From Bordetella petrii (GTDB lineage: Bacteria > Pseudomonadota > Gammaproteobacteria > Burkholderiales > Burkholderiaceae_B), in contig WMBV01000010.1 in NCBI GenBank assembly GCA_017745595.1, positions 62,001 to 126,000 of the forward strand: 64,000 nt of DNA, written 5' to 3'. Under the pieces are notes generated by a model. That model saw nothing but the letters and a program-made list of their open reading frames with translations. It ran no database searches and was not told where the DNA came from. The position numbers and the translations under genes were made by a program. Below, in pieces: positions 1 to 64,000 of the stretch. How positions within the stretch are numbered: position 1 is the stretch's first letter; every line of letters starts with the position of its first letter.

Positions 1-1365
1 TTCCGCGAAGCAGAGCTGGCGTACCAGCTGACAGCCTCCGATACCGAAGTCCTGGTGCTCGCGCCCGAGATCAACGGCGTGGACTTCATGGGCATGCTTC
101 AGTCGCTGGCGCCCGAGCTGGCCGGCGCCGCCCCTGGCTGCTGGCGCAGCGCCAGCCTGCCGCGGCTGCGCCACGTCGTCTCGGTGGGCGCGGCAACGGC
201 GCCAATGGGCGCGTGGCGCGGCGACCGGATCGCGCCCGCGCCCGATAGCGCCGCGCAGGAACGGGTACGCGCGGCGATGGCGCAGGTGGCGCCGGACGAC
301 CCGGCCATCATCCAGTACACCTCCGGGTCGACCGCTTTCCCCAAGGGGGTGCTGCTCAGCCATCGCAGCACAGTACTGAACGCCTTCCATGTCAACCAGC
401 GCCTGGGCATCGATGCGTCGGACCGCGTCTTCGTGCCGGGGCCTTTCTTCCATGTGGGGGGATCCACTCTGGGGATGCTGCTTGGCCTGCTGGCCGGCGC
501 GCCGATCTACACGCTGCCGCGCTTCGACCCCGCGCAGGTGCTGGACGCCGTCCAGCGCGAACGGATCACGGTATACAGCGGCGTCGATTCGCTGTTCCTT
601 TCCCTGTACAAACACTCGGATTTTCGCCGCGATAGGTTCGCTTCGGTGTGCAAAGGCTGGATCGCCAGCAGCCCCGAAGTCGTGCGCGCGGTGCAGCGGG
701 ACATGGGTTTCACCGGCGTGGCCAATTGCTACGGGATCAGCGAGGCCTCGCCGAACATTACCATCGGCGCTCTGGACGAGCCGCCCGAGTTGCGCGCGGC
801 AACTTGCGGCCTGCCGCATGCCGAGTGCGAGGTCAAAGTCGTCGACCCGGAAACGGGGCGGGAGCAGCCGCGCGGCGAAGCCGGCGAGATCCTGTTCCGC
901 GGCTATTCGTTGATGCTGGGTTACTACAAGAATCCGGAAGAAACTGCCCGGGCGATCGACGGCGACGGTTGGTTGCACACCGGGGACAAGGGCGTGGTGC
1001 GGCCGTCCGGGCATCTGGAATACCACGGGCGGATCAAGGACATGCTGCGCGTGGGCGGCGAGAACCTGGCGCCGGCCCAGGTCGAAGAGGTGTTGCTGCA
1101 GCATCCCAAAGTCCGCCAAGCCGTGGTCGTCGGCCTGCCGGACGAGAGGCTGGTGGAAGTGCCGGCCGCCGTGGTGGAACTGAAAGACGGCGAGCAATGC
1201 ACGGTCGAAGAGATCAACGCCTGGTGCCAGGAACGGCTGGCACCGTTCAAGGTGCCGCGCATCGTGGCCTTTGTCGACCAGATGCCCATGACGGGCAGCG
1301 GCAAGATACAGAAGTTCCGCATACGGCAAGAGGTTTTCGGCATTTCGCCGGGATCCCGGACATGA
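1..1365 (+). CDS. AMP-forming acyl-CoA ligase, 5' end outside window
   Basis: Activates a carboxylic acid to its CoA thioester through an acyl-adenylate (ANL superfamily). The frame is open from base 1, so the N-terminus lies upstream and 454 residues are visible. Motifs seen: the phosphate-binding loop YTSGSTAFPKG (around 316-348), the adenylate motif CYGISEASP (around 727-753), the hinge region GRIKDMLRVGGENLAPAQVEE (around 1030-1090) and the C-terminal lysine motif GSGKIQKF near 1300. The TGA stop overlaps an in-frame ATG of the next gene's frame (ATGA at 1362), so the two are probably co-transcribed. The substrate is unknown; the reductase neighbour suggests a carbonyl- or enone-containing acid. 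Confidence 0.9.
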   Translation, partial: FREAELAYQLTASDTEVLVLAPEINGVDFMGMLQSLAPELAGAAPGCWRSASLPRLRHVVSVGAATAPMGAWRGDRIAPAPDSAAQERVRAAMAQVAPDDPAIIQYTSGSTAFPKGVLLSHRSTVLNAFHVNQRLGIDASDRVFVPGPFFHVGGSTLGMLLGLLAGAPIYTLPRFDPAQVLDAVQRERITVYSGVDSLFLSLYKHSDFRRDRFASVCKGWIASSPEVVRAVQRDMGFTGVANCYGISEASPNITIGALDEPPELRAATCGLPHAECEVKVVDPETGREQPRGEAGEILFRGYSLMLGYYKNPEETARAIDGDGWLHTGDKGVVRPSGHLEYHGRIKDMLRVGGENLAPAQVEEVLLQHPKVRQAVVVGLPDERLVEVPAAVVELKDGEQCTVEEINAWCQERLAPFKVPRIVAFVDQMPMTGSGKIQKFRIRQEVFGISPGSRT

Positions 1366-1382
1366 ATGGCCAGGAGGAGCAC

Positions 1383-2453
1383 ATGAAAAAGGTATTGATC
1401 GTCGGCGGTCTCGGCGCCGTGGGGCAATGCGCCCTGGAGCACTTTGAGTCGAAGCCGGATTGGCAGATCGTCGGCGTATCGCGGCGCAAGCCGCCGTTCC
1501 CGACGCGCGCCGAGTGGGTGTCCGTCGATCTGCGCGACCGTGCCGATTGCGACGCTAAGCTGTCGGGCCTGCGCGGCATCACGCATATTGCCTATACGGC
1601 CGTCTACGAAAAGCCGCACGTGACGAACGGGTGGTCCGAGATGGACCACGTCGAGACCAATCTGGCCATGCTGCAGAACTGCGTCGAGGTCGTCGAACGC
1701 GCCTCGCCGGAACTCAAGCACGTCACGATCATGCAGGGCACTAAGGCGTACGGCGGGCACCTTGGCCCGTTCAGGCAGCCGGCGCGCGAAAGCGACGCAC
1801 GCTACATGGGGCCTAATTTCTACTACAACCAGATGGACTGGTTGGCCGACCGCCAGCAGGGCAAGGCCTGGTCCTGGACGATCCTGCGGCCGCAGATCGT
1901 CTGCGGCATCGCTCTGGGCAGCCCGCTGAACATCGTCTCGGCCATCGGCGTCTATGCGGCCATATCGCGGGAATACGGCATGCCGCTACGCTTTCCGGGT
2001 GGCGCGGCGCGCATCGGCGAGGCGACCGACGCCCGCCTGATCGCCCGTGCCATGGAATGGGCGGGCACGCACGACAGCGCGGCGAACCAGGTGTTCAACA
2101 TCACCAATGGCGATGTCTACACTTGGGAAAACGTCTGGCCGCGCATTGCCGAATTGTTCGGCATGGAAATGGCCCCGCCGCATCCGTTCTCGCTGGCGCG
2201 CGTGATGCCGCAGAACGAGCCCATCTGGGATCGCGTCGTTGCCCGCCATGGGCTGCTGCCCAACCGCTACCAGGAGATCGTGCCGTCGTGGCAGTTCGCC
2301 GATTTCCTGCTGGGCTACGGGCAGCGGCCGAATTCGCACCACATGAGCACCATCAAGATCCGCCAGGCCGGGTTCGCGGATTGCATCGATAGCGAAGACA
2401 TGTTCGTGGAACTGGTGGGCGAGCTGCAGCGGCGCCGCATCCTGCCTGCCTGA
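1383..2453 (+). CDS. PRISE-type short-chain reductase (5beta-reductase/iridoid synthase-like)
   Basis: An NAD(P)-dependent SDR of 356 residues. The N-terminal Rossmann motif GGLGAVGQ lies at residues 8-15. A lysine in MQGTKAYGG (about K121) and the PNFYYNQMDWL motif (about 144-154, tyrosines 147/148) match the Lys and Tyr of the progesterone 5beta-reductase/iridoid synthase (PRISE) family, which lacks the ordinary SDR YxxxK motif. Family members reduce activated C=C bonds of enones or enals. I chose ATG 1383 because AGGAGG at 1371-1377 is well placed; ATG 1362 (overlapping the upstream stop) is an alternative. It follows an acyl-CoA ligase and converges on a TetR gene. The family call is good; the substrate is unknown. 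Confidence 0.82.
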   Translation: MKKVLIVGGLGAVGQCALEHFESKPDWQIVGVSRRKPPFPTRAEWVSVDLRDRADCDAKLSGLRGITHIAYTAVYEKPHVTNGWSEMDHVETNLAMLQNCVEVVERASPELKHVTIMQGTKAYGGHLGPFRQPARESDARYMGPNFYYNQMDWLADRQQGKAWSWTILRPQIVCGIALGSPLNIVSAIGVYAAISREYGMPLRFPGGAARIGEATDARLIARAMEWAGTHDSAANQVFNITNGDVYTWENVWPRIAELFGMEMAPPHPFSLARVMPQNEPIWDRVVARHGLLPNRYQEIVPSWQFADFLLGYGQRPNSHHMSTIKIRQAGFADCIDSEDMFVELVGELQRRRILPA

Positions 2454-2541
2454 GGCGCCGATCGCCCGCCGCGACGGTGGGCGGCCGAAATTGCTGGCGC
2501 ATGATGGCACGCTTGCCCATGGCAGGCGTGCGTCCGAGGTT

Positions 2542-3195
2542 TCATTCAGCCTTCATTTGGCCGATATCGCGCACGAAGGCTTCGGCTGGCGCTTTGGCGA
2601 TCGCCCGGCAGAGCAGCTCGGACATGCCATTGGCCAACTGCTTGTTCGACCAGTTTCCGCTATCGGAGAACCATTTCGGCACCCAGTTCACTGCGCCGAA
2701 GATCGAGAAAATCGCCAATTTTGGATCGCAAGGAATGATGCTGCCATCTTCGATGCCCTCTCGCACGAACCCGCGCAGCTTGGCTTCGAAGCGGTCTCGC
2801 TGTTCGACGATTTTGGCGCGATCGTCGGGCTCGAGCGCATGTTCTTCAGTGATGATCACACAGCGGCTCATTTCACTGAGGGTTACCTCAAGATATTCTC
2901 TGATTGCGAATTGCAGTTTCTGCAGCCCGCTTCCGCCCGCGTTTTCGGCGCTCTGGATGGCTTCGAATCCCACCCGCAAGGCTTCGGCGAATGCTTCATA
3001 CAGCAGCGCGTGCTTGTTTGGAAAATAGTGATACAAGGCGGCCTTGGTGACCCCGAGGCTGGTCGCGATGTCGCCCAGCGAGGTGGCGTGGAATCCCTTC
3101 TGGTTGAATGCCGCGATAGCTTCGCGCAAGAGAGCCTCGCGCTTGAGCTGGTGCATTGCTTTTCGGGTGGGTACTGCGTTATTCCATGTCGCCAC
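2542..3195 (-). CDS. TetR family transcriptional regulator
   Basis: A 217-residue one-component repressor. The N-terminal helix-turn-helix has the hallmark TSLGDIATSLGVTKAALYHY segment (about residues 38-57), followed by a helical ligand-binding domain. The start is GTG at 3195, supported by GGAGGG eight bases upstream; ATG at residue 14 is an alternative. It is the last gene of the minus-strand catabolic/transport series, 41 bases after lpdA, and converges with the PRISE reductase gene. By position it is the best candidate to bind the repeated ACGGTTA half-sites near 17655-17681. That link is inference. Confidence 0.85.
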   Translation of the reverse strand: MATWNNAVPTRKAMHQLKREALLREAIAAFNQKGFHATSLGDIATSLGVTKAALYHYFPNKHALLYEAFAEALRVGFEAIQSAENAGGSGLQKLQFAIREYLEVTLSEMSRCVIITEEHALEPDDRAKIVEQRDRFEAKLRGFVREGIEDGSIIPCDPKLAIFSIFGAVNWVPKWFSDSGNWSNKQLANGMSELLCRAIAKAPAEAFVRDIGQMKAE

Positions 3196-3236
3196 TGATC
3201 AAACCCTCCGGTGAAAATGCGGGGCCGGTCGCATAT

Positions 3237-4646
3237 TTAACGTTTTTTCTTGTTCAAGTACAACTCAGTCAGCGTGCCCTCAAAGGCTTCCGCCGCGAAC
3301 GCCAGCGTTTCGGACAGGGTAGGATGGGGATGTATTGTTAAAGCGATATCGCCGGGCTCGGCACCCATTTCAAGCGCGAGCGCCGCCTCGGAGATCAAAT
3401 CGCCGGCCTGGGGGCCTACCATGCCCACGCCCAGCAGGGCGTGAGTCTGCGGATCCACCAGCAGTTTGGTCAAGCCTTCGCCCCGGCCTATGCTGAGCGC
3501 GCGACCGCTGGCCGCCCACGGGAAACTGGCTGTCTCGTATGTAATGCCCGCGCGCTGCGCTGCCATTTCCGTCAGTCCCACCCAGGCAATTTCGGGGTCG
3601 GTGTAGGCCACGGCGGGAATCACCTTCGCATCATTGACGGCACGCCCGCCTGCCGCGACTTCGGCCGCCAGCTTGCCCTCATAGGCGGCCTTGTGGGCCA
3701 GCATCGGCTCGCCGACGACGTCGCCGATGGCATAGATATGCCCGGCACTGGTGCGCTGCTGGCGGTCCACGGGTATGAAGCCGCGTTCGTCCACCTGCAC
3801 ACCGGCCTGCGACGCATCAATGGCGGCGCCGTTGGGACGGCGCCCCACCGCCACCAGCACATAGTCGTAGCTTTGCGCCGCGGGGGACTGCGGGCCCTCG
3901 AACTCGACGCGCACGCCATCGTCGCCCGCTTGTGCCGATATGACGCGTGTTCCGAGCATGATGGCTTCGTAGCGTCCGGCAACCCGCTGCTGCAAGGGCT
4001 TGACCAGGTCGCGGTCGCACCCGGGCAGCAGGCCTTCTGTCGCTTCTACCACGGTTACGCGGGAGCCCAGGGCCGAGTAGACCGTCGCCAGCTCCATGCC
4101 GATGATGCCGCCCCCCACGACCAGCAGGCGGGCAGGCACTTCGGCAAGCGCCAGCGCGCCCGTCGAATCCAGGATACGGCGATGATCCGGTAGAAACGGC
4201 AGGCGCACGGACCGCGATCCCACGGCAATGATGGCCTGCCTGAAATTGACTTGCTGCCCATCGGCCACGGCCAGGGAATGCGGGCCGGTGAATTTTCCCG
4301 TGCCGGTCAGCACGCGTATCTTGCGTTGCCGGGCCAGGCCCGCCAGCCCCGCGCCCAGCTTCGCAACCAGCGCCTCTTTCCAGGACCGCAGCTTGTCCAG
4401 ACGGATCCGGGGCGCCTCGAACTCGATGCCCAGGTCCCGCAATTCACTGGCGTCCGTCAACCCCTTGGCGGCGTGCAACAGGGCTTTCGATGGAATGCAG
4501 CCCACATTGAGGCATACGCCTCCCAGGGTTTCGCGCTGTTCCACCAGCACGACCGACAGACCGAGGTCTGCCGCCCTGAAGGCTGCCGTGTACCCGCCTG
4601 GCCCCCCGCCCAGTACAAGCAGGTCGGTATCTATCGTGGACGACAT
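3237..4646 (-). CDS. lpdA: Dihydrolipoyl dehydrogenase (E3)
   Basis: Reoxidises the dihydrolipoyl arm of E2 and passes electrons to NAD+ through FAD and a redox disulfide. The 469-residue protein shows the FAD dinucleotide fold (GGGPGGY, residues 13-19), the disulfide GGVCLNVGCIPSK (C45/C50), the NAD-binding VVGGGIIGMELA and the C-terminal HPHPTLSE base motif from the dimer partner. The open frame extends 80 codons upstream, but that stretch is unlike E3 and overlaps livF; ATG 4646 starts the family. It lies 53 bases after livF and about 9 kb from the E2 gene, in the same direction, so it probably serves the local 2-oxoacid dehydrogenase. Confidence 0.93.
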   Translation of the reverse strand: MSSTIDTDLLVLGGGPGGYTAAFRAADLGLSVVLVEQRETLGGVCLNVGCIPSKALLHAAKGLTDASELRDLGIEFEAPRIRLDKLRSWKEALVAKLGAGLAGLARQRKIRVLTGTGKFTGPHSLAVADGQQVNFRQAIIAVGSRSVRLPFLPDHRRILDSTGALALAEVPARLLVVGGGIIGMELATVYSALGSRVTVVEATEGLLPGCDRDLVKPLQQRVAGRYEAIMLGTRVISAQAGDDGVRVEFEGPQSPAAQSYDYVLVAVGRRPNGAAIDASQAGVQVDERGFIPVDRQQRTSAGHIYAIGDVVGEPMLAHKAAYEGKLAAEVAAGGRAVNDAKVIPAVAYTDPEIAWVGLTEMAAQRAGITYETASFPWAASGRALSIGRGEGLTKLLVDPQTHALLGVGMVGPQAGDLISEAALALEMGAEPGDIALTIHPHPTLSETLAFAAEAFEGTLTELYLNKKKR

Positions 4647-4699
4647 AAACTGCGTTTCCTTATCTGCGTTGCGGGTCGTATCGGGGTTGCGGTCCGGAG

Positions 4700-5425
4700 T
4701 CATTCCGACCGACCGGTGCCCAGGTAGGCACTGGACAAATCGGCGTTCGCCCCGCCGGTCAATGCTGCACGGTTGCCCTCGAATGCCACCTGGCCATGCT
4801 TGAGCACGTAGCCGTAGTCCGCCACCCGCAAGGCCAGGCTGGCCATTTGCTCGCTCAGCAGGACGACCCGGCCGCCCTGGGCGCAATACTGTTTGATGAA
4901 CTCGAAAATCTGCGATACCACGATGGGCGCCAGGCCCAGGGAGGGCTCATCGAGCAGCACGAAACGGGGTTGGTGCAGGGTAGCCATCGACAGGATCAGC
5001 ATCTGTTGCTGGCCTCCGCTCAGCGTGCCTGCTTTGGCATGGCTTTTTTCGGCCAGAATGGGAAAGTTGCCGTAGACATGGTCCAGTGCGGTCTTGAACC
5101 TTCCGGAGGGCTTGCGAAAGTGCCACGCCGTGACGAGGTTTTCTTCGACGGTATGCTGGTGGAAAATGCGCCGGCCTTCCATGGCATGCGCCAAGCCGCG
5201 CCGGGCGCGCTCATGAGGCGCCAAGCGGCCGATATCTTCGCCATCGAGCAGAATCCGGCCGGCCTTGACCGGCGTAACGCCCGAGATCGCGCGCATCAAC
5301 GACGACTTGCCCGCACCGTTTGCCCCGATCAGGGCGGTGATACCGTCGGGCCTCGCAACCAGGTTGACGCCGCGCACCGCCGCTATCGCCCCATAGCTGA
5401 CTTGCAGATCGCGCACTTCAAGCAT
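4700..5425 (-). CDS. livF: Branched-chain-type ABC transporter ATPase (LivF-like)
   Basis: One of the two cytoplasmic ATPases of a hydrophobic amino acid uptake (HAAT) importer. The 241 residues contain the Walker A GANGAGKSS (about 34-42), the signature LSGGQQQM, the Walker B VLLDEPSLGLAP and the D-loop, at the usual LivF length. The ATG at 5425 lies inside the end of the fused livM-livG gene, giving an eight-base overlap and suggesting translational coupling. HAAT systems in betaproteobacteria import many aromatic and aliphatic carboxylates, not only amino acids. In this context the cargo is more likely the acid degraded by the surrounding operon. Confidence 0.9.
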   Translation of the reverse strand: MLEVRDLQVSYGAIAAVRGVNLVARPDGITALIGANGAGKSSLMRAISGVTPVKAGRILLDGEDIGRLAPHERARRGLAHAMEGRRIFHQHTVEENLVTAWHFRKPSGRFKTALDHVYGNFPILAEKSHAKAGTLSGGQQQMLILSMATLHQPRFVLLDEPSLGLAPIVVSQIFEFIKQYCAQGGRVVLLSEQMASLALRVADYGYVLKHGQVAFEGNRAALTGGANADLSSAYLGTGRSE

Positions 5426-7238
5426 GTTCGGGCTCCTCTACGCCGAGATACGCCTGGATGACCGCGGGGTCGGCCCGCATGCCATCCATGTCGCCGCGGT
5501 ATATTTCTTCGCCGGCTTCCAGCACCACTACCTCATCGACCAGTTGTGCCAGGAAATCCATGTGGTGATCGATGATCATGACGGCAATGCCGTGGCTGCG
5601 TGCCAGATTGACCAGCTCGATCAGGTGACCGGATTCGTGTTCGGACAGTCCCGCGGCGGGTTCGTCCAGCATCAGCAAATCGGGATCGCTGGCCAGCGCT
5701 CGAGCCACTTCGGCCAGGCGCTGTATCCCGTAAGGCAATTCGCTCATGATGGCATCGGCTTGGCCGGACAAGCCGGCGGCCTGCAACAGGGCGTCGACCT
5801 GGCCCAGCAGCTTGCTTTCCTCGCGCTTGGCCTCGGCGGTGTTCAGCGCCGCGGCCAGCGCACCATGGCGATAGCGCCGGTGCGCGCCCATCAAGACGTT
5901 TTCGCGCACGGTGAAGCTGGGCACATTGCGAGGGTCCTGGAAGGTCCGCGTGATGCCGGCCCGGGCGATCTTGTGAGCGGGCCAGCCGGCGATATTACCG
6001 CCCTTGTACAGGATGCTGCCCGCCGTTGGTGTATAGATGCCGCTGACCACGTTGACCAGCGTGCTTTTGCCCGACCCGTTCGGACCCACCAGCGCAGTGA
6101 CGCGCCCGGGATACAGATCGAGGGAAACCCCCGCCAGCGCCCGCAGGCCGGAAAATTCCATGACGATCTGCTCGACATGGACGAGTGGCCTGCCGCCGGC
6201 CGTGCCTCGGGTCTGCCTTGTGGTCAAGGGTGCGGCCGGGGAGCCCGCCTGGTACCGGGAGAGCTGGTCCCGCTTGCTATAGCGGGTCTGCGTGCCCAGC
6301 AGCCCCGCCAGGCCTTTGGGCAGCAGGGTAAAGATGAACACCAGGATCAGGCCATACACGATGTATTGGTAATCGTTGAATGCCTGCAGTTTCTGCGGTA
6401 GATAGGTGAACAGCACCGCGCCGTAAACCTGCCCGGCCAGCGATCCCAGCCCGCCCACGATGGACATCACCAGGATCTCGATCGACCGCATCAGTCCGAA
6501 GCTCTCGGGTGTCAGGTAGCCGATCATGTGGGCGTAGCAGCCGCCGGCCAGCCCCGCCAGTCCGCCGCTGACGGCATATGCCGTACGCTTGGCGGCAGCC
6601 TGCGAGATACCCAGCGAGCCGGCGGCGATTTCACTGATGTGTACCGCATAGAGTGCGCGGCCGAAATGGCTTTTGACAAAATTCCGAAGCATCAGCATGA
6701 CGACCAGCAATATCGCCAACAAGATGCGAAAGTATCCGACCGTATCGACGTGCCAGCCGAAGATCTGCAAGGTACCGATCTGCGACGACGGAATGCCCCG
6801 CATGCCCATTACGCCGCCCGTGACGCCGCGCAGCTCGCGCGCCAGTTCATAGACAATCAAGCCGAAACCCAGCGACATCATGGCCAGGTAGAACTCGCGC
6901 ACCCTGCCCGCGGGGCCGGCCAGCAGGAAGCCCGCCGCGGACGCGATAATGGCAGCCGCGGCAAGCGCCAGGGGAAAGGGAATGCCCCAGGATTTCAGCG
7001 CAATAGCGCTGGTATAGGCGCCGATAGCGAAGAAACCCGCATGGCCCAGCGAGATCTGGCCATTGATGCCGGTCAGAAGATTGATGCCCTGGGCCAGCAG
7101 TATGTTGATGATGACGAAGCTCCACATCTGTACGGTGCCGGCTTCCACGTACCCAGCCCCCACTGCCAGCGCCGCCGCCAGCAGGCCCACGATCCAGGGG
7201 TTCGTCAAGGTTTTTCCCAACTGTCTCATTGCGTTCAC
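5418..7238 (-). CDS. Fused ABC permease-ATPase (LivM-LivG)
   Basis: A single 606-residue protein. The N-terminal part (about 1-315) has multiple hydrophobic helices and LivM-like signatures (INLLTGINGQISLGHAGFFA near 53-72). The C-terminal part (about 350-606) is a LivG ATPase with Walker A GPNGSGKST, a degenerate signature region ELPYGIQR and Walker B LLMLDEPAAGLS. The GTG start at 7238 overlaps the livH stop (GTGA), a typical coupled junction; ATG at 7229 is the alternative. LivM-LivG fusions are known in HAAT systems, so this is not a sequencing artefact. It forms the inner-membrane and ATPase half of the importer. Confidence 0.9.
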   Translation of the reverse strand: MNAMRQLGKTLTNPWIVGLLAAALAVGAGYVEAGTVQMWSFVIINILLAQGINLLTGINGQISLGHAGFFAIGAYTSAIALKSWGIPFPLALAAAAIIASAAGFLLAGPAGRVREFYLAMMSLGFGLIVYELARELRGVTGGVMGMRGIPSSQIGTLQIFGWHVDTVGYFRILLAILLVVMLMLRNFVKSHFGRALYAVHISEIAAGSLGISQAAAKRTAYAVSGGLAGLAGGCYAHMIGYLTPESFGLMRSIEILVMSIVGGLGSLAGQVYGAVLFTYLPQKLQAFNDYQYIVYGLILVFIFTLLPKGLAGLLGTQTRYSKRDQLSRYQAGSPAAPLTTRQTRGTAGGRPLVHVEQIVMEFSGLRALAGVSLDLYPGRVTALVGPNGSGKSTLVNVVSGIYTPTAGSILYKGGNIAGWPAHKIARAGITRTFQDPRNVPSFTVRENVLMGAHRRYRHGALAAALNTAEAKREESKLLGQVDALLQAAGLSGQADAIMSELPYGIQRLAEVARALASDPDLLMLDEPAAGLSEHESGHLIELVNLARSHGIAVMIIDHHMDFLAQLVDEVVVLEAGEEIYRGDMDGMRADPAVIQAYLGVEEPEHA

Positions 7239-8119
7239 ACCTTCACCGTTTCCCGCTTGCCGAACAGCCCCTGCGGGCGGATTGTCAGTACGCCGATCAG
7301 CAGCACGAAAGCCACCACTTCCGCGGCCGCGGGCGAGAAGTAGCCGCCCACGAGCTTTTCCATCACCCCCAATATCAAGCCGCCCACCAACGAGCCCGAC
7401 GCGCTGCCCATGCCGCCCACTACCGCTGCCACGAAGGCGAGGATCAGCAAATGCAGGCCGAAATTCGGATCGACCGTGCCCGAGACTTGAGACACCAGGA
7501 TCCCGGCGATGCCGGCCAGCACGCCGCTGGCGAGGAAAGAAAAGACCACGACGCGATACACCGGTATGCCCATCAATGAGGCCAGATCCCGATCATGCGC
7601 CACGGCACGCACACCGTATCCCCAGATGGAATGACGCAGGAACAGCTCCATCAAACCCACGATCAGCACGCTGATGATGAATACCGCGATGTACTGCAGC
7701 GATATATAGGCACCCATGAACTCGACCGTGTCGGCGCTGCTGAACAGCACGTCCGGGAAGGCGACAGCCTGGGTGCCGAACAGCCAGCTGGCGATGCCCT
7801 GCAGGAAGACGCCCACGCCGAGCGTCGAGACGACCCAGCCCATGCTGCCGGAAAGACGCCGCAGCGGGCGAACGGCGACCCACTCGACCACCCACAGGAT
7901 GAAGGCGGTAACCACGAGAGAAGCACCCACTGCCAGAAAGATATTGACGCCCGAACCGACCATGACGGCGGTCAGCATGGCTCCCGCCATGAGCACCGAG
8001 CCCTGTCCGAAATTGAGCACACGCGTCGTCCAGAAGGTCAGGTTCAAGCCCAGCCCGATCAAGGCATAGACTGCGCCGACGCTCAGGCCCGAAACGACCA
8101 TTTGGATAAAGAAATCCAT
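7235..8119 (-). CDS. livH: Branched-chain-type ABC transporter permease (LivH-like)
   Basis: Inner-membrane permease of the HAAT importer, 294 residues, made of repeated hydrophobic helices. The N-terminal LSVGAVYALIGLGLNL and the central LVGGLILGVMEKLVGGY are characteristic LivH signatures. It lies 62 bases after the binding-protein gene, with a perfect stem-loop in that gap, and its stop overlaps the GTG start of the fused livM-livG. It pairs with the LivM domain to form the translocation pore. Confidence 0.9.
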   Translation of the reverse strand: MDFFIQMVVSGLSVGAVYALIGLGLNLTFWTTRVLNFGQGSVLMAGAMLTAVMVGSGVNIFLAVGASLVVTAFILWVVEWVAVRPLRRLSGSMGWVVSTLGVGVFLQGIASWLFGTQAVAFPDVLFSSADTVEFMGAYISLQYIAVFIISVLIVGLMELFLRHSIWGYGVRAVAHDRDLASLMGIPVYRVVVFSFLASGVLAGIAGILVSQVSGTVDPNFGLHLLILAFVAAVVGGMGSASGSLVGGLILGVMEKLVGGYFSPAAAEVVAFVLLIGVLTIRPQGLFGKRETVKV

Positions 8120-8150
8120 GCCATCCTCGTTCGTGTCCGCAAGAGCGGCC

Positions 8151-8170
8151 TCCGGCGCCAGCGCGCCGGA
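8151..8170. other. Intercistronic stem-loop between binding protein and permease genes
   Basis: A perfect 8-bp inverted repeat (TCCGGCGC / GCGCCGGA) with a 4-base loop, in the 62-base gap after the binding-protein stop. There is no T-tract, so it is not a classical terminator. In many ABC importers such hairpins protect the binding-protein mRNA or reduce read-through, giving more binding protein than permease. That role is inferred here. Confidence 0.5.
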
Positions 8171-8181
8171 TTGTCCGGTTC

Positions 8182-9393
8182 TTATTCAGTGATCGGCTTC
8201 AGCCGGACCTTGTCGTCCTGCTTGACGTACTCGAACACTTTCACGCCGTCGGTCTCGATGCCGTGATGGCGGTCTTTCGAGAAGCTGTAGATGGTGTTGA
8301 CGCCCGGGTAGTCCTTGATGGATTCAATAGCGGCATTGATGGCCTTGGGGTCATTCGAACCCGCACGCCGGATACCCTCGAACAGGATGTTGGCGGCGTC
8401 ATAGCCGTTGGAAACCGAGATCGCCATGAACAACTGGGGATTCTCGGCATCATTGCCCCACCAGCGATCGACACCGTATTTCTGCTTATAGGCTTGCGCG
8501 AACGCGGCGGCTTCAGGACGCATGGGTTGCCCAAAGGCGCCGATCATGGTGCCCAGCGTGCCCAGCGTCAGGTCGCCGGCCCCTTCCTGGTATGGCTGGC
8601 CCAGCGCGCCATTGGAAGCCACCAGTGGCACATTCAGATTCAGGCGGGCCATCGTCCGGCGCAGCACCGCCAGATCCTTGCCCAGGCCGATGGCGGCGAT
8701 GGCGTCGACGTTGCCGCGCTTCATGCGGGCCACTTGTGCCGTCATATCTTGCGCGCCCTGGTTATAGGAATCGGTTGCGACCGGCTTCGCGCCGCCGTTC
8801 TTTTCGATAGACGCCGACAGGTAGTCGGTACCTGTTACGCCATAAGCGGTACTTTCATGGACGATCCCGATGCGCTTGAAATGCCTGGCCAGGTATTGGC
8901 CCATGGCCACTGCTTCCACATCGTTCTGCAGCGCGAACGAGAAAACATTGGGACGGGGGTTCTCACCTGTCTTTTCGCCAGGGTAGGTCACTACAGGGGT
9001 CTGGGCGATGGGGTTCATATAAGGGCGCCCATCGGCCTGCACCATGTCGATTACCGCCAGCGTGGGGCCGCTGCCTGCGGGGCCGATGACGCCGACGATC
9101 TCTTTGTTGTCCAGGATGGAGCGCATATTCTGCACGGCGCGATCCGGATTGAGTTGATCGTCAAGCAGCATGGCGAGCTCGATCTTCTTGCCGTTGATGC
9201 CGCCTTTGGCGTTCCACTGTTCGATTGCCAGCTCGACAGCGCGGCGGTTTCCTTCGCCGAATTCGTTATAGGGGCCGGTCAGAGCCGAGGTCATGCCGAT
9301 CTTGATCGTGTCGGCCGCCAGGGCGGAGCCGGCTGCGAAAAGGGAGGCGACGATCGCCAGGCCTGCTTTCGTAAGTTTCGGGTGTCCAAACAT
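8182..9393 (-). CDS. ABC importer periplasmic binding protein (LivK/HAAT family)
   Basis: Captures the substrate in the periplasm and delivers it to the LivH/LivM pore. It has 403 residues. A signal peptide (positive start, hydrophobic core, ...AGSALA, cleavage near residue 26) is followed by the type I periplasmic-binding fold: IKIGMTSALTGPYNEFG at the mature N-terminus and VVGVIGPAGSGPTLA-type segments. AGGAG lies eight bases before the ATG. It is the first gene of the transporter block, 68 bases after the PrpD-like gene. The family binds amino acids but also many aromatic and short-chain acids; the ligand cannot be read from sequence. Confidence 0.9.
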   Translation of the reverse strand: MFGHPKLTKAGLAIVASLFAAGSALAADTIKIGMTSALTGPYNEFGEGNRRAVELAIEQWNAKGGINGKKIELAMLLDDQLNPDRAVQNMRSILDNKEIVGVIGPAGSGPTLAVIDMVQADGRPYMNPIAQTPVVTYPGEKTGENPRPNVFSFALQNDVEAVAMGQYLARHFKRIGIVHESTAYGVTGTDYLSASIEKNGGAKPVATDSYNQGAQDMTAQVARMKRGNVDAIAAIGLGKDLAVLRRTMARLNLNVPLVASNGALGQPYQEGAGDLTLGTLGTMIGAFGQPMRPEAAAFAQAYKQKYGVDRWWGNDAENPQLFMAISVSNGYDAANILFEGIRRAGSNDPKAINAAIESIKDYPGVNTIYSFSKDRHHGIETDGVKVFEYVKQDDKVRLKPITE

Positions 9394-9461
9394 GATTGTC
9401 TTCTCCTGGTCTGTGTTGATTACTGCATGGAATCGCGGAATTCGAAGCGACTTCCGGCCTG

Positions 9462-10820
9462 TCAGCGGGCTGCCTGAATTGCTTTGAACGCAGCCAGCAC
9501 GTCGCTCAGCCGGGCGTCTGGCAGCGCCTGGACGAAACGCTCAAGATGGTCGTAGGCGGCCGGCGCCACGCCGGTTTCCTCGCCGATGCCGCGTACCAGG
9601 GCCGATACGCGTTTGCGGTCGTAACTGTATTCGGTGTGGTCTGTCTGCAAGGCGATGACGACCGGCGATAGGCCGCCCTCGACATCCGCCTCGATGCGGC
9701 AGGCCAGCAGGCCCAGGGCCTCGTCGGCCACCGGCTTGATCAGCGGAATCAACCGGTGAACCCCGGGATCTTCGAAGGCCGCCATGCGGGCGATGGTGGG
9801 CGTGCCATACAAGAGTGTGGTCGCCACGCAGAACTGGATGCTCATCAGGGTGCCCGATACGCTGGCGAACGGACCTTCCTTGTCCATGCCGGCATAGCCC
9901 ACCACGGTGGGGTTCAGATACACACGCAGCGCCTTGGCTTCGGTGCCGCGGGCCTGTAGCGCCTCGCGCAACTGCAGGGCCGCGCGGACGGGCGTTTGGT
10001 TCAGCGCGCAGACGGGATACGGCTTGAACGTCACTTTCAGTACCGACCACTCCTGGCCCAGGCGGCCGGCAATGGCATCGACATCGCAGTCCTGGCGGAC
10101 GAAGGTACGCACGAAGCCGCTGCGCCCTTCGAAAGCCCCAGCGGCGGAAACCGATCCCTGGGCGGCCAACGCCGCGGCGCACAGGCCGTTGCGGGCGGCC
10201 ATACCCACCTGGTAACGCCATTCATCGGTACCGTCGCCGAAAGACTGCAGGATGCCTCCCGCGAACGACGCGGCGTTGGACAGTGCGGCGGCGGTCTGCG
10301 CTACCGGAAGCTTCCATAGACGGGCCGTCGCGGCGGCCGCGGCCACCGTACCGTACAGAGGCGAGGCGCGCAGGCCGGCTGCGGTGGTGCTGGCGGAATA
10401 CGCCGACTCGAGCGCACCGCCGATCTCGTAACCCGCCACCAGGGCCGGCAGCAGGTCGGCGACCTTGCCTTCGCCGTTCTCGATCAATGCCGTCAGCAGA
10501 GGCAGCAGAATTGCGCCGAAGTGCGCCACGCCGCAGGTGTCTTCTTGCGCGCGTCCGTGAAACAGGGCGGCATTGGCCAGTGCCGCGCCCGCTACCGTTG
10601 TTCGGTTGCCGCTGCCCAGCAGGGTGGCGCCCTCGGCGCGCGAACCATCCATGGCCAGCACCGCGCGCTCGGCCACAGCGAAAAACGGCGTGGGGTGGGA
10701 TCCCAGTGCGATGCCATAGCCATTGAGCACGCAGGCACGGGCCTTCTCAATGACGGGCGCCGGAATAGTTTCCAGGGTCAGGCTGCCTGCAAATTCTGCA
10801 AATCGTTGAGCCAGGTACAT
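9462..10820 (-). CDS. MmgE/PrpD family protein
   Basis: A 452-residue member of the 2-methylcitrate dehydratase / aconitate decarboxylase superfamily, whose known members dehydrate or decarboxylate tricarboxylates and related acids. The signatures seen are the N-terminal helical domain with ARACVLNGYGIALG, the GAALANAALFHG segment and the KVTFKPYPVCALNQTPV motif, which places Lys, Pro and His/Cys-like residues near the active site. The open frame continues upstream, but ATG 10820 has GGAGG immediately before it and starts the family. It sits between an acyl-CoA ligase and the ABC importer. Citrate-cycle synthase partners (prpC) are absent, so a methylcitrate role is unlikely; it may act on the imported compound. 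Confidence 0.85.
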   Translation of the reverse strand: MYLAQRFAEFAGSLTLETIPAPVIEKARACVLNGYGIALGSHPTPFFAVAERAVLAMDGSRAEGATLLGSGNRTTVAGAALANAALFHGRAQEDTCGVAHFGAILLPLLTALIENGEGKVADLLPALVAGYEIGGALESAYSASTTAAGLRASPLYGTVAAAAATARLWKLPVAQTAAALSNAASFAGGILQSFGDGTDEWRYQVGMAARNGLCAAALAAQGSVSAAGAFEGRSGFVRTFVRQDCDVDAIAGRLGQEWSVLKVTFKPYPVCALNQTPVRAALQLREALQARGTEAKALRVYLNPTVVGYAGMDKEGPFASVSGTLMSIQFCVATTLLYGTPTIARMAAFEDPGVHRLIPLIKPVADEALGLLACRIEADVEGGLSPVVIALQTDHTEYSYDRKRVSALVRGIGEETGVAPAAYDHLERFVQALPDARLSDVLAAFKAIQAAR

Positions 10821-10855
10821 AGAGCCTCCTTGTCGTGGATACTGTCTTCCGAGGG

Positions 10856-12349
10856 TCATGGGTTGTATTGGTCGCGCAAAACCCGCTTGAGCACCTTGCC
10901 GGAGGGATTGCGCGGCAGTTCCGTGACAATCTTGAGTTCGCGCGGCACTTTGAAGCTGGCCAGGTGCTTGCGGCAATACTGGGCGATCTCTTCCAGGGTG
11001 AGGGTCTGGCCATCTTTCAGGACCACCACGGCGGTGATCCTCTCCCCCCATTTCTCGTCTGGAACGCCTATGACCGCCGCCTCGGCGACCTGCGGCAGCT
11101 CATACAGCACCGACTCGACTTCGCTGGAAGCCACGTTCTCGGCGCCGGTCAGTATCATGTCCTTGGTGCGATCGGTGACGAACAGAAAACCCTCTTCGTC
11201 CAGATAGCCCACATCGCCGCTGCGCAGCCATTCGCCGAAGAACGCCTCGGCAGTTTTCTCCGGCGCATTCCAGTAGCCGCGTGTCACCTTGGGTCCACGA
11301 ATGCAGATCTCGCCCTTCTGGTTGGCGGCCAGCCAACGGCCTTCGCTATCTGCAATGCGTATCTCCACATGCGGCAGCGCACGCCCGGTAGAACCGATTT
11401 TCTCGATCTCACGGCCAGCCTCCATCAGCGTGTCGCCGCTGCAGGTTTCCGTCATGCCGAAGCCGTCGATGAACCGCCCGTGCGTGAAGACGCGCGTAAA
11501 GTCGCGGATACGGGATTCCGGCGTTTTCTCGCCGCCGGCAATGCACCAGCCGAATGACCGCACATCGAAGCGCTCAGGGCGGGGCACCGCCAGCACGCGA
11601 TTCAGCATTACCGGCGCCATCCAGCCGCAGGTCAATTGGTGGCGTTCGATGGCGGACAGCACTGCTTCCGGATCGAATTCGCGCTGCACGCAGAACATGC
11701 CTCCTACCCACAACACGGCAATACCCGGCAGGTCGAACGCGCCCACGTGATACAGCGGGCCCACGACCAGCAATTTTTCCCGTTGGGTCAGCCCCAGCGC
11801 AATGACGTGGTCAATAGATTTCCAGTAGAGATTTCCATACGAGTGCATCACGCCCTTGGGCCGCGACGTCGTGCCCGACGTGTACATGAGACGAACCAGG
11901 TCGTGCTCCGCCACATTCGCCTGTTCCGGAATGGGTAGGCCAGGTTTGCCCAGGCGGCTTGCACCTTCCTGGGCGTGCGCATCCACTATTATCTTCGGCA
12001 CCGGCAGCTCAGCCACCGAGGCGAACTCTTCGTCCACGAACAGCAGCTTGGCACCGGAGTCGGCCAATATGTAGCCGGCCTCCGGTGCGGCCAGGCGATA
12101 GTTGACGGGCAGGAACACCGCGCCCAGGTAGCTGGCCGCGAAGGCAAGTTCCAGGAACGCGGTGCTGTTCTTCATGAACAGCGCCACCACGTCATTACGT
12201 CCTATGCCTTGCGCATGCAGCATGGCCGCCGTCTGGCGGATCCGTTCGTAGAACTGCGCGTAGCTGATCTCGACATCGCGGTACACGATGGCGGGTTGGT
12301 CTGGCGTGCGGCCTGCGTGATAGGCCACCGACGCGCTAAGGTTGAACAT
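10856..12349 (-). CDS. AMP-forming acyl-CoA ligase
   Basis: Converts a free carboxylic acid to its CoA ester using ATP. The 497 residues contain the P-loop LMYTSGTTSRPKGVMHS (about 150-167), the adenylate motif DGFGMTETCSG, the hinge GDVGYLDEEGFLFVTDRTKD and the catalytic lysine in NPSGKVLKR near the C-terminus. Length and motifs match medium-chain or aromatic acyl-CoA ligases. It sits between the acyl-CoA dehydrogenase gene and the PrpD-like gene, and would make the CoA ester that the dehydrogenase and hydratase of the same operon process. The substrate is not predictable. Confidence 0.9.
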   Translation of the reverse strand: MFNLSASVAYHAGRTPDQPAIVYRDVEISYAQFYERIRQTAAMLHAQGIGRNDVVALFMKNSTAFLELAFAASYLGAVFLPVNYRLAAPEAGYILADSGAKLLFVDEEFASVAELPVPKIIVDAHAQEGASRLGKPGLPIPEQANVAEHDLVRLMYTSGTTSRPKGVMHSYGNLYWKSIDHVIALGLTQREKLLVVGPLYHVGAFDLPGIAVLWVGGMFCVQREFDPEAVLSAIERHQLTCGWMAPVMLNRVLAVPRPERFDVRSFGWCIAGGEKTPESRIRDFTRVFTHGRFIDGFGMTETCSGDTLMEAGREIEKIGSTGRALPHVEIRIADSEGRWLAANQKGEICIRGPKVTRGYWNAPEKTAEAFFGEWLRSGDVGYLDEEGFLFVTDRTKDMILTGAENVASSEVESVLYELPQVAEAAVIGVPDEKWGERITAVVVLKDGQTLTLEEIAQYCRKHLASFKVPRELKIVTELPRNPSGKVLKRVLRDQYNP

Positions 12350-12425
12350 GGTGTTGTCTCCGTGGAGTGGCGGATCGTGCGCGTGGGTCGCGGCAGCGCC
12401 GGTCCCACGTCTGGGTCTGGGCCGT

Positions 12426-13601
12426 TCAATACGACTTCGGCATGCCCAGGTCGTGAACAGCGATGTAGTTCAGGATCATTTCCTCTGAAACCGGGGCGAA
12501 TTTGAACAGACGCGCGTCGCGCCAGAGTCTTTCCACATGGAATTCGCGTGCGTAGCCCATGCCGCCCATCGTTTGCATGGCGCGCTCGATCGCGTGGGTG
12601 GCGGCCTGCGAGCCAATCAGCTTGCCGATGTTCGCTTCGGTTCCGTACGGCAGGCCCTGGTCGCACAGTGCGGCGGCTTTCAGGTTCATGAGGCGGGCGC
12701 ATTCCAGTTCCGCATGGGATTGCGCCAGCGGGAACTGCAGGCCCTGGTAGGAACTGATAGGCTTGCTTCCGAAGACCTTCCGGTCATTGGCGTACTGCAC
12801 CGCCATCCGCTCGGCCAGGCGGCCCGCGCCCACCAGGCCGGCCGTGGTGACGATGCGCTCGGTGTTCAGCACATCGAGCAGCTCGCGAAAACCCTTGTCC
12901 AGGGTGCCCACCAGTTCGTGCGGTTCGATACGGACGTTGTCGAAAAAGACCGAGCACGCGCTCAATGTCTGAGTGCCGACTTTTTCGATTGCGGCGTAGG
13001 TCAGGCCCTCGCGTTCTACATCGATGATGAACATCGAGATGCCATCGGTAGGCCGCACGCCTTCGACCTGCCTGGTGGTGCGCGCCACTACCAGCATCTT
13101 GTGGGCCGCGTCTACCGCGGTGATCCAGATCTTGCGCCCATTCAGCCGCCAGCCGCCGCCGGGTTCGGCCTCGGCGAAGCTTTTCATGGCCAGCGTATTG
13201 GTGCCCGCATCCGGTTCGGTCAGCGCCATGCAGAAGTTCAATTCGCCACGGATCAGCCCCGGCAGCAGATCGCGCTTCATTTGCTCGCTGCCGAATCGGG
13301 AGATCGGCACCCCGCCGAAGATGGGGTTGATCATGAACAATTGCCCCAAGGTCGAGCCGCCGCCGGCGGCGGACAGCTCTTCCACGATCAAGGCGAGTTC
13401 GAGCATGCCCAGGCCGGATCCGCCATGGGCTTCCGGCAGCGCCGCCCCCGCCAGGCCGGCGTCGCAGATCGCCTGCCAGCATTCTTTCGGGAAGGCCTTG
13501 GCATGGTCCTGCTCGTACCAATAATCGACGCCGTAGGCTTCCCCTATGCGGCGAGCGGTCTCGACGATAAGCTTCTGCTCGTCTGAAAGCGAAAAATCCA
13601 T
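12426..13601 (-). CDS. Acyl-CoA dehydrogenase
   Basis: FAD enzyme introducing an alpha,beta double bond into an acyl-CoA. The 391 residues have the N-terminal helical domain, the middle beta domain with MALTEPDAGTNTLAMKS and WITAVDAAHKMLVVA, and the C-terminal domain ending in GGMGYAREFHVERLWRDARLF, all normal for the family. It starts five bases from the E2 stop and is followed by the acyl-CoA ligase gene. Together with the nearby true enoyl-CoA hydratase it supplies the first two steps of a beta-oxidation-like route for the operon's substrate. Confidence 0.92.
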   Translation of the reverse strand: MDFSLSDEQKLIVETARRIGEAYGVDYWYEQDHAKAFPKECWQAICDAGLAGAALPEAHGGSGLGMLELALIVEELSAAGGGSTLGQLFMINPIFGGVPISRFGSEQMKRDLLPGLIRGELNFCMALTEPDAGTNTLAMKSFAEAEPGGGWRLNGRKIWITAVDAAHKMLVVARTTRQVEGVRPTDGISMFIIDVEREGLTYAAIEKVGTQTLSACSVFFDNVRIEPHELVGTLDKGFRELLDVLNTERIVTTAGLVGAGRLAERMAVQYANDRKVFGSKPISSYQGLQFPLAQSHAELECARLMNLKAAALCDQGLPYGTEANIGKLIGSQAATHAIERAMQTMGGMGYAREFHVERLWRDARLFKFAPVSEEMILNYIAVHDLGMPKSY

Positions 13602-13606
13602 GAATT

Positions 13607-14845
13607 CTATCCTTGGGTCTGGATACGATTGCGCAGCAGCCGGTAGGGGTCTTGCAGCAATTCGATGACCTGATTGAGAAACTTCAGCGCGCTGGCGCCA
13701 TCGTGCAGCCGGTGATCGGCCGCCAGGACGACGCCCATTTCGCGCTTGAGCGCCGGTGCGCCTTGTGCATCGGGCCGGAATACCTCACGGATGCTGCCGA
13801 CCCCCAGAATTGCCGATTGCGGCGGGTTGATGATGGGGGTCATGTAGGTGACGTTGAACATGCCGGCATTGGACACCGTGATGGCGCCGCCGCTCATGTC
13901 GTCGCGGGTGGCCTTGCCCATGCGTACGCGTTCCAGCAAGGCTCCCGATTGCTCGGCTATATCGTCCAGCGTCGCGTCGCGCAGGCCATGCAGCACCGGC
14001 GCCATCAGGCCGCGTTCCGTGGCCACCGCCATGCCGACGTCGATGTCTTCGTACTGGACAATGTGGTCGTCGTTCCAGATGCGGTTCTGGTAGGGCAGGG
14101 CGTACAGGGCGCGTGCCACGGCGGCAAGCACGAAATGGTTCAACGTCAGCCTGGGCGTGCCGGGCTGCTGGTTGAGGCGCGACCGCAGGGCCAGCAATTC
14201 GCTCACCTCGGCTTCCGCGGCCAGATAAAAATGCGGAACCTGCTTGGCCTGCACCATGCGCCGCGCCATCGACTGCACCAGCGCGCTGGCGGCAACTGGC
14301 TGCGCCGCGGGTGGGCGTGCGGGCCCCGGCCCCGGGGCCGGGGCGGAAAGCGAAGGCGCGTCGTCGCGGTGCGTGGAGGCCTGGCCCGCCTGATTCCGGA
14401 CGTCGGCCGCCCGGATGCGGCCTCCGGGGCCGCTGCCGGCGATCCGGCCCAGGTCAAGGCTGGATTCACGCGCCAGGCGCCGCGCCAGCGGCGTGGCCAC
14501 TACCCGGCCGCCGGCCGGGACTGCGGCGGTGATTGGCGCGGGTGCGGCCACCGGGGGCGATGCGGCGGCAGGATCGGCCGGCGGCGCATCCGCCGCCTGG
14601 CCCGGGCCGGTCCAACGCGCGACCACGGTACCCACGGGCACGGTTTCGCCTGCCTGGACCAGAATCTCGGCCAGCACACCGTCGGCCGGGGCGGGAATCT
14701 CGTTGGCGACTTTTTCCGTCTCGACCACGAACAACGGATCTCCCGCCTTGACCGGCTGCCCGGCGCCTATGCTCCATTCGACCAGCATGCCCTCGGTCAT
14801 GGTCAAGCCCAGCTTGGGCATGAGAAGATCGGTCAACTGGCTCAT
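13607..14845 (-). CDS. 2-oxoacid dehydrogenase E2, dihydrolipoamide acyltransferase
   Basis: Core of the dehydrogenase complex; transfers the acyl group from lipoamide to CoA. The 412 residues run in order: one lipoyl domain with the lipoylated lysine in VVETEKVANEI (K45), an Ala/Pro-rich linker (about 80-120), a peripheral subunit-binding domain (ATPLARRLA...GSGPGGRIRAADV), a second Pro/Ala linker and the catalytic acyltransferase domain ending with the active-site DHRLHDGA. The usual motif is HxxxDG and it is intact. It begins three bases from the upstream hydratase stop. Partners E1alpha and E1beta are upstream; E3 is at 3237-4646. Confidence 0.92.
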   Translation of the reverse strand: MSQLTDLLMPKLGLTMTEGMLVEWSIGAGQPVKAGDPLFVVETEKVANEIPAPADGVLAEILVQAGETVPVGTVVARWTGPGQAADAPPADPAAASPPVAAPAPITAAVPAGGRVVATPLARRLARESSLDLGRIAGSGPGGRIRAADVRNQAGQASTHRDDAPSLSAPAPGPGPARPPAAQPVAASALVQSMARRMVQAKQVPHFYLAAEAEVSELLALRSRLNQQPGTPRLTLNHFVLAAVARALYALPYQNRIWNDDHIVQYEDIDVGMAVATERGLMAPVLHGLRDATLDDIAEQSGALLERVRMGKATRDDMSGGAITVSNAGMFNVTYMTPIINPPQSAILGVGSIREVFRPDAQGAPALKREMGVVLAADHRLHDGASALKFLNQVIELLQDPYRLLRNRIQTQG

Positions 14846-14848
14846 GAG

Positions 14849-15634
14849 CTATTGCCCCGTAAAGCGGGCGGCGCGCTTTTCAAGAAAGGCGCCGATGCCT
14901 TCATGTGCATCGCGCGTATCCAGTACCAGACCAATCATGGCTTGTTCATGCGCCAGGGCGTTGGCCAGCGGCATGTCGGCGCCATCGCGCAGCGTCCGCT
15001 TGAGCAGCTTGAGCACCAGAGGTGACTTGCCGGCGATCTGCTCGGCCAGGGTCATGACTTCGTTCATGAGTTCATTGCGCGGGACGGCGCGATTGGCCAG
15101 CCCGACACGCACGGCTTCGCTCGCGCTGATGCGGCCGCCGGTGAACATGATTTCTTTGGCTACGCACGGCGCGATCTGGCGGATGATGCGCTGCGTGCCG
15201 CCGGCCCCGGGGAACAGGCCCAGATTGATTTCGGTGAGCGCAATCGCGGCGCTGTCGGCCAGGATGCGCAGGTCGAGTGCCAGCAGCAGCTCGGTGCCGC
15301 CGCCCAGCGCCCAGCCGTTGACGGCGGCAATGGTCGGCTTGTCGCATGTTTCCAAGCGCCGGAACACGCGGTGAATGTCTTCGGCGAATTCCCGGTAGTG
15401 CGCCAGGCCTTGCCGGGAGTTCAGGTCTCCCAGGTCGCCGCCCGCCACGAAAGACTTCTCGCCGGCGCCCGTGATGACGATGACGCGGCAGTCGTCGTTG
15501 GCCTCGAGGGCCGCAAAGGCCTGTTCCAGCTCGAGCAGCGTCGCGGTATCCAGCGCGTTGTGCACCGCCGGACGATTGATGGTCAGGACTCCGACGTGAT
15601 TGCGGATTTCGGTGAGGATGCTTGGTTCTTTCAT
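14849..15634 (-). CDS. Enoyl-CoA hydratase (both catalytic glutamates present)
   Basis: A 261-residue crotonase-fold enzyme that adds water to 2-enoyl-CoA. It shows the oxyanion-hole loop SFVAGGDLGDL and both hydratase glutamates, one in LGGGTELLLA and one in LTEINLGLFPGAGGTQ, so a true hydratase is likely, unlike several other crotonases in this window. It is inserted between E1beta (14 bases away) and E2 (three bases away), which ties its expression to the dehydrogenase complex. Confidence 0.9.
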   Translation of the reverse strand: MKEPSILTEIRNHVGVLTINRPAVHNALDTATLLELEQAFAALEANDDCRVIVITGAGEKSFVAGGDLGDLNSRQGLAHYREFAEDIHRVFRRLETCDKPTIAAVNGWALGGGTELLLALDLRILADSAAIALTEINLGLFPGAGGTQRIIRQIAPCVAKEIMFTGGRISASEAVRVGLANRAVPRNELMNEVMTLAEQIAGKSPLVLKLLKRTLRDGADMPLANALAHEQAMIGLVLDTRDAHEGIGAFLEKRAARFTGQ

Positions 15635-15648
15635 GCTGTCTCCGGTGA

Positions 15649-16623
15649 TCAGGCGCAGAGCTTGCGGGCGGCTGCGATGATGTCTGCTTCTTGGGGCTGG
15701 TATTGCGTTTCCAGTGACGGCGCGAACGGTACCGGCACGAATGGCGCCGCGACCCGGACGATGGGGGCATCCAGTTCGTCGAAGCCGATATCCGCCATGC
15801 GCGCGGCGATCTCGGCACCGACGCCGAAGGCCTCCACGGCCTCGTGCACGATCAGCAAGCGGTGCGTGCGTTTCAGCGACGCCAGCACCGCCTGTTCGTC
15901 CCAGGGCTGGATGGTGCGCAGATCCAGGATCTCGGCTTCGATACCTTGTTCTGCGAGCGCTCGCGCGGCCTGTTCGACTTTTGCGACGGTGGCGCCATAA
16001 GTCACGACGGTAAGATCGCGGCCGGCGCGCGCCAGGCGCGCCCGACCCAGCGGGATGGGGCCGGCGTCGTCAGGTACTTCGCCTTTGGCCGCATACAGAG
16101 CCTTGTTTTCGACGAATATCACCGGATCCGGGTCCTGGATCGAGGACTTGAGCAAGCCGTAGGCGTCGGCCGGGTTACTGGGGCACACGACTTTCAGCCC
16201 CGGAATATGCGCGAACCAGGCTTCCAGGCATTGAGAATGCTGCGGCCCCGCGCTGATGCCGCCGCCATGCGGCGTGCGTACGACCAGCGGCACCGACGTC
16301 TGTCCGCCGAACATGAAGCGGGCCTTGGCCGCCTGGTTCACCAATGCGTCCATGGTCAGCGTCATGAAGTCCATGAACATGATTTCCAGCACGGGCTTCA
16401 GGCCCGACAGCGCGGCGCCCACTGCCGCATTGGCCATTGCGGCTTCCGAGATGGGCGTATCGCGGATGCGGTCGGAGCCGAACCGGGCATGCAGGCCGCG
16501 GGTGACGCCGAACGGGCCGCCCGCTTCGGCGATGTCTTCGCCGAACACAAAGACGGTAGGGTCTTCTTCCATGCACTCGGACAGCGCACGATTGATTGCA
16601 TGGGCAAAACGAAGCTCGGCCAT
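15649..16623 (-). CDS. 2-oxoacid dehydrogenase E1 beta subunit
   Basis: Forms the alpha2beta2 thiamine-diphosphate E1 with the preceding gene product and decarboxylates a 2-oxoacid. The 324 residues contain FVFGEDIAEAGGPFGVTRGL (about 25-44), the DTPISEAA segment, and the C-terminal transketolase-C region LLIVHEAVEAFGVGAEIAA. ATG 16623 follows the E1alpha TGA by one base (TGAGATG), with AGAGG inside the end of E1alpha as the ribosome-binding site. A longer open frame exists, but the family begins at MAELRF. Best resemblance is to acetoin and branched-chain-type E1 beta. Confidence 0.92.
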   Translation of the reverse strand: MAELRFAHAINRALSECMEEDPTVFVFGEDIAEAGGPFGVTRGLHARFGSDRIRDTPISEAAMANAAVGAALSGLKPVLEIMFMDFMTLTMDALVNQAAKARFMFGGQTSVPLVVRTPHGGGISAGPQHSQCLEAWFAHIPGLKVVCPSNPADAYGLLKSSIQDPDPVIFVENKALYAAKGEVPDDAGPIPLGRARLARAGRDLTVVTYGATVAKVEQAARALAEQGIEAEILDLRTIQPWDEQAVLASLKRTHRLLIVHEAVEAFGVGAEIAARMADIGFDELDAPIVRVAAPFVPVPFAPSLETQYQPQEADIIAAARKLCA

Positions 16624-16624
16624 C

Positions 16625-17596
16625 TCAGCAAACCTCTGCTTGAGTGTAGACGTCATTGCGCGCAGCCTGCCAATCGGGGGCACGCCCCTGGCGCGCCCGC
16701 TCCACGGCTTTTTCGACACGGGCCTGAAGGCTCTGCAGCACTTGCTCGCGCTGCGCCTTTTTCACGCCTTTCTTTTCCAGCACCGTCTCAAAGCGCGCGA
16801 CGGGATCATGCTCGCCCAGCCCCTCGATTTCGTCGCTGGGCCGATACTTTTGCGGATCGCCTTCGTAGTGGCCGCGCCAGCGATGGGTTATGCACTCGAG
16901 CACTTGCGGGCCCTGGCCCGCGCGGATCGCCTCGGCCGCGGCATGCGCCGCGTCGATGACCTGCAGGACGTCGTTGCCGTCTACCTTGTTGTGCGGCACG
17001 GAAAAAGCGGCCGCCAGCTTGTCCAGCGGCGCCACGAATTGCTTGTGGGTTGGCGAGAATTCGGCCCAGCCATTGTTTTCACATACGAATAGCAGGGGCA
17101 GCCGCCATAGCGAAGCCAGGTTCAGGCTTTCGTGCAGCACCCCTTCGGCCATGGCGCCGTCGCCAAAAAAAGCGACCGCCAGGGCGTCGGTCTTTTTGAC
17201 TTGGTGTGCCAGTGCGCTGCCCAGTGCGATGGGAATACTTGCTCCGACGATGGCGTTGGCGCCCAGCATGCCGATCGACATGTTGGCGACGTGCATCGAA
17301 CCGCCGCGACCCTTGCATATGCCTTCTTCGCGGGCCATCAGCTCGAGGAAGAAATCCTCGATATCGATGCCCTTGGCCAGCGCGTGGCCATGGCCGCGGT
17401 GCGTCGATGCCACCGTATCTTCGCGCCGCAGTACCACGCCCATGGCCGCGGCCACCGCTTCTTGCCCGACGCTCAGGTGAATGAAACCGGGAACCTCGCC
17501 ATCGGCAAACAGGCGCCCGAGCCGCAGCTCTACCAGACGAATGCTCAACATGCGTCCGTACACATCGAGCAGATGTTCTTTGTTGGTCGTTGCCAT
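16625..17596 (-). CDS. 2-oxoacid dehydrogenase E1 alpha subunit
   Basis: Thiamine-diphosphate-binding subunit of the dehydrogenase, 323 residues. It has GFIHLSVGQEAVA, STHRGHGHALAKG, GGSMHVANMSIGMLGANAIVG and the ThDP motif GDGAMAEGVLHES...CENNGWAEF. These resemble acetoin dehydrogenase AcoA and related E1alpha proteins. I prefer ATG 17596, preceded by GAGG; a GTG at 17602 is also in frame. It is the first gene after the palindromic promoter region and heads the long minus-strand series. Acetoin, a branched 2-oxoacid or a ring-cleavage 2-oxoacid are possible substrates. Confidence 0.92.
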   Translation of the reverse strand: MATTNKEHLLDVYGRMLSIRLVELRLGRLFADGEVPGFIHLSVGQEAVAAAMGVVLRREDTVASTHRGHGHALAKGIDIEDFFLELMAREEGICKGRGGSMHVANMSIGMLGANAIVGASIPIALGSALAHQVKKTDALAVAFFGDGAMAEGVLHESLNLASLWRLPLLFVCENNGWAEFSPTHKQFVAPLDKLAAAFSVPHNKVDGNDVLQVIDAAHAAAEAIRAGQGPQVLECITHRWRGHYEGDPQKYRPSDEIEGLGEHDPVARFETVLEKKGVKKAQREQVLQSLQARVEKAVERARQGRAPDWQAARNDVYTQAEVC

Positions 17597-17641
17597 CTCC
17601 ACCTCGTTACGATCCGGCTCGGCAGTCCAAGCGGAAGAGCC

Positions 17642-17691
17642 ATTATTTTATTGGACGGTTAATATACTAACCGTACGGTTAATAAAATAAT
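17642..17691. promoter_or_regulatory. Nested palindromes with three ACGGTTA half-sites, probable operator
   Basis: Three copies of the half-site ACGGTTA lie at 17655-17661 (+), 17668-17674 (as TAACCGT) and 17675-17681 (+). The last two form the perfect 14-bp palindrome TAACCGTACGGTTA. The first two form a 7-bp inverted repeat with a 6-base spacer. Both are enclosed by a perfect 11-bp AT-rich inverted repeat (17642-17652 / 17681-17691). The palindrome size suits a TetR dimer. It sits 46-95 bases upstream of E1alpha and overlaps the proposed promoter. Confidence 0.75.
17661..17690 (-). promoter_or_regulatory. Probable sigma-70 promoter for the E1alpha operon
   Basis: On the minus strand, -10 TATATT (17666-17661) lies 18 bases after a weak -35 TTATTT (17690-17685), inside the palindromic operator. 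The predicted start near 17654 would leave a leader of about 58 bases. The -10 is good and the -35 poor, which fits a regulated promoter. This is a reading by eye only. Confidence 0.45.
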
Positions 17692-17738
17692 AAGCAAGGA
17701 GGCCGGAGCCGTCAACCAGAGATTTCGCGCGGACCGTT

Positions 17739-18515
17739 TCAGTGGGGCCGCTTGCGCCGCAGCCCGTCCAGGTAGGCAAGAATGGTTTCCCGTACGCCGG
17801 GCCGATTGAAGTTCTTGTGCATCAAAGGTTCCAGCGTCGCCATCCGCTGCAGCATGGCGGCGGGCGATTCCGTCGCCAGGCGCCCCTGGCGGGCGATGTC
17901 CAGGGCCTCGCGCCGCTTCGCGTAGTAGGCCAGCCGCCGCTCCGCCAGCGGCGCGAAGCCGTCGGCGGGCAGCACGTCGGTGGCCAGGCCCAGATCGCGC
18001 GCGGCCGCCGCGCCGAGCGTGTCGCCGCTCAGGCACAGCCGCCGGGCCTGGGCGGCGCTGATCTTGGTTTCCAGGGCGATCTGCACCATTACCGGATACA
18101 TGTTGAAGGCGATCTCGGGGCACGACAGGGCCAGGTCCTGGGCGGCGATGACGATGTCCGTCATGGCCAGCAAGATCACGCCCGCCCCGGCCGCCTTGCC
18201 CTGCGCGATCGCGAGGATGGGCAGGGGGCAGCGCGCCATGGCTGTCATCAATTCGCGCAGGCTGTTGCCCTGTTTTTCCAGGCATTCGGAGCCCATTGCG
18301 AATTCATCGATGTCGCCGCCGGCGCAGAATAGCGCGGGCGACGCGCTGCGCAGCAGGATCATCCCGGCGCCGTCTTCCGGGGCGTGAACGATGGCGTGGA
18401 TCATGGTGTCGAGCATGGCCGTGCACAGGGCATTGGCCTTGCCAGTGCGATTCAGCACGATCGACCGGATGCCGTCGGCGTCCTGGACCAGTATGGGATC
18501 GGCGGTATGGGTCAT
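17739..18515 (-). CDS. Enoyl-CoA hydratase/isomerase family protein, atypical active site
   Basis: A crotonase-fold protein of 258 residues. The oxyanion loop LFCAGGDIDEF is present. The first hydratase glutamate position (GGGxE) reads GAGVIL, so it is missing, while the second (SCPEIAFNMYP) is kept. It may therefore be an isomerase, hydrolase or another crotonase reaction rather than a hydratase. ATG 18515 overlaps the stop of the upstream NDP-forming acyl-CoA synthetase (ATGA), so the pair is translationally coupled. Its 3' end lies 48 bases before the palindromic operator of the E1alpha operon. Confidence 0.85.
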   Translation of the reverse strand: MTHTADPILVQDADGIRSIVLNRTGKANALCTAMLDTMIHAIVHAPEDGAGMILLRSASPALFCAGGDIDEFAMGSECLEKQGNSLRELMTAMARCPLPILAIAQGKAAGAGVILLAMTDIVIAAQDLALSCPEIAFNMYPVMVQIALETKISAAQARRLCLSGDTLGAAAARDLGLATDVLPADGFAPLAERRLAYYAKRREALDIARQGRLATESPAAMLQRMATLEPLMHKNFNRPGVRETILAYLDGLRRKRPH

Positions 18516-20614
18516 TGGAATCGGCTCACGACGGCATCCAGCACCCAGGCGTCGCCGCCGCGGATCGCCAGGGGATTGATCTCGATCTCGGCCAGGTCCG
18601 GCCGCTGCAGAAAAACTTGGCACAGCTGGGCGACATGCCGCGATATCGCCGCCAGGTCCGCCGCGTCCCGGCCCCGGAAGCCCTGGAACAGGCGGGCCGA
18701 GCGCAGCGACTCGATCATGGCCTGGATGTGCGTGGCGTCCAGCGGCAGCAGCCGGCTGGATACATCGGCATCGAGCTCGACTTCGACGCCGCCCCGGCCC
18801 AGGGTCAGAGCGGCGCCGAATTTCGCGTCGCGGCGCAGACCCAGCAGCAGTTCGTGGTCGTACGGCTGCATTGATTCGAGCAGGATGCCTTGCGCGTCCA
18901 GCCGTTGCTCGCGCGCGATCTGCCACAGCTGCCGCACGGCCGCGTCCAGTTGCGCGTCGCTCTGGATGTTCAGGATGACGCCGCCGATATCGCTCTTGTG
19001 CAGCAGGCCGGTGGCCTGCAGCTTGGCGACCACGGGGTAGGCCAGCGGCGCGGGCAGCGCGTCGAGCGCCGGGTCAGCGACCAGCACGCCGGCGGGAATG
19101 GCGGCGATGCCGAGCTCGCGCAGCAGCGTCTTGCTGTCCCATTCGGTCAGCGCGGCAGGTGTGCCGGCCGCGGCGGCCGCCGGCGCGTCGGCCGGCAAGG
19201 GCGGCAGGCGCAGCGCTGCCTGGCGCAGGGCATCCAGGCGCACGGCGGCCCCCAGGGCCGCGACGGCCTGGGGGATGTCGCGGAACACCGGGATGCGTGC
19301 TTGTTCCAGGATGGCGACCGAGTCTTCGCGGGCGCCGATCCAGATCACGACGATGGGGCGGTGCGTGCGCTGGCGGGCCTGCGCGATGGCGTCCGTGAAG
19401 GCCGTGGCGATGCTGTGCATCAGGCCCACGAACAGCACGATGGCATCGGTGCCGGGCGCCGACGCGACCGCCTCCAGCGCCTTCGAGATGCTGGCCGTGT
19501 CCTGGACGACGTTGCCGGTCAGGTCCAGCGGGTTGGCGGCCTTGACGAAGGGCGGCAACACCTGTGCCAGCGCGTCGGCGGCCTGCGTGGGCAGGGCGGG
19601 AAGCCGCAGGCCCCAGCGCTCGGCCTCGTCGGCGATCAGCACGCCGGCGCCGCCCGATACGGACATCACGGCAAGCCGGTTGCCTTGCGGAACGCTGTCG
19701 AACAGGTACAGCCGGGCGGCGTCGATCATCTGGCTGAGCGAATCCACCCGCAGGGCGCCATGCTGGCCCAGGCAGGCGTCATAAAGCGCATCGTCGCCGG
19801 CCAGCGCCCCGGTGTGCGAAGCCGCCGCCGCCGCGCCCGCCTGCGAGCGGCCGGCCTTGATGGCGATGACGGGCTTGCCCGCCTCCGCGGCGCTTCGCAG
19901 TGCCTGCCGGAATGCCGCCGTGTCGCGCACGTCTTCGACATACAGGCCGATGACGCGGGTATCCGGGTCGCCGGCCAGGTAGGCGATGGCCGCGGCCGCG
20001 TCCATGTCGCATTCGTTGCCAGTGGTGATCCATTTGCTGAACCCCAGCCCCGAGCGCAGGCAGATATCCATCCAGTAGGCGCCCAGCGCCCCGCTCTGGC
20101 TGACCAGGGCGAAGCCGCCCTGCCTGATCGGCGTTGCTTCGAGCGCGGTGGTGAAAGAGGCGATCAGCCCCGTGGCGCTGTTGGCCACCCCCAGGCAGTT
20201 CGGCCCCAGGATCGTGATGCCGTGGGCGCGCGCCAGGTCGCCCAGGCGGCGCTGCAGCGCCGCGCCCGCGTCGCCGGTTTCGGAAAAGCCCGAGGAAAAC
20301 ACCACGAAGGCCCGCACCCCGGCGGCGATGCCTTCCTGGACGACGCCTTCGACCAGGGCGGCCGGCGTGCCGACGATGGCCAGGTCGACCGGTTCGCCGA
20401 TCGCGGACAGGGAAGGGTAGCTCTTGAGCCCCTGGACTTCCGCCCGGGCCGGGTTGACCGGGAACACCTTGCCGGCGAACCCGCGCGACAACATATATGA
20501 AAGGGGTCGGCCCGCGATTTTGCCGGGATCGGCCGACGCGCCGACGATGGCGACGTTGCGCGCCTCGAGGACGGCGGCGGCCCGTGCCGCCGGGGTTTTT
20601 GCCAGGTGGCTCAT
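18512..20614 (-). CDS. NDP-forming acyl-CoA synthetase (acetate-CoA ligase type)
   Basis: A 700-residue single-chain fusion of the alpha and beta parts of ADP-forming acetyl-CoA synthetase: an N-terminal CoA-binding domain (VAIVGASADPGKIAG near residue 25), succinyl-CoA-ligase-like domains with the phosphohistidine region ASHTGALAG, and a C-terminal ATP-grasp domain (PVVAKLQATGLLHKSDIGG). It makes or uses an acyl-CoA with ATP/ADP. It heads a two-gene operon with the crotonase and is divergent from the acyl-CoA dehydrogenase operon at 20850; the shared spacer holds two similar operators. Confidence 0.9.
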   Translation of the reverse strand: MSHLAKTPAARAAAVLEARNVAIVGASADPGKIAGRPLSYMLSRGFAGKVFPVNPARAEVQGLKSYPSLSAIGEPVDLAIVGTPAALVEGVVQEGIAAGVRAFVVFSSGFSETGDAGAALQRRLGDLARAHGITILGPNCLGVANSATGLIASFTTALEATPIRQGGFALVSQSGALGAYWMDICLRSGLGFSKWITTGNECDMDAAAAIAYLAGDPDTRVIGLYVEDVRDTAAFRQALRSAAEAGKPVIAIKAGRSQAGAAAAASHTGALAGDDALYDACLGQHGALRVDSLSQMIDAARLYLFDSVPQGNRLAVMSVSGGAGVLIADEAERWGLRLPALPTQAADALAQVLPPFVKAANPLDLTGNVVQDTASISKALEAVASAPGTDAIVLFVGLMHSIATAFTDAIAQARQRTHRPIVVIWIGAREDSVAILEQARIPVFRDIPQAVAALGAAVRLDALRQAALRLPPLPADAPAAAAAGTPAALTEWDSKTLLRELGIAAIPAGVLVADPALDALPAPLAYPVVAKLQATGLLHKSDIGGVILNIQSDAQLDAAVRQLWQIAREQRLDAQGILLESMQPYDHELLLGLRRDAKFGAALTLGRGGVEVELDADVSSRLLPLDATHIQAMIESLRSARLFQGFRGRDAADLAAISRHVAQLCQVFLQRPDLAEIEINPLAIRGGDAWVLDAVVSRFQ

Positions 20615-20625
20615 GTCTGTCTCTG

Positions 20626-20645
20626 TATATTCTTTATAGAAAATA
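20626..20645. promoter_or_regulatory. Operator copy 1: TATATTCT-TTAT-AGAAAATA
   Basis: An imperfect inverted repeat with 8-bp arms (one mismatch) and a 4-base spacer, centred on TTCT-N4-AGAA. It lies 12 bases upstream of the NDP-forming synthetase start, downstream of the proposed minus-strand promoter. A near-identical site occurs at 20745-20764 on the other side of the divergent spacer. Confidence 0.65.
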
Positions 20646-20665
20646 TAAATCTGTATTGAGAATTA

Positions 20666-20694
20666 AGTCTAAGTCTGCCCCATGGGCTTGTCAA
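20666..20694 (-). promoter_or_regulatory. Probable promoter for the 20614-17739 gene pair
   Basis: Minus-strand TTGACA (20694-20689), 17-base spacer, TAGACT (20671-20666). The -35 is consensus and the -10 matches four of six. Transcription from about 20659 would cross operator copy 1 before the start codon at 20614, a layout suited to repression. Confidence 0.5.
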
Positions 20695-20716
20695 GAAAAA
20701 GCGCGGTATCCGGCGA

Positions 20717-20745
20717 TTGACGGAGTAGAGGGGAATCGGTATGAT
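20717..20745 (+). promoter_or_regulatory. Probable promoter for the 20850-28508 operon
   Basis: TTGACG (20717-20722), 17-base spacer, TATGAT (20740-20745), both close to the sigma-70 consensus. The start would be near 20752, inside operator copy 2, leaving a leader of about 100 bases before the GTG at 20850. Confidence 0.55.
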
Positions 20746-20764
20746 ATTTTCTAAAGAGAATTTA
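20745..20764. promoter_or_regulatory. Operator copy 2: TATTTTCT-AAAG-AGAATTTA
   Basis: Same architecture as copy 1: TTCT-N4-AGAA core with AT-rich 8-bp arms (two mismatches). It overlaps the -10 edge and the predicted transcription start of the + strand promoter. Two such sites around one divergent spacer suggest one repressor controls both operons; no regulator gene is adjacent. Confidence 0.65.
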
Positions 20765-20849
20765 ATTCGCAATAAAAAACGCTTTCGCGTCGCCGTTAAG
20801 GCGCATCGGCCGATGGGCAGGCCGGAAGCGACACTAAAGGAGCAGGCGG

Positions 20850-21998
20850 GTGAGTTTGAGCTTTGCGTTTTCCAGCGAGCACGAGGCCGTCCGGGACACC
20901 GTGCGGCGCCTTTGCCAGGAAGAACTCGCGCCGCTCGTTTTCCAGGCGGAAGAGCAAGAAGTCTTTCCCAGGCAGGTTTTCCGGCGCTGGGGCGAACTGG
21001 GCCTGCTGGGCGTGCGCTACCCCGAGGCCGACGGCGGCAGCGGCCTGGACAAGGTCAGCGACTGCATCGTGCGTGAGGAACTGAGCTACCTGTCGCAGGC
21101 GTTCGCCTCGACCTGGTCCGCCCACACCCACCTGGGCATCTGGCCCATCTGGCGGATAGGCACCCCCGAGCAGAAAGCGCGCTTCCTGGCGCCGGCGCTG
21201 GCGGGCGACAAGGTGGCCGGCTTCGGCCTGAGCGAACCCGATGGCGGGTCGAATGTCCGCGCCATGAAAACCCGCGCCCAGCGCGTCGAGGGCGGCTGGC
21301 GCCTGCACGGCAGCAAGCTGTACATCACCAACGCGCCGTTCGCCGACTTCCTGCTGGTGGCGGCCCGCACCGAACAGGAACTCAGGCCCGAGTCGATCAG
21401 CCTGTTCATCGTCGAGCTGCCCAATGCGGGTTTCGAGATATCGAAGCTGAAGAAAGAAGGCATCCGCGCGTCCGAGACCGCGCTGATCCATATCGACGAT
21501 GCTTTCGTTCCCGACGACTGCCTGCTGGGCGAAACCCAGGGCACGTATCCCGTGATTCTGGAATCGCTCAGCGAGAACCGGGTGGGCGTGGCCGCGAATG
21601 CGCTGGGCATGGCCCGGGCGGCGTTCGATGCCGCGCTCGGTTTCGCCAACGACCGCGTCGTCGCCGGGCGGCGGGTGGGCGAATACCAGGCCATCGCGCA
21701 CAAGCTGGCCGACATGTCGGCGCAGATCGAGGCGGCCCGCTGGCTGGTCTATTACGGCGCGTGGCGGGTCGACCAGGGCACACTGGATGCGGCCACCGCG
21801 GCGCGCGTCAAGCTGGTGGCCAGCGAAACCGCCGTGTCCGTCAGCGAGCAGGCCATCCGCATTCTGGGCGGAGCCGGCATCATGCGCGAATACCCCGTGG
21901 GACGCATCCATCGCGATGCGCTGGTGTACGTCATCGGCGAAGGCACCAGCGAGATCCAGAAGAACATCATTGCACGTAGCCTGGGATTCAAACCATGA
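20850..21998 (+). CDS. Acyl-CoA dehydrogenase
   Basis: FAD-dependent acyl-CoA alpha,beta-desaturase of 382 residues. It has GFGLSEPDGGSNVRAMKT in the middle domain, LYITNAPFADFLLVAA and a C-terminal ILGGAGIMREYPVGRIHRD. The GTG start at 20850 is supported by AAGGAG eight bases upstream. It is the first gene of a tightly packed + strand operon; the next start overlaps its stop (ATGA). A second, distinct acyl-CoA dehydrogenase is encoded later in the same operon, which suggests two desaturation steps or two chain positions. Confidence 0.92.
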   Translation: MSLSFAFSSEHEAVRDTVRRLCQEELAPLVFQAEEQEVFPRQVFRRWGELGLLGVRYPEADGGSGLDKVSDCIVREELSYLSQAFASTWSAHTHLGIWPIWRIGTPEQKARFLAPALAGDKVAGFGLSEPDGGSNVRAMKTRAQRVEGGWRLHGSKLYITNAPFADFLLVAARTEQELRPESISLFIVELPNAGFEISKLKKEGIRASETALIHIDDAFVPDDCLLGETQGTYPVILESLSENRVGVAANALGMARAAFDAALGFANDRVVAGRRVGEYQAIAHKLADMSAQIEAARWLVYYGAWRVDQGTLDAATAARVKLVASETAVSVSEQAIRILGGAGIMREYPVGRIHRDALVYVIGEGTSEIQKNIIARSLGFKP

Positions 21999-22801
21999 CC
22001 GACTTTGTCCTGCGCGAGCGCCGCGGCGCGACGCTTGTCATTACCCTGAACCGCCCGCAGCGGCGCAATGCCTTCGACCTGGAAGTGCGCCAGGGCCTGG
22101 CCGAGGCGATCTTCGAGGCGCGCGACGACGACGCCGTCAAGGCGGTGGTCATCACCGGCGCCCAAGGGGTGTTCTGCGCGGGCGGCGACCTGAAATCGCT
22201 GTCCGAGGGCAAGCGCCCCATCTATAAAGATCGCGACCGGATCCGCCGCCTGCATACTTGGTTCCACGAACTGGTGAACCTGGAAAAACCCGTCATCGCC
22301 GCGGTTGACGGCCCGGCCTTCGGCGCTGGCTTCAACCTGGCGCTGGCCTGCGATTTCATCCTGGGCACGCCGTCGGCGCGGTTCTGCGCCGTGTTCGGGC
22401 GCATCGGCCTGGTGCCCGACCTGGGCGGCTTCTTCCTGCTGCCGCGCATCGTCGGGCTGCAGCGTGCCAAGGAACTGGTGTTCACCGCGCGCGAGGTCGG
22501 CGCCAGGGAAGCGCAATCGCTGGGCATCCTGTACGACATCGTGGCGTCCGAGGCCTTGATGGACCAGGCGCTGGCGCTGGCCGCGCGCTTTCACGGCGCG
22601 TCGACCGAAGCGCTGGGCATGTCGAAGAACATTCTGAACCGTTCGTTCAACCTGGACCAGAATACGCTGGCCGAACTCGAGTCCCACGCGCAGGCGCTGG
22701 CCATCCATACCGAATACCACGACGCGGCGGTCGCGCGCTTCCTGGGCAAGCAGCCGCTGGAATTTTCCTGGCCGGTAGACGACAAGGGCGGCAAGGCATG
22801 A
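21995..22801 (+). CDS. Enoyl-CoA hydratase/isomerase family protein (PaaG-like active site)
   Basis: A 268-residue crotonase-fold protein. The oxyanion loop VFCAGGDLKSL is present. Both hydratase glutamates are absent (GAGFNLALA and VFGRIGLVPDLGG), and the GLVPD...LPRIVG pattern is that of PaaG-like isomerases, which use an aspartate. So isomerase or another acyl-CoA rearrangement is more likely than hydration; hydration could be done by the MaoC-like proteins downstream. The ATG overlaps the upstream stop and its own stop overlaps the thiolase start. Confidence 0.85.
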   Translation: MTDFVLRERRGATLVITLNRPQRRNAFDLEVRQGLAEAIFEARDDDAVKAVVITGAQGVFCAGGDLKSLSEGKRPIYKDRDRIRRLHTWFHELVNLEKPVIAAVDGPAFGAGFNLALACDFILGTPSARFCAVFGRIGLVPDLGGFFLLPRIVGLQRAKELVFTAREVGAREAQSLGILYDIVASEALMDQALALAARFHGASTEALGMSKNILNRSFNLDQNTLAELESHAQALAIHTEYHDAAVARFLGKQPLEFSWPVDDKGGKA

Positions 22802-23949
22802 CGATGAACGCGTATATCACCGGCGCCAGCGACACACAGATCGGCGAGTTGCCGCAATCGAGCTGCATGGGCCTGCACGCCGAGGCCGCGTTCGGCGCCA
22901 TCCGCGATGCCGGCCTGGAACCGGGGGACATCGACGGGGTGCTATGTGCCTATTCGTTCACCGAGCCGCACCTGATGCTGGGATCGGTGTTCTGCGAATA
23001 CACCGGCATTCATCCCAATTTCTGCGCCGCCATCCAGGCGGGCGGCGCCAGCGCGTGCATCATGATCATGCAGGCGGCCGCGCTGGTGGCCAGCGGCCAG
23101 TGCAACCACGTGCTGGTAGTGACTGGCGATAACCGCCTGACGGGGCTGTCGCGCGACGGCGCGGTGGCCGCGCTGTCCGAAGTGGGCCATCCGCAATTCG
23201 AGCGGCCGTTCGGCATCAGCGTGCCGGCCTCGTATGCCCTGGTGGCGCAGCGCTACATGCACGATTTTGGCGTGACGCCCGAGCACCTGGCAGCCATCGC
23301 GGTGGAACACCGCCGCCACGCCGGCCGGCACCCGAAGGCGCACAAGCGCGAGCCTATCTCGATAGACGACGTGCTGCGTTCCAAAGAAATCTGCGCGCCG
23401 TTGCGGCTGCTGGACTGCTGCCTGATTTCCGATGGCGGCGCCGCCCTGGTGATTAGCCGGCGGGCTTCCCAGGCGGGTGGCCAGCGGGCGGTAGAGATCC
23501 TGGGCGCGGGCCAGGGGCATACGCACGAGCATATCGTGGCGGCCCCCAGCCTGACGGATTTCGGCTGCAAGGCCTCGTCGGCGCGTGCGTTTGCGACGGC
23601 CGGCCTCAAGCCGGCCGACATCGATGTCGCGCTGATCTACGACTCGTTCACTATCACGCTGCTGGTCGAACTGGAGTCCATCGGCTTCTTCGAGCGTGGC
23701 GAGGCCGGGCCTGCCGCCCTGCGGGGCGAACTGGGGTTGGGAGGCGCTTTGCCCTGCAACACCCATGGCGGCCTGCTGTCGTACGGCCATTCCGGTGCCG
23801 CCGGCGGCATGTTCCATGCCGTCGAGGCCGTGCATCAACTGCGCGGCCAGGCCAGCAACCGGCAGGTCGACGGCGCGCGCCTGGCCTTCGTCCATGGCGA
23901 CGGAGGCATTCTGTCCGCCCATTGCTCGCTCGTCCTGGGAATCGCCTGA
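22798..23949 (+). CDS. Thiolase-like (SCP-x/Ltp2-type) protein lacking the nucleophilic Cys
   Basis: A 383-residue thiolase-fold protein of the lipid-transfer-protein/SCP-x branch. Aligned by eye, the catalytic CxSG position reads GASA (in QAGGASACIMIM), so the acyl-accepting cysteine is missing. The GH loop (YGHSGAAGG) is kept. In actinobacteria, Ltp2-type members without this cysteine are retro-aldolases that need a DUF35 partner. The next gene here, one base away, is a DUF35 protein. I therefore favour an aldolase-like C-C cleavage over classical thiolysis; this is inference from motif and context. Confidence 0.82.
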   Translation: MTMNAYITGASDTQIGELPQSSCMGLHAEAAFGAIRDAGLEPGDIDGVLCAYSFTEPHLMLGSVFCEYTGIHPNFCAAIQAGGASACIMIMQAAALVASGQCNHVLVVTGDNRLTGLSRDGAVAALSEVGHPQFERPFGISVPASYALVAQRYMHDFGVTPEHLAAIAVEHRRHAGRHPKAHKREPISIDDVLRSKEICAPLRLLDCCLISDGGAALVISRRASQAGGQRAVEILGAGQGHTHEHIVAAPSLTDFGCKASSARAFATAGLKPADIDVALIYDSFTITLLVELESIGFFERGEAGPAALRGELGLGGALPCNTHGGLLSYGHSGAAGGMFHAVEAVHQLRGQASNRQVDGARLAFVHGDGGILSAHCSLVLGIA

Positions 23950-23950
23950 C

Positions 23951-24352
23951 ATGCACAAGCCGAAGATCCACCCCACCGCCGACAATCTGCCATTCTGGGA
24001 AGGTTGCCGCGCCCACAAGCTGCGCTACCAGGTCTGCGTCGACTGCGGCACCGTGCAGCTGATTCCCCGCGGCGTATGCACGCACTGCCATGGCCGCCAG
24101 CTGGCGTGGCGGGAATCGGCGGGCCAGGGGGCGGTGCTGAGTCATACCACCGTGTATCGCGCGCCCACGCCGGCGTTCAAGGCCGACACGCCCTATGTCA
24201 TCGCGCTGGTCGACATGGACGAGGGCTTCAGGCTGATGGTCAATGTGCAAGGCGGCAAGGACGCGCCGGTGGCCATCGGCACGCGCGTACGGATCGCCTT
24301 CGAGGCGCGCGGCGACGTCACCGTGCCGGTCGCCCAGCTGGAGCAGCCATGA
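23951..24352 (+). CDS. DUF35 zinc-ribbon/OB-fold acyl-CoA-binding protein
   Basis: A 133-residue small protein. The N-terminal rubredoxin-like zinc ribbon is CVDC...CTHC (C29, C32, C43, C46), followed by an OB fold with the typical TPYVIALVDMDEGFRLMVN. DUF35 proteins dock onto thiolase-like enzymes and bind CoA. ATG 23951 lies one base after the thiolase-like stop; longer in-frame extension into that gene is not coding. Its stop overlaps the next ATG. It is the presumed obligate partner of the thiolase-like protein. Confidence 0.88.
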   Translation: MHKPKIHPTADNLPFWEGCRAHKLRYQVCVDCGTVQLIPRGVCTHCHGRQLAWRESAGQGAVLSHTTVYRAPTPAFKADTPYVIALVDMDEGFRLMVNVQGGKDAPVAIGTRVRIAFEARGDVTVPVAQLEQP

Positions 24353-24744
24353 GTCCGGTATTCACCTACGAAAGCTTCACGCCCGGCGCAGTCCTGGGCG
24401 ATTGGGAAGAGTCCATGGATGCCGGGCTGGTTGCCGCCTGGGAACGCCTGTTCGGTACGCAAGCGAGCGACCAGCCCGCCCAGCGGGCCGGCCTGACCGT
24501 CGCCCTGATGATGCGCGCCTATCTGCATGTCGTGACGCCGCGCCCGCCCGGCAATATCCATGCGCGGCAGCTGCTGTCCATCCAGGGCCTGCCCCGGCCG
24601 GGCGAAATGGTGCGTTCGCGCGTGCGCTGCATCGACAAGGAAATACGCCGCGACCGCCGTTACCTGCAACTGGAGGTCAGCGGCACGGGCGAGCGTGGCC
24701 GCGCGCTGTACACCGGACGGATGCGCCTGATCTGGGCCGCATGA
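24349..24744 (+). CDS. Small hotdog-like protein, probable non-catalytic MaoC partner
   Basis: 131 residues. It has the look of a single hotdog domain (FTYESFTPGAVLGDW at the start, beta-rich C-terminal half) but lacks the MaoC/R-hydratase DxxNPxH motif. The next gene encodes a MaoC domain with that motif intact. Pairs of one catalytic and one non-catalytic hotdog occur in actinobacterial ChsH1-ChsH2 hydratases, where the broad pocket fits bulky acyl chains. Both junctions are ATGA overlaps (24349 and 24741). Fold assignment is tentative. Confidence 0.65.
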   Translation: MSPVFTYESFTPGAVLGDWEESMDAGLVAAWERLFGTQASDQPAQRAGLTVALMMRAYLHVVTPRPPGNIHARQLLSIQGLPRPGEMVRSRVRCIDKEIRRDRRYLQLEVSGTGERGRALYTGRMRLIWAA

Positions 24745-25154
24745 GAGGCATGATGACACCGCACCTTGAAGAAGTCTCGATGACGGTCACCCAGGCGGAT
24801 ATCGATATCTATGCCGAACTGACCGACGATTTCAACCCGCTGCACGTGGACCGCGAGTTCGCCGCCAAGACCCCCATGGGAGACACCATCGCGCACGGCA
24901 CGCTGTCGGTCAACCTGATCTGGCAATCGCTGGCGCGCACGTTCGGCGCCGACGCGCTGGAACACATCGACCTGGACATCCGCTTCCTGAAGCCGCTGTT
25001 CCCCAACGGCACGATCATCGCGGGCGGCCGCCGCGTGCCGGACAGCCCCGACACCTTCGACGTGTGGGTCAACGGGGCCGACGGCTTGCCCCTGATTGCG
25101 GGCCAGGCGCGGCTGGCTGGCCCGTCCGGCGCCAGGCACGCGCCGCTTTCCTGA
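24741..25154 (+). CDS. MaoC-like enoyl-CoA hydratase
   Basis: A 137-residue single hotdog domain with the complete hydratase motif: D30-F-N-P-L-H35 followed by PMGDTIAHGTL. These Asp and His residues activate water for addition to 2-enoyl-CoA, giving the R-hydroxy product in known enzymes. I use ATG 24741 because it overlaps the previous stop (ATGA), as in the rest of the operon; ATG 24750 and 24753 are alternatives. Probably a heteromer with the preceding small protein. Confidence 0.88.
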   Translation: MRGMMTPHLEEVSMTVTQADIDIYAELTDDFNPLHVDREFAAKTPMGDTIAHGTLSVNLIWQSLARTFGADALEHIDLDIRFLKPLFPNGTIIAGGRRVPDSPDTFDVWVNGADGLPLIAGQARLAGPSGARHAPLS

Positions 25155-25163
25155 GAAGACGCC

Positions 25164-26324
25164 ATGCAGTTCACCCATGAACACCAAGAGCTGCAGCGCA
25201 CCACGCGCCGCATCATTGCCGAGCACCTGGACCCTTATCTGGACCAGTGGGAAGCCGAGCAGATCTTCCCGGCCCGCCAGGTCATGAAGGCCTTCGGCTC
25301 GGCCGGCCTGCTGGGTATCGGCAAGCCGGCCGAGCATGGCGGGATGGCGCTGGACTTCAGCTACGAGATTGTCTTTGCCGAGACGCTGGGCGAGGTCCGG
25401 TCCAGCGGGCTGACCTCGGCCATCGGCGTGCAGAGCAACATGTGCACGCCAGCGCTGGCGCGCCACGGCAGCGATGCGCTCAAGCGGGAATTTCTGGCCC
25501 CGACCATCGCCGGCGACCTGGTGGGCTGCATCGGCGTCAGCGAGGCTTCGGCCGGGTCGGACGTGTCCCGGATCAAGACCTGGGCGCGGCGCGACGGCGA
25601 CGACTACGTCATCAGCGGCTCGAAGATGTGGATCACCAACGGCGTGCAGGGCGACTGGATCTGCCTGCTGTGCAATACGGCGCAAGAGGGCGGCCCGCAC
25701 AAGAACAAATCGCTGATCGTCGTGCCGCTGAAATCGCCGGGCGTCAGCGTGTCGCGCAAGCTCGACAAGATGGTGCTGCGCGCTTCGGATACCGCCGAGC
25801 TGTTCTTCGACGAGGTCCGCGTGCCGGTCTCCAACCGCATCGGCGATGAGAACATGGGTTTCATCTACCAGATGGAGCAGTTCCAGGAAGAGCGCCTGTT
25901 CGTGGCGGCCCGCGGCATGCGGTCGATGGAAATGGCCATCGAGCAGACCATCGACTACGCGGGCCAGCGGCAGGTCTTCGGGGGCACGGTGCTGTCCAAC
26001 CAGGTCGTGTACCACAAGCTGGCCGAGATGCAGACCGAGATCCAGGCCCTGCGTTCGCTGCTGTACCGGGCGACCGAACAATACATGGACGGGCACGACG
26101 TCACCCAGCTCGCTTCCATGGCGAAATACTATGCGGGCAAGCTTTCCATGAAGATCCCCAGCGAATGCCTGCAGTACTGGGGCGGCCAGGGCGTGATGAC
26201 CGAAAACTGGATCTCGCGCGCCTATCGCGACCTGCGCCAGACGGCCATCGGCGGCGGCGCCAATGAAGTCATGCTCGAGGTCATCGCCAAGACCATGGGC
26301 ATACATCCCGGCAAGCGCAGATAA
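25164..26324 (+). CDS. Acyl-CoA dehydrogenase
   Basis: A 386-residue FAD enzyme, the second dehydrogenase of the operon. Motifs: CIGVSEASAGSDVSRIKT and MWITNGVQGDWICLL in the middle domain and YWGGQGVMTENWISRAYRDLR at the C-terminus. It is quite different from the 20850-21998 paralogue. It starts nine bases after the MaoC gene and is followed by a Bug binding-protein gene. Probable substrate: a different chain-length or branched intermediate of the same pathway. Confidence 0.92.
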   Translation: MQFTHEHQELQRTTRRIIAEHLDPYLDQWEAEQIFPARQVMKAFGSAGLLGIGKPAEHGGMALDFSYEIVFAETLGEVRSSGLTSAIGVQSNMCTPALARHGSDALKREFLAPTIAGDLVGCIGVSEASAGSDVSRIKTWARRDGDDYVISGSKMWITNGVQGDWICLLCNTAQEGGPHKNKSLIVVPLKSPGVSVSRKLDKMVLRASDTAELFFDEVRVPVSNRIGDENMGFIYQMEQFQEERLFVAARGMRSMEMAIEQTIDYAGQRQVFGGTVLSNQVVYHKLAEMQTEIQALRSLLYRATEQYMDGHDVTQLASMAKYYAGKLSMKIPSECLQYWGGQGVMTENWISRAYRDLRQTAIGGGANEVMLEVIAKTMGIHPGKRR

Positions 26325-26358
26325 GGCCGTTACCGGCCCTGCCTGTCTATTCCAACAA

Positions 26359-26372
26359 CACCATCGATGGTG
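26359..26372. other. Perfect 14-bp palindrome before the Bug gene
   Basis: CACCATCGATGGTG is self-complementary over all 14 bases and ends 11 bases before ATG 26384, touching the ribosome-binding region (GGTGGAGA). It could be an operator or an mRNA hairpin limiting translation. It stands out because the gap is only 59 bases inside an otherwise continuous operon. Confidence 0.45.
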
Positions 26373-26383
26373 GAGACAACGAC

Positions 26384-27364
26384 ATGTACAAAAAAATCCT
26401 GCAGCGCGCGCTGCTGTCCGCGCTTTTGTCGACAGCCTGCATCGCCGGCGCCGCGGCGGCCGCATCCTATCCCGCCCGGCCCATCCGCCTGATCGCGCCT
26501 ATCGCCGTGGGCGGGCTGACCGACACGCTGGCCCGGCTGGTGGCGGCGGGCCTGGCCGACAAGCTGGGCCAGCCCGTCGTGGTGGAAAACAAGCCGGGCG
26601 CCGGCGGCATTATTGGCATGGAAGCGGCGGCCAAGTCGGCCCCGGACGGTTACACCCTGATCCTGGTCTACCAGGGGGTGGCCGCCGTCAATGCCAGCCT
26701 GTATCCGGACCTGCCGTACGATACGCTGCGCGACTTCACGCCGGTTGCCGGCCTGGGCAGCTTCCCGCTGGTGCTCGTCACCAACGCCAAGACGGGCATC
26801 CGTTCCGTCGGCGACCTGATCCAGCGCGCCAAAGACAAGCCCAATGCGCTCAGCTACGCTTCCGCCGGCAATGCGACGACATCGCACCTGACCATGGAAC
26901 TCTTCAAGAACGAAGCTGACATCCAGGCCATGCACGTGCCCTACAAGGGCGAAGGCCCGGCCAACACCGATGTGGCGGGCGGCCAGGTGGACATTGCATT
27001 CTCGTCGCTGGCGTCGGTGGCGCCGTTGATCAAGTCGAACCGCCTCGTGGCCCTGGGCATCGGCACGCCGCGGCGATCGCCCGTCCTGCCTGCAGTGCCG
27101 ACCATCGCCGAGGCCGGTGTGCCCGGTTTCGAGGCCGTGGGCTGGTATGGCCTGCTGGCGCCGGCTGGCACGCCCGCCGGCATCGTCAAGCAGTTGAGCC
27201 AAGCCGTGGCCGACGTACTGAACCAGCCCGCCGTCCGCGAAAAGCTGGACGGGCTGGGCGTGACCGCGAACGCGACCTCGTCCGCGGCGTTCGGCGACCA
27301 GATCCGCTCGGAAACCGACAAATGGAAGAAGGTCATCCAGCAATCGCACATCACCGTGAATTGA
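26384..27364 (+). CDS. Bug-family (TctC-like) periplasmic binding protein
   Basis: A 326-residue tripartite tricarboxylate transporter receptor. It has a signal peptide (cleavage near residue 27, after ...GAAAAA), then the mature start YPARPIRLIAPIAVGGLTD and the family segment [20 protein letters not shown]. Bug proteins bind carboxylates or amides through water-mediated contacts. No TctA/TctB membrane genes are near, which is common for Bug proteins in this family of bacteria. It lies between the acyl-CoA dehydrogenase and CoA-transferase genes, so it may capture the pathway's substrate. Confidence 0.93.
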   Translation: MYKKILQRALLSALLSTACIAGAAAAASYPARPIRLIAPIAVGGLTDTLARLVAAGLADKLGQPVVVENKPGAGGIIGMEAAAKSAPDGYTLILVYQGVAAVNASLYPDLPYDTLRDFTPVAGLGSFPLVLVTNAKTGIRSVGDLIQRAKDKPNALSYASAGNATTSHLTMELFKNEADIQAMHVPYKGEGPANTDVAGGQVDIAFSSLASVAPLIKSNRLVALGIGTPRRSPVLPAVPTIAEAGVPGFEAVGWYGLLAPAGTPAGIVKQLSQAVADVLNQPAVREKLDGLGVTANATSSAAFGDQIRSETDKWKKVIQQSHITVN

Positions 27365-27371
27365 GCATCCT

Positions 27372-28508
27372 ATGTTGAGCAAGGCGTTAACGGGCATCAC
27401 CGTACTGGACTTCAGCCAAGGCATCGCCGGGCCGCACGGCGCCTGCCTGCTGGGCGAGATGGGCGCGGACGTTATCAAGATCGAGCCTCCTGCCGGGGAC
27501 TGGCTGCGCGGCCTGGGCCACCGGCAAGGCGATACCAGCGTCCTGTTCGGCTACTTCAACCGGGGCAAGTCCGGCATCGCACTCGATCTCAAGAGTCCGC
27601 CCGACAAGCAGGTAGCGTTAGACTTGATACGGCGCGCCGATGTCATGATCGAAAGCAACCGGCCCGGCGTGATGCGCAGGCTGGGCTTGGATTACGATGT
27701 GGCGCGCATGCTGAATCCCGGACTGGTCTACCTATCGGTGACAGGCTTCGGCCAACAGGGCCCGCATTGCGGTCTGCCGGCCACCGATGCTGCCATGCAG
27801 GCCTATACCGGATTCTCGTTCGGCGCGGGCGACATGCAAGAACCGGTGCGGGTACGCATTTCCGTGGTCGATATCCTGACCGGCGTGTATGCCAGCAATG
27901 CCGCGCTGGCAGCCCTGATGGGCCGTTCGGGCAATGGGGGGCAGGGGCAGTATATCGACCTGAGCCTCATGCACGGCATCAGCGCGGTGCAGGGGCCCAA
28001 GTACGCCGAACACCAGGCCACCCGGGGAGCGGTCAGCAGGGAGCTCTACGCGGCGATAGGCATCTACAAGACCCAGGACGGCCATGTTGCCCTGAGCGCC
28101 ATGCGCGATCAGCAAGTTACCGACTTCATCAAGCTGATCGGCCGAGCCGATGTGCTGGAAGATGGCGTTTACGCGACACAGCGGGATCGCCACGAGAACC
28201 AGGACGCGTTGCGGGCCCTGATCCAGGCGGAATTGCTCAAACGGCCGACGTCGCATTGGATAGACGCGGCGCGGCGGATCGACTTGATCTGCCAGCCGGT
28301 GCAGAACTATGCCGACTTCCGGCGCGACCCTCAGGTACTTGCCTACGAAATATTCCAGGAGATGGACCTGGGCTATGACAGTCCGCTGCCGGTGGTGCGC
28401 ATGCCTGGCATGGCGCCCACTGAAACCCGCCTGGAACCGCCCCCGCGCCTGGGGGGCGATACCGCGGAAGTGCTGCGGCGCTTCGGAGTTCGCCATCGCG
28501 AGTTATAG
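27372..28508 (+). CDS. CaiB/BaiF family (class III) CoA-transferase
   Basis: Transfers CoA between two carboxylates. 378 residues in the interlaced-dimer fold: VLDFSQGIAGPHGACLLGEMGADVIKIE at the N-terminus and the catalytic aspartate in SVVDILTGVYA. It ends the operon, seven bases after the Bug gene, and would activate the imported acid without ATP, complementing or replacing a ligase. A stem-loop follows before the convergent reductase gene. Confidence 0.92.
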   Translation: MLSKALTGITVLDFSQGIAGPHGACLLGEMGADVIKIEPPAGDWLRGLGHRQGDTSVLFGYFNRGKSGIALDLKSPPDKQVALDLIRRADVMIESNRPGVMRRLGLDYDVARMLNPGLVYLSVTGFGQQGPHCGLPATDAAMQAYTGFSFGAGDMQEPVRVRISVVDILTGVYASNAALAALMGRSGNGGQGQYIDLSLMHGISAVQGPKYAEHQATRGAVSRELYAAIGIYKTQDGHVALSAMRDQQVTDFIKLIGRADVLEDGVYATQRDRHENQDALRALIQAELLKRPTSHWIDAARRIDLICQPVQNYADFRRDPQVLAYEIFQEMDLGYDSPLPVVRMPGMAPTETRLEPPPRLGGDTAEVLRRFGVRHREL

Positions 28509-28512
28509 CGCC

Positions 28513-28537
28513 GCGCACCGCATCGGGCACGGTGCGC
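28513..28537. terminator. Stem-loop between convergent genes
   Basis: A perfect 8-bp stem GCGCACCG / CGGTGCGC with a 9-base loop fills the 29-base gap between the CaiB stop and the reductase stop. There is no T-tract, so intrinsic termination is uncertain; position between convergent genes suggests a bidirectional transcript end. Confidence 0.5.
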
Positions 28538-29650
28538 TCAGGCCAGCGCCGGGTAATCCACGTAGCCCTTGGCCCCGCCGCCGTAGAACGTGCCCTTGTC
28601 GGGTTCGTTCAGCGGGCCCTGTTCGCGCAGCCGGCGGACCAGGTCGGGGTTGGCGATGAACGGCTTGCCGAAGGCCACCAGGTCGGCCTGGCCCGTTTCG
28701 ATGTTGCGCTCGGCCAGGTTGGCGTTGTAGTCGTTATTGACCATCCAGGCGCCTTTGCCGCCGGCCTGGCGATAAGCCTGGCGCAGCGCGGCGTAGTCGA
28801 AAGGCTGGTCGCCCTGCTGGAAGTCGCGCGCGCCGCCGGTGGCGCCTTCGATCACGTGCACATAGGCCAGCCCGTAATCGGCCAGTTTGCGCGCCACGTA
28901 CTCGAACAAGGGCTGGGGATGCGGATCGCTGGAGTCGTTGGCCGGCGTGACGGGCGAAAGGCGGATGGCCGCGCGGCCCGCGCCGATCTCGCCGGTGATC
29001 GCGTCCATCACCTCTACCAGCAGGCGGGCGCGGTTTTCGATGCTGCCGCCATAGGCATCGGTGCGCCGGTTGCTGCCCGAGCGCAGGAACTGATCCAGCA
29101 GATAACCGTTGGCGGCATGCAGTTCCACGCCGTCGAAGCCCACGTCGATGGCCGCGCGCGCGGCGCGGCGATAGTCTTCGACGATGCCGGGCAGTTCATC
29201 CAGCTGCAGCGCGCGGGGCTCGGACGTGGGAACGAATTCGCCGCTGCCGTCTTCATGCACCAGATACGTCTTGGCATTGGCCTGCACGGCCGAGGGCGCC
29301 ACGGGCGCGCCCTGGCCGGGCTGCAGCGAGGTGTGGGAAATGCGGCCCACGTGCCACAGTTGCACCACGATCTTGCCGCCGGCCGCGTGCACCGCGTCGA
29401 CGACGCGCTTCCAGCCCGCCAGTTGTTCGGCCGAATACAGGCCGGGTACGTCGGCGTAGCCCTGGGCCTGGTGCGTGATGGCGGTGCCTTCGGTAATGAT
29501 CAGGCCCGCCGAGGCGCGCTGCGTGTAATAGGTGACCATCAGATCGGTGGGCACGGCGCGGGGCGCGCGATTGCGGGTAAGCGGCGCCATGACGACGCGA
29601 TTGGCCAATTGCAGATCGCCGGCGGCGATGGGGTCGAATAACGTGGGCAT
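28538..29650 (-). CDS. Old Yellow Enzyme family ene-reductase
   Basis: FMN-dependent NAD(P)H oxidoreductase of 370 residues (NemA/alkene reductase group). Typical features are NRVVMAPLTRNRA near the N-terminus, the substrate-binding His/Asn pair in HAANGYLLDQFLR, GGSIENRARLL and a C-terminal FYGGGAKGYVDYPAL. Family members reduce activated C=C bonds of enones, nitro compounds and maleimides, often in electrophile detoxification. The ArsR-type regulator directly upstream, 36 bases away, is probably co-transcribed and senses the inducer. Confidence 0.93.
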   Translation of the reverse strand: MPTLFDPIAAGDLQLANRVVMAPLTRNRAPRAVPTDLMVTYYTQRASAGLIITEGTAITHQAQGYADVPGLYSAEQLAGWKRVVDAVHAAGGKIVVQLWHVGRISHTSLQPGQGAPVAPSAVQANAKTYLVHEDGSGEFVPTSEPRALQLDELPGIVEDYRRAARAAIDVGFDGVELHAANGYLLDQFLRSGSNRRTDAYGGSIENRARLLVEVMDAITGEIGAGRAAIRLSPVTPANDSSDPHPQPLFEYVARKLADYGLAYVHVIEGATGGARDFQQGDQPFDYAALRQAYRQAGGKGAWMVNNDYNANLAERNIETGQADLVAFGKPFIANPDLVRRLREQGPLNEPDKGTFYGGGAKGYVDYPALA

Positions 29651-29686
29651 GAAAGAAGCTTTAAAAGGGAAGGTGAAGGGCCCGGC

Positions 29687-29980
29687 CTAGATTTCCTGGC
29701 CGAGGGCGTGCAGAAAGGCCGAGATGGTGGTTTCGTTGCGCTTGTAGAAAATCCATTGGCCGATGCGCCGCGTGGTGACCAGTTCCGCGCGTTGCAGCAC
29801 CGCCAGGTGCGTCGACATGGTCGACTGCGACAGGCCGCAGCGCTCGAACTGGCCCGCGCACACGCCGACATCCAGCGGATGTTCCTGGGTAGAAAAATGC
29901 TTCTCGGGCTCTTTGAGCCATTGGAGAATGTCGCGGCGCACCGGGTTGGCCAGTGCCTTGATAATGAGATCGAGGTCCAT
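29687..29980 (-). CDS. ArsR family transcriptional regulator
   Basis: A 97-residue winged helix-turn-helix protein: LIIKALANPVRRDILQWLKEP at the start and QSTMSTHLAVLQRAELVTTRR as the recognition helix and wing. One cysteine (about C44, in VCAGQFERCG) could serve in thiol or electrophile sensing; no metal-binding ELCVCDL motif is seen. It precedes the ene-reductase gene and probably represses both through the palindrome at 30015-30038. Confidence 0.88.
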   Translation of the reverse strand: MDLDLIIKALANPVRRDILQWLKEPEKHFSTQEHPLDVGVCAGQFERCGLSQSTMSTHLAVLQRAELVTTRRIGQWIFYKRNETTISAFLHALGQEI

Positions 29981-30014
29981 GCGGGCAGAGCGATGAATCG
30001 GATTTTGTCGAATT

Positions 30015-30038
30015 ATATATCTGTAAATCGGGATATAT
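30015..30038. promoter_or_regulatory. Inverted repeat upstream of the ArsR gene
   Basis: ATATATC (30015-30021) and GATATAT (30032-30038) form a 7-bp inverted repeat with a 10-base spacer, 35-58 bases upstream of the ArsR start, in the only AT-rich part of this spacer. Size and place fit an ArsR/SmtB-type operator-promoter. Confidence 0.5.
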
Positions 30039-30081
30039 CAATATTAAGCCGCGCCAGCGGCGCCCGGAGCGCCTTATCTCA

Positions 30082-30115
30082 AGGTGTCTGACACCCTTGA
30101 GGGAGTCAGACACCT
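30082..30115. repeat. GTGTCTGAC hairpin, copy 1
   Basis: Perfect 11-bp arms AGGTGTCTGAC / GTCAGACACCT around a 12-base centre that itself pairs CCC with GGG. It lies 13 bases beyond the stop of the AraC gene (minus strand), so it may act as a transcript-end structure. Seven related copies occur elsewhere in the window. Confidence 0.85.
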
Positions 30116-30127
30116 AGGCGAGGCGGG

Positions 30128-30946
30128 TCAGGGGGCGCCCGCGTGGCCCTCGCGCAGGTAGGCCTGCGGCGGGGAACCCAGCGCGCGCCGGAACATGGCG
30201 CTGAAGGCGCTGGGGCTGCGGTAGCCCAGTTCCGCGGCCACCCGCGCCACGGGCTGGCCCAGCGACAGGCGCCGCAGCGCGTCGGCCAGCCGCACCTGCT
30301 GCACCCATTGGCGGTAGTTCAGGCCCAGTTCGGCCTGGAACAGGCGGATCAGGGTGCGGCCGCTGGCGCCCACCTCGTCGCCCCAGTCGTCCACGGTGCG
30401 GGCCAGGCCCGGCTGGGCCAGGATCGCGCGGCAGACGGTCTGCAGGCGGCGATCATGCGGCCAGGGGATTTGCATGGGAATGACCGGCGCCGTGCCCAGT
30501 TCGGCCAGCAACAGGGCGGCGATCTGCCCGCCGCGGCCTTCCAGCGCGTATTCGATGGGCTCGGCCGCCAGCGCCAGGATCAATTCCCGCAGCAGGCCCG
30601 ATACCTCGACCACCTGGCAGCGATCCCAGAGCGTACGCGCCGCGCTGGCATGCACATACAGCGTGCGCATCAGCACGGTGCCCACCATCTGGATGCCGTG
30701 GATGGTGTCGGGCGGCACCCAGAGCGCGCGCAGCGGCGGCAGGGTCCAGAAGCCATCGGGCGTGCTGACGCGCATCACGCCTTCGATGGCATAGACCAGC
30801 TGGCCGCGCGGATGGCTGTGCGGGCCGGTGGTATCGCTGGGCACGAAATCCTTGGCCATGGCGGTGACCAGGCGCGGCACGTGCTGGTAGTCGTCGGCAA
30901 TGCGGCTGCGGGCGGGATCGGGCGGGGCAATCAGGCGGCGGGGCAT
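30128..30946 (-). CDS. AraC family transcriptional regulator
   Basis: 272 residues. An N-terminal cupin-like sensing domain (HSHPRGQLVYAIEGVMRV and LWVPPDTIHGIQM) is followed by a C-terminal pair of helix-turn-helices (LGLNYRQWVQQVRLADALRRL and VARVAAELGYRSPSAFSAMF). ATG 30946 begins the family; the open frame continues upstream without support. It is divergent from the Fsr-like exporter at 31078, its probable target. Confidence 0.9.
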   Translation of the reverse strand: MPRRLIAPPDPARSRIADDYQHVPRLVTAMAKDFVPSDTTGPHSHPRGQLVYAIEGVMRVSTPDGFWTLPPLRALWVPPDTIHGIQMVGTVLMRTLYVHASAARTLWDRCQVVEVSGLLRELILALAAEPIEYALEGRGGQIAALLLAELGTAPVIPMQIPWPHDRRLQTVCRAILAQPGLARTVDDWGDEVGASGRTLIRLFQAELGLNYRQWVQQVRLADALRRLSLGQPVARVAAELGYRSPSAFSAMFRRALGSPPQAYLREGHAGAP

Positions 30947-31077
30947 GCGTAGGGAGCTTATGTCATTTTGGCGACGAAAATTGGCACTTCCGCGCCTCAA
31001 GGACTTTATACACTGATTGTTTCGCCCTACGGGTTCCCCCTGGTTCTGGTTGCCATTCCGATATCCGCTGCTACGCC

Positions 31078-32349
31078 ATGACTCCCACGCCTGCCGCCGG
31101 CCCCGCGCCCGCCGCTTCATCGACCACCGCTTTCAAGGTATTGGGCGCCATCAGCGTGGCCCACATGATGAACGACATGATCCAGTCGATCTTGTTGGCC
31201 ATCTATCCCATGCTGAAGGATTCGTTCAGCCTGAGTTTCGCCCAGATCGGCCTGATCACGCTGACCTACCAGATCGCCGCGTCGCTGCTGCAGCCCTGCA
31301 TCGGCCTGTATACCGACAAGCGGCCCACCAAGTATTCGCTGCCGGTGGGCATGGGTTTCACGCTGGTGGGCCTGCTGCTGCTGGCTTTCGCGTCTTCGCT
31401 GCCCTATCTGCTGGTGGCGGCCGCGCTGGTGGGGACCGGCTCATCGGTGTTTCACCCCGAATCGTCGCGCGTGGCCCGCATGGCCTCGGGCGGGCGCCAT
31501 GGCCTGGCGCAGTCGCTGTTCCAGGTGGGCGGCAACGTCGGCTCGGCCCTGGGGCCGCTGCTGGCGGCGCTGTTCATCATTCCGCATGGGCAGACCAGCG
31601 TGGCCTGGTTTTCGCTGGCGGCCCTGTTCGGCATCATCGTGCTGATCGGCATCGGCCGCTGGTATGGCGCCAATCGCGCGCTGCTCAAGCCCAAGCCGCG
31701 CGCGGCGGGCGACGCCGAGCCGCTGGGGCGCCGCAAAGTGCTGTGGGCCCTGAGCATTCTGGGGGTGCTGATTTTTTCCAAGTACTTCTATCTGGCCAGC
31801 CTGAACAGCTATTTCACGTTCTACCTGATGGACAAGTTCGACTTGTCGGTGCGCTCCGCGCAGCTGTACCTGTTCCTGTTCCTGGCGGCGGTGGCGTTCG
31901 GCACCGTGGCGGGCGGCCCGGTGGGCGACCGTATCGGGCGCAAGATCGTGATCTGGGTGTCCATCCTGGGCGTCGCGCCCTTTACCTTGATGCTGCCGCA
32001 CGCCAACCTGTTCTGGACGGGCGTGCTGGTGGTGGTGATCGGGGTGGTGCTGGCCTCGGCCTTTTCGGCCATCGTGGTGTACGCCCAGGAACTGGTGCCC
32101 GGCAAGGTGGGCATGATTGCCGGCCTGTTCTTCGGGTTCGCGTTCGGCATGGGCGGCCTGGGCGCCGCGGCGCTGGGCAAGCTGGCCGACGTGACGAGCA
32201 TCGCCTTCGTGTACCAGGTGTGCGCCTACCTGCCGCTGCTGGGCATCGTGGCCTTCCTGCTGCCCGATATCGAGCGCAAGAAGCCGCGGCCGGCCGGGTT
32301 GGTGTTAAGCCCGCAAATGGGGGGCAGCGAAACCCGGTTGGACAAATAG
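31078..32349 (+). CDS. MFS exporter, fosmidomycin resistance (Fsr)-like
   Basis: A 423-residue major facilitator with about 12 hydrophobic segments. Characteristic Fsr stretches are VAHMMNDMIQSILLAIYPML near residue 30 and GTGSSVFHPESSRVARMASGG near 125, then GLAQSLFQVGGNVGSALGPLL. E. coli Fsr is a proton-driven exporter that confers fosmidomycin resistance; natural substrates are uncertain. The divergent AraC gene is the likely regulator. The promoter of the downstream tRNA lies partly inside the last codons. Confidence 0.9.
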   Translation: MTPTPAAGPAPAASSTTAFKVLGAISVAHMMNDMIQSILLAIYPMLKDSFSLSFAQIGLITLTYQIAASLLQPCIGLYTDKRPTKYSLPVGMGFTLVGLLLLAFASSLPYLLVAAALVGTGSSVFHPESSRVARMASGGRHGLAQSLFQVGGNVGSALGPLLAALFIIPHGQTSVAWFSLAALFGIIVLIGIGRWYGANRALLKPKPRAAGDAEPLGRRKVLWALSILGVLIFSKYFYLASLNSYFTFYLMDKFDLSVRSAQLYLFLFLAAVAFGTVAGGPVGDRIGRKIVIWVSILGVAPFTLMLPHANLFWTGVLVVVIGVVLASAFSAIVVYAQELVPGKVGMIAGLFFGFAFGMGGLGAAALGKLADVTSIAFVYQVCAYLPLLGIVAFLLPDIERKKPRPAGLVLSPQMGGSETRLDK

Positions 32350-32366
32350 AATTTGTCCGCTATAAT
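32338..32366 (+). promoter_or_regulatory. tRNA-Arg promoter
   Basis: TATAAT at 32361-32366 is a perfect -10, 16 bases before the tRNA 5' end. TTGGAC at 32338-32343 is a possible -35 with a 17-base spacer, lying in the last codons of the MFS gene. Confidence 0.65.
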
Positions 32367-32381
32367 TTCGCCTCTTTACCA

Positions 32382-32458
32382 GCGCCCGTAGCTCAGTTGG
32401 ATAGAGTACTTGGCTACGAACCAAGGGGTCGTGGGTTCGAATCCTGCCGGGCGCGCCA
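32382..32458 (+). tRNA. tRNA-Arg (anticodon ACG)
   Basis: 77 bases with CCA encoded. The acceptor stem GCGCCCG / CGGGCGC pairs fully. The D-arm is TAGCTCAGTTGGATAGAGTA, the anticodon stem CTTGG / CCAAG encloses CTACGAA with anticodon ACG at 32416-32418, and the T-arm is GTGGGTTCGAATCCTGC. A34 is expected to be converted to inosine by TadA. It has its own promoter and terminator. Confidence 0.97.
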
Positions 32459-32463
32459 AATTC

Positions 32464-32499
32464 AAAAAGGGTCTCCATTGCGAGGCCCTTTTTCTTTTT
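32464..32499 (+). terminator. Intrinsic terminator of the tRNA-Arg gene
   Basis: AAAAAGGGTCTC pairs with GAGGCCCTTTTT (12 pairs, one G-T wobble) around a 6-base loop, followed by a second run of T. It starts five bases after the CCA end. Confidence 0.85.
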
Positions 32500-32561
32500 C
32501 GGCCGGTATGTGTGGCCGGCATATGCGGCCGGCATGGCATTCGTGTAACTGTATGTATTCA

Positions 32562-32592
32562 GGTGTCCGGCTCCCGCAGGGTGCCGGACACC
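32562..32592. repeat. GTGTC hairpin, diverged copy 2a
   Basis: Arms GGTGTCCGGC / GCCGGACACC are perfect complements. Two symmetric changes (T to C and A to G) from the common GGTGTCTGAC arm keep the pairing, which is compensatory and suggests the stem structure matters. Confidence 0.75.
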
Positions 32593-32635
32593 GAGGTGTG
32601 TAGCGGCAGCTCGGACTGCGGTTTCTCAACCTTGC

Positions 32636-32666
32636 GGTGTCTGACACCCTGCGGGAGTCAGACACC
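32636..32666. repeat. GTGTCTGAC hairpin, copy 2b
   Basis: Arms GGTGTCTGAC / GTCAGACACC, perfect 10 bp, loop ACCCTGCGGGA. It lies 20 bases past the stop of the minus-strand acyl-CoA ligase gene. Confidence 0.85.
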
Positions 32667-32685
32667 TGGGCCGGGGGGCGCCGGG

Positions 32686-34314
32686 CTAGCGTTTGAGCTT
32701 GTAGCCCGCAGCCTCGCGGTCCCACGTTTCGGGGGCCAGGCCGGCGTCGAGCAGCTTGTATTTCTCTATTTTTCCGGCCGGATTGCGCGGCAATACGTCG
32801 ATGAATTCGATGTAGCGCGGCATCATGAAATGGGGCATGCGCCCTTGAAGCCAATCCATCAGCGCAAGCGCCTCGAGGCTGCCGCCGGCCTTGCGCGCCA
32901 CCACAATGCGCACGTCGTCTTCACCCTCGCGCGCCGGATGCGCCAGGGCCGCGCAGTCGCCGACCTCGGGATGGGTTGAGACGATGGCCTCCACCTCGGC
33001 GGGCGAAATGTTTTCGCCGCGCCGGCGGATACGTTCCTTGGCGCGGGAAACGAAGTAGTAGTAGTCGTCCGCGTCGCGGCGGGCATAGTCGCCGGAATGA
33101 AACCAAAGGTCCCGCATCACGCGCAGGGTTTCCACCGGCTTATTGAGATAGCCGTCCATCATGATGGCCGGCAGCTTCGGCCGGAGCACCACCTCGCCGA
33201 CCTGTCCCACGGGCACCTCCTGGCCCAGCTCGTCGACGAGCTTGGATTCCCAGTCCGGGTGCGTGCGGCCGCAACTGCCTTCGCGGCGCGCCTCGCCGTA
33301 GGGCGTGTAGTGCGTCAGCCCGACCTCGGTCATGCCGTAGGCCTCGGCCAATCGCACGCCGAAGCGGCTCTCGAACTCCGCGTCGTAACCGGAGTTGTAC
33401 ATCACGCGCACGCGATGCGCGCGATCGTATTCTCCGGGCGGCTGCGCCTTCAGCATGTTGGGCAACGTAAAGATGGTATGCGCCACCGTGGCGCCGCATT
33501 CGGTCGCCTGCTTCCAGAACTGGCTCGCGCTGAATCGCCGGGCCAGGTTGTATTCCGCGCCCACCATCAGGCAAGGCAAGGCGCCAAGGCGGCTGGCCAG
33601 GCCATGAAAAAGGGGCAGGGGCGTAAAAAGCACGTCTTCGCGCTGCAGGTTTACTGCTCGCAGAAATACGCAACTGGCACTGAAATAATGTCCATTCGGC
33701 ACCACTGCCCCCTTGGAAGGGCCGGTCGTTCCGGACGTGTACATGATGCTGTGTTCGTCGCGATAGGTCTGCGCGATCTCGGGATCGGGCAACCCGGCGG
33801 CAGAGCGCGCCGCAATTTCCGCAAAGGACAGCAGTGATGGCCCGCCTTTGCCGAGCGTGCCTGATTCCACCCCGTCGATCACCAGCACAAAGCGCAACTT
33901 GGCCAGGCGCTCCGGCGAAAGCGACTCGACGACCGGCAGCAGGTCTCGCGTGGTGACCAAGGCGCGAACGTCGGCGTCGTTCGCGACATACTCCAGTAGA
34001 TATTGGGTATAGCTGGGATTGATGGGTACGGTGACCCCACCGATCAGGTTCACGCCGTACCAGCAGAAAATGAATTCGGGCAGGTTGGGAACAAACAGGC
34101 CCAGGCGCTCGCCCTTGGCGAAACCCGCTTCCTTGAAGGCGCAGGCCAGGCTACGCGCCGTGGAGAGCGTCTGGCCGAATGTCCAGCTTTGCTCTTCGAA
34201 CCGCAGATAGGTGCGGTCGGCATCGATCGCGGCCCGGGCCCGCAGCACCGGCCCGAGCACCCGCTGCTCCAGAGGAATGAAATGGATGGTATTGAAATCA
34301 ATGGGCGTGGTCAT
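32686..34314 (-). CDS. AMP-forming acyl-CoA ligase (carnitine/crotonobetaine-CoA ligase-like)
   Basis: 542 residues with the ANL motifs IMYTSGTTGPSKGAVVP (about 190), EAYGMTEVGLTHYTPYG, GDYARRDADDYYYFVSRAKE and the catalytic lysine NPAGKIEKYK. Motif spacing resembles CaiC-type ligases. It is the last gene of the minus-strand operon that starts with the fused CaiB protein, eight bases after the Bug gene. The operon thus has both an ATP-dependent ligase and a CoA-transferase. Confidence 0.9.
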   Translation of the reverse strand: MTTPIDFNTIHFIPLEQRVLGPVLRARAAIDADRTYLRFEEQSWTFGQTLSTARSLACAFKEAGFAKGERLGLFVPNLPEFIFCWYGVNLIGGVTVPINPSYTQYLLEYVANDADVRALVTTRDLLPVVESLSPERLAKLRFVLVIDGVESGTLGKGGPSLLSFAEIAARSAAGLPDPEIAQTYRDEHSIMYTSGTTGPSKGAVVPNGHYFSASCVFLRAVNLQREDVLFTPLPLFHGLASRLGALPCLMVGAEYNLARRFSASQFWKQATECGATVAHTIFTLPNMLKAQPPGEYDRAHRVRVMYNSGYDAEFESRFGVRLAEAYGMTEVGLTHYTPYGEARREGSCGRTHPDWESKLVDELGQEVPVGQVGEVVLRPKLPAIMMDGYLNKPVETLRVMRDLWFHSGDYARRDADDYYYFVSRAKERIRRRGENISPAEVEAIVSTHPEVGDCAALAHPAREGEDDVRIVVARKAGGSLEALALMDWLQGRMPHFMMPRYIEFIDVLPRNPAGKIEKYKLLDAGLAPETWDREAAGYKLKR

Positions 34315-34321
34315 TGCGATA

Positions 34322-35308
34322 TTACCGAGGTTCGATGTTGGCCTGCTTCACGCCCTGGCGCCAGAATTCGATTTCTTTTTCGACGAAGCGATGCGTTTCG
34401 GCCGGGGTCATCACCATCGGATCCCAGACCGCGTTCTGCGCGAAGAAGTCTTTTGCCCGCTGCGTTTCCAGAATGGTGTTGATAGCGGTGTTGAGGCGGT
34501 CGACGATTTCCGGCGGGGTGCCCGCCTTGGCAAACACGCACAGCCAACCCAGAAACTTGTAATTGGGCAGGCCTTGCTCGGCGACGGTCGGCACGTCCGG
34601 AAGAACGGGAACACGCTTGGCGCTGGAAACGGCCAGGGCGCGCAGCTGTCCGCTCTTTATCAGGGGCAGCAGGGTGACGATGGGCTCGAAGGCGATATCG
34701 ATGGTGCCGGCCATCACTTCGGAAGCCAGCGAAGCGCCGCCTTTATACGGAACGTCAAGCAGCTTGATGTCTCCGCTTTCCGTCGCCAACGAGGCGAATG
34801 CCACGCGCGAGAACGCGCTAGCCCATCCATAAGTCAGCTCTCCGGGGCGCTGCTTCGCCGCCGCGACCAGGTCCGCGATATTCTTGATCGGCGATTTGGG
34901 AGAGACGACAAAAACGCCGCCGCCGATCGCGACGCCGCTGACGGGCACAAAGTCTTTCAGGGGGTGGTACGGCAGGGCCTTGAACAGGCTGACATTGCCG
35001 GCATGGGAAGTGGTGCCGCCAAAGATGATGGTGTAGCCATCGGCGGGCCGGCTCAGCGCGTAGTTGCTGCCGACGATGCCGGCCGCGCCGGGCTTGTTTT
35101 CAATGATGACCGATTGGCCGAGCAGCTTGCCGAGTTCGTTTCCTACGAAGCGTGCCTGCAGGTCGGTGCTGGTGCCCGGCCCGAACGGCACCACGACAGA
35201 GATGGGCCTGGAGGGAAAGGCGGAGGCTGATTCGGCGGCCACAGAGAAGGGTCTGCCGGCCGCCGTAGCGGCGGCGAGGCCGAGCAGCAGGTGTCTGCGC
35301 GTTATCAT
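34322..35308 (-). CDS. Bug-family (TctC-like) periplasmic binding protein
   Basis: 328 residues. The N-terminus MITRRHLLLGLAAATAAG has a twin-arginine-like motif (TRRHLLLG), unusual next to the Sec-type signals of the other Bug proteins here. The mature part starts FPSRPISVVVPFGPGTSTDL and contains VIIENKPGAAGIVGSNYA. ATG 35308 has GAGGAG eight bases upstream; a longer open frame is not supported. It lies 26 bases after the cyclase gene. Probable role is capture of the operon's carboxylate substrate; no membrane partners are encoded nearby. Confidence 0.92.
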   Translation of the reverse strand: MITRRHLLLGLAAATAAGRPFSVAAESASAFPSRPISVVVPFGPGTSTDLQARFVGNELGKLLGQSVIIENKPGAAGIVGSNYALSRPADGYTIIFGGTTSHAGNVSLFKALPYHPLKDFVPVSGVAIGGGVFVVSPKSPIKNIADLVAAAKQRPGELTYGWASAFSRVAFASLATESGDIKLLDVPYKGGASLASEVMAGTIDIAFEPIVTLLPLIKSGQLRALAVSSAKRVPVLPDVPTVAEQGLPNYKFLGWLCVFAKAGTPPEIVDRLNTAINTILETQRAKDFFAQNAVWDPMVMTPAETHRFVEKEIEFWRQGVKQANIEPR

Positions 35309-35334
35309 GATGAAGTCTCCTCGTTCTGGTTTTG

Positions 35335-36297
35335 CTACAGGATTGCGTATGCATTCGCCGGAGTGCCCACGCCGCGGGGAAGGTTCAGCGGCACCGACGT
35401 CAGCAGGAAATCGTGGCGATTGCGATCGCGGCATGCGTACGCCAGTTCTTCCAGATACCAGAACTCGCCGATAGGCATGCCTAGCAGGGCCATGATGCGG
35501 CGATGCAGGAAACCGTCATCCTTGCGGATCTTCAGTACCTCGAGCGCCGGATTGTCGGCTGCGATGGCGGCTACGCGGTGGTTCCACAACCATTCGGCGA
35601 CCTCGATACCCGAGGCCAATCCCGGGCAATCCAGGCCGCCTTCCTCGTTGTGCAGCGTGCCGGCCAAGGCGGCGCGGCCCGCTTCGTCGAGATTCAGGTA
35701 CCAGCGCAGCCAGCCGGTGCGCAAGAGCAGGATGTCGCCTTGCCGCAGCGTGGTGCCCTGCCAGGCCAGAACCGCCGTCAGGTCGGCCGGCGTAATGGCC
35801 AGGCGCTCCGTGCCGCAAACCGGGGTCTTCTTCGAATCCATCCAGCCGGCGAAGTCCACGAGCACGCCGCGCCCCACCATGCCCTTGCGCGCGAGGCGAT
35901 CGATTCCCAGCTCGCCGCGATCCAGGTCCGCATCCTGACGGCCGCCATAAAAGCCGAATTCCCGGTAGCGGATGTGCGCAACGGCATCCCACTGGGTGGA
36001 GCACTGCAAATAAAAGTTATCCAGGTAGTCATCGCCCCCGCCGCGGGTCCGCTTGATGTGGTGCTGATAGCCGGCGCGGCCGCGCGAGAGCGCCGGCTGC
36101 GGCAGATCCAGAGGCAGGTTGAGGTTGACGACGCGGCCCTCGGTCGCGCATCGCAACGCGGCCTGCACCTGGGCCGCGCCGATGAAGTTCATGGTGCCCA
36201 GTTCGTCTTGCGGGCCGAAGCAATGCCAGGCATGCCGCTCGCCCGTGGTCTCGTTCGCGGGCAGCTCGTGGTAAAGCGGGAAAGTCGCAGTGTTCAT
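35335..36297 (-). CDS. Cyclase family (kynurenine formamidase-like) metal hydrolase
   Basis: 320 residues, the long form of the cyclase superfamily. DELGTMNFIG near residue 30 and CSTQWDAVAHI near 97 replace the short form's HxGTHxDxPxH metal motif; a later part has DILLLRTGWLRWY and GIEVAEWLWNHRVAAIAADNPA. Known members hydrolyse amides or lactones. The ATG overlaps the stop of the thiolase-like gene (36294-36297). In this operon it might open a lactone or hydrolyse an amide before CoA activation; that is inference. Confidence 0.85.
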   Translation of the reverse strand: MNTATFPLYHELPANETTGERHAWHCFGPQDELGTMNFIGAAQVQAALRCATEGRVVNLNLPLDLPQPALSRGRAGYQHHIKRTRGGGDDYLDNFYLQCSTQWDAVAHIRYREFGFYGGRQDADLDRGELGIDRLARKGMVGRGVLVDFAGWMDSKKTPVCGTERLAITPADLTAVLAWQGTTLRQGDILLLRTGWLRWYLNLDEAGRAALAGTLHNEEGGLDCPGLASGIEVAEWLWNHRVAAIAADNPALEVLKIRKDDGFLHRRIMALLGMPIGEFWYLEELAYACRDRNRHDFLLTSVPLNLPRGVGTPANAYAIL

Positions 36298-37478
36298 GGT
36301 TCACTCGTGAGGACGATGCCACTTCCGCGGAACATCGGCGAGCCGGAAAAAACGCAGACAGCATCTGCGCGCCTGACTTGGCGAGCCTGCGCGCGGCCCG
36401 TCACTTGCAGCACGGCTTCGGCGACATGGCCCATGCCGTGCAGCCGGCCCTGGCTGAGGCTGCCTCCAAAGGTATTCACGGGCAGCGCCCCCTCGATGGC
36501 GATGCGGCCGTCCTGGATGAAATCCAACCCCTCGCCGCGTTCGCAGAAGCCGCTGGATTCGAGCCAGTAGATGGTGGAAGGCGCGAAACCGTCGTACAAC
36601 ATCGCCGCGCCCATGTCGTGCGGACCCAGGCCGGCGCTGCGCCAGAGCGCCTGCGACGTTTCCCGCCCCGCTTCGTGCGGATCGAGCTGCGTGTAGTTCA
36701 GCGTCGGCGGGCGAGGCTGGGCATTCATTGCGAAACCGGCCAGATAGGCGGGCTTCTGGCGCAGGTCGCGCGCGCGTTCGGCCGTGGTCAGGACCACGGC
36801 CACGCAGCCCTGCAGCGGAAGGTCGCAATCCAGCAGGCACAACGGGTCGCTGATGATGCGGGCGGCAAGGTAGTCCTGCCCGGTCATGGGCTTGTCGCGG
36901 AAATAGGCGTTGTCGTTGAGCGTCGCGTTTCTTCTGGAATTCACGACCAGGGCGCCCAGCTTTTCGCGCGTGCCGCCATAGGTTTCGAGATGGCGCCGCC
37001 AACGCAGGGCGTGCCATTGCAGCGGAACGGCGCAGCCGTAGGGAAGGGTGAATGCGTCCGCGCCCGCCGCCCTGCCTGGACCCGCGTCGCCCGGCTGCGC
37101 CTTGGCATGCGGCATGGCGCGCCACACGACGACATAATCGCAGGCTCCCGCTATCAGCGCGGCCGCCGACTGCACGATGGCGCCGACGGCCATGCCGGCG
37201 TTGAGATCGGCATACCAGCGCACCGGGCCCAGCCGGCAGTTGGAGAGAACGTACTCGGGGCCCACCAGGTCGATTCCGTCTTGCTGCGGCGCCCCGCGGT
37301 ATGACGGCGCCGGATACGTGGCGAGCCCGTCGATATCGGCCGCGGACAGCCCCGCGTCTTCGATGGCGTTGGCGATCGCGGTTTCGGCGTAGCGGCCCAG
37401 GGGCACTTCGGTGTGGCGTGCCAGCGGCGAGAAGCCGACGCCCGCGATGGCCACGCGGCCTTTTCCGTTCCAGGTCAT
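36294..37478 (-). CDS. Thiolase-like (SCP-x/Ltp2-type) protein lacking the nucleophilic Cys
   Basis: 394 residues, thiolase fold: GVGFSPLARHTEVPLGRYAE at the start, the central GACDYVVVWRAM and the C-terminal NTFGGSLSQGRLHGMGHVAEA. By eye, the catalytic CxSG site reads AGMA (in DLNAGMAVGAIV), so the cysteine is absent, as in the paralogue at 22798. The C-terminal GH is shifted to HGMGH. ATG 37478 overlaps the DUF35 stop (ATGA), so the pair is coupled. A retro-aldolase-like or CoA-binding scaffold role is more plausible than thiolysis. Confidence 0.82.
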   Translation of the reverse strand: MTWNGKGRVAIAGVGFSPLARHTEVPLGRYAETAIANAIEDAGLSAADIDGLATYPAPSYRGAPQQDGIDLVGPEYVLSNCRLGPVRWYADLNAGMAVGAIVQSAAALIAGACDYVVVWRAMPHAKAQPGDAGPGRAAGADAFTLPYGCAVPLQWHALRWRRHLETYGGTREKLGALVVNSRRNATLNDNAYFRDKPMTGQDYLAARIISDPLCLLDCDLPLQGCVAVVLTTAERARDLRQKPAYLAGFAMNAQPRPPTLNYTQLDPHEAGRETSQALWRSAGLGPHDMGAAMLYDGFAPSTIYWLESSGFCERGEGLDFIQDGRIAIEGALPVNTFGGSLSQGRLHGMGHVAEAVLQVTGRAQARQVRRADAVCVFSGSPMFRGSGIVLTSEP

Positions 37479-37912
37479 GGCGTGCCCTGCGTGTCGGGTG
37501 TGAATTGGGGAAGCAGGACGTCGGGCGCGATCTCTTCGAACCAGACCCGCATGCGCGTGCCGACGCGCAGGGCGTCTTCCTCGACCGGGCGGGTCGCGGT
37601 ATCGCAGAGGACCAGAAGATCGGCTTGCTCGTCGAGCTCGACCAGAAGATTGATATAAGGCACCGGGGCCGTGAAGCCGGGGGCCAGCGGTTGGCAGACC
37701 TTGGTCCAGGATACGAGGCGCGCGCGCCCGCTGACAGGCCGGAAGGCCAGCGTGTCTGTACCGCAGCGATAACACCGCGCGGCGGGTGGATGCTGCCAAT
37801 TGGCGCACGCCTCGCAGCGCTGGATGTGGAGTTCCCGCCGATTCGCGGCCTCCCAGAAGGGGCGGCTGAGCGAATCGGGAATGGGGCGCGGGCGTTGCAG
37901 CGTAGCGGTCAT
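37475..37912 (-). CDS. DUF35 zinc-ribbon/OB-fold protein
   Basis: 145 residues. Zinc-ribbon cysteines are C33, C36, C47 and C50 (CEAC...CYRC), followed by an OB fold (PVPYINLLVELDEQADLLVL). It overlaps the thiolase-like gene on one side and the fused CaiB gene on the other (ATGA at 37909-37912). Presumed partner of the thiolase-like protein. Confidence 0.88.
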   Translation of the reverse strand: MTATLQRPRPIPDSLSRPFWEAANRRELHIQRCEACANWQHPPAARCYRCGTDTLAFRPVSGRARLVSWTKVCQPLAPGFTAPVPYINLLVELDEQADLLVLCDTATRPVEEDALRVGTRMRVWFEEIAPDVLLPQFTPDTQGTP

Positions 37913-40227
37913 GCGAACTCCTCGCTGAGCAGGCCGCCGGATGAATTGACGGGCAGCCGAATGGTGAGGCGGCCTTCAGCCTGCCGCACCACGTCAATGA
38001 CCTGGGATTGGGCGTGAGCCAGCAGGCCGGGAACATCCAGGACCGGCACGACGGTGCCGCCGAGTTCATCGCGCACGAGGCGTTCGATCGCGCTCAAAGG
38101 CCACTTTTCCAGGTCCTGGTCCAAGAAGGGCGCCACCAGGCCAGGGTGCGTATTCACCGCGGCGATGAAACGCGGATCGCGCAGCAGGTCCACCCTGCCG
38201 AGGCCCACGGCCAGGCGGGACCACTTGCCGCGGTCGCGAAAATCGATCAGGCAGCGTCCTTCGCGGCATGCGAATCCGTGGTCGCGCGGCCAGTCGTGGC
38301 CTAGCAACTGGCGGCCCGCGATGTGATCCACGCCGGAATCGGCGACGGTCGACCATTGGTTTATCGCAAGCGCGGCGGCCAGCATGTTCACCTCGACTTG
38401 CTGGCCCTCGGCGCTTTCGTGCCGCCAGAGCAGCGCGGCCAAGCTGGCCTGCAAGGCCGCGAACGCCGTGGACACCGACACCACATCGAAACCCAGGCGC
38501 ACGGGCTCGCCATCCGCGCTGCCCAGGTAACGTGGAAACCCGGTAGCCGCCTGCACGAGAAACTCGGTGGCGCCCGCCGTGCTATGCGGCCCTGCGCTGC
38601 CCCAGGCGCCGATGTGGCAATAGACCGCCGCGGGATTGGCGCTGCGGACTTGTTCGCCCGACAGGCCGAGCGCCTGGAGCTTATGCGCGCGGTAGCCCAC
38701 CAGCACCAGGTCCGCGGACGCGATAAGCGCCTGCGTGGCGAGCCGGCCGGATTCCGTCTTGAGATCCGCGACGACGACCCGCTTGCCCGCGTTCAGCAGC
38801 GCATGCACCGCGCCGTCGCCGTCATTCCGGGGGCCGCAGCGGCGCATCCAGTCGCCCTCGGGGGGCACGACACGCGTGACGGATGCGCCGAGTTGCTCCA
38901 GGACCATGCCGGCCAGCGGGCCCGGCACGCCGGACGCGAATTCGAGCACCTGAAGGCCGGCCAGTGCGCCACCGCCTTGCGCGCCGTCGGCCTCGCCCCG
39001 CGCGCGCTGCGTGGCCGCCCGATAGGGCACCCAATCGGCAATGGACTGCAGTACCGCCTGCGTATGTTCGCCCAGGCCGGGGCTCGGCCGCGGAATGCTT
39101 GCGGGGGTTTTCTCGAAGCGCCAGTGCGGGGCCTGCGTGAGCACCGGCCCGTAGCCCGAGTCAATGTGTGTCAGCATGCCGTTGGCGGCAATCTGCGGGT
39201 CGCGCAATTGCGGGCCGGTCAGTGTCTCTGCCCGTTCATTGGTGCTGCACGGGACATCCGCCGCGCGAAACACGGCCAGCCATTCCTGGACGGTACGCTC
39301 GAGGAAGGCGGGGGCCAACTCGGTGGCCAGCGCCTGGCGGTTGCGCACGCGTGCGGCGTTGTCCCGGAATCGCGGGTCGTCGGCGAGCGCAGAGCGATTC
39401 AAGGCATCGCAAAGCCGGCGCCAGAATTTCTCGCCGGGCGCCGCCACGTTCACGAAGCCGTCGCGCGCCTTGAACGCCTGCTCGGGAACCAGCCAGGCGC
39501 TGGCGCTGCCAAGGGGGCGCGGAGTTTCTTCGGGCGTTCGCTTGCCGGCCAGATACTCGGCAATGCGCGTCATGCCGCAGAAGATGCTGGAGCCGAACTG
39601 CGACGCCTGCAGCGATTGGCCGCGGCCGGTACGCTCGCGCTGCATCAACGCAGCCAGGCAGGCGACGGTGTTCAGCATGGCGCCGTTCCAATCCAGCAAT
39701 GCCGAGCCGCGCGTGAATTCGCCCAGCCCATCGAGCGAGCCCGAGCAACTTACGCAGCCGCTCACCGCCTCGGTCATCCACTCGTTGCTGAACATGCCCG
39801 ACCAGGGGCCCACCGAACCGAACGCGGAAGATTGCAGGTAGATGAGCCGGGGATTCAGATGGACGAGCACGTCTGCATAGCCCAGCCCCAGGCGTTGCAT
39901 CACGGCCGGACTGCGGAAGTTTTCGATCAGGATGTCCGCCTTGGCTATCAGGCGCTTGGCGTCTTCCAGGCCCTGCGGCGACTTCATGTCCAGAACCACG
40001 CCCCGCTTGGTGAGGTTGTTGCCCACGAAGGTAGTCGACGTGCCGCGCATGGTGGGCTGGCCCTGGCGAACGGAATCGCCGTTGGGCGACTCGACCTTGA
40101 TCACCGTGGCACCCATCATGCCTAGATACGTGGCGGCCACCGGACCGACGGCAGCCTGGCCGAAATCGAGGACCAGTAATCCGGAAAGCGCACCGGGGTC
40201 AGGGCGAAGAATGCCAGCCTGAGCCAT
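37909..40227 (-). CDS. Fused double CaiB/BaiF CoA-transferase-like protein
   Basis: 772 residues in two class III CoA-transferase-like units. The first (about 1-390) has VLDFGQAAVGPVAATYLGMM and an aspartate at the catalytic place (SALLDWNGAML). The second (about 410-772) begins VLEFASGVPGPLAGMVLEQL, but at the equivalent position reads FDVVSVSTAF, apparently with serine where the aspartate should be. One half may therefore be structural. The ATG is preceded by an A-rich tract and a weak GAG site. It is the first gene of the operon, divergent from LysR. Confidence 0.9.
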   Translation of the reverse strand: MAQAGILRPDPGALSGLLVLDFGQAAVGPVAATYLGMMGATVIKVESPNGDSVRQGQPTMRGTSTTFVGNNLTKRGVVLDMKSPQGLEDAKRLIAKADILIENFRSPAVMQRLGLGYADVLVHLNPRLIYLQSSAFGSVGPWSGMFSNEWMTEAVSGCVSCSGSLDGLGEFTRGSALLDWNGAMLNTVACLAALMQRERTGRGQSLQASQFGSSIFCGMTRIAEYLAGKRTPEETPRPLGSASAWLVPEQAFKARDGFVNVAAPGEKFWRRLCDALNRSALADDPRFRDNAARVRNRQALATELAPAFLERTVQEWLAVFRAADVPCSTNERAETLTGPQLRDPQIAANGMLTHIDSGYGPVLTQAPHWRFEKTPASIPRPSPGLGEHTQAVLQSIADWVPYRAATQRARGEADGAQGGGALAGLQVLEFASGVPGPLAGMVLEQLGASVTRVVPPEGDWMRRCGPRNDGDGAVHALLNAGKRVVVADLKTESGRLATQALIASADLVLVGYRAHKLQALGLSGEQVRSANPAAVYCHIGAWGSAGPHSTAGATEFLVQAATGFPRYLGSADGEPVRLGFDVVSVSTAFAALQASLAALLWRHESAEGQQVEVNMLAAALAINQWSTVADSGVDHIAGRQLLGHDWPRDHGFACREGRCLIDFRDRGKWSRLAVGLGRVDLLRDPRFIAAVNTHPGLVAPFLDQDLEKWPLSAIERLVRDELGGTVVPVLDVPGLLAHAQSQVIDVVRQAEGRLTIRLPVNSSGGLLSEEFA

Positions 40228-40368
40228 TTTTTTTCTCGCAATATTTGGGGATGTCTCATGCGATGCACGGCGCTTCTGTTCTTAGTGGAAAACAGGTGGC
40301 TGTGCGACCGTTATGGACGAATCGTACGGAGCGCCGAGGGACGTGTCCATTTCCATTTGAGTCGCACA

Positions 40369-40388
40369 TTATTTCCAAACGGGAATAA
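40369..40388. promoter_or_regulatory. Inverted repeat in the CaiB/LysR divergent spacer
   Basis: TTATTTCC (40369-40376) and GGGAATAA (40381-40388) form an 8-bp inverted repeat with one mismatch and a 4-base spacer, 71 bases before the LysR start. The size suits a LysR-type box controlling both directions. Confidence 0.5.
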
Positions 40389-40458
40389 ATAAATCACTAC
40401 ACCTGCGCTGCTATGAACTATCCTGGCAGCCATCCAGGCTCATCCCGTTCCCCTTTGC

Positions 40459-41370
40459 ATGAAGAACACGTATCCCGATCTGCGCAGCCTCGAATGCTTC
40501 GTGGCCGTTGCCGAGGAACTGAGTTTCTCCAAGGCGGCAAACCGGCTGCATCTATCGCAGCCGCCACTGACCAAGCGGGTACAGCTGCTGGAAGAAGAAT
40601 TGGGCGTGACGCTGCTCGAGCGCAATACGCGCAGTGTGCGGCTTACACGCGCGGGCGCGGTTCTGCTGCGCGAGGCGCGGGTCCTGTTCGACCAAAGCCT
40701 GGCCATGCAGCGAGCGGTCCGGCGAGAAGAAGCCGCCGAATCCGGTACGCTCCGTGTGGGCTTCATCAGCACCGCGTTCCTGGGCATGCTTCTTTCACAC
40801 CTGCCGAAGCTCAGCACGCACTTGAAAGGGGTGGAGTATGTATGGTCCGAGTTGACCTCGCCACAGCAAGTCGAGGCACTGCGCGAGCGGCGCATCGACC
40901 TGGCATTTGTACACACGCCCATTGAACATCGAGGGTTGGGCGAACGATTGGTGCTGCGCGAAAAATTCGTTGCCGCGTTGTCGACGCATCACCCGCTTGC
41001 CACCCGCACGTCGATCCGCCTGAGCGAACTGGCCGGCGATCTATTCGTCATGTTTCCGCGCGACATCGCGCCCGGCTACTATGACATGGTTCTTTCCGCA
41101 TGCAGCACCGCCGGATTCGCCCCGCGCATACGGCACCACGCAAGGCATTTCCTGTCGCTGCTGTTGCTGCCCGCCAGCGGTTCCGGCGTATGCATCGTGC
41201 CGCAATCCGCCGCCAATCTCAGTATCCCGGGCCTCAAGCTGGTGCCCGTGCGCGAACACACCCTGCGCTCCGAGCTCATCATGCTGTGGAACCTGGAAAA
41301 CCAGTCTCTCGCTTTACGGCGCGCACTAGAGGCGACGGCAGCTCGCGGTTTCTTCCGCACACGGCGTTAG
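40459..41370 (+). CDS. LysR family transcriptional regulator
   Basis: 303 residues. The N-terminal winged helix-turn-helix is LECFVAVAEELSFSKAANRL...QPPLTKRVQLLEEELG; the effector domain starts near residue 93 with GTLRVGFISTAFLGMLL. It is divergent from the fused CaiB operon, its likely target, and its 3' end is five bases from the convergent MarR gene. Effector unknown, probably an operon substrate or CoA ester. Confidence 0.9.
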   Translation: MKNTYPDLRSLECFVAVAEELSFSKAANRLHLSQPPLTKRVQLLEEELGVTLLERNTRSVRLTRAGAVLLREARVLFDQSLAMQRAVRREEAAESGTLRVGFISTAFLGMLLSHLPKLSTHLKGVEYVWSELTSPQQVEALRERRIDLAFVHTPIEHRGLGERLVLREKFVAALSTHHPLATRTSIRLSELAGDLFVMFPRDIAPGYYDMVLSACSTAGFAPRIRHHARHFLSLLLLPASGSGVCIVPQSAANLSIPGLKLVPVREHTLRSELIMLWNLENQSLALRRALEATAARGFFRTRR

Positions 41371-41375
41371 GGGCG

Positions 41376-41912
41376 CTAGTCTTGCGCGGGCCTGGCCGGC
41401 GGCCGGCGCGTGCCGCCCTGCCGGCGGCTGGCCTTGTCGGCCACGACATTCTCGGTGGCCATGCGTTCGCCGCGCTGCGCCACCACCTGCAGCAGGCGCA
41501 GTAGCTGGCGCCGCTCGTCGGGGCCCAGGTCTGCCATCAGCAGCGCGTTCAGGCGGGCGATTTCCGGCAGCATGGCGCGGTACAGCGCATGCCCGGATTC
41601 GGTTGCCATGACGTTCGTGATGCGCTTGTCGTGAGTGTCGCGCACCCGCTCGGTCCAGCCTTTTTCGCACAGCGTGCCCAAGGCGCGCGAGGTGCGCACC
41701 AGGTCCAGCCGGGCCGTGGCCGCCAGCTCGGCCGAGGTCAGCGGGCCGTATTCCACCGCCGCCGCCAGCAGGCGCCATTCGCGCCGGGTAATGCCGAACC
41801 GGCCTTCGCACAGGCGCACGAACACCGGGCTGGCCTGCGCCCAGGCCTGGTACAGGCAATACATGGGCATTTCCGCCAAATGGGCGGCCGGCTGGGCGGG
41901 CACGGAGGGCAT
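41376..41912 (-). CDS. MarR family transcriptional regulator
   Basis: 178 residues with the winged helix-turn-helix FGITRREWRLLAAAVEYG...LTSAELAATARLDLVRTSRALGTL and the wing GWTERVRDTHDKRITNV. An extra Arg/Lys-rich C-terminal tail (about 155-178) follows the MarR fold. It is divergent from the Bug-sulfatase pair at 42044, the likely target. The 131-base spacer is AT-richer than its surroundings, but I found no clean palindrome. Confidence 0.88.
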   Translation of the reverse strand: MPSVPAQPAAHLAEMPMYCLYQAWAQASPVFVRLCEGRFGITRREWRLLAAAVEYGPLTSAELAATARLDLVRTSRALGTLCEKGWTERVRDTHDKRITNVMATESGHALYRAMLPEIARLNALLMADLGPDERRQLLRLLQVVAQRGERMATENVVADKASRRQGGTRRPPARPAQD

Positions 41913-42043
41913 CGTAGGGTCTCCTACCTGGATTTTGTGCGTTTGTTTATGTCGATATTGGATTAGATCAAGAAATACGTCCGTTGCTACAGTCTTTTAC
42001 CTTGACAACAACTCATCAAAAGACGGCAAAACAGGAGGACGAC

Positions 42044-43009
42044 ATGATCAAACGGATGATAGGGGCAACCCTGGCGGCGTGTGCGCTGGCCACCTCGGCA
42101 TGGGCGGCCGCGCCGTTGAGCGGCCCCTTGACCATCGTGGTGGGCTATCCGCCCGGCGGCAGTTCGGACCGCATCGCTCGGCTGGTGGCCGAGCGCCTGA
42201 AAGACCGGGTGGGGGTTTCCGTTATCGTCGAGAACAAGACCGGCGCGGGTGGCCGGATCTCGGCCCAGCTGTCGCACAGCGCCGACGCGGCCCAGAATGT
42301 GCTGCTGATGGGCAATCCCGCCGTGATGGTGGTGGCCCCGCTGGTCTATGCCGACCCGGGCTACGATGCGCAGCGCGATTTCAAGCCGGTGTCGCTGGTC
42401 AGCAGCTACAAGTTCGCGCTGGCGGTGTCGGCCAGCTCGCCCATGCAAGACATGCAGGCGCTGCGGGCATGGCTGAAGGCGCATCCCGACCGCTTCACCG
42501 TGGGCGTGCCCGCCACCGGCAGCCTGCCGCACTTTTTTGCGCTGATGCTGGGCAGCGAGATCGGCCAGCAGGCCGAAGTGGTGGGGTACCGCGGCTCGGC
42601 GCCGCTGATCAGCGAACTGATGGGCGGCATCCTGCCGCAGGCGATCGATACGCTGGATACTTTGCTGCCGCAACATCAGGGCGGGCGCGTGCGCATCCTG
42701 GCCACCTCGGGCACCGAGCGCGAGGCCGGGCTGGCGGACGTGCCGACCTTCCGCGAAGTGGGCATCGACCTGGCGGCGGACGGCTGGAATGCCTTCTTCG
42801 CGCCGGCATCCATGCCGCGGGACAAGATCGAGCGCCTGGGGCGCGACATCGCCGCGGTGATGCGCGAACCGGCCATGCAGCAGGCCGTGCGCGCCGTCAA
42901 CCTCGAGCCGGTATCGGCCGACGCGGCGCAGACGGAGCAGATGCTGGCGGCCTATCGCAAGCAGTGGGAGCCGGTGGTGCGCGAGTCCGGCTTCAAGGCA
43001 ACCCAATAG
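42044..43009 (+). CDS. Bug-family (TctC-like) periplasmic binding protein
   Basis: 321 residues. Signal peptide MIKRMIGATLAACALATSAWA, then the mature segment LTIVVGYPPGGSSDRIARL and the family motif VIVENKTGAGGRISAQL. ATG 42044 has AGGAGG eight bases upstream; an in-frame upstream start at 41984 has none. It lies 16 bases before the sulfatase-like gene, so it may capture a sulfate ester, phosphonate or related organic acid. It is the most divergent of the four Bug proteins. Confidence 0.92.
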   Translation: MIKRMIGATLAACALATSAWAAAPLSGPLTIVVGYPPGGSSDRIARLVAERLKDRVGVSVIVENKTGAGGRISAQLSHSADAAQNVLLMGNPAVMVVAPLVYADPGYDAQRDFKPVSLVSSYKFALAVSASSPMQDMQALRAWLKAHPDRFTVGVPATGSLPHFFALMLGSEIGQQAEVVGYRGSAPLISELMGGILPQAIDTLDTLLPQHQGGRVRILATSGTEREAGLADVPTFREVGIDLAADGWNAFFAPASMPRDKIERLGRDIAAVMREPAMQQAVRAVNLEPVSADAAQTEQMLAAYRKQWEPVVRESGFKATQ

Positions 43010-43025
43010 CCGCGCGGGGCATCGC

Positions 43026-44594
43026 ATGAGCAAGATCCAGAACGTGCTGTTCATCATGGCCGACCAGCTGCGGGCCGACCACCTGGGCAGCTACGGGCAT
43101 CCGTATCTGCGCACGCCCAACCTGGATGCGCTGGCCGCGCGCGGCGTGCGCTTCGAGCAGGCCTTCGTGAATTCGGGGGTGTGCGGCCCATCGCGCATGA
43201 GCTATTACACCGGGCGCTATCCGTCCAGCCACGGCACGACCTGGAACCGGGTGCCGCTGTCGGTGGGCGAGGTCACGCTGGGCGAATACCTGGCCGGCCG
43301 CGAGCGCGACCTGGTGCTGATCGGCAAGAGCCACGTTATTCCCGACCAGGCCGGCATGCAGCGGCTGGCCATCGACGGCGGCTCGGAACTGGGCGCCTTG
43401 CTGGCGCGCGGCAGCTTCCGCGAGGCCGACCGCTACGACGGCCACCACGAGCCGGGCGATGAAAGCGGCTACCCGGCATTCCTGCGCCGCCATGGCTACG
43501 ATTCGCCCGATCCGTGGTCGGATTATGTGATTTCGGCGCTGGACGCGGGCGGGCAGGTGGTCAGCGGGTGGCATATGCGCAATACGCACCTGCCGGCGCG
43601 GGTCAGCGAGCCGCATTCGGAAACCGCGTACACCACCGATCGCGCCCTGGATTTCATGCGCCAGCGCGGCTCGCAGCCCTGGGCCCTGCACCTGAGCTAT
43701 GTGAAGCCGCACTGGCCCTATATGGCGCCCGATCCCTACCATCGCATGTATCGCAGCGACCAGTGCCTGCCGGTGGTGCGCAGCGCGCAAGAGCTGGCCG
43801 GCGCGCATCCGGTGCTGCGGGCCTACCGCCAGCATGAAGAAAGCCGGAGCTTCGCGCGTGAAGAATGCGTGCGCACCGTGCGGCCGGCCTACCAGGGGTT
43901 GATCACGCAGCTGGATACCCACCTGGGCCGGCTGTTCGACTACATGGAAGGCGCCGGCCTGATGCGCAATACGCTGGTGGTGTTCACTTCCGACCATGGC
44001 GATTTCCTGGGCGACCATTGGCTGGGCGAGAAGGAATTGTTCTACGACACCGTGCAACGGGTGCCGCTGATCATCATGGACCCGAGCGCCGCGGCCGATG
44101 GCACGCGCGGCCAGGTGCGCCGGCAACTGGTGGAAAGCGTGGACATCGCGCCGACCATTCTGCAGGCGCTGGATGTGCCGCAGGCCGGCCACCGGCTCGA
44201 GGGCCGCGCCCTGCAGCCGCTGCTGCATGGCGCGCCGGACGGCACGCCCTGGCGCGACGCGGCGGTATCCGAGCTGGACTACAGCTTCCGCCAGGCGCGG
44301 CTGATGCTGGGCAAGACGCCGCAGCAGTGCCGCGCGTGGTCGGTGCGCACCGACCGGTGGCGTTACGTATATTGGCGCGACGAGCCCGAGCAACTGTTCG
44401 ACCTGCACAACGATCCCAGCGAGTTCGAAGACCTGGGCACCGGCCAGTCCCACGCCGCGGTACGCGCGGAACTGCGGCAGCATCTGCTGGACTGGTCGCT
44501 GCGCGCCAAGCGGCGTACCACGATGTCCGACGAGGCGGTGGAGCGGTCCACCAATGCCCACAAGCGGGCGGGCATCTATTTCGGGCAGTGGTGA
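43026..44594 (+). CDS. Sulfatase / phosphonate monoester hydrolase family enzyme
   Basis: 522 residues of the alkaline phosphatase superfamily. The formylglycine motif is CGPSR with cysteine at residue 53, a form common in phosphonate monoester hydrolases and type I sulfatases. Metal ligands are visible in IMADQLRADHLG (D13 region) and TSDHGDFLGDHWLGEK (DHGD). The C-terminal domain ends near residue 490. There is no signal peptide, so it acts in the cytoplasm; maturation requires a formylglycine-generating enzyme not encoded here. It is paired with a Bug protein and a MarR gene. Confidence 0.9.
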   Translation: MSKIQNVLFIMADQLRADHLGSYGHPYLRTPNLDALAARGVRFEQAFVNSGVCGPSRMSYYTGRYPSSHGTTWNRVPLSVGEVTLGEYLAGRERDLVLIGKSHVIPDQAGMQRLAIDGGSELGALLARGSFREADRYDGHHEPGDESGYPAFLRRHGYDSPDPWSDYVISALDAGGQVVSGWHMRNTHLPARVSEPHSETAYTTDRALDFMRQRGSQPWALHLSYVKPHWPYMAPDPYHRMYRSDQCLPVVRSAQELAGAHPVLRAYRQHEESRSFAREECVRTVRPAYQGLITQLDTHLGRLFDYMEGAGLMRNTLVVFTSDHGDFLGDHWLGEKELFYDTVQRVPLIIMDPSAAADGTRGQVRRQLVESVDIAPTILQALDVPQAGHRLEGRALQPLLHGAPDGTPWRDAAVSELDYSFRQARLMLGKTPQQCRAWSVRTDRWRYVYWRDEPEQLFDLHNDPSEFEDLGTGQSHAAVRAELRQHLLDWSLRAKRRTTMSDEAVERSTNAHKRAGIYFGQW

Positions 44595-44636
44595 GGGGTG
44601 ACGGCAGGTAGCCAGGTTGTGGCCGGGGTGTGGCCG

Positions 44637-44669
44637 GGTGTCTGACTCCCCGCAGGGGCGTCAGATACC
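44637..44669. repeat. GTGTCTGAC hairpin, copy 3a
   Basis: Arms GGTGTCTGAC / GTCAGATACC with one mismatch, loop rich in C then G that also pairs. It lies 43 bases past the sulfatase stop, in a convergent spacer. Confidence 0.8.
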
Positions 44670-44697
44670 GCCATGCGCGGCGACTGTCTGGCCATAC

Positions 44698-44730
44698 GGT
44701 GTCTGACACCCCTGCGGGGAGTCAGACACC
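44698..44730. repeat. GTGTCTGAC hairpin, copy 3b
   Basis: Perfect arms GGTGTCTGAC / GTCAGACACC with centre ACCCCTGCGGGGA. It is 30 bases past the stop of the convergent NDP-forming synthetase gene. The two copies of this spacer thus each serve one gene end. Confidence 0.88.
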
Positions 44731-44759
44731 TGGCATGAAGCGCCGCCGCGTCCGCCGCG

Positions 44760-46835
44760 CTAGGGCGCGATCACCACGCCGTCGGCCGCTTTCACGCCTT
44801 GCCCCGCCGGCAGCACGAACAGCGGATTGATCTCGGCTTCGTCCAGGCTGGCGTCCAGGTCCGCGGCCATGGCCGCGAAGGCCAGGATGGCATCGACCAG
44901 CGCGGGCACGTCGGCGCGCGACCGTCCGCGATAGCCGTCGAGCAGCGGCCAGGTCTTCAGGCCGCGCACCATGTCTTCGGCATCGCCGCGGGTCAATGGC
45001 AGCAGGCGCAGCGCGGTGTCGTTGAACAGTTCCGCGGCCACGCCCCCCATGCCCAGCAGCACCGCTGGGCCCAGCTGCGGATCGCGGTGAAAGCCCAGGA
45101 TCATTTCCGTGCCGCCGGCCACCATTTCCTGCACCAGCAGGCCTTCGAGCGGCGCATCGGTGGCGGCCTGCACGGTTTGCAGCATGGTCCGGCCCCGCGC
45201 GGGGACATCGGCGGCCGGCACGCCGACCGCCACGCCGCCTAGGTCGCTTTTGTGCGCCAGATGCCGCGACAGCACCTTCAGTACCACCTTGCCGCCCAGT
45301 GCCGCCGCGGCCGCGCCGGCGGCGTCGGGCGTGGCGGCCACGGCCTCGCGCACCGACGGAATACCGAACGAGGCGAACAAGGCCTTGCTGTCGGCCTCGT
45401 TCAAGGGGCCGGGCGGCAGGGCGGGCAGGCCGGCGCGCCGGGCGGCGGCCGCGCCGGGTTCGGCAGGGTCCGCATCGTTGCGGACCAGCATGGCCGAGAA
45501 TGCCGCCGCGCAGCTCTCGGGCGCGGCGAAGGCGGGGATGCCCTGGCGGTTCAGGTCGGCCAGGATGTGCGGCGCGTGCGGGCTGACATACACCAGCACG
45601 GGCTTGTCGCTGCGTTTCAGGCAGTCGCTGACTGCCGCCGACACCAGCGTCGGGTGCTGCAACGACGACGAGCCTGCGATGACCACGGCGCCGTCGTACG
45701 AAGGGCTGGCCAGCAGCGTGTCGATGGCGCCGCGCAGCAGGTCGGGCTTCAGGCCGGCCAGCGTCAGGTCGATGGGGTTGCGGCTCAGCACGGCCTCGTC
45801 GCCGCTTTGCAGGGCGTCCAGGCGCGCGGCCGTGCCGGAGTCGGGCGCCGGCGTGTCCAGGCCGGCCAGCCCGCAGCTGTCGGCCACCAGGGTGCCCGCG
45901 CCGCCGGTCGAGGTCAGGATGGCGATGCGCTTGCCGGCCAGGCGCCGGCCCGTACTCAGCGCGGCCGGAATATCGAGCAGGTCGGCGAAGGCCTGTGCGC
46001 GGATGACGCCGCATTGGGCAAACAGCGCGTCGTACAGCCGGTCGGCCCCCGCCAGCGCGCCGGTATGCGACACGGCCGAGCGCGCGCCCGATTCAGAGCG
46101 GCCGACTTTGAACGCCACCAAAGGCTTGCCCAGCCGGGCGGCGCGCCGCGCCGCGGCGCGGAACGCCGCCGGCTTGCGCAGGCCCTCGATGTACAGCGCG
46201 ATGACAGAGGTGGCCGGATCGTCGAGCAGGATCTCGATGAAGTCCGCCACGTCCAGGTCTGCCTCATTGCCGGTCGAGACCAGTTTCGAGAAGCCGATGC
46301 CGCGGCTGGCGGCGCGCGACAGCATGGCGCCCAGCACGCCGCCGCTTTGCGAGACCACCGCGATCGAGCCCGCATGCAGGTCGTCCATTTCCAGCGCGCC
46401 GGTGGCCGACAAGGTGATGCCATCGGTCAGGTTGACCAGGCCGATGGTATTGGGCCCCAGCAGCGGCATGTCGCCGGCGGCCGCGCGCAGGGCCTGCTGG
46501 CGGCCGGCACCCTCGGCGCCGGTTTCCTGGAAGCCGCTGGCCAGCACGATGGCCGCGCCGGCGCCGCGTCGCGCCAGCTCGCCGACCGCCTGCACGGCGC
46601 GGCTGGCGCCCAGCAGCACCAGGCCCACGTCGGGCGCGTCGGGCAGCGACGCGATGTCGGGGTAGCAGGGCAGTCCCGCAATGGCGTCGTTGCGCGGGTT
46701 TACCGGATAGATGCGGCCCCCATAGCCGTGCTTTTGCAGGTAGGCGATGGGGCGGCCGGCCGTCTTGGCGGCATCCGACGAGGCGCCGATGACGGCGACA
46801 CTGCGCGGGCGCAGCAGGCGATCGAGCTTGGCCAT
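44760..46835 (-). CDS. NDP-forming acyl-CoA synthetase (acetate-CoA ligase type)
   Basis: 691 residues, same architecture as the 18512-20614 protein: CoA-binding domain (VAVIGASSDAAKTAG), central ligase domains with AVSHTGALAGADRLYDALF around the phosphohistidine, and a C-terminal ATP-grasp domain (VVLKVLSRHLAHKSDLGG). It lies four bases after the crotonase gene, in the same order relative to a crotonase but reversed compared with the first module (crotonase first here). Likely the acyl-CoA-forming step of a Bug-linked catabolic operon. Confidence 0.9.
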   Translation of the reverse strand: MAKLDRLLRPRSVAVIGASSDAAKTAGRPIAYLQKHGYGGRIYPVNPRNDAIAGLPCYPDIASLPDAPDVGLVLLGASRAVQAVGELARRGAGAAIVLASGFQETGAEGAGRQQALRAAAGDMPLLGPNTIGLVNLTDGITLSATGALEMDDLHAGSIAVVSQSGGVLGAMLSRAASRGIGFSKLVSTGNEADLDVADFIEILLDDPATSVIALYIEGLRKPAAFRAAARRAARLGKPLVAFKVGRSESGARSAVSHTGALAGADRLYDALFAQCGVIRAQAFADLLDIPAALSTGRRLAGKRIAILTSTGGAGTLVADSCGLAGLDTPAPDSGTAARLDALQSGDEAVLSRNPIDLTLAGLKPDLLRGAIDTLLASPSYDGAVVIAGSSSLQHPTLVSAAVSDCLKRSDKPVLVYVSPHAPHILADLNRQGIPAFAAPESCAAAFSAMLVRNDADPAEPGAAAARRAGLPALPPGPLNEADSKALFASFGIPSVREAVAATPDAAGAAAAALGGKVVLKVLSRHLAHKSDLGGVAVGVPAADVPARGRTMLQTVQAATDAPLEGLLVQEMVAGGTEMILGFHRDPQLGPAVLLGMGGVAAELFNDTALRLLPLTRGDAEDMVRGLKTWPLLDGYRGRSRADVPALVDAILAFAAMAADLDASLDEAEINPLFVLPAGQGVKAADGVVIAP

Positions 46836-46839
46836 GGCT

Positions 46840-47652
46840 TTACCCCTTGGATGCGGTCTTGGCCAGGAACGCCGCCACCGAGGCCCGGTGCTCGGCCGTG
46901 GTGTAGCACATGGCCTGCGCCTGGCTGCTCATGGCGAACGACTGTCCGGCGCCGAGTTCGAAGGCTTGGTTCAATTGCGTCTTGGACAGGGCCAGCGCCG
47001 TCGGCGAGCCATGCGACAGTTCGGCGGCCCAGTCGCGCGCTTGCGCCAGCAGCGCGGCGGGCTCGGCGATGCGGTCGATCATGCCGATGGCCAGCGCTTC
47101 GGCGGCCGCCACGCGGCGGCCCGAAAAAATCAGTTCCTTGGCGCGCGCCAGGCCGACGCGGCGCGGCAGGAAATACATGCCGCCGCCGTCGGGGATCAGC
47201 CCGCGGTGGATGTAGGTCATGCAAAGCTGCGCGGTATCGGCGGCGATCACGAAATCGCACGACAGCGCCATGTCGCAGCCCAGGCCCGCGGCCGCACCAT
47301 TGACGGCGGCGATGGTGGGCTTGGGCAGATTGAACAGCGCGCCTACCGCGTGGTGCGTGCGCTGCTGGCGGGTCCAGCCGTTGAATGCGACTTCGCCGGC
47401 CGGCGCATCCAGCCGCGCCTTCATGCCCTTGATGTCGCCGCCGGCGCAGAAGGCCGTGCCCGCGCCGGTGACCACCAGGGCACGGATGGCCGGATCGCGC
47501 GCCGCCCGGTCCAGCGCATCGAGCAACTGGGTGCGCATGGCATCGTCGATGGCGTTGCGTACCGCGGGGCGGTTCAGCGTCAGCACGCCGATGCCGTCCT
47601 GTACATCGAGCAGGATGGCGGCGGGAACGGGGGAAGTATCAGTCGAGGTCAT
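46840..47652 (-). CDS. Enoyl-CoA hydratase/isomerase family protein (PaaG-like active site)
   Basis: 270-residue crotonase-fold protein. The oxyanion loop AFCAGGDIKGMK is present. The first hydratase glutamate is replaced (GLGCDMALS) and the GLIPDGGGMYFLPRRVG stretch is PaaG-like, so isomerisation or another crotonase reaction is more likely than hydration. It lies between the Bug gene (38 bases) and the NDP-forming synthetase gene (four bases). Confidence 0.87.
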   Translation of the reverse strand: MTSTDTSPVPAAILLDVQDGIGVLTLNRPAVRNAIDDAMRTQLLDALDRAARDPAIRALVVTGAGTAFCAGGDIKGMKARLDAPAGEVAFNGWTRQQRTHHAVGALFNLPKPTIAAVNGAAAGLGCDMALSCDFVIAADTAQLCMTYIHRGLIPDGGGMYFLPRRVGLARAKELIFSGRRVAAAEALAIGMIDRIAEPAALLAQARDWAAELSHGSPTALALSKTQLNQAFELGAGQSFAMSSQAQAMCYTTAEHRASVAAFLAKTASKG

Positions 47653-47690
47653 GGTCGATGGCGGGTGCGGGTGGCAATGGGTAAAGGGGG

Positions 47691-48689
47691 TCAGTTCTGC
47701 TGCAGATGGGCGTCGCGCACGACCTGGCTCCAGCGCTTTTCTTCGGCGTCGACGTATTTCGCCAGCTGTTGCGGCGGGCCCACGTTGACCATCAGGCCCT
47801 CGTCGGTAACGCGCTGCTGGAATGCCGGCGATTGCACGGCCTTGGCCACCGAGGCGTTCAGGCGCTCGATGACGGCGTCGGGCGTGCTGGCCGGCGCGTA
47901 CAGGCCATACCAGCTTTCGGCCTGGTAGCCGGGCACGCCGGCTTCGGCCAGCGTGGGCAGGTCGGGGAAGGCGGGCGAGCGTTCGGCCGATGTCACTGCC
48001 AGGGCGCGCAGCGTGCCGCTCTTGATGTGCGACGCGACGCTGGCCACCGTGGTGAACATCAGGTCGATCTGGCCGCCGATCAGGTCGTTCAGCGCGGGCG
48101 CGCTGCCCTTGTAGGGCACGTGCACCAGGTCGACCTTGGCCAGGCTCTTGAACAGTTCGCCGGCCAGGTGCGCCGACGTGCCGTTGCCGAACGAGCCATA
48201 GTTCAGCTTGCCCGGATGGGCGCGGGCATAGTCGAGCAGTTGCTGCACACTCTTGAAAGGCGTCTTGGGGTTGACCACCAGCACGTTGGGCGAATGCGCC
48301 ACCAGGGCCACCGGCGCGAACGCGTGCCGGGTGTCGTACGGCAGGTTTTTGTACAGCGACGGGTTGACCGCGTGCGCAAAGGTGGCCATGACCAGCGTGT
48401 AGCCGTCGGGCTCGCTGCGCGCCACGAACTGCGTGCCGATCACGGTGCCGGCGCCCGGCTTGTTCTCGACAATGACGGTCTGTCCCAGGTCTTTGCCCAT
48501 GCCTTCGGCCAGGGTGCGGGCAATGGTGTCGGTGCCGCCGCCGGGCGCAAAGGGCACGACCAGCGTGACCGGATGCTCAGGAAAGGCGGCCAGGGCGGGC
48601 GCCATGCCCAGGGCCAGCGTGGCGGCCAGGCCCAATGCCAGCCGGCTGCTCGCGGCGCGGGCGGGCGCCAGGATAGATGAAGCGGACAT
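47691..48689 (-). CDS. Bug-family (TctC-like) periplasmic binding protein
   Basis: 332 residues. A long signal peptide ends ...MAPALA (about residue 34); the mature part begins [21 protein letters not shown], with [22 protein letters not shown] 48689 has AGGAG nine bases upstream; the open frame extends further without support. It heads the three-gene operon and lies 111 bases after a LysR gene reading the same way. Confidence 0.92.
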
Positions 48690-48800
48690 GATGGCTGTCT
48701 CCTTTTTCGTCGGGTTCCATCGAAAGCGTGGAACTGCAACGAAATTGTGGGACAGCGCGCCCACGGCGGACAATCAACAATTTGTCTACCCTAGGCCAAC

Positions 48801-49721
48801 TTATTGTTGGGCATCGGCCGGCGGGCGGAACAGCGCGTCCAGCAGCCAGGCGCGAAAGATGCGCAGCGCCGGCGATTCATTGCGCCCCTTGGGCCGCACC
48901 AGGTAATAGCCGCCCGGCAGCGTGTGGGTCAGCGCGAACGGCGCCACCAGGGCGCCCGACGCCAGGTACCGGCCCACCAGCGCGCGGATGCCGATGGCGC
49001 AGCCCACGCCCTGGATGGCGGCTTCGTAGGCCATGGCGGAATTCTCGAATTTCAGCACGCGCAGGCCGGTGGCATTGCCGCAGCCGGCGGTGCGCAGCCA
49101 GGCGGCCCAATCGTCGGGGCGCGCCAGCGAATGCAGCAGGGTCACCCGGCGCAGGTCGCCGGCATCGCGCAGGCCGCCCACGGCTTTCAGCAGCCGCGGG
49201 CTGGCCACCGGCAGCAGTTCGATGGGCGCCAGGAAATCGCTTTCGTAATCGGGCCACTGGCCGGTGCCCGAGCGTATGGCCGCGTCCAGGTCCTGGTGGG
49301 CAAAATCGACGGCCTGGGTCGAGGCCGACAGACGCACTTCGATGCCGGGGTACTTTTCGTGGAAGCGCGACAGCAGCGGGATCAGGCCATGCTGCGCGAA
49401 GGTGGTGTAGGCCTGGATGGCCAGCACGTCGGGGCGGTTGCGCCGGCTGACCAGCGCCGCGGCGTGCGAGATTTCGTCGAAGGCGCGGCCTACCGACGGA
49501 TACAGGCGGGCCCCCGCGTCGGTCAGCTGGATGGAACGCGGCCCGCGCGTGAACAGTTCGACGCCCAGGTAGTTTTCCAGCACGCGCACCTGGCGGCTGA
49601 TGGCAACCTGGGTAACGCTGAGCTCTTCGGCCGCCAGCGTGAAGCTCAGCAGCCGGGCCGACGCTTCGAAGGCGCGCAGCGGATTCAGGGGAACAGGGAC
49701 ACGTTTCATGGTGCCCCACAT
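48801..49721 (-). CDS. LysR family transcriptional regulator (GcvA-like)
   Basis: 306 residues. The helix-turn-helix segment is LNPLRAFEASARLLSFTLAA...VTQVAISRQVRVLENYLG, typical of the GcvA-like group, followed by an effector domain with the PLLSRFHEKYPGIEVRLS segment. ATG 49721 or ATG 49709 may be the start. It is upstream of, and co-directional with, the Bug-crotonase-synthetase operon, its probable target. Confidence 0.9.
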   Translation of the reverse strand: MWGTMKRVPVPLNPLRAFEASARLLSFTLAAEELSVTQVAISRQVRVLENYLGVELFTRGPRSIQLTDAGARLYPSVGRAFDEISHAAALVSRRNRPDVLAIQAYTTFAQHGLIPLLSRFHEKYPGIEVRLSASTQAVDFAHQDLDAAIRSGTGQWPDYESDFLAPIELLPVASPRLLKAVGGLRDAGDLRRVTLLHSLARPDDWAAWLRTAGCGNATGLRVLKFENSAMAYEAAIQGVGCAIGIRALVGRYLASGALVAPFALTHTLPGGYYLVRPKGRNESPALRIFRAWLLDALFRPPADAQQ

Positions 49722-49761
49722 AGTAATGGCTGGCGGCGTTTGGCCTTGCTCAGGTCTTGCT

Positions 49762-49798
49762 CAGGTGTCTGACACCCCTGCGGGGAGTCAGACACCTG
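49762..49798. repeat. GTGTCTGAC hairpin, copy 4, overlapping the fadD stop
   Basis: Perfect 12-bp arms CAGGTGTCTGAC / GTCAGACACCTG, the longest of the family. The right arm contains the TGA stop codon of the minus-strand FadD-like gene (49788-49790) and encodes its last residues. The repeat therefore supplies the 3' end of that coding sequence and probably the transcript end. Confidence 0.88.
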
Positions 49799-51467
49799 GA
49801 CCTGAGTTACCTGGGTTCCTCAGTTCGCGCCTCAGTATCTTGCCAACCGGGGTGCGGGGCAGGTCGTCGCGGAATTCCACGTGGCGCGGTACCTTGTAGC
49901 CGGTCAGGTGCCGGCGGCAATGGGCGATCAGCGTGGCCGCGTCCAGGGCGGGGTCGCGGCGGATGACGAACAGCTTCACCGCCTCGCCCGAGCGCGCGTC
50001 GGGCACGCCGATGGCCGCCACTTCGCGCACGCCCGGATGCAGGGCGGCGGCATCTTCGACTTCATTGGGATAGACGTTGAAACCGGATACCAGGATCAGG
50101 TCTTTCTTGCGGTCGACCAGGTACACATACCCACGCTCGTCTATGTACCCCACGTCGCCGGTGCGCAGGAAGCCGTCGGGGTGGAACACCAGCGCGGTTT
50201 CGTCGGGACGGTTCCAGTAGCCCGACATGACCTGCGGGCCGCGCACGCACAGTTCGCCGGTTTCGCCCAGCGGCAGTTCGCGGCCCTCGTCGTCGCGCAC
50301 GGATAAGTCAGTAGAAGGTACCGGCAGGCCGATCGAGCCGGTGAACGTTTCGACATCGAGCGGGTTCAGGGTCACGGCCGGCGCGGTTTCGGTCAGGCCG
50401 TAGGCCTGGGCCAGCGATACGCCGGTGACCTCGCGCCAGCGTTCGGCGATGGCGCGCTGGACCGCCATGCCGCCGCCCAGGGTCAGCCGCAGCCGGGAGA
50501 AATCCAGCCGGGCGAATTCGGGATGATTGAGCAGGGCGTTGAACAGCGTGTTGACGCCGGTGATGGCGCTGAAGGGCGTCTTGCGCAGGGCTTTGATGAA
50601 CGATGCCAGGTCGCGCGGATCGGCGATCAGCAGGTTGCGCGCGCCCAGCTTCAGGAAGGTAAGGCAATTGGCGGTCAGGGCGAACACATGGTAAAGCGGC
50701 AGCGCGGTGACCACGCATTCTTCGCCTTCGCGCACCAGGCCGCGCACCCAGGCGTGCGCCTGGCACAGGTTGGCCAGCATGTTGCCGTGGGACAGTACGG
50801 CGGCCTTGGCCACGCCGGTGGTGCCGCCGGTGTATTGCAGAAAGGCCGGGTCGGCGCGCGTCAGCAGCGGCGCCCGCAGCGGCAGCCCGTGGCCGGCGGC
50901 CAGCGCCTGGCGCAGCCGCAGCGCGCCCGGCAGGGACCAGGCCGGCACCTTGCGCTTGACGTGGCGCAGCGCGAAATCGACGGCGCGGCCTTTCAGCGGA
51001 CCCAGCAGTTCCCCCACCGAGGTCACCACCAGGTGTTGCAGCGCGGTGCGCGGCAGGGCCTGCTGCAGCGTGTGCGCGAAATTTTCGGCGATGACGATGG
51101 CCTGCGCGCCGGAATCGCCCAACTGATGGGCCAGCTCGTGGGCGGTGTAAAGCGGATTGCAGTTGACCACCGCGCAACCCGCGCGCAAGGCCCCGAACAG
51201 GCACACCGGATATTGCAGCAGGTTGGGCAGCATCAGCGCCACCCGGTCGCCCTGGCGCAGGCCGCGCGACTGCAGCCAGGCCGCGAAATCGCGCGACAGG
51301 CGGTCCAGTTGCGCGTAGGTGATGGTGGTGCCCAGGCTGGTGTAGGCGGGGCGCCCGGCAAAGCGCCGGCAGCTGTCGTCCAGGATGTCCAGTAGAGACT
51401 GGTACGGAGAAATATCGATTTCGGCGGGGACGCCGGGGGGATAGCTGTCGAGCCAGATGCGTTCCAT
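49788..51467 (-). CDS. fadD: Long-chain fatty acid-CoA ligase
   Basis: 559 residues, close to the usual FadD length. ANL motifs: FLQYTGGTTGVAKAAVLSH (about 185), QAYGLTETAP, GDVGYIDERGYVYLVDRKKD and TPVGKILRREL. The first motif has the GGTTG form typical of FadD proteins. It activates imported fatty acids at the inner membrane. It is the most distal gene of the fad series, with the DUF4442 gene 24 bases upstream. The final codons lie in a repeat hairpin. Confidence 0.92.
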   Translation of the reverse strand: MERIWLDSYPPGVPAEIDISPYQSLLDILDDSCRRFAGRPAYTSLGTTITYAQLDRLSRDFAAWLQSRGLRQGDRVALMLPNLLQYPVCLFGALRAGCAVVNCNPLYTAHELAHQLGDSGAQAIVIAENFAHTLQQALPRTALQHLVVTSVGELLGPLKGRAVDFALRHVKRKVPAWSLPGALRLRQALAAGHGLPLRAPLLTRADPAFLQYTGGTTGVAKAAVLSHGNMLANLCQAHAWVRGLVREGEECVVTALPLYHVFALTANCLTFLKLGARNLLIADPRDLASFIKALRKTPFSAITGVNTLFNALLNHPEFARLDFSRLRLTLGGGMAVQRAIAERWREVTGVSLAQAYGLTETAPAVTLNPLDVETFTGSIGLPVPSTDLSVRDDEGRELPLGETGELCVRGPQVMSGYWNRPDETALVFHPDGFLRTGDVGYIDERGYVYLVDRKKDLILVSGFNVYPNEVEDAAALHPGVREVAAIGVPDARSGEAVKLFVIRRDPALDAATLIAHCRRHLTGYKVPRHVEFRDDLPRTPVGKILRRELRNPGNSGPGV

Positions 51468-51491
51468 ATCGTCGTCCGGACGTTGGCCGGT

Positions 51492-52043
51492 TCAGGGCCC
51501 GGACGCCGTGTCGCGGTCGGCGCGGCCGGCGTCCGGCGCGCTGGCGCGGGCCTTGGTTTTGTAGAACTGCTTGTCGGCGATATACACCGTGCGTTCGACC
51601 ACCGCGTACACCGCGCCGTGCTCGTCTTTGAGTTCCACCACGTATACCCGGGTGGTTTCGTGCTGGCTGGCCAGCTCGGCCCGTATGGCGGCGATGTCGG
51701 CCCGGTCGATGCGGAAGTCGGCGTACAGCGTGGTGTAGGCGGGCTTGCGATAGCGGATGGTGGCGGCCTTGTCCCAGACGATGGCGTTGGCTCCCAGCGC
51801 CGACATCAGCAGCGTGGGATGGGCGCCGTCGGTAATGGCGAACAGCGAGCCGCCGTACATGGACCCGACGATGTTGCGGGTGCGCCTGACCAGCGGCAGG
51901 CGCACCCGCAGGTGCAGGAAGTCGGGGGACACGTACATGACGCGCCCGCCCGTGGCCCGGAAGGCGGGATGCAGGTTGAACCCCGTCCGCATCAGCCGGG
52001 CCCGCCAGGCCGGCGGCAGGCGCTTGAACCAGTACGGCTTCAC
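51492..52043 (-). CDS. DUF4442 hotdog thioesterase-like protein
   Basis: 183 residues, starting with GTG at 52043. The central VGSMYGGSLFAITDGAHPTLLM matches the hotdog helix of DUF4442/PaaI-like thioesterases, and MYVSPDFLHLRVRLPL is a typical preceding strand. It may hydrolyse acyl-CoA or hold CoA balance during beta-oxidation. It lies ten bases after the thiolase gene and is presumably co-transcribed with fadA and fadD. Confidence 0.82.
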   Translation of the reverse strand: MKPYWFKRLPPAWRARLMRTGFNLHPAFRATGGRVMYVSPDFLHLRVRLPLVRRTRNIVGSMYGGSLFAITDGAHPTLLMSALGANAIVWDKAATIRYRKPAYTTLYADFRIDRADIAAIRAELASQHETTRVYVVELKDEHGAVYAVVERTVYIADKQFYKTKARASAPDAGRADRDTASGP

Positions 52044-52053
52044 GGCGCGGGCG

Positions 52054-53253
52054 CTACAGCGCCTCGAAGATGCCGGCCGCGCCCATGCCGGTGCCCACGC
52101 ACATGGTGACCATGCCGTATTTGCCGCCGGTGCGGCGCAGGCCGTGCACCAGGGTGGCGGTGCGGATGGCGCCGGTGGCGCCCAGCGGATGGCCCAGCGC
52201 GATGGCGCCGCCCAGCGGATTGACGCGCGCCGGGTCCAGGCCCAGGTCGCGCATCACGGCCAGGGATTGGGCGGCAAAGGCCTCGTTCAGTTCGATCCAG
52301 TCGAGCTCGTGCTGGGCGATGCCGGCACGGGCCAGCGCCTTGGGTATGGCCATCTTGGGGCCGATGCCCATGATTTCCGGGGGCACGCCGGCCACCGAGA
52401 AACTGACGAAGCGGGCCAGCGGGGCCAGGTCCAGTTCGCGCAGCACGCGCTCGGACACCAGTACCACCGCGGCGGCGCCGTCGGACATCTGCGAACTGTT
52501 GCCGGCCGTGACCGAGCCGCGCGCGGCGAACACCGGCCTGAGCTTGGCCAGCGCTTCGGCGCTGGTGTCCGGGCGCGGGCCCTCGTCGTACTCGGACAGG
52601 CGTTCGACGCCGCGCACCGCGCCGGCCTCGCCGGGCACGTGCTTGACGACCTGGTAGGGCGTGATTTCCGCATCGAAGTGCCCGGCCGCGATGGCGACGC
52701 AGGCCTTCTGGTGCGACGCCAGCGCAAAGGCGTCCTGGTCTTCGCGCGACACCTTCCATTGCGCGGCGACTTTCTCGCCGGTGAGGCCCATGCCGTAGGC
52801 CATGCCCAGGTTTTCGTCGTGCGCGAAGATCTCGGGATTGATGGCGACCTTGTTGCCCATGATCTGCGGCATGGCGCTCATGGATTCCGTGCCGGCGGCG
52901 ATCATCACGTCGGCCGCGCCCAGCTGGATGCGCGCGGCCGCATCGGCCACCGCCTGCAGGCCCGACGCGCAGAAGCGGTTCACGGTGACGCCCGGCACGC
53001 CGTCGGGCAGGCCCGCCAGCAGCAGGCTCATGCGCGCCACGTTCATGCCTTGCTCGGCCTCGGGCATGGCGCAGCCGGCGATCACGTCTTCGACGCGCGC
53101 CGGGTCCAGCGCCGGCACTTGCGCCAGCGCGGCGCGCAAGGCGGCGGCCAGCATGTCGTCGGGGCGCGTGGTGGCGTAGACCCCGTTGCGCTTGCCCACG
53201 GGCAGGCGCGTGGCGGCCACGATATAGGCGTCCTGGATCTGTTTGCTCATCAT
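52054..53253 (-). CDS. fadA: Acetyl-CoA acyltransferase (3-ketoacyl-CoA thiolase)
   Basis: 399 residues, full thiolase catalytic set: nucleophilic cysteine in NRFCASGLQAV (about C92), GGAIALGHPLGATGA with the catalytic His, and the C-terminal CVGTGMGAAG cysteine. It cleaves 3-ketoacyl-CoA to acetyl-CoA and a shortened acyl-CoA. It follows the multifunctional dehydrogenase gene by 18 bases, the normal FadB-FadA arrangement. Two ATG codons are adjacent (53253 and 53250). Confidence 0.94.
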   Translation of the reverse strand: MMSKQIQDAYIVAATRLPVGKRNGVYATTRPDDMLAAALRAALAQVPALDPARVEDVIAGCAMPEAEQGMNVARMSLLLAGLPDGVPGVTVNRFCASGLQAVADAAARIQLGAADVMIAAGTESMSAMPQIMGNKVAINPEIFAHDENLGMAYGMGLTGEKVAAQWKVSREDQDAFALASHQKACVAIAAGHFDAEITPYQVVKHVPGEAGAVRGVERLSEYDEGPRPDTSAEALAKLRPVFAARGSVTAGNSSQMSDGAAAVVLVSERVLRELDLAPLARFVSFSVAGVPPEIMGIGPKMAIPKALARAGIAQHELDWIELNEAFAAQSLAVMRDLGLDPARVNPLGGAIALGHPLGATGAIRTATLVHGLRRTGGKYGMVTMCVGTGMGAAGIFEAL

Positions 53254-53271
53254 GATTCCTTAAGGCCCGCG

Positions 53272-55665
53272 CTAGTTGCGCAGCGGTTTGCCGGTTTCAA
53301 GGGTATGGCGGATGCGCGCCTGGGTTTCGGGCGTGCGCAGCAGCGCCACGAACTCGCGGCGTTCCACCGCCAGCAGCCATGCTTCGTCGACCCGGGTGCC
53401 GGCGTCGACTTCGCCGCCGCACAGCGCCACGGCGGCACTGCGCGCCACCCGGTAGTCGTGCGCGCTGATCATGCCGCCTTCGCGCATGTTGACCAGAACC
53501 ATTTCGAAGTTGGCGATGCCGGTGCGGCCGGCTACCGGTATGCCTTGCGGCCGCGCCGGCGGCACGTGGCCGATGTCGGCGGCGGCCCGCGCCTGGCGCA
53601 GCGCGACCCACAGCAGTTCATCGGGATGGAACACGACGGTGTCGGTGTTCTGCGCGTAGCCCATGTCGACCGCCTGCAGCGCGCTTTTTGAGACCTGCGC
53701 GGTGGCGATGTTCTGGAACACCGGTTGCAGGTACGGGAAGACTTCGGCCGGGGTGGCCGTGGCGGCCGCGAGCGCGGCGGCCCGCAAGGCCAGGGTCTTG
53801 CTGCCGCCGCCGGCCGGCACCAGGCCCACGCCGGCCTCGACCAGGCCGATGTAGCTTTCCAGGGCCAGCACGCGATGGCTGCAATGCATCAGGAATTCGC
53901 AGCCGCCGCCCAGCGCCATGCCCTGCACCGCGGCCACCGTGGGGACGCGGGCATAGCGCAGCGCCAGCGAGGCGCGCTGGAATTTTTCCACGGTGGCTTC
54001 CAGCAGGTCGAACTGGCCGGCGGCGCATGCCTGCGCCACTTGTGCCAGGTTGGCGCCTACCGCGAAGGGCGGCTCGTGCCACAGCACCAGCGCGTCGAGC
54101 GCCTGCTCGCTGCGCTCGACCGCCTGCATGACGCCGTCGAGCACTTCGTCGCCGATGGCGTGCATTTTCGAGGTGAACGACAGAATGCCGATGCCGGCAT
54201 CGACCTCGGGCAGGTGCCACAGCCGCACGCCTTCGTTTTCCCATAGCGTGGCGCCGCGCGCGGCGGGCGCTTCGCCCACCAGGCGTTCGGGAAGCAACTG
54301 GCGCGCGTAGACGGGCAGGGCCGAGCGCGGCTGTTGGCGATGGTCGCGCGCCGAATACGAACCCTGTGCATCGTGCACGCCGGCGCGGCCGGGCTCGAGG
54401 GCCCAGGCGGGCAGGGGCGCGCGGCTCATGGCCTGGCCGGCGTCGATGTCTTCGGCCACGGCGGCGGCAATGGCCTGCCAGCCGGCTGCCTGCCAGGTTT
54501 CGAACGGGCCCAGCGCCCAGCCGAAGCCCCAGCGCATGGCCAGGTCGGCATCGCGCGCGTTGGCGGCGATGTGTTCGAGCTGGAAGGCGCTGTAGTGGAA
54601 GATATCGCGGAACAGGCTCCACAGGAACCGGGCCTGCGGATGTTCGCTGGCGCGCAAGGCGGCGAAGCGCAGGGCCGGATCGCGCTGCTTCAGGATGGCG
54701 TCGACTTCGTCGGCCACCGCGCCGGCCGAGGGCCGGTAGTCGCCGGCGGCGGGGTCCAGCACCCGGATTTCCTTGCCCACTTTGCGGTACACGCCCGCAC
54801 CGCTTTTCTGCCCCAGCGCGCCGCGCTGGATCAGGGCATCCAGCCAGGCGGGCAGCTGGAAGTGCGCGTGCCAGGGGTCGTCGGGCAGCTTGTCGCGCAT
54901 GGTGCCCACGACGTGGGCCAGGGTATCCAGGCCCACCACGTCGGCGGTGCGATAGGTGGCGCTTTTGGGCCGGCCGATTTTCGGGCCGGTCAGGGCGTCG
55001 ACCTCATCGAAGCCCAGGCCCAGCCGTTCGGTGTGATGCAGGGCCGCCAGGATGGAGAACACGCCGATACGGTTGGCGATGAAGTTGGGCGTGTCCAGCG
55101 CGCGGATGACACCCTTGCCCAGCCGCGTGGTCAGCCAGGCCTCGAGGTGGTCGAGCACGTCGGCCTGGGTGTGCGGCGTGGCGATGAGTTCGACCAGGCG
55201 CATGTAGCGCGGGGGGTTGAAGAAATGCACGCCGCAGAAACGGGGGCGCAGCGCCGCGGGCAAGGCATCGGCCAGTTCGCCGATCGACAGGCCCGACGTG
55301 TTCGAGGCCAGGATGGCGCCGGGCGCCACGTGCGGGGCGATGCGCTCGTATAGCGCCGTTTTCCAGTCCATGCGCTCGGCGATGGCTTCGATGACGAGGT
55401 CGCAGCCGGCCAGGCGTTCGAGGTGGTCGTCGTAGTTGGCCGGCGTGATCAGCGCCAGGCGCGACGGGCTGGCCAGCGGCGCGGGTTCGAGTTTCTTCAG
55501 GCCGGCCAGCGCCTTGTTGGCGATGGCGTTGCGTTCGCCTTCTTTGGCGGTCAGGTCGAACAGGATCACCGGCACGCCGGCATTGGCCAGGTGGGCGGCG
55601 ATCTGCGCGCCCATGACGCCGGCACCCAGCACGGCGGCGTGTTTGACGATGAACTTGTTGCTCAA
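53272..55665 (-). CDS. Multifunctional 3-hydroxyacyl-CoA dehydrogenase / enoyl-CoA hydratase, FadN-like order
   Basis: 797 residues. The 3-hydroxyacyl-CoA dehydrogenase domain comes first (NAD motif VLGAGVMGAQIAAHLANAG near residue 12; C-terminal part to about 450), and the crotonase domain last (about 490-720: GMALGGGCEFLMH and GLVEAGVGLVPAGGG keep both glutamates). This is the Bacillus FadN order, opposite to E. coli FadB. The start is TTG at 55665, with AGGAG seven bases upstream. Forms the beta-oxidation core with the thiolase. Confidence 0.92.
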   Translation of the reverse strand: MSNKFIVKHAAVLGAGVMGAQIAAHLANAGVPVILFDLTAKEGERNAIANKALAGLKKLEPAPLASPSRLALITPANYDDHLERLAGCDLVIEAIAERMDWKTALYERIAPHVAPGAILASNTSGLSIGELADALPAALRPRFCGVHFFNPPRYMRLVELIATPHTQADVLDHLEAWLTTRLGKGVIRALDTPNFIANRIGVFSILAALHHTERLGLGFDEVDALTGPKIGRPKSATYRTADVVGLDTLAHVVGTMRDKLPDDPWHAHFQLPAWLDALIQRGALGQKSGAGVYRKVGKEIRVLDPAAGDYRPSAGAVADEVDAILKQRDPALRFAALRASEHPQARFLWSLFRDIFHYSAFQLEHIAANARDADLAMRWGFGWALGPFETWQAAGWQAIAAAVAEDIDAGQAMSRAPLPAWALEPGRAGVHDAQGSYSARDHRQQPRSALPVYARQLLPERLVGEAPAARGATLWENEGVRLWHLPEVDAGIGILSFTSKMHAIGDEVLDGVMQAVERSEQALDALVLWHEPPFAVGANLAQVAQACAAGQFDLLEATVEKFQRASLALRYARVPTVAAVQGMALGGGCEFLMHCSHRVLALESYIGLVEAGVGLVPAGGGSKTLALRAAALAAATATPAEVFPYLQPVFQNIATAQVSKSALQAVDMGYAQNTDTVVFHPDELLWVALRQARAAADIGHVPPARPQGIPVAGRTGIANFEMVLVNMREGGMISAHDYRVARSAAVALCGGEVDAGTRVDEAWLLAVERREFVALLRTPETQARIRHTLETGKPLRN

Positions 55666-55681
55666 AGCGATCTCCTTGGGG

Positions 55682-55726
55682 GCGGCGCGGCCCGCGGCCC
55701 CGATAGGGGCCGTGGGCGGGCGCCGC
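55682..55726. other. Large stem-loop between fadL and the multifunctional enzyme gene
   Basis: Inner arms GCCCGCGGCCCC / GGGGCCGTGGGC (one G-T) with loop GATA, enclosed by outer arms GCGGCGC / GCGCCGC. There is no T-tract. It lies between two co-directional fad genes and may attenuate read-through or stabilise the fadL message. Confidence 0.55.
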
Positions 55727-55747
55727 GGGTCTGGCGTGCGGCGGCCG

Positions 55748-57037
55748 TCAGAACCGGGTGGACACCTGGATGCCCAGGATGTTGCCCTTGCTGCTGTAGT
55801 CGCCCGCCACGCGTCCGCGGGTCAGGGCATTGCCCGAATCGTTGTCGATGCCGACATCGCGCAGGTACAGGTAGGTATAGCCGACGTCGATGCTGGTGTC
55901 TTTGCTTGCCTGATACTGTACTCCGGTAGAGAACCACCAGCGATCGGTGTCGGGCAGCGAGGTGGGACGGTCGGACGGGTTGTGCACGGGGGATTGGTCC
56001 CAGGCCAGGCCGAAGCGCCATTTCCATTTGGGCGCGAACTGGTAGTTGGCGCCCAGCGCCACGCGCCACGAATCGCGGAAATCGAGCGGCAGCGTGTCGG
56101 TGGGGCCGCCGTCGTTCTGGATTTTCAGCTGCGGCAGGCTGCTCCAGCCCGTCCAGGATACATCGGCCAGCAGTTCCCAGCGCTCGTTCAGGCGGTGCAT
56201 GGCGCTGAGAATGAGCGTATCGGGCAGGTCGACGCTGGCCTTGGCGTCGTACGACAGCGACTGGCCGGGCGCATAGCCGTCGATCTTGGTGTCGCCGCGG
56301 GCGGTGTGCTTGATCTTGGACCGGTACGAAAGGCCGATGCGGGTGTCTTCGGTGGGCTGCAGCATGAAGCCGGCATTCCAGCCCCAGGCATCGCCGTCCA
56401 GGTTGAGATCGGCATCGCCCGGCAGGAACGGCCCGGTGGGCCTGACCGGCACCACGACCTTCTTGGTGTACTGGGCATCGATATATTGCCAGTTCAGGCC
56501 GAAGCCCATCGAAAACTGCTCGTTGACCTTGTAGGCGATCGACGGGTTGATGTTGATGGTCTTGATGTCGAACTTGGTGGAGTGGTACTGGCCGACCCAG
56601 TCGTCGTCGTACTCGGTCATCAGGCCGAACGGCGCGCCCATGCCCACGCCGATGAACCATTTTTCGTTGAGCTGCCACGAAAAATAGGCGTTGGGCACGA
56701 TGCCCAGGTTGCCCGCGTCGCCGCCATTGCCGCCGGTGGGCACGCCGCCGCCCAGGGCGGTGGGATTGCGGCTGTTGCCGTTGTCGCGGAACTTGAACGA
56801 CGGCAGGATGGCGTTGACGCCGGCCGATACGCTGAAGCCCGGCAGGTAGGTCATGCCCGCCGGGTTGAAATAGATGGTGCTGGCGTTTTCGGCCACGGCC
56901 GCCGAGCCGGCATAGGCATTGCCCAGGCCGCTGGCGTTTTGTTCCAGCAACTGGAACCCCGCGGCATGGACCGTACCCGCGACGCTGGCCGCTAATGCGG
57001 CTGACAAGGTGCTCAGTGCCCACGATGCTTTAGTCAT
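55748..57037 (-). CDS. fadL: Outer membrane long-chain fatty acid transporter
   Basis: 429 residues. Signal peptide with cleavage near ...GTVHA (about residue 25), then the FadL/OmpP1/TodX hallmark AGFQLLEQNASGLGNAYAGS at the mature N-terminus and the FNPAGMTYLPG hatch-region motif. The C-terminus ends in F (STRF), as for beta-barrels assembled by BAM. It takes up long-chain fatty acids or other hydrophobic compounds. It precedes the FadN-like gene in the same direction. Confidence 0.93.
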   Translation of the reverse strand: MTKASWALSTLSAALAASVAGTVHAAGFQLLEQNASGLGNAYAGSAAVAENASTIYFNPAGMTYLPGFSVSAGVNAILPSFKFRDNGNSRNPTALGGGVPTGGNGGDAGNLGIVPNAYFSWQLNEKWFIGVGMGAPFGLMTEYDDDWVGQYHSTKFDIKTININPSIAYKVNEQFSMGFGLNWQYIDAQYTKKVVVPVRPTGPFLPGDADLNLDGDAWGWNAGFMLQPTEDTRIGLSYRSKIKHTARGDTKIDGYAPGQSLSYDAKASVDLPDTLILSAMHRLNERWELLADVSWTGWSSLPQLKIQNDGGPTDTLPLDFRDSWRVALGANYQFAPKWKWRFGLAWDQSPVHNPSDRPTSLPDTDRWWFSTGVQYQASKDTSIDVGYTYLYLRDVGIDNDSGNALTRGRVAGDYSSKGNILGIQVSTRF

Positions 57038-57093
57038 GTGTCTCCTCCTTCAGGCTAAAACTGGCTGGTGTGGCTGCGATGGGGTGGGTGTTG

Positions 57094-59061
57094 TTATGGG
57101 TGTGCGGAGCCGGGCCGCGCGCCCGGCGGGCCGGCGGGCGCGCGATAGTGCAGGGGCCCGCCGGTGTAGGGCGCGAAGCCGGTGCCGAAAATGACGCCGG
57201 CATCGACGAGGTCGGCGTCGGCCACGACCCCGTCGTTCAATTGACGCCGGGCGCGGTCGATCAGCGGCTGCACCAGGCGCTGCGCCAGGCCCGCGGGCGG
57301 CGCGCCCGCGGCGTTCTTGCGCGGCTTGCCGTCTTGCCATGCATAGAACCCCTGGCCCGTCTTGCGGCCCAGTTCTTCGCGGGCGATATGGTCCGCCAGG
57401 CAGCGCGGCGGCTCGGCCTGGGCGGCCAGCTGGCGGCCGGCGGCCAGGGCGATGTCGAGACCCACCGTGTCGGCGAGTTCGAGCGGGCCCATGGGCATGC
57501 CGAAGTCGGTCATGGCGCGGTCGATGGTGGCCGGGGCCAGCCCTTCGTCGACGCAGCGCATGGCCTCGAGCATGTAGGGCGCCAGCACCGCGTTGACCAG
57601 GAAGCCCGGCGCGTCGCGCACCGGCAGGGGTAGCTTGCCCAGTTGGCCGACGAACGCGCAGGCGCGCGCCTGCGCGCCGTGCGGATCGGCGCCGGCCTGC
57701 ACGACCTCGACCAGCGGCATCTGGGCCACCGGGTTGAAGAAGTGGATGCCGATGAGTTGATCGGGCCGCTCGAGCCCCTGGCGCAGCGCCGCCAGCGACA
57801 GGCTGGACGTATTGGTGGCAAGCAGCGCGTCGGGCCGCATGCGCGGCTGCAGGGCGCGATACAGCGCCTGCTTGGCCTGGGCTTGTTCGGTGATGGCCTC
57901 GATGACGATATCGGCGCGCGCCACGCCGTGGCCGGACGGATCGGGGACGAGCCGGTCGGAGGCGGCCCGCGCCGCGCGCGGGTCTTTCAGTTTGCGCGCA
58001 TACAGCGCCGCGGCGCGGCCGATGGCCGGCGCGATGCGCGCGGCATCCTGGTCTTGCAGGGTGACCGTCATGCCTTTCAGGGCGCACCAGGCGGCGATGT
58101 CGCCCCCCATGGTGCCGGCGCCCACCACGTGCACATGCGCCGCCGGGGCGGCGCCTTCGGCCGGCTTGCCATGGGCCTTCAGGCGCTCTTGCAGGCGGAA
58201 TACGCGCAACAGGTTGCGCGCCGTGTCGGACGTGAGAATGCGCTGCACCACGTCGGGCGCGCGCAGCGCATTGCCTCCGTGGCGGGCCCACAGGGCGACG
58301 ATGGCCGGCGCCGCCGGATAGTGCCCTTGCGGATCTTTGGCGGCGATGCGCTGCCGGGCGCGGCGCGCCACCAGCAGCTTGAGGGGCCAGCGGTCGAGCC
58401 AGCCCGGCACGCCGCGCGCCCGGCGCGGCCGCTGGCCGCCGAGCACGTGCTGGCGGGCCGCGGCATCGGCCAGGCGCGGCGGCACGCGGGCGTCGACCAG
58501 GCCCAGCGCGGCGGCCCGGCGGGCATCGGCCGGACGGCCGGTGAGCATCATGTCGAGCGCGGCGGGCGCGCCCACCAGGCGCGGCAGCCGGCGCATGCCG
58601 CCCCAGCCGGGAAAGATGCCCAGCATGACTTCGGGCAGGGCCAGCGACGTGCCGGGCTGATCGACGGCCAGCCGGTAGCGGCACGCCAGGGCGAGTTCCA
58701 GGCCGCCGCCCAGACAGTGGCCATGGATGAGCGCCAGGGTGGGATACGGCACGGCGGCCAGGCGGTTGAACAGGTGCCAGCCGCGTTCGACCAGCGCCTG
58801 CGCCTGCTGGGGCGTGGCGAGCTGCGAGAATTCGTCGACGTCGGCGCCGGCGATGAACCCCGCGGCCTTGCCGGACCGCACGATGAGGCCGGCGGGGGGA
58901 TCGGCCTGCAGGGTGTCGAGCACGGCGGCCAGTTCGGCCATGACGTCGGCGGACAAGGCATTGACGGCGGCGCCGGCCCGGTCGAGCGTCAGCCAGGCCA
59001 GGCCGTCGGCCTGGCGTTCGAGCCGCCAATGGCGCCAGGCGGGGGACGTTGCGGTGTTCAT
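57094..59061 (-). CDS. Multifunctional enoyl-CoA hydratase / 3-hydroxyacyl-CoA dehydrogenase, FadJ-like order
   Basis: 655 residues. The crotonase domain comes first (about 1-200: HCLGGGLELALA and LALPEVMLGIFPG keep both catalytic glutamates), then the dehydrogenase (VVGAGTMGGDIAAWCALKG near 300; NTSSLSLAALRQ; HFFNPVAQMPLVEV). This is the E. coli FadB/FadJ order, opposite to the 53272 gene. The ATG overlaps the stop of the thiolase gene (59058-59061). A second dehydrogenase C-terminal domain is present near 590-640. Confidence 0.92.
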   Translation of the reverse strand: MNTATSPAWRHWRLERQADGLAWLTLDRAGAAVNALSADVMAELAAVLDTLQADPPAGLIVRSGKAAGFIAGADVDEFSQLATPQQAQALVERGWHLFNRLAAVPYPTLALIHGHCLGGGLELALACRYRLAVDQPGTSLALPEVMLGIFPGWGGMRRLPRLVGAPAALDMMLTGRPADARRAAALGLVDARVPPRLADAAARQHVLGGQRPRRARGVPGWLDRWPLKLLVARRARQRIAAKDPQGHYPAAPAIVALWARHGGNALRAPDVVQRILTSDTARNLLRVFRLQERLKAHGKPAEGAAPAAHVHVVGAGTMGGDIAAWCALKGMTVTLQDQDAARIAPAIGRAAALYARKLKDPRAARAASDRLVPDPSGHGVARADIVIEAITEQAQAKQALYRALQPRMRPDALLATNTSSLSLAALRQGLERPDQLIGIHFFNPVAQMPLVEVVQAGADPHGAQARACAFVGQLGKLPLPVRDAPGFLVNAVLAPYMLEAMRCVDEGLAPATIDRAMTDFGMPMGPLELADTVGLDIALAAGRQLAAQAEPPRCLADHIAREELGRKTGQGFYAWQDGKPRKNAAGAPPAGLAQRLVQPLIDRARRQLNDGVVADADLVDAGVIFGTGFAPYTGGPLHYRAPAGPPGARPGSAHP

Positions 59062-60347
59062 GGGGTGGGCTCCGTTTCGACCAGCATCGCGCCGCCTTGG
59101 CCTCCGCCGATGCAGATGGCCGCCATGCCGCGCCGCAAGCCCCTGGCCCGCAAGGCTTGCAGCAGATGCAGCACGATGCGCGCGCCCGAAGCGCCGACCG
59201 GATGGCCCAGCGCGATGGCGCCGCCATCGACGTTGAGCCGGTTCTGGTCGAGCGCGCCCCAGGCGCCGGTACCCAGGTGCTCGCGGCAATAAGATTCATC
59301 TTCCCATGCGGCCAGGCAGCCCAGCACCTGGGCCGCGAAGGCCTCGTTGATTTCCCACAAGTCCAGGTCATCGAGGCCCAGCCCGTGCCGCTGCAGGATG
59401 GGCGTGGCGGCATGCACCGGGCCCAGGCCCATCTGGGCCGGGTCCAGTCCCGCCCATTGCGTGTCGATGATGCGCCCCAGCGGGCGCAGGTTCCAGCGCC
59501 GCACGGCGTCTTCGGAGGCCAGCAGCAGCAGGGCGGCGCCGTCGGTGACCTGCGAGCTGTTGCCCGCGGTGATGTTGCCCCAGGGCTTGTCGAACACCGG
59601 CCGCAGCTTCGCCAGGCGTTCGGGCGTGGAATCGTCGCGCACGCCGTCGTCGTGGGGATACAGTGTGCCGCGCGCGTCGACCAGCGGCACGATTTCGTCG
59701 AGCGCGCCCGCGGCCCGCGCCGCCAGGGCGCGGGTGTGGCTGCGCGCGGCGTAGGCGTCCATGGCGGCGCGGCCGATGTGGAAGCGGGCCGCCAGGTTTT
59801 CGGCCGTCTGGCCCATGGACAGGCCCACCACCGGATCGGTCAGGCCTTTCAGCAGGCCGATGACGGGCGCCAGGCCGCGCCAGGGGAAGCCGCGCAGGGC
59901 CGCCAGACGCGCGCTTGCGCCGCGGGCCGCGTTCCAGCGGGCCAGCCAGCGCGTCATGGCGTCGGACACCAGCAAGGGCGCGCGCGACAGCGCATCGACG
60001 CCGCCGGCCAGCACCAGCGAGGCGCGGCCCGTGTGGATGTTGGCGATGGCGGAATCCAGCGCCTGCATGCCCGAGGCGCAGTTGCGCATGACGGTCCAGC
60101 CGGGTACGCGGTGGCCGCAGCCCAGCCGCAAGGCGATCACCCGGCCGATGTTGACTTCGTCGGGCGACGGCGCGGCGCAACCGACGATGACCTCGTCGAG
60201 GTCGGCCGGGGCAAAGGGCTGGCGCAGCAGCAGGGCGCGCCCGGCCTGCACGGCCAGGTCGGCGGCCGCGAACGGCCCCGGTGCATTGCGCGCCTTGAGA
60301 AAGGGGCTGCGCGCGCCGTCCACGACATAGATGGGAGCATGGGCCAT
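59058..60347 (-). CDS. Acetyl-CoA acyltransferase (FadI-like thiolase)
   Basis: 429 residues with the thiolase cysteine in MRNCASGMQALD (about C93), GHPVGASGARIVLH around the catalytic His, and the C-terminal CIGGGQGGAM. Length and the EDESYCRE insertion resemble the FadI group. ATG 60347 starts the family; a longer frame overlaps fadE. It is coupled to the FadJ-like gene and follows fadE by eight bases, so the locus has two complete beta-oxidation modules. Confidence 0.92.
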   Translation of the reverse strand: MAHAPIYVVDGARSPFLKARNAPGPFAAADLAVQAGRALLLRQPFAPADLDEVIVGCAAPSPDEVNIGRVIALRLGCGHRVPGWTVMRNCASGMQALDSAIANIHTGRASLVLAGGVDALSRAPLLVSDAMTRWLARWNAARGASARLAALRGFPWRGLAPVIGLLKGLTDPVVGLSMGQTAENLAARFHIGRAAMDAYAARSHTRALAARAAGALDEIVPLVDARGTLYPHDDGVRDDSTPERLAKLRPVFDKPWGNITAGNSSQVTDGAALLLLASEDAVRRWNLRPLGRIIDTQWAGLDPAQMGLGPVHAATPILQRHGLGLDDLDLWEINEAFAAQVLGCLAAWEDESYCREHLGTGAWGALDQNRLNVDGGAIALGHPVGASGARIVLHLLQALRARGLRRGMAAICIGGGQGGAMLVETEPTP

Positions 60348-60355
60348 GGCGGTTC

Positions 60356-62704
60356 CTAGGCGGCCGCGCGCCGCGTGCCGGGCTGCTCGGCGCCGGTCAT
60401 GCCGAAGTCGAACGGAAAGTCGTCGACCCGGATGACCTGGTCGCGCAACGCATCGCGGCGCTTGAGTTGTTCGTAGTCGTGGCGGTCGAGCCCGCCCGCG
60501 GCGTGGGCCGCGTCGGCCAGGTCGCGCACATTGGCTTGCGGGTCGCCGGCCAGGGCGCCGCTTTTTTCGTAGGCGCGCAGCCGGGACTCGGCTGCTTCGG
60601 CCGCCAGTGTGGCGGCCAGCGCCTGTTCGAGCGCGCCGACGGGTTCGTCTGCCGTGGCGGGCAGGTGGCAACTGGCGGTGAGTCGATCGCGCGGCGCGCC
60701 GGGCTCGGTAAGCAGCCGGGCGACGCGTTGGCCAAGCAGATCAGCGGGTGCATGGTGCGGCGGCCCCCAGGGGAAGAGCAGATGGCGTAGGGTCCAGCCT
60801 ACCGAACGCGAGGGCAGGTTGTCCAGCACGCCATTGAAAGCATCTTGTACGCGCTGCAATGCGTCTTGCAGGGCCCAGTGCGCCAGCGGGGCATCGGCGG
60901 CCTGGCGTCCTTCGTCTTCGTAGCGCTTGAGCACCGCCGAAGCCAGGTACATCTGCGACAGAATATCGCCCAGCCGCGCCGACAGGCGTTCGCGGCGCTT
61001 CAGGCTGCCGCCCAGCAGCGCCATCGACAGGTCGGCCAGCAAGGCGAAGGCGCACGAATAGCGGGCCAGCTGGCGGTAGTAGCGCCGCATTTCCGGCGCC
61101 GCGTCAGACGGCGCCCGCGCCAGACGCGCGCCGGTCAACGCGTGGCCCACGGCGCGCAGGCCATTGCCGGCCACGAATGCCGCGTGGCCCCAGAAGGCCC
61201 GGTCGAACGCGCGCAGGCCGCGTTGCGCATCGGAATCGCCCGCCGCCCGCATTTCGGCCAGCACGTAGGGGTGGCAGCGGATCGCGCCCTGGCCGAAGAT
61301 GATCAGGCTGCGCGTCAGGATGTTGGCGCCTTCCACCGTGATGCCCACCGGCACTTGCTGGTAGGCGCGCCCCAGGAAATTGGACGGCCCCAGGCAGATG
61401 CCCTTGCCGCCGATGACGTCCATGCCGTCGTTGACCACCTGGCGCGCGCGCTCGGTGATGTGATATTTGACGATGGCCGATACCACCGAGGGTTTTTCGC
61501 CCAGGTCGACCGCGCCGGCGGTCATGACGCGGGCCGCGTCCATCAGGTACGTGTGGCCGCCGATGCGCGCCAGGGCTTCTTCCACGCCCTCGAAGCGGCC
61601 GACCGGGGCGCGGAACTGGCTGCGCACGCGGGCGTAGGCGCCCACCGCGCGCGCCGTCAGCTGCGACATGCCGGTATTCGAGGCCGGCAGCGAAATCGAG
61701 CGGCCCGCCGCCAGGCATTCCATCAGCATGCGCCAGCCCTGGCCCGCCATGGCGGGGCCGCCGATGATGAAGTCCAGCGGCATGAAGACGTCGGTGCCGC
61801 GCGTGGGGCCGTTCATGAACATGGCGTTCAGCGGAAAGTGGCGCCGGCCGGTTTCCACGCCCGGATGATCGTGCGGCACCAGCGCGCAGGTAATGCCCAC
61901 GTCGGCCGCGCCGCCCAGCAGGCGGTCGGGGTCGTACAGGCGAAAGGCCAGGCCCAGCAGGGTGCACACCGGCGCCAGCGTGATGTAGCGCTTGTCCCAG
62001 GTGACCCGCATGCCCAGCACTTCGCGGCCTTGCCACAGGCCCTTGCAGACGATGCCGCGGTCGGGAATGGCGGCCGCGTCGGAGCCCGCCCACGGGCTGG
62101 TCAGCGCGAAGGCCGGCACGTCTTCGCCGCGCGCCAGGCGCGGCAGGTAATGGTTCTTCTGCGCCTCGGTGCCGTAGTGCAGCAGCAGTTCGGCCGGCCC
62201 CAGCGAATTGGGCACCATGACCGACACGGCCAGCGCCGACGAGCGGGTCGACAGGCGGGTGACGACTTGCGAATGCGCGTAGGCCGAGAACCCCAGGCCG
62301 CCGTATTCGCGCGGGATGATCATGCCCAGGAAGCCATTGTTTTTCAGATAGGCCCAGGTCTCGGGCGACAGGTCGTAGCGCTGGTGGCTGATGTCCCAGT
62401 CGTCGACCATGCGGCAGGCCTGCTCGGCCTGCACGTCCAGGAAGCGCTGTTCGTCGTCGGTCAGGCGCGGGCGCGGCAGGGCCAGCAGCTTGGCCCAGTC
62501 GGGGCGGCCGCGGAACAGTTCGCCTTCCCACCACACGGTGCCGGCTTCCAGCGCATCGCGTTCGGTATCGGACATGCGCGGCAGCACCTTGCGGTAGGCC
62601 TTGAACAGGGGCCGCGACAGCAGCGCGCGCCGCACCGGCCGCACGCCCAGCACGACGGCGATCAGGGCCGCCAGAATGCCCGCGGTAAGCAACAAGCCGC
62701 TCAT
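60356..62704 (-). CDS. fadE: Acyl-CoA dehydrogenase, FadE type
   Basis: 782 residues, the large proteobacterial FadE form (acyl-CoA dehydrogenase plus C-terminal DUF1974). An N-terminal membrane helix (about 1-22), the core dehydrogenase with FALTSPWAGSDAAAIPD and a C-terminal region (about 480-780) with SDAQRGLRAFDRAFWGH are visible. It catalyses the first step of long-chain beta-oxidation. It heads the series fadE-thiolase-FadJ-like and lies 159 bases after the TetR gene, with two repeat hairpins between them. Confidence 0.93.
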   Translation of the reverse strand: MSGLLLTAGILAALIAVVLGVRPVRRALLSRPLFKAYRKVLPRMSDTERDALEAGTVWWEGELFRGRPDWAKLLALPRPRLTDDEQRFLDVQAEQACRMVDDWDISHQRYDLSPETWAYLKNNGFLGMIIPREYGGLGFSAYAHSQVVTRLSTRSSALAVSVMVPNSLGPAELLLHYGTEAQKNHYLPRLARGEDVPAFALTSPWAGSDAAAIPDRGIVCKGLWQGREVLGMRVTWDKRYITLAPVCTLLGLAFRLYDPDRLLGGAADVGITCALVPHDHPGVETGRRHFPLNAMFMNGPTRGTDVFMPLDFIIGGPAMAGQGWRMLMECLAAGRSISLPASNTGMSQLTARAVGAYARVRSQFRAPVGRFEGVEEALARIGGHTYLMDAARVMTAGAVDLGEKPSVVSAIVKYHITERARQVVNDGMDVIGGKGICLGPSNFLGRAYQQVPVGITVEGANILTRSLIIFGQGAIRCHPYVLAEMRAAGDSDAQRGLRAFDRAFWGHAAFVAGNGLRAVGHALTGARLARAPSDAAPEMRRYYRQLARYSCAFALLADLSMALLGGSLKRRERLSARLGDILSQMYLASAVLKRYEDEGRQAADAPLAHWALQDALQRVQDAFNGVLDNLPSRSVGWTLRHLLFPWGPPHHAPADLLGQRVARLLTEPGAPRDRLTASCHLPATADEPVGALEQALAATLAAEAAESRLRAYEKSGALAGDPQANVRDLADAAHAAGGLDRHDYEQLKRRDALRDQVIRVDDFPFDFGMTGAEQPGTRRAAA

Positions 62705-62760
62705 GGTGTTTGGTCTCCGTAAAGCAAGGTAGGCGTGGGATCGGTGAATGGGGCGTGGTC

Positions 62761-62789
62761 GGTGTCAGGCACCTGCGGAGCCTGACACC
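62761..62789. repeat. GTGTC hairpin, diverged copy 5a
   Basis: Arms GGTGTCAGGC / GCCTGACACC, perfect 10 bp. The arm bases differ from the common GTGTCTGAC form, but pairing is retained. It lies 57 bases upstream of fadE. Confidence 0.78.
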
Positions 62790-62812
62790 TTGCAAGGGCC
62801 GCTGCATCGCAA

Positions 62813-62843
62813 GGTGTCTGACTCCCGCGGGGTGTCAGACACC
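62813..62843. repeat. GTGTCTGAC hairpin, copy 5b
   Basis: Arms GGTGTCTGAC / GTCAGACACC, perfect 10 bp, 20 bases past the TetR stop. With copy 5a it separates the TetR transcript from fadE. Confidence 0.87.
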
Positions 62844-62863
62844 GAAACGGGCAAGGTCCCATG

Positions 62864-63535
62864 TCAGCCCTCCGGATACTGAGGCAGGGGCGCGCGCAGC
62901 CCGCCCAGCAGGAAGCTCATCAGGCGCGGCAGCAGGCGTTCGGGATCGTGCGCCGGGTCGGGGTCGTCCTGGCTCCAGCCGATGCACAGCCGCAGCACTT
63001 CGGTGCCGATGATGGCGTACGAGGTGGCGCCCAGCATGAACTGGAAGCGCCAGATGACCTCGGCGCGCGGCACGTCGGGCAAGGCCTTGAACAGCGCGGC
63101 CTGGTAGCGTTCCATGACGTCGGCATATTCTTCGGCGACCAGGGCGCGGATGACGCCGGTGGGGTCGGTCATGGTGCGCTCGAGCAGGTGCAGGAAGTTC
63201 TTGCCGGCATGATCGGGGCTGGCGGCCAGCCGCAGCACGGTGCCGAAGAAGGCATCGACGATTTGCGACGGCTTGAGCGGCTGGCCCTGGGCCTGGGCTT
63301 CGAGCTCATCGAGCAGGCGCAGGCGTTCGCGGTTCAGCACCGCCAGGCGCCGCTTCAGCACGGCCTGGATCAGCGCTTCTTTCGAGCCGAAGTGGTAGTT
63401 CACCGCCGCCAGGTTGACGCCGGCCTCGCCGGTGATCTGCCGCATCGAGGTGCCGTCGTGCCCCTGCCGCACGAACAGCGACTCGGCCGTGTCCAGGATG
63501 ATTTCGCGGGTAGAGGATGAGCGCAGTTCGTTCAT
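62864..63535 (-). CDS. TetR family fatty acid degradation regulator (PsrA/FadR-like)
   Basis: 223 residues. The helix-turn-helix is TSMRQITGEAGVNLAAVNYHFGSKEALI (residues about 29-56), which closely fits Pseudomonas PsrA; the rest is a helical ligand domain ending in a Pro-rich tail. PsrA-type repressors release DNA when bound to long-chain fatty acids or acyl-CoA. The operator at 63545-63564 upstream matches the PsrA box, so autoregulation and control of the adjoining fad genes are likely. Confidence 0.87.
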   Translation of the reverse strand: MNELRSSSTREIILDTAESLFVRQGHDGTSMRQITGEAGVNLAAVNYHFGSKEALIQAVLKRRLAVLNRERLRLLDELEAQAQGQPLKPSQIVDAFFGTVLRLAASPDHAGKNFLHLLERTMTDPTGVIRALVAEEYADVMERYQAALFKALPDVPRAEVIWRFQFMLGATSYAIIGTEVLRLCIGWSQDDPDPAHDPERLLPRLMSFLLGGLRAPLPQYPEG

Positions 63536-63544
63536 GGCAAATTA

Positions 63545-63564
63545 ATTCAAACGTTCGTTTGAAT
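63545..63564. promoter_or_regulatory. PsrA-type operator
   Basis: ATTCAAACG-TT-CGTTTGAAT: perfect 9-bp arms with a 2-base spacer, containing the published PsrA core (G/C)AAAC-N2-4-GTTTG(C/G). It ends 10 bases before the TetR start and covers the predicted transcription start downstream of the -10 TATAAT (63572-63567, minus strand), as expected for autorepression. Confidence 0.85.
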
Positions 63565-63566
63565 AT

Positions 63567-63572
63567 ATTATA
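63567..63572 (-). promoter_or_regulatory. -10 element of the TetR gene
   Basis: Consensus TATAAT on the minus strand, immediately upstream of the operator. No good -35 is visible 17 bases further on. Confidence 0.5.
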
Positions 63573-63817
63573 GGTAGCCGCGCCGGCAGCGCGAGTCGGC
63601 ATTAACCCTAGGGTGCGCGGCAAAAGCTTGTTCCGGCGCAAACGGGGCGGGGCCGGACGGCAAAACCCCAATGCAAAGCGGGTCGCGCGAGGCAAACGGT
63701 TCGCCAGCGGTTACAGTTCAGGGATATTGCGCTGCGGCGAAAGGCGGCGCAGGCTACATAAAAGGTTTTTGCCATGTCCGAATACACAGCGGCCGCCGCG
63801 GCCGCAAGGGTGCTGCC

Positions 63818-64000
63818 ATGAACGATTCGTCTCACCTGCCGGCAGCCCACTGGAACCTGGATAACATCGTGGCGGGGCTGCGGGGGGCGCGCGTCGACTG
63901 GCGCGGCCCGCGCGGGCGGCTGCGCGAAGACGCCGGCGACCGCGAGTTTCCGTCGCAGGAAAGCCTGCGCGTCATCGTGCGGCAACTGTGCGGGGCGCTG
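63818..64000 (+). CDS. Serine O-acetyltransferase-like protein (N-terminus only)
   Basis: 61 codons run off the right edge. The visible part, with HWNLDNIVAGLRGARVDWR and later SQESLRVIVRQLCGAL, resembles the N-terminal helical domain of EpsC-type serine O-acetyltransferases, which make O-acetylserine for cysteine synthesis. No left-handed beta-helix repeat is visible yet, so the call rests on a short similarity by eye. It is divergent from the fad regulator; the 282-base spacer contains the PsrA box near its left end and no other gene I can support. Confidence 0.55.
   Translation, partial: MNDSSHLPAAHWNLDNIVAGLRGARVDWRGPRGRLREDAGDREFPSQESLRVIVRQLCGAL

Follow-up and report, generated by a model that had tools for sequence, protein, structure and literature searches.

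A Bordetella petrii gene cassette with a cysteine-less thiolase-fold protein: a candidate hydratase/retro-aldolase unit

The four-gene cassette and its distribution

The window analyzed here, a 64,000-nucleotide stretch of Bordetella petrii contig WMBV01000010.1, carries four closely packed genes on its plus strand. These encode a 383-aa thiolase-like protein (THL; positions 22798 to 23949; PF22691/PF00108), a predicted retro-aldolase with Tyr281, Ser283, and His331 but no nucleophilic Cys; its 133-aa DUF35/Zn-ribbon OB-fold partner with a C4 zinc motif (23951 to 24352; PF01796/PF12172); HD1, a 131-aa hotdog protein without the hydratase dyad (24349 to 24744), which matches no family and is predicted to be the non-catalytic half of a hydratase; and a 134-aa MaoC-type enoyl-CoA hydratase with the D-x-N-P-x-H motif (24750 to 25154; PF01575). 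The open reading frames (ORFs), family matches, and motifs agree with the original prediction of a Cys-less thiolase fold, DUF35, a dyad-less hotdog, and a MaoC protein with the dyad. The genes were also said to overlap, which is true of DUF35 and HD1 (4 bases), whereas thiolase and DUF35 are 1 base apart and HD1 and MaoC 5 bases apart. A coding-potential gene finder missed true genes, including the window DUF35, HD1, and MaoC.

Among the 72 loci fetched after a genome scan with two peptide patterns, which misses relatives without these patterns, the order thiolase-DUF35-HD1-MaoC is found in 57 and the order HD1-MaoC-thiolase-DUF35 in 3; the four genes are split over two strands in one locus (L077), and MaoC was not called in another (L076). 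HD1 is absent from 10 loci, 3 of which end within the thiolase gene or at most 0.5 kb from it; the other 7 still have at least 1.8 kb of sequence past the thiolase. The four-gene block is conserved in dozens of soil and marine bacteria, with fewer independent cases than 72 because many of the loci are closely related. Within the B. petrii genome, tblastn with the window HD1 found no HD1 in ~1.5 kb on each side of the 20 paralogous thiolase loci, and the only genome-wide match of an HD1 profile was the window HD1 itself (E <= 1e-15). The association of the four genes is not due to chance. Copies of the cassette are found on at least two plasmids, one of them typed as conjugative, which points to spread of the cassette as a unit.

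The zinc motif of the window DUF35 protein, C-x2-C-x10-C-x2-C, is of the C4 type seen in 70 of 70 DUF35 homologs (one per locus), and the protein is closest to the DUF35 chains of PDB entries 9myr and 6ok1. The catalytic MaoC motif is present in all 61 MaoC homologs versus none of the 62 HD1 homologs (again one per locus); separate alignments of the two families hold 46 of 62 MaoC sequences and 61 of 63 HD1 sequences (62 loci plus the window). PF13452 is matched by 7 of the 61 aligned HD1 members, the window HD1 not being among them. Since a search of the PDB with the HD1 sequence gave only chance matches to G-alpha proteins, its predicted fold was used instead (pLDDT 94.5). The model resembles MaoC-type hotdogs, with Z scores of 13.5 for 1q6w_C, 13.0 for HadAB (4rlj_A), and 12.4 for ChsH1-ChsH2 (4w78_F); by its predicted fold, HD1 is a hotdog protein. 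It has a long central helix (residues 39 to 61), whereas that of ChsH2 is short (PMC11321319), so HD1 is no plain equivalent of ChsH2.

The cysteine-less thiolase-fold protein

Thiolase sequences were aligned after translations of <320 aa were dropped and identical sequences removed (148 to 137 rows); loci L051 to L058 are among these rows, with no separate argument resting on them. The nucleophile column, Cys in the Cys-type thiolases, is Gly83 in the window protein, as in Sal and Ltp2, and YDSF stands in place of the HDCF loop, so the catalytic Cys is missing, as had been claimed. All 8 rows with Cys83 carry both His281 and His331; the window protein has neither the Cys83 nor the HDxF of Cys-type thiolases (SCP2, BbsB, and biosynthetic). 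The name of its best NCBIfam match, “acetyl-CoA acetyltransferase,” which scores below the cutoff, is doubtful because of the missing Cys. There are many relatives of this kind, and this genome alone encodes 14 with Tyr281 but no Cys among its 21 thiolase-like proteins.

The window protein shares the fold of Cys-type thiolases, as would suit an enzyme of acyl transfer, whether ordinary or Claisen-type (thiolase, acyltransferase, or decarboxylase), that works without the usual Cys; TbSLP weakly decarboxylates malonyl-CoA, and DUF35 partners are also found with BbsB and PhlC (PMC12329534). This reading is unlikely, given that Cys occurs neither at the nucleophile column nor in the HDCF-type loop and that the Cys lying slightly further along (GGASAC) is Gly in the relative L024, which together with its kin (17 rows) has Ser at position 331. 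The absence of Cys from both thiolase positions examined, together with the known DUF35 complexes with scaffold roles (PMC12329534), would also suit a catalytically inactive protein that holds acyl-CoA for the MaoC hydratase. However, the invariant columns in an alignment of 36 hand-chosen thiolases (G83, Y281, D282, F284, T322, G324, G325, S328, and G333) include the active-site loops, which argues against a dead protein, as does the presence in one genome of as many as 14 such proteins; we consider such a role quite improbable.

Among the 131 rows with Tyr281 and no nucleophilic Cys, 128 have Cys283, His331, or Tyr331, and none combines Ser or Ala283 with Ser or Gln331; the remaining three have Asp283/Gln331 (two) or Gly283/Arg331 (one). 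The exchange of Cys283 and His331 is not significant in a sign test, with only two independent pairs and two His331 changes on the 61-row count; that this pattern rests on few events counts against a retro-aldolase. The two Ltp2 tyrosines that the original prediction proposed to check fared differently: Tyr294 is kept as Tyr281, whereas His331 is found at the position of Tyr344.

In a quick tree with SH-aLRT support only and some long branches (144 rows reduced to 118 and then 74 by excluding near-identical rows and a manually compiled set of loci), 62 Cys-less rows are set apart from a group of 12 that surrounds the Cys thiolases (support 99), Ltp2 clusters with L013, L016, and L049 (95), and the window protein belongs to a 27-row clade (98). 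The window protein lies outside both the Ltp2 and Sal groups. The closest sequence match in the PDB is 4u4e, a “putative thiolase” from Sphaerobacter thermophilus (E = 2.2e-79), which shares the YDSF and SYTH residues and falls into another subclade; we know of no function for it. Of the PDB relatives whose reaction has been demonstrated, the closest are two aldolases, Sal (9myr; E = 1.4e-58) and Ltp2 (6ok1; E = 1.6e-52), which rank above the listed Cys-type thiolases. Structure comparison was rejected as a means of telling aldolases from thiolases, because TbSLP and the archaeal thiolase 6esq tie at a Z score of 52.9, with Sal at 52.4 and Ltp2 at 49.1. Entry 7yvy of the tree and structure sets comes from Pyrococcus furiosus.

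Known relatives and the steroid question

Most of the relatives for which we found a published reaction are steroid enzymes. The likeness to Ltp2-ChsH1-ChsH2 in separate polypeptides is supported: TcLtp2-ChsH2DUF35 and ChsH1-ChsH2 (6ok1 and 4w78) share with the window the aldolase, a C4-zinc DUF35, and a catalytic and an inert hotdog, but the MaoC and DUF35 parts, fused in ChsH2, are separate ORFs in the window. Tyr294 of the Ltp2 YDHF loop corresponds to Tyr281, His296 to Ser283, and Tyr344 to His331. The window also differs from this system in its clade, in the long central helix of HD1, and in lacking the steroid marker searched for.

The system was predicted to be undescribed in proteobacteria, a claim that is not supported in view of Sal-Shy (PMC12329534, PMC11321319) and, in the available part of its description, Comamonas ORF40-44 (PMC12502768). 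The ipfD/ipfE pair of ibuprofen degraders provides a precedent outside the steroids (PMC9195938). The bile acid aldolase-hydratase CtSal-CtShy of Comamonas testosteroni (9myr), a proteobacterium like the source of the window, likewise combines a Cys-less thiolase fold, a Tyr base in YDxF/Y, a DUF35 partner, and a MaoC hydratase. However, Sal has Tyr302/Cys304, Gln347, and Gln352 where the window protein has Tyr281/Ser283, Leu326, and His331, and it occupies a different tree position; Shy is a homodimeric MaoC-DUF35 fusion with C3H1 zinc, whereas in the window the two proteins are unfused, the zinc is C4, and an inert hotdog is present in addition (PMC12329534, PMC11321319). The Sal-type YDCY with its essential Cys304 is replaced by YDSF in the window, and the Cys304-to-Ser change abolished CtSal activity (PMC12329534); the Ser at this position counts against a retro-aldolase. 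The C. testosteroni TA441 cluster, likened to the window by its description rather than by sequence, groups two acyl-CoA dehydrogenase genes, a hydratase pair, DUF35, and an aldolase; its ORF40 is a MaoC-DUF35 fusion, its substrate is a steroid, and the MaoC and DUF35 parts expressed separately are described as keeping both activities (PMC12502768, available part). Cassettes of this kind are already known, and the window thiolase is, judging by its residues and tree position, a variant outside the Ltp2 and Sal groups in which Tyr is the sole residue retained from their catalytic pairs.

The substrate of the window cassette is very likely a non-steroid. A steroid or bile acid side-chain aldolase like Ltp2 or Sal would agree with the nearest characterized homologs but is highly improbable: the window thiolase falls outside both tree groups and retains neither catalytic pair, the DUF35 zinc is C4 versus C3H1 in Shy (PMC12329534), and the HsaA-type steroid ring monooxygenase, the one steroid marker searched for, is absent from the genome (best match, 34 bits against a cutoff of 450). 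Steroid use was rejected on this single missing marker. The same search gave near full-length matches of 337 to 373 bits in 5 of 200 genomes of the order of the cassette relatives, which we take from the named loci to be Burkholderiales; these may not be true HsaA because none is above the curated cutoff. This control shows that near full-length relatives are detectable, not that they are steroid enzymes.

The surrounding gene set and a proposed pathway

The gene set is larger than originally noted, spanning ~25 kb (3240 to 28508) in two divergent directions and including its own E1-E2-E3 genes. On the plus strand are acyl-CoA dehydrogenase ACAD1 (20850 to 21998; GTG start), a crotonase-type enoyl-CoA hydratase (ECH) identified by ORF and family match (21995 to 22801), acyl-CoA dehydrogenase ACAD2 (25164 to 26324), a Bug/TctC solute-binding protein (26384 to 27364; PF03401), and a CaiB-type family III CoA-transferase (27372 to 28508; PF02515); family matches support the neighbors first named, namely, the two dehydrogenases, the Bug protein, and the CoA-transferase. 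The minus strand encodes an NDP-forming acyl-CoA synthetase (18512 to 20614), a crotonase-type ECH (ECHc; 17739 to 18515; 258 aa, start picked by eye), E1 alpha (16625 to 17602; PF00676) and E1 beta (15649 to 16719, ORF limits with an uncertain start; PF02779 and PF02780) of a TPP-dependent dehydrogenase complex, enoyl-CoA hydratase ECHb between E1 beta and E2 (14849 to 15634), an E2 lipoyl acyltransferase (13607 to 14845; PF00198, PF00364, and PF02817), acyl-CoA dehydrogenase ACAD3 (12429 to 13601), an AMP-forming acyl-CoA ligase of the PRK06145 family (10856 to 12349; 952 bits against a cutoff of 850), an MmgE/PrpD family protein (9462 to 10820; PF03972), a branched-chain-type ABC transporter comprising a permease-ATPase, a permease, and a binding protein (5421 to 9393), and dihydrolipoyl dehydrogenase E3 (3240 to 4886, start uncertain; TIGR01350, 476 bits against a cutoff of 409). 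Both 2-oxo acids and acyloins are possible substrates of E1 alpha/E1 beta complexes.

Neighbor genes were traced by tblastn with the window proteins in 74 loci (the 72 scan loci plus plasmid records L131 and L132); clustering of all ORFs was unusable because high-GC DNA gives rise to shadow ORFs. Homologs with at least 60% identity were found in 23 of the 74 loci for ACAD1 and in 8 for ACAD2. A literature search with LB400 locus tags gave no matches.

We infer the complex, its reactions, the residue roles, the operon, and the substrate from the sequences, predicted folds, gene order, residues, and tree position. The four genes probably form a hydratase/retro-aldolase unit, and the substrate of the pathway it belongs to would be a carboxylic acid other than a steroid. 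This reading is favored by the conserved gene order, the closeness to the aldolases Sal and Ltp2, the tree separation from the Cys thiolases, the invariant active-site loops, the residue pattern at positions 283 and 331, the division of the MaoC motif between the two hotdogs, and the activities of the separately expressed C. testosteroni parts; the loci lacking HD1, the tied Z scores, the three rows with none of Cys283, His331, and Tyr331, and the long HD1 helix speak against it. After import, the acid would be converted to its CoA ester and, by ACAD1, to the enoyl-CoA, which a heteromeric hotdog hydratase (MaoC with the dyad and HD1 as the inert half) would hydrate to 3-hydroxyacyl-CoA. Docked to DUF35, the thiolase-fold protein would then cleave the C2-C3 bond by retro-aldol reaction rather than thiolysis, with Tyr281 accepting a proton from the 3-hydroxyl group and His331 donating one to the acetyl- or propionyl-CoA enolate. 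The requirement that a His take the part of Tyr344 as the acid counts against a retro-aldolase. The leftover aldehyde, ketone, or 2-oxo acid would be processed further, plausibly by the divergently encoded E1-E2-E3 complex; the cassette perhaps makes the substrate of this TPP-dependent complex.

Only this last step is challenged by a possible, less probable alternative, in which the same hydration and retro-aldol cleavage act on an aryl or branched alkanoic acid to give an aldehyde or ketone and E1-E2 belong to a separate neighboring pathway. Proteobacterial ibuprofen degraders have a thiolase-like and OB-fold pair, ipfD/ipfE, described in the available parts of the reports as a retro-aldolase or thiolase yielding propionyl-CoA from a non-steroid acid (PMC9195938, PMC11347016); likened to the window by description rather than sequence, it acts after a dioxygenase, and those parts describe no MaoC pair. 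E1 homologs above the identity threshold adjoin the cassette in just 28 of 72 loci and are missing even from some loci whose flanks both extend to the full 10 kb, and the PRK06145 ligase is absent at the limit used from 5 of the 7 genomes with HD1. However, Beta- and Alphaproteobacteria repeatedly carry the E1-ECHb-E2-ACAD3-ligase set together with the cassette, in layouts that differ, and the two genomes with this ligase, out of 300 of the order, are both among those 7; in one (G046), ligase and cassette are on separate contigs.

For the preferred hydratase/retro-aldolase unit, a Tyr/His retro-aldolase acting on a non-steroid acid would broaden the function of the group and supply an active-site rule testable by mutation, and if the unit were tied to a dehydrogenase complex dedicated to 2-oxo acids or acyloins, this would indicate a catabolic route. 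At the level of titles and abstract openings of the papers listed, we found no such route in the literature. In a more specific and rather doubtful version, the Tyr281/His331 aldolase would cleave a substituted citramalyl-type CoA ester to acetyl-CoA and a 2-oxo acid, which E1-E2-E3 would convert to the next acyl-CoA; the ester would originate in a diacid such as a 2-substituted succinate. This would be a hydratase-aldolase-dehydrogenase route with a thiolase relative replacing the usual citramalyl-CoA-lyase-type enzyme. The itaconate/methylsuccinate cluster shares with the window CoA activation, an acyl-CoA dehydrogenase, a hydratase, a C-C lyase, and MmgE/PrpD, but its lyase is a citramalyl-CoA lyase, for which the available part of the report names no kinship to thiolases and where the five genes include no E1-E2 (PMC12290011).

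As strong evidence for a diacid, MmgE/PrpD is weakened by its rarity among the loci and by the change of three of six residues. With a lower limit of 58% identity, it occurs in the window and 3 of the 74 loci (L092, L095, and L132), and it is present in 2 of the 12 loci with a PRK06145-like ligase and >1 kb of sequence beyond it. In a phmmer alignment to 2hp3, the IDS epimerase residues H85, D88, H99, H150, K198, and K266 (as listed in the available part of PMC12290011) correspond to His, Ala, His, Arg, Asp, and Lys in the window protein, and the Tyr145 position to Thr. Locus L068 has a short-chain dehydrogenase gene in the place of MmgE/PrpD.

Layout and distribution of the cassette

The cassette occupies positions 22798-25154 (forward strand) of the window, in a genome of 6.1 Mb, and encodes a thiolase-like protein, a DUF35 protein, a hotdog protein that lacks the hydratase dyad (HD1), and a MaoC protein of 383, 133, 131, and 134 aa, respectively. 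It is preceded, with 4-base overlaps, by genes for an acyl-CoA dehydrogenase and an enoyl-CoA hydratase and followed by those for a second acyl-CoA dehydrogenase, a Bug protein, and a CaiB CoA-transferase; Pfam assigns every one of these products except HD1. The ORFs and Pfam matches bear out the originally predicted four-gene set with its flanking acyl-CoA dehydrogenases, Bug protein, and CoA-transferase. The same prediction described the genes as overlapping, which is true of the middle junction (-4 bases) and not of the first and third, which are gaps of +1 and +5 bases.

A scan with two peptide patterns, run on a collection with a single genome for each species (84,980 species according to the tool's description), yielded 72 loci, chiefly in Burkholderiales (Achromobacter, Bordetella, Paraburkholderia, Comamonas, and others) and Alphaproteobacteria (Roseomonas, Azospirillum, Roseovarius, and others). 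Locus L100 is from Bordetella petrii MY10, and G001, a genome from the window's genus, carries the cassette. The exact order thiolase-DUF35-HD1-MaoC is seen in 57 of the 72 loci; 3 show the order HD1-MaoC-thiolase-DUF35, one has the four genes divided between two strands, MaoC was not called in one, and 10 are without HD1, 3 of them being truncated in or near the thiolase gene. Since many of the loci are close kin, the independent cases are fewer than these counts. The C4 zinc pattern is present in all 70 DUF35 homologues, taken one per locus.

In the window's genome, the HD1 profile matches the cassette copy only, and tblastn finds no HD1 within ~1.5 kb of the 20 other thiolase-like loci. A search with the profile at E <= 1e-15 across 300 genomes of this order detects HD1 in 7, the window's genome included. 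Weaker matches, at 108-126 bits, come from four genomes of one genus in family f29 (G110, G152, G190, and G225). Complete cassettes are also carried by plasmids of Azospirillum argentinense and Roseovarius indicus, and both records label the HD1 homologue "MaoC family dehydratase." The R. indicus plasmid, pRIdsm_01 (L131), is typed as conjugative; its cassette is flanked on both sides by IS-element genes and adjoined by TRAP transporter genes.

Proposed active site of the thiolase-like protein

Sequence matches of the thiolase-like protein in PDB are, in rank order, 4u4e (labelled "putative thiolase"), the Comamonas testosteroni bile acid aldolase Sal (9myr), and the actinobacterial steroid aldolase Ltp2 (6ok1), followed by Cys-type thiolases and others; its predicted structure (pLDDT 89.5) fits aldolases and thiolases equally well. 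A 74-row tree, made by a quick method with SH-aLRT support only and with long branches on several rows, including Sal, splits 62 cysteine-less rows from 12 around the Cys-type thiolases, one of which (L018) is without the Cys. The window protein falls inside a 27-row clade (SH-aLRT 98), apart from the 25-row group (SH-aLRT 97) that unites Sal, Ltp2, and 4u4e, so that the phylogeny does not place it with Ltp2.

Among 141 aligned rows, numbered by the window protein, all 8 with Cys83 have His281 and His331, whereas 131, many of them close kin, combine Tyr281 with the absence of Cys83. In the latter, positions 283 and 331 are Ser/His in 76 rows, Ala/His in 17, Cys/Ser in 17, Cys/His in 10, Asn/Tyr and Asp/Gln in 2 each, and Cys/Gln (Sal), Cys/Tyr, His/Tyr (Ltp2), Ser/Tyr, Ala/Tyr, His/His, and Gly/Arg in one each, a pattern with few evolutionary events behind it. 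According to PMC12329534, the catalytic residues are Tyr302 and Cys304 in Sal and Tyr294 and Tyr344 in Ltp2, Gln352 of Sal occupies the position of Tyr344, and the Cys304Ser change in Sal abolishes activity. These residues map to columns 281, 283, and 331. The window protein shares only the Tyr with the two aldolases: Tyr294 of Ltp2 is retained as Tyr281, but the position of the Ltp2 acid, Tyr344, is taken by His331, as in the Cys-type thiolases. We propose that Tyr281 may serve as the base and His331 as the acid, although the inactive Cys304Ser form of Sal (the window protein has Ser283), the close kinship of many rows, and the small number of evolutionary events all limit this proposal.

The stretch 36354-37912 of the window (reverse strand) holds a second thiolase-like gene, with YDGF, Arg at column 331, and no Cys, together with its own DUF35 gene at 37478-37912. 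It is adjoined by a 772-aa ORF (37912-40227) with two CaiB-type CoA-transferase stretches. The genome as a whole has 15 DUF35 matches and 21 thiolase-like proteins, 14 of which have Tyr281 without the Cys; this set appears to be an expansion of probable aldolases.

The predicted hydratase pair

HD1 of the window has no Pfam match, and PF13452 matches 7 of 61 aligned HD1 members; its model (pLDDT 94.5) is a MaoC-type hotdog. The hydratase motif is present in 61 of 61 MaoC homologues and in none of 62 HD1 homologues, confirming the predicted pairing of one hotdog protein with the motif and one without, as in ChsH1-ChsH2 and HadAB. The central helix is short in ChsH2 and long in ChsH1 (PMC11321319); in the HD1 model it is long (residues 39-61), so the division of labour between HD1 and MaoC might not follow ChsH2.

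The literature matches listed, in a search with subscription journals mostly outside its scope, include papers on steroid, ibuprofen, and itaconate systems; going by titles and the opening lines of abstracts, none of those listed deals with this cassette. The cassette had been put forward as the best candidate for an undescribed system, but the kind has proteobacterial precedents in C. testosteroni: Sal (PMC12329534) and a steroid gene cluster for which it is shown that the MaoC and DUF35 parts can function unfused (PMC12502768).

The divergent gene set and candidate substrates

The best match to the steroid marker HsaA in the window's genome scores only 34 bits, which speaks against steroid use; the same search, run on 200 genomes of the order, gives 337-373-bit matches in 5.

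The divergent set encodes an NDP-forming acyl-CoA synthetase, ECH, E1alpha, E1beta, ECHb, E2, ACAD3, a PRK06145-family ligase, an MmgE/PrpD protein, an ABC transporter, and E3, with E1, E2, and E3 as the predicted components of a TPP-dependent dehydrogenase complex. E1 homologues (E1alpha at least 50% or E1beta at least 55% identical) adjoin the cassette in 28 of the 72 loci and in one plasmid record, i.e., 29 of 74; these 29 also have passing ECHb (26), E2 (18), ACAD3 (16), and ligase (15). Many loci are too short to show the divergent set, and in some others it is absent within the full 10 kb on each side. The window's genome encodes two AceE-type pyruvate dehydrogenases above the cut-off, so the divergent complex is not needed for housekeeping; further E1alpha-type relatives are found elsewhere in this genome. 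Of 300 genomes of the order, 2 have the PRK06145 ligase at the limit used; both belong to the 7 that have HD1 (Fisher p 0.0005, or 0.02 without the window's own genome), and the other 5 of these 7 lack it.

The association with the E1-E2-E3 complex points to a 2-oxo acid or an acyloin-like compound as the carbonyl product. In the former case, the 3-hydroxyacyl-CoA would belong to the citramalyl type, in parallel with the itaconate/methylsuccinate pathway and its MmgE/PrpD isomerase (PMC12290011). However, the window MmgE/PrpD protein keeps 3 of the 6 residues named in that text, and such a protein is encoded at only 3 of the 74 loci, which makes the citramalyl route a minority reading. A simpler alternative, by analogy with the ibuprofen pathway (PMC9195938, PMC11347016), would be cleavage of an aryl or branched acid.

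Thirteen loci (L110-L121 and L127) have a second thiolase and DUF35 gene directly after the cassette MaoC. In those whose motifs were compared, this second thiolase has GGSS, YDSF, and CNNH, and the first has YDCF and Ser331. In one of them (L118), a gene of the tannase/feruloyl esterase family (5718-7334) lies a few kilobases ahead of the cassette, which might point toward phenolic esters in this subgroup.
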